NCBI GenBank assembly: GCA_963402885.1
Contig: OY727098.1
Location: 2,971,001-3,035,000 of the forward strand
Direction: 5' to 3'
DNA length: 64,000 bases
DNA from: Antedon bifida
Lineage: Eukaryota; Echinodermata; Crinoidea; Comatulida; Antedonidae
Shown here piece by piece: positions 1 through 64,000 of the stretch (the first letter of the stretch is position 1; each line of letters starts with the position of its first letter). Under the pieces are notes generated by a model, which saw nothing but the letters and a program-made list of their open reading frames with translations, ran no database searches and was not told where the DNA came from. The translations under genes and the position numbers were made by a program.

Positions 1-1002
1 TACAACTTTGGATGTTACAAGAATTATGGACAAGAAAATCAACAACTCCATCCATAAACATCATCATGTGCTAGGGTTCTCATAATTCATTTTTAATTCA
101 TGTTTATTGTAGTAAACCTCATAATTATGGCAGTCAGGTTGAAGTCCAGAAGTGCAAAAGCACTTGTCATGACTTGACCCTTTTCAGCAAAACAAAAGGT
201 TTCAGTTTAAAGTAAATCAGAAATAAGGTTTAACAAGTATATATAACCAGTTTAAAAAAACCAATCGCATTGACTTAAAGATGTACTGTCTTCCAAAAAC
301 ATGAACACTGAAGATTAATACAATTAATTAAGTCATTTAACTTTAGGATGATGAGCTTTTTAAATAGTTAAATCTTCATATGTAGCTGTATGTATTAGAT
401 AAAAGCAGGTGCACACAGAATTGAAGACAACTTTTATAACTTTATTTCATCTTTGATTTAATTTAATAACAAATTAAAATAAAACTTACAAAATACTAAA
501 AAACAAACTGTAAGGGAAGAGCTTAAATTAATTCAAAATAATTATTTCTTATAAAAGGTAACAAATTCAATAGTTTAACCTGGAAAGGCTAAAGAATTAA
601 GGCCTATGTAAGCATCTATGCTTTTAACGTTTGTTAAAAAATGTCATTGAATACAAGTCCTGGCCAATCATTCATGCAACCAAACACTATGGAGCTGCTG
701 CTGTATAATGTTGATGAGTTTCAAATGAATAGGTGAATACATTTAGACTTCTACTTCAGTATGCTCATTCTATGAAAATGCTCCTTCAATGACAGTCCAA
801 ACAGCAACACACTGTGGGTAGAAGAATATTGCAGGATTTAACCAGATTTCACAATAAGCATGTAAAGTGTTCATTTAATTGACTGCAAACATTAAAATTG
901 TATCAGTAATACTACTAAAAGTACAGTTGTTTAACAATAGTTACTTTTGGTTTTTGCATTTGGGTGTATAATTAAATTTGTAATTGTTTTTTTCTAAGAA
1001 AT
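1..1002. other. Unassigned AT-rich flank of the satellite block
   Basis: No open frame, RNA gene or repeat is recognisable in this AT-rich stretch. It ends where the first monomer of the ~128-bp satellite family begins, near 1003. Confidence 0.5.
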
Positions 1003-1660
1003 TAGTTAAGTGTCCTGTATTGTTTTATTGTCTAATAAATGATTTTTCAAACAGTTGTATTGGTAGATTTGTCTAGTATATATGTTTTATAATAACTGTA
1101 CCCCTACAGATGTCTAACTACTTAAATGTTCTGTACTGATGTGTTGTTTACCAGATGATTTCTAAACAAATTATTCTGTTAGAATTGTCTAAAATACAGC
1201 TGTACTCTTAATCGTGCTCTATAATAACTGTATCCCTACACATGTCTAACTACTTGAATGTCCTGTATTATTGAGTTGTTCTATAGATGATTTCTCAACC
1301 AGTTGTAATGTTACATTTGTCTAAAATATGTACTCCTAATTGTGTTCTATAATATCTGTACCCCTCCCTACAAATTTGAACTACTAGAATTTCCTGTCTA
1401 TTAGATGACTTCTCAACCAAATTATACTGTTAGACTTGTCTAAAATATGTACTCTTGATTGTACTCTATAATAACTGTACCCCTACACATGTCTAACAAC
1501 TTGAATGTCCTGTATTATTGGGTTGTTTCATATAGAATTTCTCAACTAATTATACGTCAGATTTGTCTAAAATATTTACTCCTAATTGTGTTCTATAATA
1601 ACTGTACCATGTATAATTGTTTTGTCTAAAAGTTCTTAACCAATTATAGTTTTAGATTTG
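1003..1660. repeat. Satellite family B block (~128-bp monomers)
   Basis: About five divergent monomers. Each carries in order GTCTAACTACTTGAATGTCC, a GTTGTCTAATAGATGATTTC-like segment, CTCAACCAATTAT and TAAAATATGTACTC, then ATAATAACTGTACCCCTACA. The same monomer recurs in blocks near 1905-2185, 2415-2750, 4312-4985, 6070-6495, 7150-7495, 8473-8895, 9715-10140, 13740-14330, 14550-15205 and 20567-21060. Confidence 0.85.
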
Positions 1661-2760
1661 CTGTTTTTTATTTTGCTCTAAACAACTAACTAAATTAAAC
1701 TGCATTCCTCTCTTTAATTTTGTTGTAAGTAACTAACAAAACTAAACTGAATTCCTTTGTTTAACTTTGTCCTTACGCAACTAACTAAACTGAACTGCAT
1801 TGCTGTGTTTAATTTTGCCCTAAACAACTAACTAAACTGAACTGCATTGCTGTGTTTAAATTTATCCTACAGCCAATAGATCAAACTACAATGTACTCTT
1901 ATTTGTGTTCTATAATAACTGTACCCCTACACATGTCTAACTACTTAAATGCTCTGTATTATTATGTTGTCTAATAGATGATTTCTTAACCAATTATTCT
2001 GTTAAATTTGTTTAAAATATGTACTCCTAAATGGGTTCTATAAGAACTCTACCTCTACACATGTTTAACTACTTGAATGTGCTATAATATTGTGTTGTCT
2101 AATAGATTAGATAGATAGATTTCTCAACCAATTATTCTGTTAGATTTGTCTCAAATATTTACTCTTAATTGTGTCCTATAACCTGAACTGCTGTGTTTAA
2201 TTTTGTCCTACAACCAACTAAACTAAACTGAATTGCTCTGTTTATTTGTGTTCAACAACCAACTAAACTAAACTGAATTGCTCTGTTTAATTTTGTTTTA
2301 CAACCAACTTAACTAAACTTCTCTATTTAATTTTGTCTAACAACCAACTAAACTAAACTAAATTGCTATGTTTAATTGTGTCTTACAACCAACTAAACTG
2401 AATTGCACTTGTCTAAATATTTGAATGTTCTGTATTATTGTGTTGTCTACTAGATAATTTCTTAACCAATTATACTTTTAGATTTGTCTAAAATATGTAC
2501 ACTTAATGGTGTTCTATAATAACTGTACCCCTACACATGTCTAAATATTTGAATGTTCTGTATTGTTTTGTTGTCTACTAGATAATTTCCCAACCAATTA
2601 TACTTTTAAATTTGTCTAAAATTTATTATCTTAATTGTTGTCTACAATAACTGTACCCCTACATATGTCTAAATATTTGAATGCTCTGTATTATTGTTTT
2701 GGCTAATAGATGAATTCTCAACTAATTATACTTTTAGATTTGTCTAAATATGAATTGCTG

Positions 2761-3836
2761 TGTTTAATTGTGTTCTACAACCAACTTAACTAAACTGAAC
2801 TGCTGTGTTTAATTATGTCCTACAACCAAATAATCTAAACTGAATTGCTCGGTTTAATTTTGTTCTACAACCAACTAGACTAAACTGAACTGCTGTGTTT
2901 AATTGTGTCCTCCAACAAACTAAACTAAATTGAATTTCTCTGTTTATTTTGTTCTACAACAAACTAGACTAAAGTAAACTGCTGTGTTTAATTTTGTTCT
3001 ACAACAAACTAAACTAAACTGAACTGCTGTGTTTAATTGTGTCCTCCAACAAACTAAACTAAATTGAATTTCTCTGTTTATTTTGTTCTACAACAAACTA
3101 GACTAAAGTAAACTGCTGTGTCCAATTTTGTCCTACAACCAACTAAACTAACCTGAATTGCACTGTTTAATTGTGTCCTACAACCAACTAAACTAAACTG
3201 AATTGCACTGTTTAATTTTGTCCTACAACCAACTAAACTGAACTGAACTGCTGTGTTTAATTGTGTCCTACAACCAACTAAACAAAACTGAATTGCTATG
3301 TTTAATTGTGTTCTACAACCAACTTAACTAAACTGAACTGCTGTGTTTAATTATGTCCTACAACCAAATAATCTAAACTGAATTGCTCGGTTTAATTTTG
3401 TTCTACAACCAACTAGACTAAACTGAACTGCTGTGTTTAATTGTGTCCTCCAACAAACTAAACTAAATTGAATTTCTCTGTTTATTTTGTTCTACAACAA
3501 ACTAGACTAAAGTAAACTGCTGTGTTTAATTTTGTTCTACAACAAACTAAACTAAACTGAACTGCTGTGTTTAATTGTGTCCTCCAACAAACTAAACTAA
3601 ATTGAATTTCTCTGTTTATTTTGTTCTACAACAAACTAGACTAAAGTAAACTGCTGTGTCCAATTTTGTCCTACAACCAACTAAACTAACCTGAATTGCA
3701 CTGTTTAATTGTGTCCTACAACCAACTAAACTAAACTGAATTGCACTGTTTAATTTTGTCCTACAACCAACTAAACTGAACTGAACTGCTGTGTTTAATT
3801 GTGTCCTACAACCAACTAAACAAAACTGAATTGCTA
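2761..3836. repeat. Two adjacent ~538-bp higher-order units of family A
   Basis: The marker GTTCTACAACCAACTTAAC starts at 2772 and again at 3310, a period of 538 bp. The sequence between the two is almost unchanged, including private variants such as AATAATCTAAACT and GAATTGCTCGG. Each unit holds about 12 family-A monomers of 40-46 bp. The near identity over half a kilobase points to recent duplication of a multi-monomer unit, not monomer-by-monomer spread. Confidence 0.85.
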
Positions 3837-6800
3837 TGTTTAATTGTGTCTTACAACCAACTAAACTAAAATGAATTGCTATGTTTAATTGTGTCTTACA
3901 ACCAATTAAACTAAACTGAATTACTCTGTTTAATTGTGTCCTACAACCAACTAAACTAAACTGAATTTCTCTGTTTATTTTGTTCTACAACCAACTAAAC
4001 TAAACTGAACTGCTGTGTTTAATTGTGTCCTAAAACCAACTAAACTAAATTTCTCTGTTTAATTACTAAACTAAACTGTGCTGCTGTGTTAAATTGGTCC
4101 TACAACCAACTAAACTAAGCTGCTGTGTTTAATTTTGTCCTACAACCAACTAAACTAAACTAAGCTGCTGTGTTTAATTGTGTCCTATAACCAACTAAAC
4201 TAAATTGCTATGTTTAATTGTGTCCTAAAACCAACTACACTAAATTTCTCTGTTTAATTGTGTCCTCTAACAAACTAAACTAAATTGCTCTGTTTAATTT
4301 TGTTCTAGAACCACACGTGTAACTAGTTGAATGTGAAATGTGCATATTGGGTTGTTCAATAGATTATTTCTCAACCAATTGTACTGTTAAATTTGTCTAA
4401 AATATTTACTCTAAATTGTGCTCTATAATAACTGTAACCTAACTACTTGAATGTCTTGTATTGTTGAGTTGTTCAATAGATGATTTATCAACTAATTATA
4501 CTTCAGATTTGTCTAAAATATGTATTCTTAATTGGGTGCTATAATAACTGTACCCCTACACATGTCTAACTACTTGAATGTTCTGTATTATTGAGTTGTT
4601 CTATAGATGATTTCTCAACCAGTTGTAATGTTAGATTTGTCTAAAATATGTACTCCTAATTGTGTTCTATAATATCTGTACCCCTCCCTACAAATTTGAA
4701 CTACTAGAATTTCCTGTCTATTAGATGACTTCTCAACCAAATTATACTGTTAGACTTGTCTAAAATATGTACTCTTGATTGTGCTCTATAATAACTGTAC
4801 CCCTACACATGTCTAACAACTTGAATGTCCTGTATTATTGGGTTGTTTCATATAGAATTTCTCAACTAATTATACTTCAGATTTGTCCAAAATATTTACT
4901 CCTAATTGTGTTCTATAATAACTGTACCATGTATAATTGTTTTGTCTAAAAGTTCTTAACCAATTATAGTGTTAGATTTGCTGTTTTTTATTTTGCTCTA
5001 AACAACTAACTAAATTAAACTGCATTCCTCTCTTTAATTTTGTTGTAAGTAACTAACAAAACTAAACTGAATTCCTTTGTTTAACTTTGTCCTTAAGCAA
5101 CTAACTAAACTGAACTGCATTGCTGTGTTTAATTTTGCCCTAAACAACTAACTAAACTGAACTGCATTGCTGTGTTTAAATTTATCCTACAACCAATAGA
5201 TCAAACTACAATGTACTCTTAATTGTGTTCTATAATAACTGTACCCCTACACATGTCTAACTACTTGAATGCTCTGTATTATTGTGTTGTCTAATAGATA
5301 ATTTCTTAACCAATTATTCTGTTAAATTTGTTTAAAATATGTACTCCTAAATGGGTTCTATAAGAACTCTACCCCTACACATGTTTAACTACCAATTATA
5401 CTTTTAGATTTGTCTAAATATGAATTGCTGTGTTTAATTGTGTTCTAAAACCAACTTAACTAAACTGAACTGCTGTGTTTAATTATGTCCTACAACCAAC
5501 TAATCTAAACTGAATTGCTCGGTTTAATTTTGTTCTACAACCAAATAGACTAAACTGAACTGCTGTGTTTAATTGTGTCCTCCAACAAACTAAACTAAAT
5601 TGAATTTCTCTGTTTATTTTGTTCTACAACAAACAAGACTAAAGTAAACTGCTGTGTTTAATTGTGTCCTACAACCAACTAAACTAAACTGAATTGCTCT
5701 GTTTAATTGTGTCCTACAACCAACTAAACTAAACTGAATTTCTCTGTTTCATTTTGTTCTACAAACAACTAAACTGAACTGAACTGCTGTGTTTAATTCT
5801 GTCCTACAACCAACTAAACTAAACTGAATTGCTATGTTTAATTGTGTCTTACAACCAACTAAACTAAACTGAATTTTACTCTGTTTAATTGTGTCCTAAA
5901 ACCAACTAAACTAAACTGAATTGCTATGTTTAATTGTGTCCTACAACAACTAAACTACACTGAATTGCTCTGTTTAATTGTGTCCTAAAACCAACTAAAC
6001 TAAATTTCTCTGTTTAATTGTGTCCTCTAACAAACTAAACTAAATTGCTCTGTTTAATTTTGTTCTAGAACCACACGTGTAACTAGTTGAATGTGAAATG
6101 TGCATTATTGGGTTGTTCAATAGATTATTTCTCAACCAATTGTACTGTTAAATTTGTCTAAAATATTTACTCTAAATTGTGCTCTATAATAACTGTAACC
6201 TAACTACTTGAATGTCTTGTATTGTTGAGTTGTTCAATAGATGATTTATCAACTAATTATACTTCAGATTTGTCTAAAATATGTACTCTTAATTGTGTGC
6301 TATAATAACTGTACCCCTACACATGTCTAACTACTTGAATGTCCTGTATTATTGAGTTGTTCTATAGATGATTTCTCAACCAGTTGTAATGTTAGATTTG
6401 TCTAAAATATTTACTCCTAATTGTGTTCTATAATAACTGTACCATGTATAATTGTTTTGTCTAAAAGTTCTTAACCAATTATAGTTTTAGATTTGCTGTT
6501 TTTTATTTTGCTCTAAACAACTAACAAAACTAAACTGAATTCCTTTGTTTAACTTTGTCCTTACGCAACTAACTAAACTGAACTGCATTGCTGTGTTTAA
6601 TTTTGCCCTAAACAACTAACTAAACTGAACTGCATTGCTGTGTTTAAATTTATCCTACAGCCAATAGATCAAACTACAATGTACTCTTATTTGTGTTCTA
6701 TAATAACTGTACCCCTACACATGTCTAACTACTTGAATGCTCTGTATTATTATGTTGTCTAATAGATGATTTCTTAACCAATTATTCTGTTAAATTTGTT

Positions 6801-7494
6801 TAAAATATGTACTCCTAAATGGGTTCTATAAGAACTCTACCTCTACACATGTTTAACTACTTGAATGTGCTATAATATTGTGTTGTCTAATAGATTAGAT
6901 AGATAGATTTCTCAACCAATTATTCTGTTAGATTTGTCTCAAATATTTACTCTTAATTGTGTCCTATAACCTGAACTGCTGTGTTTAATTTTGTCCTACA
7001 ACCAACTAAACTAAACTGAATTGCTCTGTTTAATTTTGTTTTACAACCAACTTAACTAAACTTCTCTATTTAATTTTGTCTTACAACCAACTAAACTAAA
7101 CTAAATTGCTATGTTTAATTGTGTCTTACAACCAACTAAACTAAACTGAATTGCACTTGTCTAAATATTTGAATGTTCTGTATTATTGTGTTGTCTACTA
7201 GATAATTTCTTAACCAATTATACTTTTAGATTTGTCTAAAATATGTACACTTAATGGTGTTCTATAATAACTGTACCCCTACACATGTCTAAATATTTGA
7301 ATGTTCTGTATTGTTTTGTTGTCTACTAGATAATTTCCCAACCAATTATACTTTTAAATTTGTCTAAAATATATTATCTTAATTGTTGTCTACAATAACT
7401 GTACCCCTACATATGTCTAAATATTCGAATGCTCTGTATTATTGTTTTGGCTAATAGATGAATTCTCAACTAATTATACTTTTAGATTTGTCTA

Positions 7495-8470
7495 AATATG
7501 AATTGCTGTGTTTAATTGTGTTCTACAACCAACTTAACTAAACTGAACTGCTGTGTTTAATTATGTCCTACAACCAACTAATCTAAACTGAATTGCTCGG
7601 TTTAATTTTGTTCTACAACCAAATAGACTAAACTGAACTGCTGTGTTTAATTGTGTCCTCCAACAAACTAAAGTAAATTGAATTTCTCTGTTTATTTTGT
7701 TCTACAACAAACAAGACTAAAGTAAACTGCTGTGTTTAATTGTGTCCTACAACCAACTAAACTAAACTGAATTGCTCTGTTTAATTGTGTCCTACAACCA
7801 ACTAAACTAAACTGAATTTCTCTGTTTCATTTTGTTCTACAAACAACTAAACTGAACTGAACTGCTGTGTTTAATTCTGTCCTACAACCAACTAAACTAA
7901 ACTGAATTGCTATGTTTAATTGTGTCTTACAACCAACTAAACTAAACTGAATTACTCTGTTTAATTGTGTCCTAAAACCAACTAAACTAAACTGAATTGC
8001 TATGTTTAATTGTGTCCTACAACCAACTAAACTAAACTGAATTACTCTGTTTAATTGTGTCCTAAAACCAACTAAACTAAACTGAATTTCTCTGTTTCAT
8101 TTTGTTCTACAAACAACTAAACTGAACTGAACTGCTGTGTTTAATTTTGTCCTACAACCAACTAAACTAAACTGAATTGCTATGTTTAATTGTGTCTTAC
8201 AACCAACTAAACTGAACTGAACTGAACTGCTGTGTTTAATTTTGTCCTACAACCAACTAAACTAAACTGAATTGCTATGTTTAATTGTGTCTTACAACCA
8301 ACTAAACTAAACTGAATTACACTGTTTAATTGTGTCCTAAAACCAACTAAACTAAACTGAATTGCTATGTTTAATTGTGTCCTAAAACCAACTAAACTAC
8401 ACTGAATTTCTCTGTTTAATTGTGTCCTCTAACAAACTAAACTAAATTGCTCTGTTTAATTTTGTTCTAG
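7495..8470. repeat. Satellite family A block (~45-bp monomers)
   Basis: Roughly 21 monomers of about 45 bp follow one another, varying mainly at GAATTGCTCTG/GAATTGCTATG/GAACTGCTGTG and at GTGTCCTACA/TTGTTCTACA. Because 45 is a multiple of three, some stretches stay open on the minus strand as a 15-residue repeat, most visibly at 10640-10960. That is a by-product of monomer length and not evidence of a protein. Confidence 0.85.
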
Positions 8471-10953
8471 AACCACACGTGTAACTAGTTGAATGTGAAA
8501 TGTGCATTATTGGGTTGTTCAATAGATTATTTCTCAACCAATTGTACTGTTAAATTTGTCTAAAATATTTACTCTAAATTGTGCTCTATAATAACTGTAA
8601 CCTAACTACTTGAATGTCTTGTATTGTTGAGTTGTTCAATAGATGATTTATCAACTAATTATACTTCAGATTTGTCTAAAATATGTACTCTTAATTGTGT
8701 GCTATAATAACTGTACCCCTACACATGTCTAACTACTTGAATGTCCTGTATTATTGAGCTGTTCTATAGATGATTTCTCAACCAGTTGTAATGTTAGATT
8801 TGTCTAAAATATTTACTCCTAATTGTGTTCTATAATAACTGTACCATGTATAATTGTTTTGTCTAAAAGTTCTTAACCAATTATAGTTTTAGATTTGCTG
8901 TTTTTTATTTTGCTCTAAACAACTAACTAAATTAAACTGCATTCCTCTCTTTAATTTTGTTGTAACTAACAAAACTAAACTGAATTCCTTTGTTTAACTT
9001 TGTCCTTAAGCAACTAACTAAACTGAACTGCATTGCTGTGTTTAATTTTGCCCTAAACAACTAACTAAACTGAACTGCATTGCTGTGTTTAAATTTATCC
9101 TACAGCCAATAGATCAAACTACAATGTACTCTTAATTGTGTTCTATAATAACTGTACCCCTACACATGTCTAACTACTTGAATGCTCTGTATTATTGTGT
9201 TGTCTAATAGATGATTTCTTAACCAATTATTGTTAAATTTGTTTAAAATATGTACTCCTAAATGGGTTCTATAAGAACTCTACCTCTACACATGTTTAAC
9301 TACTTGAATGTGCTATAATATTGCGTTGTCTAATAGATTAGATAGATAGATTTCTCAACCAATTATTCTGTTAGATTTGTCTCAAATATTTACTCTTAAT
9401 TGTGTCCTATAACCTGAACTGCTGTGTTTAATTTTGTCCTACAACCAACTAAACTAAACTGAATTGCTCTGTTTAATTGTGTTCTACAACCAACTAAACT
9501 AAACTGAATTGCTATGTTTAATTGTGTCCTACAACCAACTAAACTAAACTGAATTGCTATGTTTAATTGTGTCCTACAACCAACTAAACTAAACTGAATT
9601 GCTATGTTTAATTGTGTCTTACAACCAACTAAACTAAACTGAATTACTCTGTTTAATTGTGTACTAAAACCAACTAAACTAAACTAAATTGCTCTGTTTA
9701 ATTTTGTTCTAGAACCACACGTGTAACTAGTTGAATGTGAAATGTGCATTATTGGGTTGTTCAATAGATTATTTCTCAACCAATTGTACTGTTAAATTTG
9801 TCTAAAATATTTACTCTAAATTGTGCTCTATAATAACTGTAACCTAACTACTTGAATGTCTTGTATTGTTGAGTTGTTCAATAGATGATTTATCAACTAA
9901 TTATACTTCAGATTTGTCTAAATTATGTACTCTTAATTGTGTGCTATAATAACTGTACCCCTACACATGTCTAACTACTTGAATGTCCTGTATTATTGAG
10001 CTGTTCTATAGATGATTTCTCAACCAGTTGTAATGTTAGATTTGTCTAAAATATTTACTCCTAATTGTGTTCTATAATAACTGTACCATGTATAATTGTT
10101 TTGTCTAAAAGTTCTTAACCAATTATAGTTTTAGATTTGCTGTTTTTTATTTTGCTCTAAACAACTAACTAAATTAAACTGCATTCCTCTCTTTAATTTT
10201 GTTGTAACTAACAAAACTAAACTGAATTCCTTTGTTTAACTTTGTCCTTAAGCAACTAACTAAACTGAACTGCATTGCTGTGTTTAATTTTGCCCTAAAC
10301 AACTAACTAAACTGAACTGCATTGCTGTGTTTAAATTTATCCTACAGCCAATAGATCAAACTACAATGTACTCGTAATTGTGTTCTATAATAACTGTACC
10401 CCTACACATGTCTAACTACTTGAATGCTCTGTATTATTGTGTTGTCTAATAGATGATTTCTTAACCAATTATTCTGTTAAATTTGTTTAAAATATGTACT
10501 CCTAAATGGGTTCTATAAGAACTCTACCTCTACACATGTTTAACTACTTGAATGTGCTATAATATTGCGTTGTCTAATAGATTAGATAGATAGATTTCTC
10601 AACCAATTAGTCTGTTAGATTTGTCTCAAATATTTACTCTTAATTGTGTCCTATAACCTGAACTGCTGTGTTTAATTTTGTCCTACAACCAACTAAACTA
10701 AACTGAATTGCTCTGTTTAATTGTGTTCTACAACCAACTAAACTAAACTGAATTGCTATGTTTAATTGTGTCCTACAACCAACTAAACTGAACTGAACTG
10801 CTGTGTTTAATTGTGTCCTACAACCAACTAAACTAAACTGAATTGCTATGTTTAATTGTGTCTTACAACCAACTAAACTAAACTGAATTACTCTGTTTAA
10901 TTGTGTACTAAAACCAACTAAACTAAACTGAATTACTCTGTTTAATTGTGTCC

Positions 10954-13145
10954 AACTCATTAATCAACTACATTTATTGAATTTATTTGAATCAGGTGAA
11001 TAATAACTAATTATCAACTACCTGTGTTTAAATTACCCAAACAATTACTGAATAATCAACTACATTTATGGTGTTTGAATCAGGTGAACAATAACTAATT
11101 ATCAACTACATCTACTATCATCAAATCAACTAATCATTCCTAAATATTACACTACACATGTTGTGTTTAAATTACCCAAACAATTACTGAATAATCAACT
11201 ACATTTATGGTGTTTGATTCAGGTGAACAATAACTAATTATCAACTACATCTACTATCATCAAATCAACTAATCATTCCTAAATATTACACTACACATGT
11301 TGTGTTTAAATTACCCAAACAATTACTGAATAATCAACTACATTTATTGTGTTTGATTCAGGTGAACAATAACTAATTATCAACTACATCTACTATCATC
11401 AAATCAACTAAACATTCCTGAATATTAAACTACACATGTTGTGTTTAAATTACCCAAACAATTACTGAATAATCAACTACATTTATGGTGTTTGAATCAG
11501 GTGAACAATAACTAATTATCAACTACACCTACTATCATCAAATCAACTAAACATTCCTAAATATTAAACTACACATGTTGTGTTTAAATTACCCAAACAA
11601 TTACTGAATAATCAACTACATTTATGGTGTTTGAATCAGGTGAACAATAACTTATTATCAACTACCCCTACTATCATCAAATCAACTAAACATTTTTAGA
11701 TATTAAACTACACATGTTGTGTTTAAATTACCCAAACAATTACTGAATAATCAACTACATTTATTGAATTTATTTGAATCAGGTGAACAATAACTAATTA
11801 TCAACTACATCTACTATCATCAAATCAACTAAACATTCCTAAATATTAAACTACACATGTTGTGTTTAAATTACCCAAACAATTACTGAATAATCAACTA
11901 CATTTATGGTGTTTGAATCAGGTGAACAATAACTAATTATCAACTACATCTACTATCATCAAATCAACTAATCATTCCTAAATTTTAAACTACACATGTT
12001 GTGTTTATATTACCCAACCAATTACTGAATAATCAACTACATTTATTGTGTTTGAATCAGGTGAACAATAACTAATTATCAACTACATCTACTATCATCA
12101 AATCAACTAAACATTCCTGAATATTAAACTACACATGTTGTGTTTAAATTACCCAAACAATTACTGAATAATCAACTACATTTATGGTGTTTGAATCAGG
12201 TGAACAATAACTAATTATCAACTACACCTACTATCATCAAATCAACTAAACATTCCTAAATATTAAACTACACATGTTGTGTTTAAATTACCAAACCAAT
12301 TACTGAATAATCAACTACATTTATGGTGTTTGAATCAGGTGAACAATAACTAATTATCAACTACATCTACTATCATCAAATCAACTAAACATTCCTGAAT
12401 ATTAAACTACACATGTTGTGTTTAAATTACCCAAACAATTACTGAATAATCAACTACATTTATGGTGTTTGAATCAGGTGAACAATAACTAATTATCAAC
12501 TACATCTACTATCATCAAATCAACTAATCATTCCTAAATTTTAAACTACACATGTTGTGTTTAAATTACCCAACCAATTACTGAATACTCAACTACATTT
12601 ATTGTGTTTGAATCAGGTGAACAATAACTAATTATCAACTACATCTACTATCATCAAATCAACTAATCATTCCTAAATTTTAAACTACACATGTTGTGTT
12701 TAAATTACCCAACCAATTACTGAATAATCAACTACATTTATTGTGTTTGAATCAGGTGAACAATAACTAATTATCAACTACCCCTACTATCATCAAATCA
12801 ACTAAACATTCTTAGATATTAAACTACACATGTTGTGTTTAAATTACCCAAACAATTACTGAATAATCAACTACATTTATTGAATTTATTTGAATCAGGT
12901 GAACAATAACTAATTATCAACTACATCTACTATCATCAAATCAACTAAACATTCCTAAATATTAAACTACACATGTTGTGTTTAAATTACCAAACCAATT
13001 ACTGAATAATCAACTACATTTATTGTGTTTGAATCAGGTGAACAATAACTAATTATTATCAACTACATCTACTATCATCAAATCAACTAAACATTCCTAG
13101 AATATTAAACACATGTTGTGTTTAAATTACCCAAATAATTACTGA
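10954..13145. repeat. Satellite family C array, 139-bp monomer
   Basis: About 15 head-to-tail copies of a 139-bp monomer that contains TTACCCAAACAATTACTGAA, AATCAGGTGAACAATAACTA and CATCTACTATCATCAAATCA. The marker TTTGAATCAG recurs at 11491, 11630, 11773 and 11912, so the period is 139 bp with an occasional 4-bp insertion. Copies are very similar, more homogeneous than families A or B. Confidence 0.95.
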
Positions 13146-15204
13146 TTAAACTGCATTACTGTGTTTAAATTTCTCATACAACCAACTAAACTGAACTGCA
13201 TTCTTCTGTTTAAATTTCTCATACAACCAATAGATAAAACTACAATGTACTTTTAATTATGCTCTATAATAACTGTATCCCTACACATGTCTTACTACTT
13301 GAATGTATTGTATTGTTGAGTTGTTCAATAAATGATTTCTCAACCAATTATATTTGAAATGCTGTGTTTAATTTTGTCCTACAACCAACTAAACTGAACT
13401 GAATTGCTGTGTTTAATTATTTTGTTCTACAACCAACTAGACTAAACTGAGCTGCTGTGTTTAATTGTGTCCTACAACCAACTAAACTAAACTGAATTGC
13501 TCTGTTTAATTTTGTTCTACAACCAACTAAACTAAACTGAACTGCTGTGTTTACCTGTTTCCTATAACCAATTAAACTAAACTGTTCTGTTTAATTCTGT
13601 TCTACAAACAACTAATTTAAACTGAATTGCTCTGTTTAATTTTGTCTTACAACCAAATAAACTAAACTGCTGTGTTTAATTTTGTTCTACAACCAACTAA
13701 ACTAAACTGAACTGCTGTGATTGTGTCCTACAACCAAAAAAGTCTCAACCAATTGTACTGTTAGATTTTTCTAAAATATGTAATCCTAATTGTGTTCTAT
13801 AATAACTGTACCCCTACACATGTCTAACTACTTGAATACTTGAATGTCCTGTATTATTGTGTTGTCTAATAGATGATTTCTCAACCATTTATTCTGTTAG
13901 ATTTGTCTAAAATATGTACTCATAAATGGGTTCTATAATAACTGTATCCCTACACATGTCTAACTACTTGAATGTCCTGTATTATTGGGTTGTCTAATAG
14001 ATGGTTTCTCAACCAATTATCCTGTTAGATTTGTCTAAAATATGTACTCTTAATTGTGTTCTATAATAACTGTATCCCTATACATGTCTAACTACTAGAA
14101 TTTCTTGTATTATTGTTGTCTATTAGATGATTTCTCAACCAATTATACTTTTAGATTTGTCTAAAATATGTACTTAATTGTGTTCCATAATATCTGTACC
14201 CCTACCCATCATCAAATGTCTAACTACTTGAATTTCCTGTATTATTGGGTTGTTTCATATATGATTTCTCAACCAATTATACTTCAGATTTGTCTAAAAT
14301 ATTTACTCTTAATTGTGTTCTATAATAACTGCATTCCTCTGTTTAATTTTGTCGTAAGTAACTAACTAAACTGACTTCCTTGTTTAACTTTGTCCTAAAG
14401 CAACTAACTAAACTAAACTGCATTGCTGTGTTTAAATTTCTCATACAACCAACTAAACTGAACTGCATTCCTATGTTTAATTTTGCCCTTAACAACTAAC
14501 TAAACTGAACTGCATTGCTGTGTTTAAATTTATCCTACAACCAATAGATCAAACTACAATGTACTCTTAATTGTGCTCTACAATAACTGTACCCCTACAC
14601 ATGTCTAACTACTTGAATGTTCTGTGTTGTCTAATATATGATTTCTCAACCAATTATTCTGTTAAATTTGTCTAAAATATGTACTCTTAATTTTGTCCTA
14701 TAATAAATGTACCCCTACACATGTCTAACTACTTGAATGTCCTGTAATGTTGTGTTGTCTAATAGATGATTTCTCAACCAATTATTCTGTTAAATTTGTC
14801 TAAAATATGTACTCTTAATTGTGTTCTATAATAACTGTACCCTTACACATGTCTACTTGAATGTCTATTTGGTTGTTCAATAGATGATTTCTCAACCAAT
14901 TATACTGTTAGAGTTGTCAAATATGTACTCCTAAATGGGTTCTATAATAACTATACCCCTACACATGTCTAACTACTTGAATTTCCTGTATTGTTGGGTT
15001 GTTCTATAGATGATTTCTCAACCAATTGTATTGTTAGAGTTGTCAAATATGTACTCTTAATTTTGTTCTATAATAACTGTAGCCCTACACATCTCTAACT
15101 ACTTGAATATCCTGTATTATTGGGTTGTTCAATAGATGATTTCTCAACCAATTATACTTTCATATTTGTCTAAAATAGTTACTCTTAATTGTGTCCTATA
15201 ACCT

Positions 15205-15540
15205 GAAATCCTGAATATTAAACTACACATGTTGTGTTTAAATTACCCAAACAATTACTGAATAATCAACTACATTTATTGTGTTTGAATCAGGTGAACA
15301 ATAACTAATTATCAACTACATCTACTATCATCAAATCAACTAATCATTCCTAAATATTAAACTACACATGTTGTGTTTAAATAACCCAAACAATTACTGA
15401 ATAATCAACTACATTTATTGTGTTTGAATCAGGTGAACAATAACTAATTATCAACTACATCTACTATCATCAAATCAACTAAACATTCCTAAATATTAAA
15501 CTACACATGTTGTGTTTAAATTACCCAAACAATTACTGAT
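15205..15540. repeat. Satellite family C, short array
   Basis: About two and a half 139-bp monomers of the same family as the main array, bounded on the left by a family-B monomer and on the right by a 47-bp type A' segment. The breakpoints inside monomers suggest insertion or unequal exchange. Confidence 0.85.
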
Positions 15541-15744
15541 TAAACTGCATTACTGTGTTTAAATTTCTCATACAACCAACTAAACTGAACTGCATTCTTC
15601 TGTTTAATTTTGCCCTTAACAACTAACTCATACAACTAATAGATAAAACTACAATGTACTTTTAATTATGCTCTATAAGAACAGAACTAACTAAACTGAA
15701 CAGTAATCCTGTTTTTCCTACAACCTATTGTTGAGTTGTTCCAT

Positions 15745-16195
15745 AGATAGTTACAGCTCAACAATAACTAATTATCAACTACCCCTACTATCATCAAATC
15801 AACTAGATCATTCCTAGAATATTAAACACATGTTGTGTTTAAATTACCCAACCAATTACTGAATAATCAACTACATTTACTGTGTTTGAATCAGGTGAAC
15901 AATAACTAATTATCAACTACATCTACTATCATCAAATCAACTAAACATTCCTAAATATTAAACTACACATGTTGTGTTTAAATTACCCAAACAATTACTG
16001 AATAATCAACTACATTTATTGTGTTTGAATCAGGTGAACAATAACTAATTATCAACTACATCTACTATCATCAAATCAACTAAACATTCCTAAATATTAA
16101 ACTACACATGTTGTGTTTTTAAAATACCCAAACAATTACTGATTACTCAACAACATTTATTGAATTTATTTGAATCAGGTGAACAATAATTTTGT
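15745..16195. repeat. Satellite family C, third array
   Basis: Three to four monomers of the 139-bp family, starting in mid-monomer after a mosaic of family A' and B pieces (15540-15745) and stopping abruptly at AGGTGAACAATAA, where a 47-bp A' array begins. Confidence 0.85.
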
Positions 16196-16570
16196 CCTAA
16201 AGCAACTAACTAAACTGAACTGCATTGCTGTGTTTAATTTTGCCCTTAACAACTAACTAAACTGAACTGCATTCCTCTGTTTAATTTTGCCCTTAACAAC
16301 TAACTAAACTGAACTGCATTGCTGTGTTTAATTTTGCCCTTAACAACTAACTAAACTGAACTGCATTCCTCTGTTTAATTTTGCCCTTAACAACTAACTA
16401 AACTGAACTGCATTCCTCTGTTTAATTTTGCCCTTAACAACTAACTAAACTGAACTGCATTCCTCTGTTTAATTTTGCCCTTAACAACTAACTAAACTGA
16501 ACTACATTCCTCTGTTTAATTTTGCCCTAAACAACTAACTAAACTGAACTGCATTGCTGTGTTTAAATTT
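16196..16570. repeat. Satellite family A' array, 47-bp monomer
   Basis: Seven to eight monomers built on AACTAACTAAACTGAACTGC followed by a T-rich half ending in TTTTGCCCTTAAC. AACTAACTAA starts at 16204 and 16251, giving a 47-bp period. A' differs from A by a doubled CTAA step and a GCATT segment, so the two are probably related. Confidence 0.85.
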
Positions 16571-16699
16571 ATCCTACAAACAATAGATCAAACTACAATG
16601 TACTCCTAATTGTGTTCTATAATAACTGTACCCCTACACATGTCTAACTACTTGAATGTCCTGTATTATTGTGTTGTCCAATAGATTATTTCTCAACAG

Positions 16700-18225
16700 T
16701 GTTATATTTGCTGTTTTATTTTGTCCTAAACAACTAACTAAACTGAACTGTATTGGTGTGTTTAAATTTCACCTACAACCAACTAAACTGAACTGCAATC
16801 CTGTGTTTAATTGTGTTCTACAAACAACTAAACTAAACTTCTCTATTTAATTTTGTTCTACAACCAACTAAACTAAACTGAATTTCTCTGTTTAATTTTG
16901 TTCTACAACCAAATAAACTAAAGTAAACTGAATTGCTCTGTTTAATGTTGTTCTACAACCAAATAAAATAAACTGAATTACTCTGTTAAATTGTGTCCTA
17001 CAACCAACTAAACTAAACTGAATTTCTCTGTTTATTGTTTTCTACAACCAACTAAACTAAACTGAATTGCTGTGTTTAATTGTGTCCTAAAACCAACTAA
17101 ACTAAACTGAACTGCTCTGTTTAATTTTGTTCTACAACCAACTAAGCTAAATTAGAATTGCTCTGTTTAATGTTGTTATACAACCAACTAAACTAAACTG
17201 AATTTCTCTGTTTATTTTTTTCTACAACCAACTAAACTAAACTAAATTACTCTGTTTAATTGTGTTCTACAACCAAATAAAATAAACTGAACTGCTCTGT
17301 TTAATTTTGTTCTACAACCAACTAAGCTAAATTAGAATTGCTCTGTTTAATTTTGTTCTAAAACCAACTAAGCTAAACTGAACTGAATTGCTCTGTTTAA
17401 TTGTGTCTTACAACCAACTAAACTAAACTGAATTGCTCTGTTTATTTTGTTCTACAACCAACTAAACTAAAGTAAACTGAATTGCTCTGTTTAATGTTGT
17501 TCTACAACCAAATAAAATAAACTGAATTACTCTGTTAAATTGTGTCCTACAACCAACTAAACTAAACTGAATTTCTCTGTTTATTTTTTTCTACAACCAA
17601 CTAAACTAAACTGAATTGCTGTGTTTAATTGTGTCCTAAAACCAACTAAACTAAACTGAACTGCTCTGTTTAATTTTGTTCTACAACCAACTAAGCTAAA
17701 TTAGAATTGCTCTGTTTAATGTTGTTCTACAACCAAATAAAATAAACTGAATTACTCTGTTAAATTGTGTCCTACAACCAACTAAACTAAACTGAATTTC
17801 TCTGTTTATTTTTTTCTACAACCAACTAAACTAAACTAAATTACTCTGTTTAATTGTGTTCTACAACCAAATAAAATAAACTGAACTGCTCTGTTTAATT
17901 TTGTTCTACAACCAACTAAGCTAAATTAGAATTGCTCTGTTTAATTTTGTTCTAAAACCAACTAAGCTAAACTGAACTGAATTGCTCTGTTTAATTGTGT
18001 CTTACAACCAACTAAACTAAACTGAATTGCTCTGTTTATTTTGTTCTACAACCAACTAAACTAAACTAAACTGAACTGCTGTGTTTACCTGTTTCCTATA
18101 ACCAATTAAACTAAACTGTTCTGTTTAGTTTTGTTCTACAAACAACTAAATTAAACTGAATTGCTCTGTTTAATTTTGTCTTACAACCAAATAAACTAAA
18201 CTGCTGTGTTTAATTGTGTCAATAT
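16700..18225. repeat. Satellite family A block with internal ~0.5-kb duplication
   Basis: More than 30 family-A monomers. The variants AAATAAAATAAACTGAATTA and CTAAGCTAAATTAGAATTGC recur in the same order several times between 16960 and 17960, showing that groups of monomers were duplicated together. Confidence 0.85.
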
Positions 18226-18760
18226 ATTATTTATGAATAAATTAAGTCCTACAACTAACTAAACTAAACTGCATTCTTGTTTATATTTGTTCCTACAGTA
18301 AATAACTAAACTGAACTGCTGTGTCTGCATTTGTCCTACAACCAAATAAACTAAACTACATTGTTGTGTCTACATTTGTCCTACAACAATTAACCAAACT
18401 AAACTATGTTCACTTTTGTTTCACAACCAACTAAATTCCATTGCTGTGTTTAAATTTGTCCTACAGTACAATTAACTAAACTATACTAAACTGAATTGAT
18501 GTTTTTAATTGTTTTCCTATACAGAAAATAACTAAACTGAACTGTATTCCCCTGTTTAAATATGTTCTACAACCAACTAAACTACATTGCTGCTTTTAAT
18601 TTTTCCCTACAGTAAATAACTAAACAAAACTGTATTCCTTAGTTTAATTTTGTCCTACAACAACTAACTGAACTGTATTGCTGTTTTTAATTTTTCCCTA
18701 CAGTAATTAACTAAACTGACTGCATTTCTGTGTTTAACTTTGGTCTACAAGAAGATTTAA
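18226..18760. repeat. Decayed A/A' satellite
   Basis: Words such as CCTACAACCAACTAAAC and AACTAAACTGAACTG persist but spacing and sequence are irregular. This looks like the old edge of the satellite complex. A similar decayed stretch lies at 21060-21545. Confidence 0.7.
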
Positions 18761-20566
18761 TTTGTTCTACATTAAATACAAGCTATTCTAAAAGGTCTTT
18801 TCTGTATGTTGGTGTGTGAGTGTGTTTATGTATGGTTAGTAGATAAATGAAACATTGTTAGTAAATTAAAGCAAAACATTTATAATGAGATTACTGATTA
18901 CCTTAATTATTAATAAGCCATTAACTTGTATGTGAAGTGGAGGATGTTTGAAACCACAGCAGTAACTGAAAAAATGAAAAAGCCCATTTTAATAAACATT
19001 AGAAGTTGTCTAAAAAAAAGTTTTAATTTTGGATTTGAAATATAATACTTTACTAACAATTCTCAGATGTGTTATATTACACTTTTCTCACTTCATTTTT
19101 AATTGTAAATGTATTTGCTTTGTATTGGCTTTAGAATTAATTTCACCTGTTAAATTACATTTCTAGTCATTGACTTGGGTGCTTTGTTGTATTTAATTGG
19201 GCTTAAAATTGTTTAATGGTCATTTTGTTTTAACATGAATTAATGTGTATGAAAATATAGACTATTAGTTATATTCAACCATCTCCTCTTTTTTCTTCCT
19301 AAATGTATTATTCATCTTGTTTCCACTTCCACTTCTAGATTATCCTCTTTCTTATCCATTATCACTGTTTAAAAAAAAAACCATTATATTCATAGTCATT
19401 AGTATACTAATAAAACTAATAACATTTGTAGTGCATTATTCATTTTTATGACCTAAACAGACTGTATTTCTGTGTACCATATATTGTGATTTTTAACAAT
19501 GTACCCAAACAAGAACAGCTGTTGGAGAAGGGAAAGCTAAATTGAATTTGGGCATTTCAAATTAACTACTTTTTTACTGTCTTTTGTAATTGTGTTGTCA
19601 ACTAATCACATTAGACATTTTGTTTGATAAATGTAATGTAAATTTAATTTCTAATTGTACTGCTACAATTATTACTATTATCTGATGGTTTAAAACATAA
19701 AGCAATATTGAGATGACCAATTACCTTTAAAAGACATCAAATTGTGAAGTAAGACTTGTTGAAAGCATGAGAAGTGGTGACTGATTAACAATACTTGGTA
19801 CTAATCATAGCAGAGGCTGAAAATATAATTAATAAAAAAAATATGTGAATAAACATTTTTACTTGTAGTACTAGCAGTTTTTGTTTTTTTTATTAGCATT
19901 TTTCCACCTAAATTACCTCTTTATTTTACATTTACTCTATTTCAATGCTATATGTTATTAGTTTGACTGGCCTCATTACATGTCCTACCATTGATTTCAT
20001 GTTTATTTAATTGATTGTTTTAATGTAAGGTATGATTTTAGTCATATATTCAACCATATATTTTCTGCTCCTTCATCTTGTAATTTTCCTCTCTTCTAGA
20101 TCTTTTTTCCATTTGTACCATCATGTTTTTCACTGAAAAAAAAACTGAATACAGTCAACACCAACAGCATTCAATAGTTACTATTTTAAGAAATCTCTTT
20201 TGTTACCACTAGGCCTACTACCATTATTTGGATTGAATTATTATTATTTATTACTTTATTTATAATTTTAAGGAGTAATTGTTATTTTTATGACCTAAAA
20301 ATAATTGTATTTTCATATGTTGTTAGTAACATTAAAACGTTGATTAAGCGTGGGACTTAAAATACCTGAAGTTAAGTTGATTATTGAGTCATCAGAAATT
20401 GAATAGGCTAGTTGATTGAATACTCCAAACCGGACACTAAAACTAAAAATTAATTTACATTATAAGTCATATATAGTATTTTTAATTCGTGAAAATAGTA
20501 TTACAAAATTATGTTTAAAATATTTACGATGGATGCTTGATTACTGATTTAATGCGAAGCTTGTTC
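18761..20566. repeat. Segmental duplication, copy 1
   Basis: Non-satellite AT-rich sequence that is repeated in the same orientation at 21545-22540. Shared landmarks are ACATTAAATACAAGCTATTC (18766 and 21550) and CTCCAAACCGGACACTAAAA (about 20424 and 22403). This copy has roughly 0.8 kb (about 19260-20060) that the second copy lacks. No coding potential is seen. Confidence 0.85.
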
Positions 20567-21060
20567 TAACTTAACTAAACTGCTTTGTTTAATTGTGTCC
20601 TACAACAAACTCCTAATTGTGTCCTATAATAACTGTACCCCTACACATGTTTAACTACTTGGATGTCCTGTATTGTTGGGTTGTTTTATAGATGATTTCT
20701 CAACCAATTATACTTTCAGATTGTCTAAAATATTTACTCCTAATTGTTTTCTATAATAACTGTACCCCTACACATGTCTAACTACTTGAATGTCCTGTAT
20801 TGTTGAGTGATTTAATAGATGATTTCTCAACCAATTACACTTTCAGATTGTCTAAAATATGTACTCTTAATTGTGTTCTATAATAACTGTACCACTACAC
20901 ATGTCTAACTACTTGAATATCCTGTATTATTGGTTTGTTTAATAGATGATTTCTCAACCAATTATACTTTCAGATTTTCTAAATATGTACTCTTAATTGT
21001 GTTCTATAATAAATGTACCGCTACACATGTCTAACTAGTTTAATGTTGTGTCAATAAATG
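20567..21060. repeat. Satellite family B outlier block
   Basis: Four ~128-bp family-B monomers (ACATGTCTAACTACTTGAAT and neighbours) between the two copies of the segmental duplication. They show that the duplicated unit included satellite sequence. Confidence 0.8.
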
Positions 21061-21544
21061 ATTTCTAAACCAATTTTGTCCTACAAACTGCAATATTTAT
21101 GTGTTTATTTTTTCCTACAGTAAAAAACTAAACTGAACTGTATTGCTGTGTCTGCATTTGTCATACAACAATTAACCAAACTGTTCATTTTTGTCCAACA
21201 ACCAACTAAAACTAAACTTCATTCCTCTGTTATTTTTTTTCCCTATACAGTAAATAACTAAACTCAACTGGACTGCATTCTCCTGTGTAAATTTGTTCTA
21301 CAACCAACTACTGAACTACATTGCTCTGTTTAATTTTTATATACAGTAAATATAAACTAAACTGAACTGTATTCCTCCGTTTAATTTTAAGCAACTAACT
21401 AAGCTTTATTGGTGTTGAATTTTGTCCTACAACTAATAAGCCTAGATCAAACTTTTGTTGTGTTTAATTTTGTCCTACAACAACTAATTGAACTGCATTG
21501 CTGTGTTTAACTTTGGTATACAACTACATTGTTATGTTTAATTT

Positions 21545-22540
21545 TGTCCTACATTAAATACAAGCTATTCTAAAAGGTGTTTTGTGTATGTTGGTGTGTG
21601 AGTGTGTTTATGTATGGTTAGTAGATAAATGAAACATTGTTAGTAAATTAAAGCAAAACATTTATAATGAGTTTACTGATTACCTTAATTATTAATAAGC
21701 CATTAACTTGTATGTGAAGTGGAGGATGTTTGAAACCACAGCAGTAACTGAAAAATTGAAAAAGCACATTTTAATAAACATTAGAAGTTGTCTAAAATAA
21801 AAGTTTTAATTTTGTATTTTATTTATATTACATTTCTAACAATTCTGACTGTTACATTACACTTTTCTCACTTCATTTTAATTGTAAATGTATTTGCTTT
21901 GTATTGGCTTTAGAATTAATTTAAGACACCTGTTAAATTACATTTCATGTCATTGACTTGGGTGCTTTGTTGTATTTAATTGGGCTTAAAATAGTTCAAT
22001 AGTCATTTTGTTTTAACATGAACTAATGTGTATGAAAATTGCCATACAGACAAGTATACCATATTTTTCCTGCTCCTTCATCTTGTTATTTTCCTCTCTT
22101 CTAGATACATTTTTCTCCATTTGTACCATAATGTGTTTCACTGAAAAAAAAAACTGAATACAGTCAACACAACAGTATTTAATAGTTACTATTTTAAAAC
22201 ATCTCTTTTGCTACCATTATTTGGATTGAATTAATGTTTATTTATACTTTTAAGGAGTAATTGTTATTTTTATGACCTAAAAGTAATTGTATTTTTATAT
22301 GTTGTTAGTCACATTAAACATAAGTTGAATAAGCTTGAGACTTAAAATACCTGAAGTTAAATTGATTATTGAGTCATCAGAAATTGAGTAGTTGATTGAA
22401 TACTCCAAACCGGACACTAAAACTAAAAATTAATTTGCTTTGTAAGTCATAATAGTATGTTTAATTCGTGAATAATAGTATTACAAAATTATGTTAAAAA
22501 TACTTAGGATGGATGCTTGATTTAATGCGGGGCTTGTTCT
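21545..22540. repeat. Segmental duplication, copy 2
   Basis: Direct repeat of 18761-20566 at a distance of about 2.8 kb at its left end, with an internal deletion that joins ...GTGTATGAAAAT to a CATATTTTTCCTGCTCC-type segment. It ends at GATGGATGCTTGAT, as copy 1 does. Confidence 0.85.
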
Positions 22541-22559
22541 AAGCTAGCTGTTAATGATG

Positions 22560-23150
22560 TAGAAGGTAAACCTACTACAGTACACCTTCTGTAAATGTCT
22601 AGGCTAGGCCTAGGCTATGCTAGAAGTCAGATAGGCCCTAACATACATAATGTAGGTAGGGCCTAGATACCTGTCAAAGCCTTACTAGAGGTTCTAGCCT
22701 AGGCCTAGTCTAGTTTTAGGATGTAGGCTACATCTAGGCCTAGGCAGGCTTCTAGCACTGAGTACTACCTAGGCCTAGCCTAAGATAGGCTATGCCTCCT
22801 AGCTAGACTAGGCTAGTAGAGGAGTAGGCCTCCTACAGTAGGCCCCAAGCCAGGCTAAAAAGTTGTAAATAATAGGCCGTGCTTATTTCTAGACAAAGGC
22901 CTAGTCAGTGCCTATCCTATGCCTAGATTCCAGAAAAGTTAGGTCTAGGCCTACTCTGTTTATGCACTTACAAACCTGTAAACAGACACTAGGGCCTAGG
23001 CCTAATGTAGAACGAGGCCTAAGCGGTAAGCCTAATTAGGCCGCCTGGGCAGAGCGTGTGAGACCCCCGGGCCGTACACAAGGTTTGGCACTTTGTGTGC
23101 ATCATAGACCTAAGGCCTAGGCCCCTATTTACCTCTCATAGATTACCGCC
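22560..23150. repeat. Dense TAGGCCTA-type palindrome cluster
   Basis: The self-complementary words TAGGCCTA and CCTAGGCCTAGG and their variants occur dozens of times in about 0.6 kb, and this stretch is richer in G+C than its surroundings. The same octamer is scattered through the rest of the window. No gene or array period is apparent. Confidence 0.75.
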
Positions 23151-25000
23151 AGAGAGTCAGATAACAACATTAAATATATAACATTGAACTATAACTATTT
23201 AAAAAATCTATATTACAACAAAAATAAATAACAACTTACGGTATACCTGGTTTATTCTATAGTTTACTGTAGGCTGTTGATGCTGTTAGGCCTAGGATGC
23301 TGGGTTCCAGTGAAAATGCTTAGGATTTTAAAATTTCGTGACATTTAATCGCCAATTTAACAGTTTTAAAACTATATAAATCAATAAAATCAACGTCTAG
23401 TGGATGCAGAATGTTTTAATAATTACACATATTAAAGGAATTTTTGTTTCTAGTATGTTAAACAAAATAAATCGTAATTTAATACAAGACCTGCCACAAG
23501 TCCTTAAATTTGAAACGTTTTACAATTTTAGAATGAAAACAAAATTCCGAAAAATTGTAATATTTACTTTTAAAATTATCATTTGCTAACTAAATGATGA
23601 CTAATAATGAAAATAAAGCTTTTCATTATGTAAATTGCTATATAATGATAGTTAAGGTATTTTAATAAGTCATTTTACATTTTTAATAAACTTTGAGTGA
23701 ACGAGACAATTATATTTGAGTTCTAGCGACCACAAAATCTAAAAAAAATCGGTTTTTATTAAAAATATAAACACGCTTAAATTCAAAAAATCAAAATAGC
23801 AGATCGATAGTATGTTAAACATAGACTAACATACCTAAAAATAGTTTGTGTTCGTAAAGTAACCACGTTGTAAAAGCATTTTAAAAATTAAGAAAATACG
23901 TAGCAAACGGCCAAAATGAGCAATATTTTTTAAATATCTCCGAATTTTTTTAGTTTTATAAATCCAAATTTGGCACACATAATCCAACAATATATATGAA
24001 CACATTGTACAAAAATTATATTTATTGAGTAAATACGTTAAACGCAATGACTATTTGAGTTTTGGTACGTAGCAAAATGACATCCCAATTTTTCGCGAAA
24101 AAATTCAATATAGAATTATTTTTTTAAAGTAACTTAAAATTAAGATAAATCGATGAAATTTCGTATACACGTTCTTTATATGATCTTCTATCGTATACAA
24201 AAAAGAAATTTCAAATCGGATAAGTAAAAAAAAAATTAGAAGTTCAAGACGGTTAAGGTTGGTTGTTGTCAAATCAGGCCTATCAAAACTACTACCCGAT
24301 AAGTAGGCATGATTCAGAAACCAATATTTCAAAAAGTGCGTGATAAGAAAATATAAGCTGATGATAGGGTAAACTCTATTAAAATGTCTTTATAAATGTG
24401 GTTATCCGATCAAATTTCGATCATTTTTAGAAAAGTTATCGTAATTTGAAAATTTAAATTCTCAAGACGTTTTTGGCCGTTTGCTCCTATCGATGAGCAA
24501 TGTAATTGAATAGGAAAACATATACGTCACAGGTCAAATGCAAAGTAGCAAAGGCCATTTGAGAAATAGCACATATATATCCATCGTAGCAAAAGCCGTT
24601 GAGTTCTATCTATATATATATATATATATATGTATACAAGGTGGTGTATTTCATACTGTATGAATACCAAAAATTAGTAATTTGTGTATTTATTATTTGT
24701 CCATTCCATTATTCAATATGGTGATAATTAACTTTATAAGTATCGTAATGTATTTAAACATTTGCGTAATAGGCCTATAAAGTCAATAAAATATTGTATT
24801 ATAGGCCTAACTATAGGCTACTATTTGTACTTTTAAGTTTAAAAAACTGTTAAAAACTTGAAGCTAAACCAAGAAGTGTTTCCTTTTTTAAAATGTATCA
24901 ACTCGCTTTAATTCTAATTTATAGTCTTTTCATGAATTTAAAAGAAGAAAAAATGATAATGACACATGATAGGCAGGATTAAATTCCGTAATTCAATACC
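23151..25000. other. AT-rich DNA with no recognised gene
   Basis: Only short chance frames are present. Several GTAGCAAA-GGCC-like phrases occur (23899, 24542, 24584), and GCAAACGGCCAAAA near 23902 is inverted at about 24472, so a degraded inverted-repeat element of about 0.6 kb is possible. Confidence 0.4.
24603..24632. repeat. (TA)n microsatellite
   Basis: Alternating T and A over about 25 bases, bounded by TCTATC and GTATAC. Confidence 0.9.
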
Positions 25001-27015
25001 AGGGGCAAATAGATTTAAATAAATAACGAAACAAACTTATTTCAGTAACAGCGATGAGATGGATTGGAATTTTATGAGGACTTCTTTTAAATTAATAACA
25101 ATCAACAGGTGACACTGGCTTTTTATCATTTAAATTTTATCAAATGTTTGTTTAACCACCCTGGCCTTTGCGCACCCTGCCATCTTCAAAGCTAATCCAA
25201 TATTAAAATGACAAATCTATCGTGCAAATTTACAAAAAGCAACCCACCGCATTCTGTGTAACCTGCACAATGAAACCAGTTGGATATACCCGACTACAGC
25301 TTTTACCTACGACCCATCTTATTGACTCGTTAGTTTTGACATCATATTAAATTAAACAAAATACGATCCACATAAAATATGTCTTAGTGGAGCGGCTTGA
25401 TGGTTGGGAACTCCCCGAGCATCTTAGCTAAATGTAATGGTGGTCTGTTCACGTTCTTCCACAGTGTATTGCACGTTCCGGGAGTCACTGAATATTTTGT
25501 TTCATTTAATTATTATAATAGCCATTTCAATATGTTTTTATTTGGTTTCATTTTACCTTCTATTTTTCATAACGCAGCAAAAGGTTGCACAGGGGCTTTG
25601 TCAACAAGTCATTATAAGCGGTAAGGCAGAGCGCCCCCTAAGAAGTTTTGCACAGTATGGTAGCTTTTCGGAACCCATCCTCCAGCACATGACAAATGTC
25701 CCCAGGCCTACACAAACAGAACGTGACAAAGTTGTATGTGTTATGCATTGATCTCAGTTATAAGGAAATTATTTTATTGAAATTCATGTCAGGGTTACGA
25801 AAGTAAATCATGAATTAGACTTTTATTTATTAACACTAATTCAATTATGCCTACAAATGTAAACCAATTGATTGGCCGTTAGCACATTGCAATTTTTGTC
25901 CCAAATTAAACTAACGTTGTTCTTTACGCTCCCGCCAAAATTTAAAATATGGTTTTTGTAAAATACGCCATGGTATTAAGCACGGAAAACTAATATTTCC
26001 ATCTGTTTGACTGGAACATATCAAACAGTTCATCTAAAAATGAGTTTAATAAATAAAATTAATTTATAATTAAATTTATTTTTTTTAAAACTGCCTCGTT
26101 TAGGCTTCGTTTGCTTCTTTGATTATATTGACATGTTTACTGTTTACAAATGAATCTTTGTTTTATCGTCTGCTGGGTGCTAGATCACGTGGAAAGATGT
26201 GACGGTATGACCTCACGCTGGATAGCGCATTACTAACATCTGACACCTGACCCTAATGCCAACAGTTCAGAATCGGGATATCCGACTGTTTGCGCCCCGA
26301 AGCAATCTTCTTCCACTTACTTCTATCATTTGTTTCCAATTTCCAAGATTAAAACATGCCAATGTATTTTCGTTGCAAATTTACAAAATAAACATTGTAA
26401 AAAATCTACTCAAAGGTAGGCCGATTCAATTTGCTTTCAAAATTGAATCATATTGACGAAATTCTAGCCCTCTGGCTTCTGGGCATATCCGATCAGATGA
26501 GGTGGAACACGACTGAAAGACCTAGATTTTGACCGATACGGACAAACACAAAACAACCCGACGAATCAGTATTCAGCTAAAAAATGACGGGAGACATAAC
26601 CATATTACTGTATAGGAAATCCTATAGTGTTACTTGCGAATCAGTACTATTTCAACAATATATCATATCGTATAAAAGCCATGTGCAACTAAATCGTCAC
26701 GGTTTATGAATATATTAAAATTTAATGTTATTTTATTGAATACATCACGTACATATATAATAATTATCTAATTCAAAATAAAACAAAGAGGAAACATGCT
26801 CAATGCCTCTCATTTTGATAATGAGTAGCTTGTTTGTCAGAAAAACAAACATGTCTTAATTGATCAACTGGGAAGAGCTCACAACTTTATGACAGATTTG
26901 ATGACGAATCAACCAAAATGCGGAATAATCAATTTAAAGTGTTTTACCTAATTCTACAAGTCAATGTTTGCCATAGTTTGATCTAGAATGACAATAAAAG
27001 CAGGGTGGTCATTCG
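25001..27015. other. No recognised gene
   Basis: A plus-strand frame at 25437-25751 includes residues GSFSEPILQHMTNVPRPTQT, but it has no recognisable domain and its 5' part is low-complexity hydrophobic. I could not support a gene here. Confidence 0.35.
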
Positions 27016-27242
27016 TCAACAGATACCGCAACTTACAAAAAGTGAACTCAAGCTATCATCTAAATTCCTAGCCGTGTTTTTACGCAGTGCTAGATGCCGG
27101 CTGCCCGGCGAGAAGGCAAAGTGTACCGCTGAGGTGCATGGGTGGGTATTAGCATCCGGAATTAAGTTGATACTTCTTCCTAAGTGGCCACTGTGCACAT
27201 TCAGTTGAAGACGATTAGCATGCAGGGAACAGTCGGAAACTA
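27016..27242 (-). CDS. Exon-like segment of an unidentified gene (low confidence)
   Basis: A minus-strand frame opens after a possible acceptor (TTATTAG, just above 27242) and runs to a stop near 27016. It has mixed, protein-like composition, including the stretches LQLNVHSGHLGRSIN and HFAFSPGSRHLAL; the latter recalls a WD40 beta-strand, a weak resemblance. If preceded by the exon-like segment at 27678-27786, the phases agree (donor phase 1, acceptor completing a GTT codon). An internal donor such as CTGC|GTAAAA near HLAL could end the exon earlier. The opposite strand is also open over part of this interval, which weakens the case. Family not recognised. Confidence 0.25.
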
Positions 27243-27677
27243 ATAACATTCTAGAGGGCGGACTTTATAGACTGCAAAGGCAATATAATATGCTGTCATT
27301 TTATATTACGAAAAATCGATAAATTCAAAACAACAATTTAAACATAGACCAACATCAAATGGTGGCAACTTTAAATCAATGCAACTAACACGTTTTACCA
27401 ATCAAAATGAGTTTTTAACTTTCTCTAGGCCTAATAATCTATCACGTACGCTCACACACATACCGAACTGTACATGCAAAAGCATTCTTTTATTCGACCA
27501 GACCTAGTCACTCGCACATCGCTCACACAAAACAACGAGTCTCAGTAACAGACTCTGAATAGGCCATTATTCTACATTAATTCATAACTACATTGTAATT
27601 ACAAGGCTGAGAGGTTGTCTAAAACTCAACCCATTAAGTAGGCCTAACCAGTGGTTTTGATTTACTCCGTTACATAC

Positions 27678-27786
27678 CTTTATAGTCTTGAGAGTCCATG
27701 TCCCAATCTGGAAGTGGTGGTATGAGTTCAAAATAGTTCAACCTCATTTGCATTTTACACATGGGCACATGGACACCTTCAAGTAC
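27678..27786 (-). CDS. Exon-like segment with good donor, family unknown
   Basis: The minus strand reads 36 codons between a possible acceptor (CGAATAG|GTACTT) and a strong donor (AAAG|GTATGT). Encoded residues include HVPMCKMQMRLNYFELIPPL followed by PDWDMDSQDYK, a composition typical of real protein. The acceptor has a poor pyrimidine tract, so an alternative is a first exon starting at one of the in-frame ATGs. It ends in phase 1, matching the segment at 27016-27242. No family is recognised and neighbouring exons were not found, so this could still be chance. Confidence 0.3.
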
Positions 27787-28611
27787 CTATTCGTTTTAAC
27801 AGACTATAGAGATATTATAGTGAACCGACTATACATACTTTGCCTTTTCAATACATTTTATTTACTATGTTTGTATTTTTTTATTTCGGCAAACCAATAT
27901 ATACACTGTCACTACACTATTCAATTTAACAATGTATGCTGTATGTCTGTACACAGCGTAATGCATTACGATAGGGAGACAAAGTTTCAAACCCGTGTGT
28001 AGAATAATGCCCTTTTCAAACTAGAGACCAGTAGCAAAAGTGATAAACATGCTTATACTAGCCTATGTTATGTCGGACGATGGGTGCCTATTTTGTGCCT
28101 ATTTTATGCCTATTTTGTGGAAAACTGTGTTCTTGTGTGGAATAAATAAACCCTCTTGTAAAAATCTGGTTGATATTAATTTTAAAGTTAGGGCAACACT
28201 ATCTTTATGCATTACAATCAGATGAATATTCACGACGTAAATTTAATTTATACCATATTTATTCAGGCAATCAAAAGCACATATTATTCAGTTGGTTTTT
28301 TTAATTATTTCGCTAGAGGAGTAGGCCCTACCTGTAAATCCATCGAGAGCTACATTATGTGACGATATAGAGGGCGCGCTATGGGTAAAGTTTGATTTTC
28401 ATGAAATCGGAATTAAATTATATATTAAAAAGTTAACGTATTTTTCTCAGACGTCTTTTTACGGAACCGGAAACCACAATACACAACCCAAGAAATTCAT
28501 TAGTACTAACAAATATAAGTGTACATCAGTGACGTTATAAAATCACGGAAAGTGTATCATAAGCATACATAATAGAATAGGATCGTGTGGTTATACGTAG
28601 TCATAGACACA
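27787..28611. other. Intergenic, downstream of the receptor gene
   Basis: No gene recognised. On the minus strand an AATAAA hexamer at 28258-28263, about 350 bp past the receptor stop codon, could be its polyadenylation signal. Confidence 0.35.
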
Positions 28612-29192
28612 TTAGATAACAGATTTATTTACGGCAGCTAAAGAGAGTGTTATAACGGTAATCAATAATTGCACTATACCAAATAAAATCATAAAGAATC
28701 TATCAAGAATCGTTGCAACTTCCATCCATTCGGTGACTCGCTGTTTTCTTTCAACATCCGAACGAATCAAACCACTAATAGAAAAGACACATTTCGTCAT
28801 GTTCTGTATGTACTTTTCAAACATGCCTAATGAATATTCATGTTCTGACGAAGATCCGAAGCTATCGGTTGACGGCGAGGTGGTCATGTCTGCTTCTGTG
28901 ATGAGAACCCCGCCATTGTCATGTTCAAACACAGGATTATCAACCCCTGGGTTGTCTACTTGTTCCTGCTGCTCTGATAGGCCTACTAACGAATGCGAGT
29001 TATCTTTCGTTTGTTTAGATAACTTCGCGACACCATTACGCATACTCAGTAAATTAGCGAGTTTGACCAGTACAAGTGTGTGCAGCCATTTTGGAACGTT
29101 GGTGCTGCTTCCATGGTGATGAATACCAAGTATGATTACTGTGGTTGCCGTACAGATGCCAACTAAGATAATGTTTAATAAGAAATACTGTC
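28612..29192 (-). CDS. Receptor last exon (M3, cytoplasmic loop, M4)
   Basis: Begins at acceptor AAATACAG|GACAG, completing the Gly codon of PLIG in phase 1. It codes QYFLLNIILVG (M3 start), then a long hydrophilic loop with little conservation, then the amphipathic segment and M4, and ends at a TAA stop. The loop is the usual site of variation among subunits. Confidence 0.88.
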
Positions 29193-32100
29193 CTGTATTT
29201 AAAAAAAAAGACATTATGGGTTACGTTGGAGTCCTGTTTAACCTCATTTTATTAATACATCAGTAAATATGTATGCATGGAGAGGTTTGGAGGGGTGTTG
29301 TTGTACGCCAATGGTAACCAACCTACGTCAAATTATCTGAATCCTCAATAAGGCCATTCTGGCACTGGACTGCAATTAAACGGGCAAGTGGCCTAGTCTC
29401 TACAAATATACACATTGTGCATTATGCAGGGGTTTCCAATATCTATATTGATTCTATTACAACTCTATTGCAATTTCCCACATTAGTGACCCACACCTCT
29501 TTTTAAAAGACAGTAATGATACACATAAGTTTCATGTTCATAATGATATAAACATTTTTTTCATGTGAAGTATTATAATTCCAGGTACATATAGACAGTA
29601 TGGTATTTGTGTGTATTATAAGATATGCATTTTGTATATTAATCAAACTCGTACAGACACGCATGATCTTTCCTACACCTGTGTGTTATCATAAAATCTT
29701 CCTCTCAAAATATAGGCTAGGTTAACAATATTAATATTATTATTACCTTTACGCAATTGCTACCTGACGTAAATCATATATTAGATAATAAATAGCTGAA
29801 AAGACAGCCGGTCGACTTACCTATGAGTGGCACAACCTTGGAAGTCGGTGGCATAGTTTCTGCGACTAGAAGCAGAAACACATTTAGAGCCAACATGATG
29901 GTTATTGTCAGGGTGACTTTCTCTCCGGCGTCTGACGGCAGGTAAAACCCACAGAGTACCAGAGCGGATATTAAGATACAAGGGAAGATTAAATTTAATA
30001 AAAAGAATAATGGTTGGCGTTTTAGAATCACTTGGAAATGAAGCGAGGGATACCGGTACTCATGGAACTGAGGACAGCATGGGTAATAAGCAACATCTCG
30101 GACAATTGGTGCACTGACCAGTGTCCATTCTCCATTGGTCTGGAAAGATGTTGTATCACCTTCTTTGTCCGGACACGTGATGTTAAGCTGGTTCTCGTGG
30201 TATACAAATTAGTCCAAGAGCATTAGTTCATAAGTATAGGCAGACCCGGACATTTCTGGTAACAAGCTAATTTTTTCAGGAAAGGTCCAGAACTATGATT
30301 GGAACATCATACTGAAAGTCCTGAAAAATCCTCCTTGTGCTCTCCGAGAAATCCAAGATGGCGTCCAATATGGCTGCCATTTTAATTAGTCTATAACTTT
30401 GTAACCGCTTGTCATAGAGTATTGGTTTTGGTGGCAAATAGTTCACAGTATATACATTCCTATTTGCTCTAACAGAAAATTTGGTCAAAAAATGGCCGCT
30501 ACTACAGTTTCTTGTAGTTTGACCTTTGACCTGGTCTTATATTTCGGTAATGGCTTGTCATAGAGAATTGAGATTAGGCCCAAATTGTTCAGAACATGCA
30601 TATTTATATTTGGTGTAATAAAATATTTTATCCCAAAATGACCGGAAGTGAGGTTATTGACCTCTTATTGACCTATTCAAATATCTTTTACCGTATCTCA
30701 CGAAATATTTGTCGTAGGGCATAACCTTTGGTGTCAAATTGTTTGGAACATATACATTTCTATTTAGTCTAATACACCAATTTCCCCTAAAATGCTCGGA
30801 AGTAAGTTAATTTATTGAAAATTTAAAAAATCAAAGAGCTGCATAGGCAGAGTATATGAATACTGTAGATAAAATCAAAAACAAAATTTTAACTCTTAAC
30901 CCTTAAAACATGTTTTGGGCATAGCACATCATCAGGTAAAGTGAATTGTTACAAAAAGAAAATATAAAGTCAATAAATTACAAAGAACAACTGTCAGTGG
31001 CTAATCAAAGTTGGTTAAGTAAACAAAAGACAATTGGAAAATACCTATGTACATGGCACATATCCGGATTGTCAAAAACAAATGTCAAAGACCCTTTATC
31101 TGCAATTTTTAGATTAGATTTTTAAACGCGACTCTATAGCTCACGATGTCGGTTGGTAAACACTAACTCATATTCATATTTTTTCATTATTTTGACACTG
31201 GATATTAATACTTGGAGGCAAATATAAATGTTTTTAAACATTTTTCAAAATTGTTTAACATTTTCAGCAATTTATGTCGGTTGGTCAGCCGGTAATCACT
31301 AACTCATATTCATATTTTTTCGTTATTTTGACACTGGATATTAATACTTGGAGGCAAATATAAATGTTTTAAAAAAATGTTCAACATTTTCAAACATTTT
31401 CAGCAATTTCGGTCAGTCAGTAAACAATTACTCACATGCAGCCATGTATATGGCCTTGTTGACTTATTAAAAATAACGCATTTTGAAACATTCCTTGTTT
31501 TAAATATTCGTTATATGGTTTATTTATGATAAAATGAGAATGTACCCTAGGTATTTCGCATCAAACACCCATGCATAGACTTTTTTTTCAGATTTTATTT
31601 GGTACTTGTGGAAATCGATGAAAAATAGATTGAAAGACACGGGCAATGATCCCGGTACCTCTCACATATTAAGTGAGTGCTCTACCATTTGAGCTAGTCC
31701 CCCAGTTATATATTTAACTGTTCAAAGATGAAAAAATTATCGCCATATGCCCTATAGCCTATAGGATTTATTATATATTTAAAATATGCAAAAGGGTCTT
31801 TAAATCACTGTAACATTGATCAGCAGCATTTTGTTACAGTCATTCATCATCTGATGTTGCATCTTCAACATCTTGGTGTTTGTTGCTTTTTTCACATCAT
31901 TATCATCATGTTCATCTGTATAGGTGTTGTTGCATGTTTGCCCAAAACAGTTATGACGTTAATTTGTTTTCATCTTTAAACAGTTAACAAGTTAAAGTCG
32001 AGGCTTGCCAGTTAGAGAACATTCAAGAGTGCATTCTCTTTTAAAACAAGGAATGACCTGGTTTCATGCTTCAAAATGCATTATTTTTACAAATAAAATG

Positions 32101-35100
32101 GTCTATTACATTTGTTTTTGACAATCCTGAGTATAATACATGCCATGTACATACTGTAGTGTTTGCCATTTTCATGCGAAATGTATATGACCTGAAAATT
32201 TCATTTTCACAGTATCATAAAGTCTATACATTTCCTAAATTACATAAAAGTTATACTTCTATGAACAAAAATAATTATCTGAATTTCTATAATAAAATAA
32301 TAAAAATAACGACGTGATTTCAACAAAGCACTAATTCGCGTATGTAACGCGAGTTAAAGACGAATAAAGCATTTAAAATGTATTCATGACATCTACATAT
32401 GGGTGGCATTTTGTAGCAATAACATTTCAACCATAACTAGTATGAGAATTTACGTTTCCCTGTTTTTTGGTCATGTCCATTTTTTGTAACAAGTGTTACC
32501 GATATTCTTTGTTCTATCGAAGTAAAATTTACCCTCAAGGTTATTGTTGAAAACAACAAAACACTCTTCAACTACCCAATAAAATGTAACGCCATTTTTT
32601 TGTTTACTTAACCAACTTTGATTAGTTATTGACTTGATATTTTCTTTTTGTAACAATTCACTTTACCTGATGATGTGCTATGCCCAAAACATGCTTTAAG
32701 GCATTTTTTGAAAGTTGAAACTTTGATTTTATCTACAGTATTCATAATACTCTGCCTATGCAGCTCTTTGATTTTTTTAATTTTCAATAATTTAACTTAC
32801 TTCAGAGCATTTTAGGGAAAACTGTTGTATTAGACTAAATAGAAATGTATATGTTCCAAACAATTTGACACCAAAAGTAACGCTATACGATAAATATTTC
32901 TTGAGATACGGTAAAAGATATATGAATAGGTCAATAAGAGGTCAATAACCTCACTTCCGGTTATTTTGGGATAAAATATTTCATTACACCAAATAAAAAT
33001 ATGCATGTTCTGAACAATTTGGGCCTAATCCCAATTCTCTATGATAAGACTTTACCGAGATATGATAAGAACAGGTCAAAGGTCAAACTGCCAGAAACTG
33101 CAGTAGCGACCATTTTTTGACAACATTTTCTGTTAGAGCAAATAGGAATGTATATGTCCTGAACTATTTGACACCAAAATCAATACTCTACGACAAGCGG
33201 TTACAAAGTTATAGACTAATTAAAATGGCAGCCATTTTGGACGCCATCTTGGATTTCTCGGAGAGCACAAGGAGGATTTTTCAGGACTTTTAGTATGATG
33301 TTCCAATCATAGTTCTGGACCTTTCCTGAAAAAAATAGCTTGTTACCAGAAATGTCCGGGTCAAACTCTAATGCTCTTGGACTAAATGAACCGAATGATA
33401 ACGTGCAATTTTGTTGGTCAAACGGAAAGAAAAGTGGGTCAAGTTGGCATGTGCTCTTGAGAATGGCCGGCGTGTCCCAATGTACGGTACCGTCAAACGA
33501 AACGCTTGCTTTGGTCTTCATTATGCCGTTGGTGAAATCGTCATTTGCACTAAAATGTTAACCAAAATATGGTAATAAAACATGAAATGGCCACATTATT
33601 TTTAATGCAGTGTTTCTAATTTAATATCGAACCAAACAGAGATTGAGCCGCATTCTGTAGGAGTAATCGTAGCTATCTTTCATTCTATTTACTATAATTA
33701 TTATTACTGCAATAGTATTAGGCCTATATTAATATTATACACTTCAGTCGTATTTCGTACTAAAGCTTGATTCCAACTAGCGACGCAACGTAACTCAACC
33801 TACGCAACGTAAAATGATGACGTAAATGCCCTTCCAGTAATTGTGTTTGCCCCGTCTGCGTGAAATCAAACGATTTTTGCAGCACTGTTGCGTCGTCGGT
33901 TCTCACTTGTGATTACGCAATACAGCACTTTGCGTCAATACGTCGTTGCGTTGCGTTACGTTGCGTCTCTAGTGGGAACCACGCTTTATACTTACTTATT
34001 GTACATAGTAATATCAGGGAGCCATATTAAGGACGAATCAATCACAGTGGTTGTAATATTGTCGAATTCTTCTGGATTCCAAGTTAAAAAATAATCAGTC
34101 CATTTCTATCAAATAAAATAAATTCACAAAATATTTAATAATGCTCTGAAAGGGTTAAAGTGCTGTGATAGATTATCTAAATGTTTAATATTGTTATCAG
34201 TTCTTACTAAATTAATATCTACATATCACTATATGATGGATATATGCATTAATTCTATAAGGCAATATTAAAAATTGACGAGGAAACTATTACGTCCATA
34301 AAATAAATTGAGAAACGATAACGACGTTTTAATCACCATCAAATACGCCTTGTTTATGTCCAAGTTTATCAATAATGACGTTACACGATTAATAACTATT
34401 TTAGTGATCAATAGTCGAGAGGCAGGCACCTTTGATAGCAGAGTTTTCAGTTTATCTGATTAATTTAAATTGCGGCCTTGGTGCGTTATTACGATATAGA
34501 TATCCAATTCAAAAGAACGCTAACCTTCGAGGTAATATTTAACTGAAGATTCAAACATTGCAAAATGTCGATGATAGCATCAAAAATTCAATCAACGTCT
34601 TTGAAATATCAATCAATCGTTGTTATGATTTGTCATAAGTGGGGAGTAAAACTTGCCTGGATGATGATCGCTCACGATAAATATCTATGTTCTTATAAAT
34701 CATAATTCATCGTATTAATTTTGGTCTATTAATGGAAGGTCGTTGAGTGCCACGCGAGGGATTGCACGGCGTTAAGAGGATTGTTTGGTGTACTATTTCC
34801 ATTGAATTTTAAAATTGATATACAAAACATGATTGTGTATATTGGTGTTGAGAGTTTGTATGGGTTTCTTTTACTCTCGTGACTTGCGTTCACACTAATA
34901 TTTGCAGCAGTACATAAGGGATTGCAGGCCTATATAAATTTCTGCCTATTTTTCCACCAAATTTTACTGTTTACAATGATCTTTGCATCTCAACATTCGT
35001 TAAGCGTGGTTCCCACTAGAACGCAACGCAGCGACGTATCGACGCAAAGTGTTGTATTGCGTAATCACAAGTGGGAACCGAAGACACAATAGTGCTGGAA

Positions 35101-38100
35101 ACATCGCAGGTTTGATTTCACGCAGGCGAACACAATTATTAGAAGGGCATTTGCTTACGTTGCGTAAATTGCGTTACGTTGCGTCGCTAGTGGGAACCAA
35201 GCTTAACTGTCGAAGACGTGTAAGTTAACGCACAACTTTCTGTACTCACATTATTAAACCATACATTTGTTGTCATAATTTGGTCCAGCTCATCCTGAAT
35301 AAAAACAATAACATACATTGTTATAGATGCTATATCATTTAGGGCTATCATTCCATTTTGTTCATAACTTTAAATGAAGTAGAAACCTAATATTTTGGGG
35401 AAAAAATCGACTACTAAAATGATTGCATTACGATTGAAATAAACTAAATTGATTCATATTGTTTTAATTTCAACTGTAGAATTTTGTTGTCACGTTTAAT
35501 ATTTAATAGAGGTGTCTAGAATATAAACTATTGACCAATCAGAAAAGCTAACACGTCAAAATGGCCACCAACCACGTGATCCTTTGAGCAAACAAGCGAT
35601 TGAACAACCTAACCAATCATCAACATGAACGAATCCACGTGATTGATTTAACCAATCACCACCTACCATATCTACGAGCTGAACGACCGTGAGGGACATT
35701 TCAAGGTGAATTGTTTTGGCATAGTTTTGAACGGGACGAACGTCCTTACTGTACCCATCCAGTAACCGATCCACTAGCCTAGCTTCTTCAAAGTCATTTA
35801 CAGCATCTGTGGAAGAATAATAATGAAATACCAACTTCTAATCAATATATCTGTATAGAAATGAATTACGAATGATAAAGTATTTATTTTAGGTAAATGA
35901 TGATTAAGAAATATTGAAATATGTATTATTATTTTTGTAACTTCACAATCTATTATATTATAAAAGTACTATCAACAATTTCTACCGAAATACAAAGATA
36001 TGAGTTGTGGGCTTAGCATTAATGGAATTGCTAATGGTTTAGAAGCCTAATGATGCATAAATACACAACAACAACATTTAAGAGCAACATTGTGACAAGT
36101 GTATTTGGTGCTAAAGAGAGTTATAACCATTATTAAATCATCATACACTTATCGATGACTCGCGTTTAAATAACAAACCAAAGATGTATACAGGTTATAA
36201 TAACAATCTGGAAAATAGATAGCCATTGATTGTTATTGGTAGACTCTAAACAATGAATTATCTAAGAGTTGGTTCAATATCCATTAATCCTTTCAAGTGG
36301 TCAATGCGAGTCACGTGTCACGTAATCAAGGCACGCTTATGGCTTTCTATTTAATCAACATTACATCTTGTCGCCGCATTAGGGCGTGTCAGGCCAGCCT
36401 CTTGACAACCACTTGAGCAATATTCCAACGTTAAATCTTAATTCCATATTTTTTTCGGCGATTATACAATCAATTATGAATATTAAATGACAATTGATTT
36501 TGGTTGGTGAGAGCTTTTATAGTATGTAGGTAAGGTGTTTTAAGTTTTCACAAAAGTATTTAGTAGCAATACATTATTAAATGGTGAATAAGTATCATAT
36601 AAAGTTTTAGCATATGTCCTTAATAATAGAGATTACTATAACGATATTGATTATGTCTACATCATGACTATGTATTAATATGACGGTAGAAATTGTAAGA
36701 TTAAATACGCAATGTTTGGTCCCGAAATTTCCCAAAATAGGATCATGGGGTCGCGGTCAAAAAAGGTTGCGGAACGCTGCTTTATAATATATATTTTTTA
36801 ATTATTTATAACAATGTTATTGAAATATTGGTCCAAAATACTGTTCCCCCACCAGTACTTCCAACAACAAAAACAGACACAAAGTAAATATACATCATAC
36901 GGTATATTATTATTGCTTATTTGTCTCCATTTTTGTTTTCCTGTTTTAAAATTATGAATGCAATTCAGCCTTTGTTGTCATAGTAATTGTTTTACAAATT
37001 GAGTTTTTGTTGAAATAAATAAAAATAATTATTTGGAATTACAAATTGGAATAACATAATATAAGGTAATCATCTGCATGATATAAAGAAAAATTATAAA
37101 TGAAAATGTGGAAATATAAAATCATACTTTTTAATTTTAAACAAAATGTTAGTTTCTGATTTATTATACCACGATTGAAACAAGAGACAGCCATCATTGT
37201 TAAGTATATATTGGGTAATAATGTAAAAAAATCTATAATTTGCTTCCGGTGTGTTTATATTGCAAATTAGATGCTCGGTGCTCTTGTCTTTGTCTTTGTT
37301 TCCTTGGTTGCAATGTCTTCTTGTCATTGTGGATAAATAAAGCAATTGTAGATATTATAAACTAATTACTGTACCGTACCTATTTGAATTAACGCCTCCC
37401 TCGAATAAGCGCCCCGTAGAACATCATTAGGAATAAACGCTAGAGGGTACTCCGAGAGTACAAACCTCCGCCTACTGTAAAATTCCCCTACATAAAATGC
37501 CCCCTGAATATTTTTTTTTACATTTTTTTTTATTAGTTTAAATGTGTAAATATGCTAACTGCACACTACAAAGTTGTGGATGACAGTGTGGTGTAATGGT
37601 TATGTATCCAGCCTCCACAGTTGAGATCGCTGGTTCAAGTCCCACTGAGGGTTTTTTTTTTTTATTATTTTTTTATTTCTTTTTTTTTTTTTTTTTGTGG
37701 ACCTTGATCTTTGACCCTGACCCTTCAAAATTTAACCACAATTATATGATGTGTCATTGATCATTGTGGCTAAGTTTGGTGAGAATCGGATAAAAACTGT
37801 GGTCTCTAGGCAGTAAAATAGTTTTTTGTTAGTTGTGACCTTGACCTATGACCTTTTCCCCTCAAATTCGAACTCGTCCGAGCTTTTGGGGCATAGATCA
37901 TTGTTGCCAAATTTGGTGAGAATCGGATAAAAACTGTGGCCTCCAAGCTGTTCACAGACACACACACAAACACACACAGACACACACAAACATACAGGGG
38001 TGAAAACATAACCTCCTTGGCGGAGGTAATAAACGCCCCCTCGAATAAACGTTTATTTATTTAATTTCATTTGTTTGACAAAAAACGTCTGGGCCTTCTA

Positions 38101-38890
38101 AAGAGACAATGAATCAGCTTAAAATTTACGACAATATAATACAGTACAAACAAAAATTATTGTCTCGAATAAACTACCCACACATGCATATATACATAAT
38201 AATTTATTGTTTTACAACACATTTCTATTTGTAGTAGAATGTATTGATCGACATGAACTACAATTTACCAAGAAATTTGATACAATGTTTGCTATATTTT
38301 TATTTTATTATTTTTTACTATCTGTTATTCATTTATTCAAATAAATGCGGTATGTTTAAAAGCAGGCCTATACTTGGAAGAAACATTTAATATAAAAGGG
38401 ATGTCTTAGAAGGAATTATTAATAATTTTTCAGCAATGATTTAAATCTAACCATCAACAAATTTTTGAAATAATTTAAGACAGTCCCATGGGTTTTAGGT
38501 GAATCAAAACATTTAACTAATAATAACACTCAAGTTGAAACTACAGATTCAAAATAATGTGAATCATGAATAAGAAGCACATGAATAGACTTACAGTTTT
38601 AACATTTTGAATAGGTGGCGTCCTTTTAAGGTTTTCAATTACAATGATTTATGGAATAGTTATAGTAGTGTCTAACACCACTTCCCTTAGTGGAACAACC
38701 AATTTTCTTCCATCAGATCATGGAGTAAAGAATATTCTCTACTCCATGATCGATCAGATATCACTAAAATAAATAATAATAAATTACGGTACTTACCTAC
38801 AGAGAACCAAGTAAAATACAATAGAACTAAAAACAATGTAAAAAATTCCGATTTAAAACATCTTAAAAGTACCACCAGAAGTGTCATCAT
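28612..38890 (-). CDS. Nicotinic acetylcholine receptor alpha-type subunit, exon 5 split by a transposable element
   Basis: Pentameric ligand-gated cation channel subunit. Exons, in gene order: 38797-38890 (signal peptide), 35667-35806, 35250-35294, 33996-34105, exon 5 as 33385-33549 plus 29821-30206, and 28612-29192. Sizes 45 and 110 bp for exons 3-4 match the classical receptor gene. All introns start GT and end AG, and phases agree. Without the inserted element the frame is continuous and gives 506 residues, normal for the family. Visible features: WLPDITMYN (loop A region), Cys-loop C164-C178 with 13 residues between, vicinal cysteines 228-229 in YYPCCP (alpha type), GEKVTL before M2 (cation-type), LPSDAGEK, PLIG at the M2-M3 junction, about 130-residue cytoplasmic loop, and M4 preceded by EVATILDRFFM. 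The loop B tryptophan (GSW) is Phe here (GSF). As the sequence stands, the element breaks the reading frame unless it is spliced out. Confidence 0.88.
31145..31372. repeat. Two direct ~90-bp repeats in the foldback element
   Basis: ATGTCGGTTGGT followed by CACTAACTCATATTCATATT and ATTAATACTTGGAGGCAAAT occurs at 31145 and 31274, with a degraded third start near 31407. The repeats sit in the left half only, in sequence that the right arm lacks. Confidence 0.8.
31632..31703 (-). tRNA. tRNA-Ile(AAT)-like sequence, probably a pseudogene or SINE head
   Basis: The 72-nt minus-strand sequence folds as a cloverleaf. A 7-bp acceptor stem (GGGGGAC with GTCTTTC, three G-U pairs), T8-A9, and a perfect 4-bp D stem GCTC/GAGC are present. 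So are a perfect 5-bp anticodon stem CTCAC/GTGAG with loop TTAATAT (anticodon AAT) and a 4-of-5-bp T stem. The T loop ATCATTG departs from the required TTCRANT form, so B-box function is doubtful. Its position inside a mobile element argues for a tRNA-derived insertion, not a cellular tRNA gene. Confidence 0.5.
33764..33985. mobile_element. MITE, family 'AGCGTGGTTCC', copy 1
   Basis: A 222-bp non-coding element with inverted termini (AGCTTGATTCCAACTAG and CTAGTGGGAACCACGCT) and internal CpG-rich ACGCAACGTAACGCAAC-type runs. It lies in receptor intron 4 and its edge is only 10 bp from the exon 4 splice donor at 33995. Flanks are TAA/TTA. Copies at 35003 and 57553 match along the length. Confidence 0.85.
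35003..35203. mobile_element. MITE, family 'AGCGTGGTTCC', copy 2
   Basis: A 201-bp element starting AGCGTGGTTCCCACTAG and ending CTAGTGGGAACCAAGCT, flanked by TTA and TAA. It lies in receptor intron 3, 46 bp from exon 3, and is inverted relative to copy 1 in its internal part. Confidence 0.85.
36722..36780. repeat. Short dispersed repeat with GGTTGCGGAACGCTGC
   Basis: The segment with AAAATAGGATCATGGGGTCG and GGTCAAAAAAGGTTGCGG occurs here and, partly and inverted, at 50612-50660. This indicates a dispersed repeat; its family is unknown to me. Confidence 0.6.
37390..37520. repeat. Repeat with CCTCGAATAAGCGCCCC words, split by a SINE
   Basis: The phrase ACGCCTCCCTCGAATAAGCG at about 37391 reappears as ACGCCCCCTCGAATAAACG just after the SINE tail (38033), suggesting an older repeat that was interrupted by the younger tRNA-related element. 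Confidence 0.45.
37582..38030 (+). mobile_element. tRNA-related SINE with dimeric body and hairpin tail
   Basis: The head (37582-37651) has pol III-type boxes: A-like TGGTGTAATGG and a perfect B box GGTTCAAGTCC. The cloverleaf is degraded, with about 5 acceptor pairs. A T-rich run follows, then two related body units (about 37697-37826 and 37834-37960), each with GACCTTGACC-like words and TTTGGTGAGAATCGGATAAA. After these come an (ACAC)n tract and a terminal hairpin ACCTCCTTGGCGGAGGT. It sits in receptor intron 1. SINE-like repeats with this general ending are common in marine invertebrate genomes as far as I recall. Confidence 0.7.
38716..38751. repeat. Perfect 12-bp hairpin arms in receptor intron 1
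   Basis: GATCATGGAGTA and TACTCCATGATC are separated by 12 bp, 46 bp below the signal-peptide exon. No function is evident. Confidence 0.6.
38797..38890 (-). CDS. Receptor first exon (signal peptide)
   Basis: Opens with MMTLLVVLLRC, is strongly hydrophobic to residue 30, and ends at donor GTAG|GTAAGT in phase 1. Its phase joins exactly to the exon coding DAVNDFEEARLVDRLL, the mature N-terminus. The link to the rest of the gene rests on phase, strand and the typical signal-peptide-only first exon. Confidence 0.75.
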
Positions 38891-40000
38891 GATTACTGGT
38901 GTATTGTGTGTGAAAGGAAATCTAATAACTGCAGTAGTATCTGTTGATTCTGGTTTTCATAACTCTCTCTTGTCTTTCATTGATCTCTTACAATACCACT
39001 GATAATCAATTAGAGGCGTCGAGGTCATAGCATAGATTTCTGTCTGTTTTAATTACATACTTAAATTAATGTTTTGATAGTTTATGTAATAAGAAGTCAG
39101 GTCGGTATTAATTTAGAAAATACGTGAATTTGTCAGCGTTATTGACGGTCTTACGAGAACATAGAAAATGTAATATCGCCCTCTTTTGAAAAGAGCAGAC
39201 GGCTTGTGTAATCACAGATCATTGAGAACTCGAGTATCACATGCGAAAGCTATATTACTAAGGTTGACAGTTTTGGGATTTTGTAAACTCGACTAATTTA
39301 TAGGTTTATGCTGCTCGACTCAAATCTGGTAAAAAAAAAGGTGCAAATTAAGTTTGTGGTTATACGGTAGATAATATATCATTCGCGAACATAAAATCTG
39401 AAGTTGTATTAAATATCTGTAATACATTCGATTCGATACATATGGAGGCCTACATTTCATAGACCGTACACGAGCCCGTATAAAACACATCGGTACTTAT
39501 TCAAAGCGCTAAAGGCATATAGTTTACGATTAAACCTATTTAATATTGTGCAAAAAGATAATAATAATATAATATATATAATAATTAATATAAATCGTGG
39601 TGAATTTAACGCAGATCATGAAAGCGAAAGTGCTCGATACAAAATGTAGAGCCAAATATAAATAAATGAAAGACGCTAGTAAATTACCAACTGAACATTT
39701 TATTGCACTACAGGCTGTTTCATGAGTATGAACTCAATCTTCAGGTGCTTGGCTCTAAATGATAGTCACAAGTGAATACAAAAAGCTATAATGAAGTCAA
39801 GGCAAACTGTTTATCGTATAATAATTATTATGTTACTAATAATGTTTTCATGTTGGTATTCTGTGCCCTTGGTCAAGGTTGGGACCAGTCAAAGGTGCTT
39901 TAAACAGTAATGGCTCAGTCATCATTCAGATGAATGTAAGACTAATTGACATTGTCGTTTACGACAGAAGTCGGCCATATAAAATAAAACAATTCTGTGC
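38891..40000. other. Intergenic between receptor gene and DHRS11-like A
   Basis: Contains the presumed receptor promoter (reading leftward) and the 3' end of DHRS11-like A. A minus-strand AATAAA at 39698-39703 may be the polyadenylation signal of gene A. No other gene seen. Confidence 0.4.
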
Positions 40001-42670
40001 TCATGTTTCTTGTTCTATTGGTCGTATAAGAATGTCATGAATCTGTAAAAAAAAAGAAAACATTGCAACTCTCTGTGGTTGTCGATGGGAAACAAAGTGT
40101 TTCTTAAAATAAATTGTAGGCCTATAATATCATAATTCTACAATATCTCTTTTGGGAGTAAAAAAATGAGCCGGTGGTATGTGGATCCGCACGCTTGAAT
40201 AATTAAAACTGCAGTGCTATCTTTATAATGACATTATCTTAAGATTGGACCTGGCTGACATTTGCATTATTTCAGGAAATCAGGATTTTGAAAACTTGTT
40301 AATTCTTAGTAAATGTTTTTGTATGATGGTCAACCTAAAAATACAGGGACATTGTGAATTGAACTTTTTAGTAAATGAACAGTCATTGGGAAAATAACTT
40401 ATTATAGTGAATCATTAACTAGTCTCTTTTTGTTTGTCTATTTATTTATTTAACTTTGCTTTACACGGGTAGTTCTAACAGCAGTACAGCTGACTTGAAG
40501 TTCACCTTTTAATCTGGGCCTATAGAGTATATGAAATCGGTGTAGGTCCTATGTAAGTGAAAATTAATACCTGACAATAAGAAGGAGCATGTAAAGCATG
40601 AACCAAAGAGTTTGCGATATCATCAGCTTCAAGAGTCTAAAAAATTAAGCGATACGTTACGAAATGATAGGCCTATGCTCGCTGCACAAAAATAAATACA
40701 GTAGCTATGTCCCTTCATAGTCAATCTGGAAGTAACATTGGCATTACCTTCATTTGGTTGTATAGGCCTATTTCATTCCCCTTTTCGTCTCCATGTCTTC
40801 TGATTGCAAACTCTGTTTTTACTATTCCCGGAGAAATGCTCTACACAAAAATGACATTTCCAAGTTCAATATGTTATTGAAAATCTCATTGATACAAAAT
40901 AAACTTGACAATGAAATGGATGGAGATAATTCTTATTAGAGACGTGAGTCTGTTCAACATGAACTCACCGTGACCCTAATTTTAGATTTCTTTTCATATA
41001 GTTCTTGGCGAAGTACTTCCGTCATGGCTGTAACCATATGCTTTGTTCCAGCGTAAAATCCTGGACCAAATACTCGATGTCCAGTTAAACTGTCATACAA
41101 AATATAGTTTTAATTACCAACTGGTTGGAATGTCTGAGCAGGAGAGATTTCTATTCTAATCTTGATGACATAGGCCTATAATGCCAAAAAGTGAGTCAAA
41201 GAGTTAGTGTCTGGAGCTATTACAGATACCGTACCGCGAGAACGACATTTTAGATGTGATATACTGTTGGGCCTACATTAGTTTGGGTTCCAGACGGAGT
41301 TTTGACTTAATACTAGTAAAAAGATATATATTTTGGCACATGTGGCGTTTCATACGTTTACTACCGAATTCAGGTTCAGACAAACATCGAAAAGCCTCGA
41401 AATAACTACAGAGACTTGGGGCAAGTCTAGGCCTACATGTTTGTTTGCCTGCCTGTACTTTATCACGCATACCTGTTAATGTGAAATATGTGACCGTCGT
41501 CTATCCCTTTCTCTGTCATTTGGTAAATAGACTCTCTTGTACAGATGGCAAGAGCCATCACGTTTACCTAAAGTATAAACAATAATAATGTTTGTTGTAG
41601 TGGATATAACATGTACCGTACCTTAACACTTTGCGATATGATTTAGCGACCCTCCCAGTTGTCATTGAACTTGTCTAATAATGTAGGCCTTTAAACTACA
41701 ACTGCAGGGGGCATACTGAAAAATTGACACAGACTTACTTCCAGCATATACCGCCAATGTTTTGTTTTTCCAGACGTAAGGGCACTATTATCAACCAAAA
41801 GACCAGCGTTGTTAACACAAACATCAACTCCACCAAACTTCTCTTTGATCTCGGAGAACATAGCAGTTATTTCATCCTCTTTACTGACGTCACATTTTAT
41901 TGGATGGAGTACACCAGGAGCATGGGGTTTCAATTCGTCTGCAATTGCCTTAATAATGAGGGATTGTGTAAATAAAAACACAGCATTTCTTCTAAAAAAA
42001 AATTCTGTCTACAGAATTATTTAAAAGTAGGCCTTCAAATTGATGTGAACATAATTTCTTCTCGAACTACAGAATTTCTGCAAAGTAACAAGGCCATATA
42101 CATGGCTGCAGTCGCGTGCTCAAGTTAGTGTTTACCGACCGACCGACCAACCGACCAACATGGTGATTACACAATGGCTGCATTTTAACATAATTAGACA
42201 TGTCCCAAATGGCTCCCCGTACGTTGCTATGCCGCAATGCTAAGGTTTTGATTAGTAGATCTCAACGATCCTTACCGGCGGTGACATTGGTGAAATCTCT
42301 CCATTACATTATCTGTCCATATGTCGGTGAAAATTATTAATGAAATAATTAAAATGACTTAAATGTATTTATCTGTACATTTGGTTTAATAAACATATTG
42401 TGATATGAGATTTTTTGTGGTGAAGATATTTTTTATGAATAACATTTTAGAAAAACAAAATCTATCTGGATGAAATTAGTCAAGCTTACGACTTAGGACA
42501 GTATTGTAGAAGATTTTGGCACTATACCCTACCTTGACTTTATCGATACCATTGTTAGCACATCCTACTACATTCATGCCATGTATAACTAACTTTCTTG
42601 ATATAGCTGCGCCAATCCCTACAGATGCACCAGTTACCAAAGCTAACCGTCCAACCCAACGTCCTGCCAT
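40001..42670 (-). CDS. DHRS11: DHRS11-like short-chain dehydrogenase/reductase, gene A
   Basis: NADP-dependent oxidoreductase of the classical SDR family; vertebrate DHRS11 acts on steroids and other carbonyls. Seven exons: 42533-42670, 41739-41948, 41473-41567, 40969-41089, 40748-40840, 40571-40636, 40001-40042. Every junction is GT-AG and in phase; the protein is 254 residues (human about 260). Motifs: cofactor loop TGASVGIG at 13-20, NNAG at 92-95, NS-x-x-G at 147-151, catalytic YAGTK at 160-164, SPG at 191-193, and the DHRS11-style C-terminal IHDILIRPIEQ. MAGRWVGR start chosen because it matches the paralogues; an in-frame ATG lies 45 bp upstream. Substrate not inferable. Confidence 0.88.
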
Positions 42671-42731
42671 GCCTATTACTTCGCGACAACAGCGTGACTG
42701 GTGATGGCAATGCAAATACAGGACAAATGGT

Positions 42732-43066
42732 AATTTGTGGCATTATAATGCTTCTCTGTTCTAAGGATAATTACCATAATATTGCAAAAATAGCAATTAA
42801 AGAACATTACAAACAATTGAAAATGAATATAAATTAATTTATTCTTTTTTTGAAAACAAACGTTAATGCATTTTCATGTTTTATACCGCTAATAAAATCA
42901 ATTTGTGGCATTAATGCTTCTCTGTTCTAAGGATAATTACCATAATATTGCAAAAATAGCAATTAAAGAAAAATACAAACAATTGAAAATGAATATAAAT
43001 TAATTTATTCTTTTTTTGAAAACAAACGTTAATGCATTTTTCATGTTTTATACCGCTAATAAAATC
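42732..43066. repeat. 168-bp tandem duplication upstream of gene A
   Basis: AATTTGTGGCATTA starts at 42732 and again at 42900, and about 168 bp are repeated nearly unchanged. The unit contains sequence (GGATAATTACCATAATATTG, AAAATGAATATAAATTAATT) that is also found upstream of gene B at 46755-46835. Confidence 0.85.
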
Positions 43067-44119
43067 AATTACGCCTAAATAACAATGATAAACAATTGTC
43101 CATTTAACGTTCGGTCCATCAGTTTGTAAACTTTTCAACAACAAAAAAACAAATTGACCAGTAAAGTAGGCCTACATTTCTATATTGTTCTAACAGAAAT
43201 GTCGCGTTTTTATTAAGATGATTTAACAATGGACAGTTAAGCAGTATTAGTAAGCGTTCGCACCGGGACGGTAAACAAAGGGACGGTAATAAATAATACA
43301 GAGTGTGATGATTATTTCCTAGCTTATACGCATGCGCAGATTAATATTTTGTGCAAATTACCGTTTCATTTTCGTCTATCGTCCTCTTTCGTCTACGAAA
43401 GATAACAACAATGTTTAACTTCTGCAATTAATATAGCTAATACATAACAGATTGAAATGAATATAGAACGATAACACTATATTAATAAACTTTTTTTAAT
43501 TTATAATAACTAGGCCTATATTTAGTTATAATAACATTGTATAACCAGTATGATAATTATTCCTATAAGAAACAAGAAGCGAACACATGCAAAGTCGATG
43601 GTGTATAATTTAAAATAATAATAAAGAAATAAAACTAATTGATAACAATTATTGCTAAAATTGGTACATTAAAGGTCAGCAAGAGGTATTTAAAAAGAAG
43701 ACACAAATAACATTACATTTGTTGTACTTCAACTTGTTTTCCTTAAGTTAAAAAAATATGTGTTGTGTAAATAATATAGATACATAAGAAGTACTGTAAA
43801 GTAAAGCATTGCCTACACTGTCAAACTTTATGTGACAACAAATGTGATGTGGCTGTGATAAGGACATGATGATGTCGTATCACTACCATATTTAAGCATA
43901 TTACTACCATATTTGGGCATATCACGCTTTTTGTTGTCAAACTAGTTTGATAGTGTAGACAGAGCTTTAGAAATAGTTGGAGGGAAACCCGCACCGAAGA
44001 AAATGAACGGTAATTATACGAACTCTCTACAAAACTTTTACCAATGTTTGAAAGGATTATTATGTTACTAAATATAAGATGTCATCATCTTCTTTTTGAC
44101 ATTGTACTCATCTTTCTTA
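43067..44119. other. Intergenic between DHRS11-like A and B
   Basis: Apart from the inverted-repeat element at 43803-43968, nothing is recognised. Confidence 0.4.
43803..43968. mobile_element. 166-bp MITE with CTACACTGTCAAAC termini
   Basis: The ends AAAGCATTGCCTACACTGTC and GATAGTGTAGACAGAGCTTT are inverted copies over about 24 bp. The inner part has TGACAACAAATGTGATGTGG. Taking AGC...GCT as the ends, the flanks are TAA and TTA, like the other MITE family in this window, so the same transposase group may mobilise both. Confidence 0.75.
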
Positions 44120-46659
44120 TTATGTTGGCCGTGTAAGAATGTCATGAATCTGTAAAAATAAAAACAATATCGTTACATTGCAACTATCCGTGAAGAACAA
44201 CGAGCTGTCCTACAGTAAAGCTATACATTCACACGAAACGAAAGACGGCGCCGTGTTTTTAAATGGAACATCAAAAGATAAACAATCTCTCTGTAGTGAG
44301 GTGTGGGGTAAAATGAGCCGGTAGGTAAAGGGATACCCTATCAGATTTGAATAATACTATTAAAGGAAAAGTTATTCTGCAGTGACGTCTACGAAGTTTC
44401 GTTGCTTAAATTAGAAAACAAATTTACCTGACAATACGAAGGAGCAGGCAACACTTGAACCAAATAGTTCGCAATATCATCATCATCTTCAAGATTCTAA
44501 AGAGAAAAACACATTAAGCTTCTGCTATAATAATTGAGAAAAAGAAATTTATCAGGCAAAATAAAGAAGAAGAAGAATAGGCCTACATGAAGAGGTTATG
44601 AAATGATAGGTCTACTAAATTAGAAAGTCTATATAGTATAAATTGTGAAAACAAAAGTACCTGGAAATAAGGAGCATGTAAAGCTCGAACCAAAGAGTTT
44701 GCAATATCATCATCTTCAAGATTCTAATAAAAAAGAATAATTAAGAAGTATGTTATGAAATGATAGGCCTATACTAAATTGTAAATTCTATATATGTGTA
44801 CAAACACAAATAGCTCTCCCATCTAACAGTTTCCAAAACAATAATTCCAAGTTCAATATAGTAGGCCTACTTGAATATCTCAATTATATTTATTTGTAAA
44901 AGTCAACTTGACAATGAAATAAAAATGGATGTTGATTTTTCTTTTGGTAACTAGATCTCACCGTGACCGTAATTCTAGATTTCTTTTCACGTAGTTCTTG
45001 GCGAAGTTCTTCCGTTATGGCTGTAACCATGTGCTTTTTTTCAGCGTAAAATCCTGAACCATTTACCCTATGTCCACTTACACTGTAAATTAAACAGATA
45101 TATTTAATTAAACTGATTCTCTAGAGATAATATAGGCTAGATAGTGTAGTACCGAAAACGGCTTCGTCTACTGAGGCCTACCGAGAACGGCTTCGTCTAC
45201 TGAGGCCTACCGAGAACGGCTTCGTCTACTGAGGCCTACCGAGAACGGCTTCGTCTACTGAGGCCTACCGAGAACGGCTTCGTCTACTGAGGCCTACCGA
45301 GAACGGCTTCGTCTACTGAGGCCTACCGAGAACGGCTTCGTCTACTGAGGCCTACCGAGAACGGCTTCGTCTACTGAGGCCTACCGAGAACCCTTCAAAG
45401 GCGTGTATGTCTACTTACCTGTTTATGTAAAATATGTGACCGTCGTCTATGCCTCTCTCTGTCATTTGATAAATAGACTCTCTTGTACAGATAGCAAGAG
45501 CCATCACGCTTGCCTATAAACAAGACCAATGTAGTATTAATTGATTGGATACACAATCAGGACAAATTTAGCTGGTCGATTTATTGGACAAGATAGAGCC
45601 TGGCAATGTCTGCAGTCTTGTTTCACTGCAGGGGAACACCATGTAGAAGAACCCGTGTAATGGTCCACATTAATTTTGATTTATAACTTACATCCAATAT
45701 GTATCGCCAATGTTCTATTTTTCCAGACATAAGTGGGCTATCAAACGGAAGATCATGAGCGTTGTTAACACAAACATCAACTCCACCAAACTTCTCTTTG
45801 ATCTCAAAGAACATAGCCTTAATGTCATCCTCTTTACTGACGTCACATTTTATTGGATGGAGTACACCAGGAGCATGGTGGTTCAGTTCTTCTGCAATTG
45901 TCTTAATAATGAGTGAAAATGTATAAATAATAAATAGATAATAAAAATATTAATAAATTCATTATAATAGCTTACAACAAAAAGTGTTTGTGTGAATAAT
46001 AAATGGCCTATAATTTCACGTTGAATACCACTACCACCAACCACCACCACTACCACTACCACTACCGTGCCTTTTTATCCGGTAATTAAACCAGGGAACG
46101 TATAATTTAACAAGGAATGACCGTGGTTTAATGTTTTAAAAGTAATATATACTGCCAGGAGCATGGGGTTTCAGTTCTTCTGCTATTGCCTTAATAATGA
46201 GTGAAAATGTATAAATAATAAATAGATAATAAAAATATTAATAAATTCATTATAATAGCTTTGTGTACCAAAACTTTGCGATGTCGCGATTTCATGTTAA
46301 GATTCGTGTGATGTCGGTGAATACTATTAGTAAATACCTACTACTGTAATTGATTACTTATACAATGTATTTATCTGTACATTGTGTTTATAATGATATT
46401 ATTTGTTTTTGTTTTTGCTTTTTTGGAATTAAGATTTTGTATTACCAAAATTCTTGTCTAGATGAAATACACAAGCCGGAACTTTTAAGAAAGTGTTAAA
46501 CAGATTTAATCAATACCCTACCTTGACTTTATCGATACCATTGTTAGCACATCCTACTACCTTCATACCATGCGTAACTAACTTTCTCGCTATAGCTGCG
46601 CCAATTCCTACAGATGCACCAGTTACCAAAGCTAACCGTCCAACCCAACGTCCTGCCAT
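44120..46659 (-). CDS. DHRS11-like gene B, altered: exon 5 lost, exon 6 duplicated
   Basis: Paralogue of gene A. Exons: 46522-46659, 45692-45901, 45419-45513, 44962-45082, then two versions of exon 6 (44661-44723 and 44428-44496), then 44120-44149. The exon carrying SPG in A and C is absent although flanking intron sequence aligns, so 93 bp of coding sequence was deleted in frame. Both exon-6 versions have acceptor and donor and phase 0 at both ends (21 and 23 codons). Predicted length is 218 or 220 residues with one, 241 with both. NNAG has become NNAH; TGASVGIG and YAEKK (YxxxK) remain. The C-terminus stops early (IHDILTRPT). Probably a decaying or diverged enzyme, though no frameshift or internal stop was found. 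Confidence 0.8.
44428..44496 (-). CDS. Gene B exon 6, distal version
   Basis: 23 codons, NLEDDDDIANYLVQVLPAPS then YCQ, between CTCTTTAG and CAG|GTAAAT. It carries a GAT codon run longer than in its sister exon and shares the YCQ ending with genes A and C. Confidence 0.75.
44661..44723 (-). CDS. Gene B exon 6, proximal version
   Basis: 21 codons, NLEDDDIANSLVRALHAPYF then Q, between TTATTAG and CAG|GTACTT. It is 165 bp upstream (in gene sense) of the distal version. Either may be used, or both in series, since all ends are phase 0. Confidence 0.75.
45150..45391. repeat. 29-bp minisatellite in gene B intron 3
   Basis: Eight full copies plus a partial copy of TACCGAGAACGGCTTCGTCT + ACTGAGGCC, practically identical. 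A single relic of the unit (GCCGAGAACGGCTTC at about 48802) lies at the homologous place in gene C, so the array expanded after duplication. It has two CpG per unit, unlike its surroundings. Confidence 0.95.
46015..46165. repeat. Intron segment shared by genes B and C, with (ACC/ACT)n
   Basis: The block CACGTTGAATACCACTACCA ... CCGTGCCTTTTTATCCGG ... TGGTTTAATGTTTTAAAAG recurs at 49540-49700 in intron 1 of gene C. Both contain an irregular CCACCACTACCACTACC microsatellite of different length. Confidence 0.8.
46152..46270 (-). pseudogene. Duplicated 5' piece of gene B exon 2
   Basis: Copies 45867-45985 nearly exactly: the acceptor side of intron 1 and the first about 35 bp of exon 2 (GCAATAGCAGAAGAACTG on the minus strand). 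It lies within intron 1 of gene B and has no continuation, so it is an internal duplication fragment. Confidence 0.75.
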
Positions 46660-46969
46660 GCTTATTACTTTGCGACAACAGTGTGGACTTGTGATAGTAC
46701 AATAAGGGCAGATGGTGATTTGTGGTATTAACGAATAATTATTCTACACTATCAAGGATAATTACCATATAATATAGACAAAATAACAATTAAAGAACAA
46801 TATACAAGATTGAAAATGAATATAAATTAATTTATTCTTTAAACAAAATGGATTTCATTGGTAGGCCTAGGTAACGAAATTAATTATTTAAATCTATTAC
46901 TCTTAAAGCAATAAACAATCTGTTTTGACAAAATGTGTTGACAAAGTGGTTAGTTATTCCAATTCTGAT

Positions 46970-47052
46970 GTTTAACTTTCTTGCTATCTGCGCAACTCCC
47001 TACAGATGCACCAGTTACCAAAGCTAACCGTCCAACCCAACGTCCTGCCATT
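46970..47052 (-). pseudogene. Orphan DHRS11-like exon 1 fragment
   Basis: Starts ATGGCAGGACGTTGGG and codes MAGRWVGRLALVTGASVG. Small deletions then destroy the GIG part of the cofactor motif and shift the frame. No further exons follow at the expected spacing. A remnant of another tandem copy between B and C. Confidence 0.8.
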
Positions 47053-47613
47053 TTGTGACTGGTGTTGGCAATGGAAATAAATTATTTCTAAACCATGAGT
47101 GAAGGATTAAAGGAATAATAATGGCATAGCTCCTGCTATGTTTCGACATTTATTGAAGATGGGAGCAGCGGATTAACTGATTCAAAGTTTATCATTAGAA
47201 CAATAGTTTGGTATAAAACAAATAACGAGATGTTTTTGTATTTATTGAATGGAGAGAATGTATTCTGAGTTGAAAACTTTAACACTCATAAAGGCTTTGT
47301 TTTATTTTTATTGTTATGCAAAATAATAGCCTTTGTCCATGCACAGCGCCCTCTAGTTGAGTTATCCAAATAGATGGACTAAATTACATCACGTGACATG
47401 TTGTTTGTCTTTTGTAACGCTTCACTGATTCAGAGTGACATGCCAGGAATGCTTTTACACACATTAGGAGCGCTTTAATTATTGATTAAGTTATAAACCA
47501 TATTATTGTAGTTGATAATAATACATAAAGATGAGTAGTAATGAAGTAGTAGTATTTTATATCTATATTAATTTTATTATATAACATAGTATGAATGTAT
47601 GATGATAGACTGC
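47053..47613. other. Intergenic between orphan exon and gene C
   Basis: The first part (TTGTGACTGGTGTTGGCAAT, GGAATAATAATGGCAT) also occurs upstream of gene C, at 49905-50010. Otherwise nothing is recognised. Confidence 0.45.
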
Positions 47614-49904
47614 TCATCTCTCTTGTTCTATTGGTCGTATAAGGATGTCATGAATCTGTAAAAATAAAAAAAAAAGGTTATTGTTATTGATTGTTACAAC
47701 TATCCGTGGATGTCGGTGGTAAGCAACTTTTCCTTTCTACCGTAAGTCTACAATTTCTGTATTTATTTGTACATACACTGTTACTTTAATTGAAAAATAA
47801 TACTCCTGTTACTTTAAGAGAAAAATAATACTGTAAATGCAGAAGCGCCAACGAGAAAATGGATACAATATTCAATATTTCAATCTTTAATATTCTAAAA
47901 TAAAGTAAAGGAAAACTCGTTTGATATTTTGGAATAAAGGGGGAAATAATGTAATATGTAAAGAGAATGATTATATGAAATTGAATATACAGTACCACAA
48001 GAGAAAAAAATCTACAATCTACTGGAATAATATTAGCTGGCAGGTTATGGATATTGTCATTCATCTAGGTAGTGTTAAGTATAGAATGATAAATCATAAT
48101 AATAAAATTAAAAGACTCTGTAGTTTGGTGCTGAAATGAAGAGATAATTGAAGAAGAAAAAACAAATTTACCTGACAATAAGAAGGAGCATGTAAAGCAT
48201 GAACCAAAGAGTTTGCGATATCGTCAGCTTCAAGATTCTAAAAAATTAAGCGATACGTTACGAAATGATAGGCCTATGCTCGCTGCACAAAAATAAATAC
48301 AGTAGCTATGTCCCTTCATAGTCAATCTGGAAGTAACATTGGCATTACCTTCATTTGGTTGTATATTTTATTCCCTTCTTCGTCTCCAAGTCTTCTGATT
48401 TCAAACTCTGTTCTTACTATTCCCGGAGAAATGCTCTACAAAAATGACATTATTTATGTTATGGAAAATCTCATTTGAAAAATTGACAATGAAATAAAAA
48501 TGGCTGGATATAGTTCAGAGACGTGAGCCTGTTCAACATGAACTTACCGTGACTCTAATGTTAGATTTCTTTTCACGTAGTTCTTGGCGAAGTCCTTCCG
48601 TCATGGCTGTAACCATATGCTTTGTTCCAGCGTAAAATCCTGAACCATATACCCTATGTCCACTTAAACTGTAAATTTAAAAGATAGTTTTAATTACTAA
48701 GTGTAAATGTAGTGTACATTAATTTCACCCACCTTCTCATTATGATGATATGACAAACGAAAAGAAGAGTCTAGTCTCTGGAGAAATTGTAGTACTGTAA
48801 TGCCGAGAACGGCTTCTAAAGACGTGATGATGTATTCATGTTTGTATGCCTACTTACCTGTTTATATTGAATATGTGACCGTCGTCTATGCCTCTCTCTG
48901 TCATTTGATAAATAGACTCTCTTGTACAGATGGCAAGAGCCATCACGTTTACCTATAAACAATAATAATGTATGGTGTAGTGAGTGAGGAGATATTCCAT
49001 TCAACATTTACATTGACATGGCATTTTTAAGCGTTAGGTCCATTGAACAAGGTACATTCTCCCAATGTACATAATGTAAAATGCAAGAAAAGTATGACTT
49101 CTTGTATAGGCCATTCCAACGAATGGACCATTGCTCATGGCGCTGCGATCTCACCTTACAGCCTTTGCATCTTAGTTCTGCAAATGTTTCTGTCATACCA
49201 CAGAGTATATAATACAATACCACATTGACGAAAAATAATTAACTGGTATCATAGTTCATGCAGTAATTAACTTACTTCTAGTGTATATCGCCATTGTCCT
49301 GTGTTTCCAGACATAAGAGGACTATTAAACGAAAGACCAGCGTTGTTAACACAAACATCAACTCCTCCAAACTTCTCTTTGATCTCGGAGAACATAGCAG
49401 TTATTTCATTCTCTCTACTGACGTCACATTTTATTGGATGGAGTACACCAGGAGCATGGGGTTTCAGTTCGTCTGCAATTGCCTTAATAATAAGTGTTTT
49501 TGTGAATAATAAATGGCCTATACTACATGGCCTATAGTAGCAATTTCACGTTGAATACCACTACCATTTCCATTAACAACCACTACCAACACCAACCACC
49601 ACCACTACCACTACCGTGCCTTTTTATCCGGTAATTAAAAACCATGGAACGTATAATTTAAGACAAGGAATGACTGTGGTTTAATGTTTTAAAAGTAATA
49701 TTCTGCCATATACATTATTTTTACAAAACGTCAAACATAACACATACAGAGAAAGTTATACCCTACCTTAACTTTATCGATACCATTGTTGGCACATCCT
49801 ACTACCGTCATGCCATGTATAACTAACTTTCTTGCTATAGCTGCACCAATCCCTACAGAGGCACCAGTTACCAAAGCTAACCGTCCGACCCAACGTCCTG
49901 CCAT
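47614..49904 (-). CDS. DHRS11: DHRS11-like short-chain dehydrogenase/reductase, gene C
   Basis: Second intact paralogue. Exons: 49767-49904, 49276-49482, 48858-48952, 48548-48668, 48349-48435, 48172-48237, 47614-47655. All junctions are GT-AG and in phase; predicted protein 251 residues. TGASVGIG, NNAG, YAGTK and SISPG are all intact and the C-terminus (IHDILIRPIEQER) matches gene A. Exon 2 is one codon and exon 5 two codons shorter than in gene A. Gene structure, sequence and same-strand spacing of about 1-1.5 kb show recent tandem duplication. Same general role as gene A expected; differences cluster after NNAG, near the substrate side, so specificity may differ (inference). Confidence 0.88.
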
Positions 49905-50419
49905 TTTGTGACTGGTGATCGCAATGGAAAATTAGGGCAGATGATTGTGGTAAATTTATTCCAAACCAGTTAATAAAATTAACGTTTAAAAGGAATAATA
50001 ATGGCATTACATCTGTTGTAGTTATGTGTCATAAAACGGAATGTTTTGTGTTCATTTGAATGGGGAGAATATTTTATGAATTGAAAACCTTGATAATATA
50101 GAAAAGCCAATCTTTCAACACATTAAACAATTTTTTTTTAAATACTGTAGGTCGTTAATATTGAAGATATTTTTCCCTGTCCATACTCATAAAAGTTCAT
50201 TGTACCGATATACAATTTCATGTCTTCAGATCATGAATATACGGGATTAAGAGAGCTGATATGCATAATTCATTTTAAAATAGGGCCAGAGAGTAGATGC
50301 ACCTTCCCAATATTAATGTATTGTTAAAATCTATGACGCGCCAATCCAACAAATGGGTCATGGTTTCTCTTTTTTCATTGCTTATTATGGCGCTGTGGAC
50401 AGATATTACATATATTTTT
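49905..50419. other. Upstream region of gene C
   Basis: Presumed promoter of gene C. It shares its first ~110 bp with sequence upstream of both orphan exon-1 fragments. No clear TATA element could be fixed. Confidence 0.4.
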
Positions 50420-50493
50420 CTTGCTATAGCTGCGCCAATCCCCACGGATGCACCAGTTACCAAAGCTAACCGTCCAACCCAACGTCCTGCCAT
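50420..50493 (-). pseudogene. Second orphan DHRS11-like exon 1 fragment
   Basis: Codes MAGRWVGRLALVTGASVGIG plus AAIARK, with the cofactor motif intact. The homology stops abruptly at a TATATTTTTC junction, where unrelated sequence follows. No downstream exons. It marks the upstream edge of the duplicated cluster. Confidence 0.8.
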
Positions 50494-52110
50494 TTTGTGA
50501 CTGGTGTTGGCAATGGAAATTAAGGACAGATGATAAATTCTTATTCAATCATCAAGGCTTTGTTGATTATTACCATAATAATACTAACATTAAAATGGTA
50601 TATTAGCCTTTTTTGACCGCGACCCCATGATCCTATTTTGAGAATTTTCGCGACCGAACCATTGCATATTTGATCGCTCCGCCCTCATCGGCATCATCTT
50701 TACAATGTTCTACTTTGTTCCTAATTTGCTGACATTTATTTGTGTTCTTAAAATTGAGGGCGCTAAGCATAAAATTTACGAGATCAAATCCACGGGGGGG
50801 GGGGGGGGGGGATTTAAAAATTAGGTGACCAATTATTATTGTCCTCTTCTTACATCTGGTAATGTCGTGGAAACGACCTCAATGCTGTGGCAGAGATGTA
50901 AAATGTAATCAGTGTAGTAGATTCTACAAAACTGAGAACATTTCACATATAGATCAGTGTATAATTGATAAAAAGTTTCAGTATCGGAAACAATTTCGCG
51001 ACCCATCAATTTTTTTTCCCATAGGTTGCGGAATGGCATTTAGACAGTGATTCAAAACGGAAACAAGGTATAGTTAGGCCTAGATGCGTAATGAAGAAAT
51101 AGGCCTAATGAACATTTTGTTTTCGTTGAAAGCCTATTTAGCCTAACTTATGAGGATATTCTTCACAATCATCTCATAAACATTCATTTGTATATAGATA
51201 GAGTCTCTTCCCTGGATTAAATTGATTTGTTTATTTCTTCTTTCTTTAAACTGAAATACACTTTCAATACAAATGTACTGATTTCCAAAGTGGTTCAGTA
51301 TACACAACATAGGTCAAACAAAATCAAATATTAAAATTACTGCGTTATCTTTTTATCTTTGATTACTTGTTGAGTGCTATGTTTTGTATTTTCTATGCGA
51401 TATTTTATTTTTATCAACTTCAATTTATTTATGTAAGGAATTGCGATAATACATTTCAAGTTCAATTTCATCTTAAAATTTTTGGACCAATGACTAAAAA
51501 AAAGAAAACATAGTGGATTGTTCTTCCATATTGAGCACCCTCTTTATCCAGACTATAAAAAAGTTAAGACTGTAAAACATTTCATAATTATGTTTGTTAT
51601 GTATGTATATCGCACCTGGATACCTTGATATGTAAATTAGGCTATTTACGGTTTGTTGTAGTCACTGTTCATGGTATGCAAGTTGTGAACAATAGGCGAT
51701 ACGTTGTATTAAAGTTGTTGTACACCTATGATCCGTGTGGAGACAGAATCTTGTTGTATAAGTGAGCCCTAGCATCAGGTATTTACATTAATATAATTTG
51801 TATTATTAATTATATATGAATTAGTTAGATTTGATAGACATAATGATGATAGTATGCCCATGTTAACGGCGATTTATGTATGTTAGGCCGTATAGTATAA
51901 TACGTTAGGGACATGCTTCATTGCGCCGTGTCAATTCTTTCTCTGTTTGTTTGTATGTTAGTTTACCGGATGAACGGATGGATAATATAGTGAGCGAGTA
52001 TAGGTCAAGAAAGAGAATCTATTCTTCTGTCGTTTTTCCGCGTTCCATGCAGAACAATTTTATTATATTCACTTTGATTGATCCCATATTCAATTTGTAC
52101 TCTCATTACG
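50494..52110. other. No recognised gene
   Basis: Contains an inverted partial copy of the 36.7-kb dispersed repeat (50612-50660) and the poly-G run at 50794. The rest is AT-rich without supported features. Confidence 0.4.
50794..50811. repeat. Poly-G run of 18
   Basis: Uninterrupted G homopolymer in AT-rich DNA. It could form a quadruplex, but may also vary in length or be mis-sized in assembly. Confidence 0.9.
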
Positions 52111-52111
52111 T

Positions 52112-52585
52112 CACCAGGGCAAGCATGTCTTGGTACACTGATTTGCATTGGATAGATACAAGATCAAAAGAACCTTTATTTCTCCAATATTAAAAATAAA
52201 AGAAGCGCTCATTTCTAATTACCCACAATACCCAATCCCAATTTAAAATGTTGCAACGTTAGTATGTTTACTGTGGATCAATTCTATAGTATAGTAGTAT
52301 TGTAGTTTTTGACACCAAGTCGAGCATGTCTTGGTAAACTAATTTGCATTGGCTAGATACAAGATCAACAGAACCTTTATTTCTCCCAATATTAAAAATG
52401 AATGAAACGCTCATTTCTAATTACCCACAATACCCAATCCCAATTTAAAATGTTGTTGTTACAGTCACATTCTGAAAGTGGCAAGACATTTTTACGATGA
52501 ATAGGCCATAAGCAGTAGCTCGAAAGAGGCCTAGAACATGGATTTCGTTCCCACCTCTTTAGTATGTTCACTGTGGATCAATTCT
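52112..52585. repeat. Direct duplication at the 3' end of the 468-codon gene
   Basis: GCATGTCTTGGTA...TTGCATTGG...AGATACAAGATCAA and CATTTCTAATTACCCACAAT occur at 52112-52252 and 52311-52457. AGTATGTTTACTGTGGATCA (52261) reappears as AGTATGTTCACTGTGGATCA (52561), the latter overlapping the gene's stop codon. Copy 2 has about 100 bp extra before its last part. Confidence 0.85.
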
Positions 52586-53974
52586 CGTATATTTAATTGC
52601 ATTTCCATTTGTTTTTGATATTCGAAACTGATAAGAATCAACAATAGTTACAGTGTCATCTTCAGGCAAATCTACACTTTTAATATCTGGGAGTTTTAAA
52701 CATACATCTACCGAAGAATCTCTTTCTCCTGTGATCGTGGTTTCCTCTGCCTCATGACTTGATTCTTTTTTACTACTATCTAGAATTGGAAAATTGTCAA
52801 ACTCGAGCGGTTTTTCAGGGACAGCGTTCGTTGCATGATTTTGTATTACCGACACCTGTTCAGAGCTATCGTTTACTAAAGATAAAGGTAAAGGTACTTC
52901 TTCAATGTTTTGATCAGTTTTTTCCGCTGTGATGTTAACCGTAAAATCATCTTCATGAGCATCGACAGTATTCTGTGAGCACATAGAAGTGCACCCTCTA
53001 CTGGTCAAGTGACTTTGTTCGGAATCTGAATCCTCACTATCTACATGACACGAAGGTAAATTGAATCGAACGCGTTTTTTTCGTTTTTTAAGTCTTTGAA
53101 GCTGAAGTTTTTTCCTTTTTTCCAACATTTCACGAAATTCTTGTTTTCTAAATTTGTTTATATCTGTAGCTGAATCCGTAAGAGGAATGCCTTCGTTCTC
53201 CCGAACATTTAGCCGATCAAGATTGATGTGTAGAGGGTAATTCGGTACAAATATTTCGCCTTCAGTTGTACGTTTATAAATAGGTTTCAATTTTCCTCCT
53301 GGTATTCGCTTAGGTATGTGTGATTTCAGTTCTTCTTCCATTAACTCACTGTATAAAAACTGTTTTCGGACGGGGTGCCTTCGTGCAAGTTCTCGCTCTC
53401 GAAGTTGTTCGGATTGACTCCACCGCCTAGCTTTTCTTATTTGTTCGCGTTTCTGTCCCCTTTTAGCTGCTTCAACTTCTTTTTTTGCTTTTAATTTAAT
53501 TTCTTTTCTTTTTCGTCTTCTCGGAGGTGTTGGTGGAGCTTCTGGAAAATGATTTGAATTTAAAAAAGATTCTACGTTCACATTAGGGTATGGATCAATG
53601 GAAATGCTATGCATATCGTCATCGTATTCATCATCTGATTGGTCAGAAGTTTTAACGTCACTTATACGCGTGCTTAAATATGGCCGATTCGAATTTGATT
53701 GGCTAGCCATAAGTTCACGGTAGGATACCAAGTGAGGTAAACTGATTAAGCCTGTAGATAGCGATCGTTGCCTCTTCGCGCTTTCTAAACCTCCACTTCT
53801 TTTAGCCTCTTCCGACTTGCTGAGTCTCATTAGATTATTACCACCGCTTGTGGGCTGGAACGTAGCTTCAGTCACAAGTTTTGGAAGATAGTTTCGACTG
53901 TAATCCTCAGTTTTATGCAAACTAGTTTTATCCAGATAAATGGAATTATTCATGATTGTATTGCGTAATACCAT
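52568..53974 (-). CDS. Intronless 468-residue basic protein of unknown family, with RVxF motif
   Basis: One uninterrupted frame, far longer than any chance frame nearby. Not recognised. Visible: serine-rich N-terminus; acidic patch DQSDDEYDDD at 111-120; proline-rich PEAPPTPPRRRKRK at 145-156 that looks like an SH3-type ligand joined to a nuclear localisation signal; a long Lys/Arg/Glu-rich, probably helical stretch at 152-200; a basic segment EMLEKRKKLQLQRLKKRKK at 282-300; and KKRVRF at 299-304, which fits the protein phosphatase 1 docking consensus. After 310 it is acidic and disordered. No membrane segment or signal peptide. Likely nuclear (inference). The first ATG is used; a second at codon 8 has a slightly better context. 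It could also be the last large exon of a longer gene. Confidence 0.75.
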   Translation of the reverse strand: MVLRNTIMNNSIYLDKTSLHKTEDYSRNYLPKLVTEATFQPTSGGNNLMRLSKSEEAKRSGGLESAKRQRSLSTGLISLPHLVSYRELMASQSNSNRPYLSTRISDVKTSDQSDDEYDDDMHSISIDPYPNVNVESFLNSNHFPEAPPTPPRRRKRKEIKLKAKKEVEAAKRGQKREQIRKARRWSQSEQLRERELARRHPVRKQFLYSELMEEELKSHIPKRIPGGKLKPIYKRTTEGEIFVPNYPLHINLDRLNVRENEGIPLTDSATDINKFRKQEFREMLEKRKKLQLQRLKKRKKRVRFNLPSCHVDSEDSDSEQSHLTSRGCTSMCSQNTVDAHEDDFTVNITAEKTDQNIEEVPLPLSLVNDSSEQVSVIQNHATNAVPEKPLEFDNFPILDSSKKESSHEAEETTITGERDSSVDVCLKLPDIKSVDLPEDDTVTIVDSYQFRISKTNGNAIKYTRIDPQ

Positions 53975-54436
53975 GTGACTTTATAACAGAGTGCAGTACA
54001 ATTTTCAAGTCAGTACAAAGTTTTCCAAAGACAATATCAAGAATTCACTGCATGTTTTTATCTGCCATTGTAAGATATTATCACATATTCAATGACTGTT
54101 GAAGTATCAGTAACTGATTTCAATTTGAATCCAAATTGTGCTTACGAACATAGCCTATTTTCTCGACATGAAACACAATTCCCTCAGAGAATTTGGTGCG
54201 TTGAAACTGTTAACAAAAGAACAAAAGAAAGTGTAATAATGATCAATAGACACTATTGTATTATAAAAATGTTTACGTAAGTTAGCTACCAGAGTTTTAA
54301 TTTCGCATGTTCTTTCTTAATGAATACCGTAGTGGATAGTGGCAGGCCCAAATGAAATCTGATACAATTTAAATTCAAAGTAGCTCTAGGTATCATCTAT
54401 CCATTCTATAGTAAGGCATATTTTGATACAGAATTT
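53975..54436. other. Upstream region of the 468-codon gene
   Basis: TTATAAAG lies only about 10 bp before the first ATG on the minus strand, too close to be its TATA box if that ATG is used. Nothing else is recognised. Confidence 0.35.
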
Positions 54437-55250
54437 CTACAGTAGAACCCCTATTAAGCAGGCACATTCGGGACCCAAAAAAGTGTCGCCTTATCGTCTG
54501 AATACGGTTTGTAATAGTATTAAAACATACCGTAAATCTTCTAATAGTAACCCCCTTCTAATAGTATATTCAGACGATAACCCTATTAAGGCGATATATA
54601 TATTTTATGATTTAAACTTAGCTTTGGAATTTTGATATATTATATTTTAAGATGGTATAATCATTGCTTGTGAAACTGGGTGAGTGGGGAACACAGGCTT
54701 CAAGTCATAGTGATTAGGTTCGCTTTTGTGTCCCATGCCAGCTCACTCAGTTGGTTCTATTGTTTTGTTTTTTTGTTTGTTTGTCGTGTTTTTCATGTAT
54801 TTTATATTTGGCAATAAAAGAATAAGAATAAGAATAATAGTAACCCACCTTATAAGTAAATCTATAATAATAACCCACTAGTCTAATAGTAACACATGGG
54901 GGTTACTATTAGAGAAAATAAAAGATAATGCATGTTGATCTCGGGAGTGGGGGAGGATGGAGTGTTTTTGAGTTTATAAAATAAAGTTAGAGTTCGTACA
55001 TTTTATTATTTTGCTATGAGTTGCTGACCGGAAAAGTTGGGGGTGGGTTTCAGGTGCCTAATTTAAGATTAGTAATAGTAACCCACTATACTCTAATAGT
55101 ATCCCCTTCTTATAGTAACTCACCCTAAAAAACAATCAAAGAATAATAACATAGGGTTACAATTAGAAGATTTACGGTATATAGCCGTTTTTCCATTTCA
55201 GGAAGGTTCGATTGTCTAAGGGTGTCCCAAATGATGGTGTTTACTGTATT
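54437..55250. mobile_element. Inverted-repeat element with CTAATAGTAACCC repeats
   Basis: The left end ACAGTAGAACCCCTATTAAG and the inverted right end ACAGTAAACACCATCATTTG are similar. About 90 bp inside each, TACCGTAAATCTTCTAAT recurs in opposite orientation. Between them lie several CTAATAGTAACCC-like words and a retrotransposon-like tail (54655-54846). No transposase frame was seen. The ends are broadly like those of pogo/Tigger-type elements, without proof. Confidence 0.55.
54655..54846 (+). mobile_element. Probable non-LTR retrotransposon 3' end
   Basis: A short segment that ends in AATAAAAG followed by (AATAAG)n, preceded by T-rich GTTTTTTTGTTTGTTTGTCG. Simple tandem tails of this type are usual at 3' ends of CR1/L2-like LINEs. 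No reverse transcriptase remains. Confidence 0.5.
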
Positions 55251-57552
55251 TAAGATAGTCTAGTATTTCAAAAAACAAAATCGATCAACAAAATAGATGA
55301 CATCGATTTAACGGCAAACGTTATTTTTAATAACCAAACACTAACAAGACACTAAAGATTGGTAACAGCCACGACTTGAATTCATATGAATCGTGTATGT
55401 CAATCAAGTAGATAACAATAATATTATCCATTAGTCAAACTTCATTATAGCCTTTGGTAAACAAAGAGGGATCAGATGAACTATGATAAAGGCACATTTT
55501 CTAAAATTAATAACAGATGCAAATATCGGCATGTTTTGTTATGGAAGTGGCAGAAAGAATGATGATGATGACGATGATGATAAGTATCAAACAAAATAAG
55601 TACGAATTTTACCTTTAGGTAGATGTTTAATCTATGATGCCATTATTCCGAATTATTGAAGATAAATCCCGATATATTACGTAATACGATGTTTGAAATC
55701 ACAGTAAATCAATCGTCACTTCCAATTACACGGCCTGTGAATGAATGAATAACGACTACTGAATTAATTTAGTTTGTCCTGGCAACGGGTTTAACAGTGT
55801 TTACCTCACTTAATTCAATTGACGAGTGCTCGCCAAAGACATATAATAATTAGTTTTTTTGCTAACAGCACTTTAACCCAATATGAACAGTTCATTTGAA
55901 ACCATGGATATGGTAAAATGTATCTCTATGCGCACTATTAAGATAAGCTATCACTCAAAATTCAGCCGATTCTCGCACGGTATAGAAACTACAGATGCCC
56001 ATAGATCTTTTTTATAGACATAAGTACGAGTATCCTGTGCGAAATTATCACGAAATATTTTGTAATGTTTCTAATTTGTCTGAAACGTTTTTTATGCCAA
56101 ATTTTAACGAAGTGAATTACCAACACATTTGCGTTACCATTTCAATCATTACTGTAGTGTATTCCTTTATTTCGTCAGATAAGTACAAAGAAAGACAAAA
56201 AAAAGAGAACATAATGAGTTCAAAATCCAAATGACGTGTTAACCAAACTAGTAGCTTTCTTAGCAAAACGAAAAGAGAAATACAATATATTAATCAAAAT
56301 ACAGTGAAATTCTTAATCAATCAATACAATTTACAAATCAATAAATATTTTTTTTTTATTTTCCACAAGAGACCACCATATACAAAATAAACAATAATTG
56401 TAAAAAATAAAAAATAAATAAATAAAAGGTAGAGTGGTTTATAACACATATTTTAAAATTCTAAATAATTCTGTAATGAAATCGACATTAACAAACTTGA
56501 AGAATTTGCAAATGATCTTCGCTGGGGTTAATACCAACAGCACACAGGTAATGGAATCTGATCCGGAAGCACATTCCAGGATGAGCTCGCCGGTGAGTGG
56601 CAACTTCAATTCCAAACTCTCAGCATATTTTTACTAGAATTATAGAGTTATGATGATCAGACGTGCATATCTCGCATATCAACAATTTAAAACAATTATG
56701 CTCGAAATTGTTCATGGAAACCAACGTCCTCGGCAAACAATGATAATAATGTCGCCCTTCTAATAATCGTAATAACACTTATGAGTTCTAATTATAGAAA
56801 ATCCTAATTAAAATTCTTGATCGCATATTTAGTAATACAACGCATAATGAATGGTACAGAACTATAAATAACTGTACTTATATCTACTTATACATTTTTT
56901 TGCAAACTAAGATTTTTTTTTAAAGATATTTTTTCTTTTGTGGTTAACCACCACCTTTATTCATTCAACAATTACAGAATCTCTAAGCATTTTCTACATT
57001 TTTTCGTTATTTTTTTAAATTTTTATCCTCTTTAATATTAATAATAATTTTAATATTTTGGCCTATACGTAGTACCCAATGTTTTCTTAATGTATATATT
57101 TATTTTGTCTACTACACTTAAAAAAAATATATGTTTACATTATTTTCTGCATATTTTTTTTTTATGTTATCTATTATAAAATACATTGCATATTTAATAA
57201 AAAAAAGTTGAAAAGATAGAATATTAATAAATTAGTAAATAGTATGTAGCTACCGTTCTAAATTACATCTATTCAACGCCGGTAGTGCCTATATTACTCA
57301 CCAAGGAAAAACATTGTTAATAACATATCTTTACCTAACGTGACGTAACTATGTATACTTGTTTACAATCTTTACATTTTCAAAATGTGTGGGTAAATAG
57401 TTGCTATGGTTCCGCCACCAATGTATACATGATATCAGTAAGTAGGCGTACTTCAACATTAATAATAACCAAATAAAGATAGTAAGGTTTATATAAATCG
57501 GTGGAAAGATGATTATAAAAACTAAAACAGAATACATTAAAACTCCTATTAA
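55251..57552. other. AT-rich DNA, no recognised gene
   Basis: Includes a short GAT/GAC trinucleotide run near 55558. A less AT-rich stretch at about 56510-56620 is open in more than one frame but has no recognisable product. Confidence 0.4.
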
Positions 57553-57769
57553 AGCGTGGTTCCCACTAGCGACGCCACGTAACGCAACCTACGCAACGTA
57601 AGAAAATTCCCTTCCAATAATTGTGTTTGCCCCCGCTTGTGTGAAATCAAACCTGCAATGTTTGCAGCACTCTTGCGTCGTCGGTTCCCACTTGTGATTA
57701 CGCAATACAGCACTTTGCGTCGATACGTCGCTGCGTTACGTTGCGTTGCGTTCTAGTGGGAACCACGCT
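57553..57769. mobile_element. MITE, family 'AGCGTGGTTCC', copy 3
   Basis: 217-bp copy with near-perfect termini AGCGTGGTTCCCACTAG and CTAGTGGGAACCACGCT and an exact TAA duplication on both sides. This fixes the element ends and the 3-bp target duplication for the family. Confidence 0.9.
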
Positions 57770-60700
57770 TAAGGATATACTTTCGGAACCTCACGAAGTG
57801 TGTCCCCCTTTAATATAGGACGCTGAATAGAGGTTAGTCAATCATTAGTTTCACAGAAAAGGGTCTCCTTAATAGGGGTGTCTCCTGATGTTCCAAAATA
57901 ATTGGTTCTACTATAATGTGGACACTATTATTAGTAAAACTATTATTTTTAGTCTTAATATCATTACATACTAAAAATAATGAACAAGAAAAAATAATAA
58001 ATAAAACAGGAAGTCATGTTCTCAGTAAAGAGCACGTCCGATAAGTTATGAGATTAAATGTTAAAGATGACTGTTATAGAAATGTGCGCATGATAATGTT
58101 AATACAGTGGTATAGACATACACCTCAAAGTAGGTTTTAGTAATAAGATGTTTTGAACTTAAATTAGGGTACCACATCAATAATGAGGCATATAGACAAC
58201 ATTAAACCAATAATTAAAATGTCGTTTTGCCCTTTGTATCTACGGCAATTACTATTAGTGGCTTAAATCATCAATCTGTCAATTTTTCCCAAATTCAAAT
58301 CAAACTTCACTTATTAAGCGTATGCCTATACAGAATAGTATATAAATAAATATAAATCAGTAAAAAGAGTGTTTCCAAAAGGCAGTTAAGCCCCTGAATT
58401 GAGGCATTCTCATCTTTTGTTTTTGGAAACACAAATACACAGGTATTCATAACATACATAGGAAACTCACAGACTAAGAATGCTATTTCTCATTGTACTC
58501 AAGTTCCTGATGGAATGTTAAGTAATCATTATTTGCGAGGAGTTACCTAAATAAGACGTATAGGCCTACCTAATGCAGTCAGTATTGATATTACATTATA
58601 TAGCCACTCGTTTAGAAAAAAAAAACTTACGTAAACTAAGTACCACACATGCGTTAATAACCATGATTACTACTGTAGGAATCCCAATCAATTCTACAAT
58701 ACTATACACTACAACTTAATAGTAGGCACGTAAATAATGTATTGTACTTACAGTTGAAATAAAAAAAATGTAATCTCAAGAAATCGAATACGATTGTTGT
58801 TTAGTCAAAACAAATCTATCGATCTGATGTGATTACAATACATTCCTATCTGTGTTTATGTCACAACGTAATACCGCGTCAGCTTCGATCGATCGTCTGA
58901 ACGAAATGATGATATGTGCGCGCAGCAGGCGATTTTCTGGAAAGGACCAATGCTTAGGCTCATATAATTCAATTTTGATTTTTAAACTGTGCCGGTGGCA
59001 GGTGAAGCTGATACCTCTTGCATTTTCAAGAGTTCAGTTAAAGATATTTTTTAGTTAAAGTCAACAAAATCAATAACAATGTAAACTAGGAAACGTGGGT
59101 TTAGTTTCTAATTTAGTAATCTAAAGTTACTTTAATATTTAAGTTATCATGGCTACTGCACATGCGAGGGCACATACAGTTCAAAACATGTGGATATTAT
59201 ATTAACGTGTAGGCCTAATACTTAAATGTAAGACCCAATGACCTAATTAATTTCTTTATATATCTTAATTAACAGTAGGGCCTATCGATTATCGTCCTGA
59301 TGTTGCTGAATAAAATATTGGACTTGAGTGAAAAGACTGTGCAGTTTGATATGGGTGAACTTCGACCTTTTAAAGTTCAATCAAATGAATATCGAAATGT
59401 ATCAATCATTAACGTTAAATACACCTCATATTTTATCTATATCGTGTTGTATGTTAGGCCTAATTGATATTAAATCGGCACAGTGGCGTCAGATATCATA
59501 CATTTATCATGTACAAGACAATACTATACGCATAAGCAATTTTAGCCAAAGCCAAATCACCAAACAATACCTGAATGATTATATTAATTTTCAGAAATTT
59601 ATATATTAAGTTATTCTTCATTTTCTCAAAATCAAATAGACATAGGCCTACTGAAAATAATTCGTTAAAAACTTCCGGCGTGATTCCAAATAATTGCTAG
59701 TTACGTAAGACAAATGTGTCATCCTTTTGATGAGACGTATATTGGTCAAATGTGTAATCTGTATCAGCTGTTACAATCATTGCGACTATGATTCACAAAT
59801 CAACATTTTACACCTAGGCCTACTTCATTTTCTAAACAAAACCTGTTTTATTAGATACATTAATTCATTTTAGTTTCTATTATGTATCATGATCCTACAG
59901 GCCTGACAATGACAATGATTGACAATGATTAATTTATTTCTTTATCGACTCTTTTCAGGGTATGAAAGAACATTCTTTCAACCATATACAAAAAAAAACC
60001 TAAACACTTCCAGACATAAATATTTGGTCTTATATCAGGGAAGAGTTAAATTTTTAATTTAACTATTCCCTGGTCTTATACATAATTTATATATCGAAAG
60101 CAACATCTAACTAAAACAAATACAAAATTTCATGAATACATTTAGCTAAGTTTGAGAGTTTTTTTTTTTGATCTGGTATTAAGTAATTGGTGCATTTTGG
60201 TTCTATTTGGGCGGGTGATATAATACTTTATATTTGGCGCATGGGAACAGGTCCTATTACTGTATATAGTGATTGGTATCAGTGTGTTCCTCAACAACTT
60301 CTGCCCAAACTCTTGTGAAAGGCGTCTATTTTTCTAGGACAGCAAGTTTCCTACCAGCACATTTGTTGAAAACTATATAAATCGTCAAATTGATATAATT
60401 TTATCTGTTTGACCACCTCAAGGTAATGAATATGACTTACCTTTCTTCCATCAATTGGCCGACATTGGTAATTCAAAATCCAAAACACCATGATGCAGTA
60501 TTCATTCGACTTCAACTTCTGAGCAGACAATCTCCAGCACATCCAATGTTCCCCTTACAATTTCATATGGATTACAGTTTGAAACAGTTGTGTTTATAAT
60601 CTTTAAATCCAGAATATGTTATAAGGTGTTTACTATTTTTAACTTCTTGGGTATTCCAACACTAATTATATAGTAATTAGTTAAAGTAAAATGTGGACTT

Positions 60701-61488
60701 CGATGTCGAGTCACGTACTCGCGAAATATATATGAGAGTTTATAGAAACATGTAGTAGCAACCTTGTTTGAATATATTTACTCGTGTTTACCCGTTGGGA
60801 CGGGCTACTTCTAAACACAATGGTATTTTTATCGAGATGGTGGTAAAACGTCTTTGTTAAGTGGTGCAAGGAGTTGTAATCATAACCTTACGAACAAAAG
60901 CACGAACGTGTAAAAGGGTACATAATGGGTAACGGCGTGTAACAAACTTTGCTTGATATATTCCGGGAACTGCTATTTTATAGGCTATATTATTTTATGC
61001 TACTTTAATACATTCGTTGCATAACATGCAAAGTACCGTAAACGCATCTTGTTATTGAAAATACATTAGCACCAATTACCATGAATATTTAGTGCCAATT
61101 TAAATAATGTATATGAATATATTAAAGTTTATAATAATACTGTAGTATGAGTGTGAACTATGGATAGTAACTCGTCACCAGGACGAGTTAAGTGATTTAC
61201 CCAAACGTAACGTGCAGTCAGTGAAGAAGTCACTCGTCCCTCACTCTCTTCCCTGATACGACGTTCTTATGAATAACACCGCAGTGTATCGCAGAAAGAA
61301 ATAAGAACCGTGCGGCAATAACTTGAGGGCGCTATTCGAATTCAATGCGGTCTTTGAGTAGTTTTTTGTTCAATCTGGTAAGGGTAAAATTCTAATTTCA
61401 CTCTTTCCTAGTTTAAATAAGCATTTGAATAAAATAATAATAATTGGAAATTGGACGGGTTTCCGTCAGATTTTTTTTTAGCATTTAA
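57770..61488. other. No recognised gene
   Basis: Short frames only. A piece near 57870-57915 (GGTTCTACTAT end, TCTCCTTAATAGGGGTGTCT) resembles, inverted, the termini of the element at 54437. A minus-strand segment at about 60436-60545 ends in a good donor (AGAAAG|GTAAGT) but has no recognisable product. A 16-bp-arm hairpin lies at 60036-60072. Confidence 0.35.
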
Positions 61489-61628
61489 AATTTGGTTCCC
61501 ACTTGGACGTGCCGCGAGTAATTTGACCAATGAAGACGCGTTGAATCAACCAAACTGTCGCTTGTGATTGGTCAACTCGCTTGAGTTGTGCCTTCTTGTT
61601 GCGTTGCGTATAATAGGAACCAAGCTTT
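61489..61628. mobile_element. Degenerate MITE of the 'GGTTCCCACT' type
   Basis: TTTGGTTCCCACTTGG at one end and GGAACCAAGCTTT at the other, with TTGCGTTGCGT inside. It is shorter (140 bp) and its middle differs from the three full copies, so it may be a related subfamily. Confidence 0.45.
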
Positions 61629-61694
61629 AGTGATAACATTAACATTTATTTTATTCATTTTAAAAATGTGCAATGGCGTGTTACTGCAGGCTGG

Positions 61695-61815
61695 GACGTC
61701 CCATTGAAAGCGATTGAGTTGACTGTAGGATTCCCCCGGGTCTAGCAGCATGTGTGATGTATGTGTTATTGTTTGTTTTGTAAAATTCCGAATAAATTGA
61801 ATTGAATTGAACTTA
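61695..61815 (+). mobile_element. Probable retrotransposon 3' tail
   Basis: A GTAAAATTCCGAATAAA segment followed by (TTGAA)n, after GTTATTGTTTGTTTTG, resembling the simple-repeat tail at 54655-54846. No coding part. Confidence 0.4.
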
Positions 61816-62389
61816 ATCTATAAATAGGTTTATTTACTATTTTCAATACGTTTTTCATAAGAAAAAAAAATGTGCCTGTATGTCACAGAGCATTAAATCT
61901 ATGTTATTTTATGAATCCATTGAAATAAGACACCAGTGATCGAAAATATTGTGATTTACTGTGTCTGTGAAACACGGTAACGTACCATTGACAGATTATA
62001 ATTTATGGTAACCAATCACAGTTGATCGGCGTTATATATACATAACGGACCACTAGCGTCTTAAAGACGTTTTACATCGTGTTCCATCCTTTTTGATATA
62101 TTAAGAAATAGAAAGTATGTATGATAATGTTAAAAACCATTATCAACAAAGTGTGAAAATGCTGTAATATCATATTGTGATATCTTTATTAAGATTAGCA
62201 AAGCAAGAACAATTTATAGTCCCGAAATTATTTTGACGTATTTTGCGTTCCATATACGATTTTGGCCAGGGTCCAATAAAGTAGTTGCTTGTACACAGCC
62301 GACAATTTAATGGATAGCACTGAGTACTGATTGGTCCCCGGTCCAGTGTTCTTTGGAATATCAAATTGGAATATTTACGTGTAAACCCT

Positions 62390-62397
62390 ATTTATAA
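62390..62397 (+). promoter_or_regulatory. TATA-like element before the aquaporin exon
   Basis: ATTTATAA lies 57 bp upstream of the ATG at 62454, a plausible distance for a TATA box with a short leader. Confidence 0.3.
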
Positions 62398-62453
62398 GCT
62401 ATTTGAAGTTGTAAAGGGCAACAGTAATAAAGAGTGCTACAAGACAAGACAAG

Positions 62454-62558
62454 ATGGGGGTTCCAAAATGGCAAGAAAACATCATGTCATTATTACGAAT
62501 TCGAAGTCAACCCGTTCGTGAATTCTTGGCTGAATTTATGGGCACTTTCATTTTGATA
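62454..62558 (+). CDS. Aquaporin (aquaglyceroporin-like), first exon only
   Basis: Major intrinsic protein channel for water and perhaps glycerol in the plasma membrane. 35 codons from ATG to donor ATA|GTAAGT. They code a short cytoplasmic N-terminus (MGVPKWQEN...) and the start of the first membrane helix, VREFLAEFMGTFILI. The AEF-x-GTF motif is the helix-1 signature of the family. The exon boundary after LI agrees with vertebrate AQP3/7/9-type genes, whose next exon starts with FGCGSVAQ. No second exon was found up to 64000, so the rest of the gene lies outside. Subtype cannot be settled from this exon. Confidence 0.7.
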
Positions 62559-64000
62559 GTAAGTACATCGTACTATATGTCGTGGTTTGTTTATATTAAA
62601 TAAAATCATGTGAGTTGAAATAATTAAGTATCGTTCTATACCACATATACATGTATGTTGTTGCCTTTAGTGTTGTCGCTAAGTACCAGTAAGAAATGCA
62701 TGTTGTCATAAATTTATAGTCAGTCTAACGATTCGGTGTGTATTTTTACTAGTATTAAAGTAACTTGAACTGTAAAACTACAATTAAATTTCATTCATAA
62801 TTGAGTTTAAAGGCAATGTCATGATAGATTTCCAAAACCCCTTCCCACCCCGCCCAATCCTATACATATCCAGTAATACTAATTCATTGTAATCACAATG
62901 GCCCCGTTTCGTTTGTTAGGAACACTGTTTGAGTGTTCACTTTCAAATTATTTTTGAAATTCCTAATTTAGGGTTCCCGTTACATATACATAGTAACATT
63001 GCAGTGTCATTTGTTTTATGGTCCCAGTGTATGAAGTTTTATGGTCCCAGTGTATATGAAGCCATACACTTCACATTGTCACATTATGCGCCAAACCGTA
63101 ACTGTTAATATTAGTTTACGACGAGCCCAACAACAAAGTAAATATTAATAAGATATAAGGCTCACATAATACAATATACTATAGTGTGTTGATTCACGTG
63201 AGTAGGCCTATATTTTGCGATGAATATTCTGTTCGCTGAAATGATGACCTGACAGACGGAATTTTAATTGATACATATCGTTAGAGTACGTTCGACGAAG
63301 TTCATAACAATTTATAGCAGCTCACTAATAGTATAAACAGCTAGAAAACACTACTGCAAAGGAGGCCCCCGCCACTGCTTAAACCATACAAACTACATAA
63401 TAAGGCATTTTAAATTTTAAAAACGATTGATTGCTTGAATGATTGAATTAAAGAAGAATTCTTTGACTTGCACACGTCATCATCAGGTCACGGGAATGTA
63501 CTCTTTACCATATGCTTTTTTAATAACATTGATGATAAAATTATTAATGTTAATCTTACCACCAGTCTGCTCTGCTCGTTTGTGCTTTCCAAAGGTCACT
63601 GCCAAAGTGATAAACTTCTGACTTGATAAGACAATTGTAACCTCCAGAACATCAATATAAAGCATAAACATTTATGAGTGTGTATCTTTCTATGAAAAAA
63701 AAGAGAGAACCCGGTTAGGATAAAAGCAGTACTGTAACTGCAATTTCGTTCCACCAAGAAGCAGGCTCTGTCCCACATGGCCCACACGGCAAGCGGGTTT
63801 TATGGTTCTCTCTGGGAATAGACCTAAATTCACTCCTGCTAGACCTACTATAGTACTTGACACAGGCCTACATAATAAATGTACTCATTCATGCTCATTT
63901 GTTTACAACTATTTGGCTTTAGATAAAAACGCATGGATCAGGCCCTGGTACACAGAATACATGCCACTTCCCTGGACAGCAGATCAGTTATATATTAAGT
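62559..64000. other. Aquaporin intron 1 (presumed), window end
   Basis: No further aquaporin exon is visible. A minus-strand frame at 63483-63671 looks slightly protein-like (LAVTFGKHKRAEQTGG) but has a stop immediately upstream of its first ATG and no convincing acceptor, so no gene is called. Confidence 0.4.

Follow-up and report, generated by a model that had tools for sequence, protein, structure and literature searches.

A putative foldback transposon insertion in the ligand-binding exon of a nicotinic acetylcholine receptor gene of Antedon bifida

The window analysed, a stretch of 64 kb of DNA from the crinoid Antedon bifida, contains a minus-strand gene of a nicotinic acetylcholine receptor subunit, coding exon 5 of which is split by a long foldback element. 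Exon 1 (38797..38890, minus strand, as are all the others; 94 bp) is a prediction from a script that looked for start exons in matching phase; it encodes a hydrophobic, signal-peptide-like N-terminus, ends at the donor TAG/GTAAGT and completes the 1,521-bp coding sequence. Exons 2 (35667..35806, 140 bp), 3 (35250..35294, 45 bp) and 4 (33996..34105, 110 bp, ...SSLIWLPDITMYN) were placed by AG/GT boundaries and homology. The upstream piece of exon 5 (33385..33549, 165 bp including one copy of the target-site duplication, TSD) ends in the loop B codon, and the downstream piece (29821..30206, 386 bp, donor TAG/GTAAGT) encodes the remaining part of the ligand-binding domain with its vicinal cysteine pair and, following it, the first part of the channel domain. 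Exon 6 (28612..29192, 581 bp) includes the stop codon. Joined without the element and one AAT, these exons give a coding sequence of 1,521 bp, i.e., 506 amino acids plus stop, with five GT-AG introns; recomputation thus returned the total of 507 codons, stop included, stated in the original prediction.

The joined protein matches the Pfam families PF02931 (E 9e-60) and PF02932 (E 3.6e-41), and an alpha4 chain leads its PDB matches (E 1.7e-92). Judging from these domains and PDB relatives, the host gene is an alpha-type subunit of the nicotinic acetylcholine receptor. Taken alone, the upstream piece of exon 5 covers positions 102-149 of PF02931, the match extending two residues into the element, and the downstream piece covers positions 151-216 (E 0.00026; its 20.9 bits do not reach the curated cut-off of 26) and also matches PF02932 (E 2.4e-20). 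Counting back from both pieces leads in each case to profile position 147 for the interrupted codon. In the four alignments listed from 314 matches, all of them with alpha4, there is no gap at the break, and they place it, as had been proposed, in the codon of the loop B aromatic residue, which is Phe here and Trp in these four alignments. To our knowledge, the loop B tryptophan is near-invariant in nicotinic subunits, and the gene may have been unusual even before the insertion. With neuronal alpha4 (human; PDB 6ur8 and 8ssz) the receptor shares the vicinal cysteine pair of loop C and the channel domain, along with the ungapped alignment across the break; it differs from alpha4 in the loop B residue and in having four inserted residues next to the vicinal cysteines.

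The trinucleotide AAT borders the element on both sides (left copy 30207..30209, right copy 33385..33387), so that the element proper occupies positions 30210-33384 and is 3,175 bp long. The AAT-flanked element of the original prediction was thereby confirmed, with the correction that its span of 30207..33387 had counted both AAT copies. When fused with a single AAT, the flanks read FGSFVYHENQLN, and the predicted empty site, from which the element and one AAT have been removed, is ...GGTTCATTTGTATACC.... This removal does reopen a frame of the receptor family, as had been claimed: the fused flanks are open, the Pfam domains match and the alpha4 alignment is ungapped. Since a 3-bp direct repeat is expected at two random points of the window with a chance of 2.3%, the AAT duplication is weak evidence by itself; it is the combination of this flanking repeat with symmetric ends and with a frame restored without a gap, all read from the sequence, that makes the insertion convincing.

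The ends of the element are formed by TAGTCCAAGAGCATTAG, a perfect 17-bp terminal repeat identical at both of them, and this 17-mer, with up to three mismatches allowed, has two matches in the window against 0.09 expected. The left arm (30210..31028, 819 bp) and the right arm (32598..33384, 787 bp), the latter containing three degenerate copies of an 89-nt repeat at a spacing of about 150 bp, are identical in 731 of 778 aligned columns (94%), with 7 indels and a K2P distance of 0.063, and their mismatches are partly clustered (e.g., CAGT vs. GGAC). The middle domain (31029..32597) contains weaker nested inverted repeats, such as 31063-31097 / 32096-32130, a tandem 136-bp unit in two copies (31148..31419) and, on the minus strand, a tRNA-like sequence (31630..31704; tRNA-Ile(aat) by ARAGORN, Rfam tRNA 37.9 bits with a gathering score of 29). 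Six ORFs tested from the element gave no Pfam matches. The 64-kb window, which is repeat-rich, was found to contain no further complete copy of the element; elsewhere in it there are three short element matches of 33-65 bp. Copies in viral contigs were also considered through the 17-bp end, which is found at 5 loci, each matching over only 17-19 bp; beyond this end, the matches were short, with E values of at least 0.3, and were taken as chance.

By its anatomy, the element resembles foldback transposons. Long terminal inverted repeats (TIRs), built partly of degenerate repeat units, are typical of FB of Drosophila, the sea-urchin element TU and Tetris of D. virilis; here, long TIRs bound the element and the AAT duplication, supported by the restored frame, lies directly outside them. 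Further likeness consists in a variable middle domain without apparent coding capacity, as described for Tetris in PMC4079207. The authors of that paper give 8-10 bp for the TSDs of Tetris and propose that it belongs to the Mutator superfamily, whereas the flanking repeat is 3 bp here; the likeness considered is one of anatomy.

The TSD length was read from one copy of the element, and a single copy can fix neither the TSD nor the superfamily, for which reason the element was left unassigned. Three superfamilies were nevertheless compared with the site. PIF/Harbinger elements duplicate TAA or TTA; the duplication here is AAT, and if the boundary is shifted, the left side reads TTA and the right side TAA, which is not a direct repeat. 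The 8-10 bp duplications of the Mutator type, as in Tetris, do not agree with a 3-bp AAT. Tc1/mariner elements duplicate TA, and this dinucleotide is present at 30210-30211 and 33383-33384, although an empty site based on it keeps 5 extra nucleotides and shifts the receptor frame.

Possible spliceosomal removal was evaluated with approximate splice matrices, by which GT-AG sites only were scored. Among 31 x 44 = 1,364 GT-AG pairs tested, none restores the receptor, so the absence of a clean splice pair, put forward in the original prediction, holds for these sites. The full open frame is kept by 22 of the pairs, all with scores of at most -2.0 compared with -0.5 for the weakest own intron of the gene; as two in-frame cryptic pairs are just 1.5-1.8 below that intron, some in-frame product is possible. 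The top-scoring cryptic intron at the edges of the element (30256..33346, minus strand, score 3.2) has the donor CTG/GTAACA in the right arm and the acceptor TTACCAG/AAA in the left arm, and its splicing would leave 87 in-frame nucleotides, namely 27 codons followed by TAA. Some transposon insertions in plants and worms, such as Ds/dSpm in maize and Tc1 in C. elegans, can be spliced; they resemble this element in having a donor and an acceptor near both ends, which in our case are mutually complementary in the arms, and differ from it in that the best cryptic splice here leaves an in-frame stop and hence would not rescue the allele. Complementary splice sites as a built-in property of the TIRs were dropped as a feature, because the score of 3.2 was reached in 8.3% of 5,000 mononucleotide shuffles of 120-nt arms.

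The donor at 33346, which is within the top 3.5% of 8,065 GTs on both strands of the window by a crude matrix, could also be joined to an acceptor at 30162 in the downstream exon, with the element partly exonised and an in-frame receptor produced, in which about 14 residues past loop B are swapped for 12 transposon-encoded ones. This pair preserves the full frame, two codons shorter, but its acceptor is devoid of a pyrimidine tract and scores -3.7, the total of -2.3 compares poorly with the -0.5 of the weakest own intron, and the left-arm acceptor, which gives a stop, outscores 30162 for the same donor; such a product is therefore very improbable. There is equally slight probability that the gene had already been a pseudogene or silenced, or that the junction is an artefact of the assembly. 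A single assembly and a repeat-rich window speak for this, while neither the ORF nor any of the five ordinary introns is damaged, and a flanking repeat with symmetric ends is not expected of misassembly.

In vertebrates, exon 5 of CHRNA2-6 and CHRNB2-5 spans loop B. That these genes have one very large exon 5 in common, as stated in section 6 of PMC6354393, speaks against the element as a lineage-specific intron of introner-like origin with non-canonical splice sites; the intron passages of PMC6896357 do not bear on the loop B codon, and the terms "loop B" and "tryptophan" do not occur in its text. Transposon-derived introns with TIRs and TSDs of 3-9 bp do exist according to PMC9860276, and the locus is similar to them as a non-autonomous element with TIRs and a TSD in a coding exon. 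In these introners, the splice sites either come with the element or are taken over from the exon or the TSD (PMC9860276), whereas here the AAT repeat and the element ends supply no usable GT-AG pair; the element is, moreover, 3.2 kb long and was seen in one copy. Efficient spliceosomal removal near the TSD, characteristic of the introner class, is not apparent, a GT-AG pair being absent from the boundaries, and we consider an intron of this kind highly unlikely.

A different way of rescuing the receptor would be SOS splicing. Pairing of the arms, in the pre-mRNA or mRNA, would create a hairpin; this would be cut close to its base by an endonuclease and the ends joined by RTCB, and a part of the mRNA would then encode a working receptor despite the interrupted DNA. 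Long dsRNA may be edited or kept in the nucleus, which counts against this route. The predicted fold of the element RNA agrees with it: the molecule folds end to end, the first base being paired with the last, with an MFE of -1564.7 kcal/mol, far below the -651 to -691 kcal/mol of three mononucleotide shuffles. When 153 nt of flanking sequence are added at both ends, the predicted stem still starts at the TSD, and outward of the latter there are a loop and then five exon-exon pairs; base pairing of the TIRs within the mRNA, as in SOS substrates, is thus found in the predicted folds of the element both alone and with flanks. Of 221 pairs of cut points placed within a few bases of the element ends, 46 keep the frame open and the other 175 do not, so that an inexact excision would succeed in some cases. 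A route by which TIR elements leave animal mRNA independently of the spliceosome has been reported (Zhao et al. 2026, as cited in PMC13247085 and PMC13155455), and the locus resembles the system of these sources in its long TIRs within an exon and predicted end-to-end pairing, with the difference that the putative substrate is known here from its sequence and predicted fold. An intact ORF next to arms differing by 6% would fit long-term rescue, and a young or segregating insertion explains this intactness equally well. The second reading of the original prediction, a mode of splicing that the sequence does not show, would find a possible mechanism here. On balance, SOS splicing of the transcript is, in our opinion, unlikely.

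The best explanation is probably the insertion of a non-autonomous foldback (long-TIR) DNA transposon, which created a loss-of-function allele of the receptor, probably young or segregating; a gene-breaking insertion of an ordinary kind is most likely. The transposon would have entered exon 5 with duplication of 3 bp (AAT), and the transcript of the inserted allele would either be read through for 55 codons of the element, up to a stop, or undergo the cryptic splicing within the arms described above. Both products would be without loop C and the channel domain, from which we infer a null allele. Under simulated neutral decay (3,000 runs for each value), the ORF and splice sites remained intact with a frequency of 0.81 at 0.1% divergence, 0.09 at 1%, 0.011 at 2% and 0.0007 at 3%. 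A gene without function could accordingly have kept its ORF intact only if young, and this points to an insertion that is either young or still segregating with a working allele, its youth resting only on the intact host ORF. In the earlier interpretation, the foldback insertion in the loop B codon is therefore well supported, and the recent knockout is the likeliest reading, reached by inference.

If the arms, with their K2P distance, had been identical when the element inserted, too much time would have passed for survival of an unselected ORF, and an old event with a surviving ORF would be an argument for selection persisting through the insertion. The clustered arm differences suggest instead a divergence preceding the insertion, which a single copy cannot decide, and the arm divergence was for this reason abandoned as a clock. 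It is quite unlikely, in our estimation, that the insertion is old, with the hairpin routinely removed from the mRNA without the spliceosome and the receptor kept under selection; if this were true, a 3.2-kb transposon would persist inside a functional receptor gene, in its ligand-binding exon, as a natural SOS-spliced "intron" of long standing.

At this locus, the two junctions can be read together with the flanking repeat and a complete host ORF. The long paired ends make the element a good natural test of transposon removal from animal mRNA, and RNA of a carrier would directly reveal any spliceosome-free excision of hairpin transposons in wild animals. The locus also bears on whether an interrupted gene can remain under selection, and on whether imprecise excision at a ligand-binding residue yields receptor variants. 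The length of 1,521 bp results from 10 of the 46 open-frame cut pairs; five of these, which delete exactly the element and one AAT, give FGSFVYHENQL, and in the remaining five, one or two residues are changed at this site.

On the minus strand of the window, one nicotinic acetylcholine receptor subunit gene was found, consisting of six exons (38890-38797, a prediction obtained by searching for a phase-matched start exon; 35806-35667; 35294-35250; 34105-33996; 33549-29821; 29192-28612), with GT-AG at all five ordinary introns. Exon 5 is broken at 30210-33384 by a foldback element, and AAT abuts both sides. Removal of the element and one AAT leaves a coding sequence of 1,521 bp (506 codons and a stop), which reproduces the exon sum of the original prediction, and both Pfam receptor domains are recognised in the joined protein, PF02931 at E 9e-60 and PF02932 at E 3.6e-41. 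The junction proposed there is also present in the sequence, both AAT copies being counted in its coordinates. Most likely, this is a null allele, which would have arisen through insertion of a non-autonomous TIR element into exon 5.

The upstream exon 5 piece with its read-through, scanned alone, matched PF02931 positions 102-149 (E 2.7e-14), the match extending two residues into the element. The downstream piece matched PF02932 and also, at E 0.00026, PF02931 positions 151-216; this second match, taken for the piece alone, has 20.9 bits and falls short of the 26-bit cut-off. Counting back from either piece gives profile position 147 for the broken codon. This codon (Phe) sits under the loop B Trp of the alpha4 alignments, and the break does fall, as had been claimed, in the aromatic codon of this ligand-binding segment. 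Exon 5 of the vertebrate genes CHRNA2-6/CHRNB2-5 includes loop B. A phmmer search with the joined protein gave 314 PDB sequence matches, the best being an alpha4 chain (E 1.7e-92), and no gap occurs at the break in the four displayed alignments, all of them alpha4. Among 221 cut pairs tried around both element ends, 46 give a full open frame, 10 of these with 1,521 bp, and the five taking out exactly the element and one AAT yield FGSFVYHENQL. The chance of a 3-bp flanking repeat by itself is 2.3%. The letters also permit a TA target duplication, but with it the receptor would fall out of frame. Target-site duplications are TAA or TTA in PIF/Harbinger and TA in Tc1/mariner elements.

The subunit (29821-30206 and 33385-33549, minus strand) retains the alpha-type vicinal Cys pair (YYPCCPQF), with a four-residue insertion adjoining it relative to alpha4, and its loop B aromatic residue is a Phe rather than a Trp. 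Because of this Phe and the insertion, its ligand preference may be unusual; the loop B Trp is nearly invariant in nicotinic receptors.

The arms of the element (30210-31028, 819 bp, and 32598-33384, 787 bp) are identical in 731 of 778 aligned columns and differ by 25 transitions, 22 transversions and 7 indels (K2P 0.063). Its terminal 17 bp are identical, and both ends are the sole such sites in the window at up to 3 mismatches. Three degenerate 89-nt repeats, spaced at about 150 bp, occur in the right arm, and the middle domain (31029-32597) has a tandem pair of 136-bp units and a tRNA-like stretch (31630-31704, minus strand; ARAGORN tRNA-Ile(aat), Rfam tRNA 37.9 bits), which by eye we take to be nearer tRNA-Ala with an altered anticodon. 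Since none of its six longest ORFs (64-86 codons) matched a Pfam family at E values of 1 or less, the element appears, as far as tested, to be non-autonomous. Within the window, there is no second full copy; three short stretches of 33-65 bp, at 42083-42146, 46109-46141 and 49657-49694, match the middle domain. The element's anatomy corresponds to that given for the foldback transposon Tetris (PMC4079207), although its target-site duplication is short.

Read unspliced, the transcript would give FGSF, then 55 element codons and a stop, and six AATAAA/ATTAAA hexamers lie on the element's minus strand. The lack of a clean splice pair, noticed earlier, was confirmed for the GT-AG sites tested, none of which forms a usable pair at the element boundaries. 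Of 31 GT x 44 AG sites tested, 22 pairs keep the full frame and none restores the receptor. As the two best full-frame pairs score -2.0 and -2.3 in total, where the weakest intron of the gene itself scores -0.5, low-level in-frame cryptic splicing could still take place. The best-scoring edge pair, 33346/30255, occupies complementary positions of the two arms; its score is reached by 8.3% of shuffled arms, and its splicing would leave a remnant of 87 nt, that is, 27 codons followed by TAA. Spliced transposon insertions have precedents in Ds and Tc1.

In comparison with PMC9860276, the absence of usable GT-AG sites at the boundaries disfavours an introner-like origin. A rival to the null allele is SOS splicing, described as transposon removal from animal mRNA without the spliceosome, with RTCB ligation (PMC13247085; PMC13155455, citing Zhao et al., Nature 2026), which might take the element out of the receptor mRNA. 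The predicted hairpin suits such a process: folded end to end, the element has an MFE of -1564.7 versus -651 to -691 in three shuffles, and with 153 nt of flank added on each side the predicted stem begins at the target-site duplication. The open frame that 46 nearby cut pairs would leave also speaks for it, whereas the other 175 of the 221 would leave none.

In a neutral-decay simulation of the 1,521-bp ORF and 20 splice-site bases (3,000 runs per divergence; 0.12 indels per substitution, 80% frameshifting assumed), ORFs remained intact in 81% of runs at 0.1% divergence, 56% at 0.25%, 33% at 0.5%, 9% at 1%, 1.1% at 2%, 0.07% at 3% and 0 of 3,000 at 4%. The intact ORF therefore suggests a young insertion, one segregating alongside a functional allele, or a gene still under selection via healed mRNA. 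The arm divergence of 6% would favour healed mRNA if the arms were identical at insertion, but part of the mismatches in this single copy are clustered, as if the arms already differed before it.

Two of three copies of a MITE-like inverted-repeat element of about 190-230 bp (33755-33986, 35020-35204 and 57544-57770) lie in introns of the receptor gene. The longest of the listed stop-to-stop open frames in the window (52571-53980, minus strand, 470 codons) matched no Pfam family at E values of 0.1 or less. Interleaved tandem arrays with units near 45, 47, 128, 139 and 247 bp extend across much of 20 kb (1088-21046), and a 29-bp tandem repeat (45150-45391; 8.3 copies, 99% matches) sits in the 40-50 kb region of dispersed repeats.
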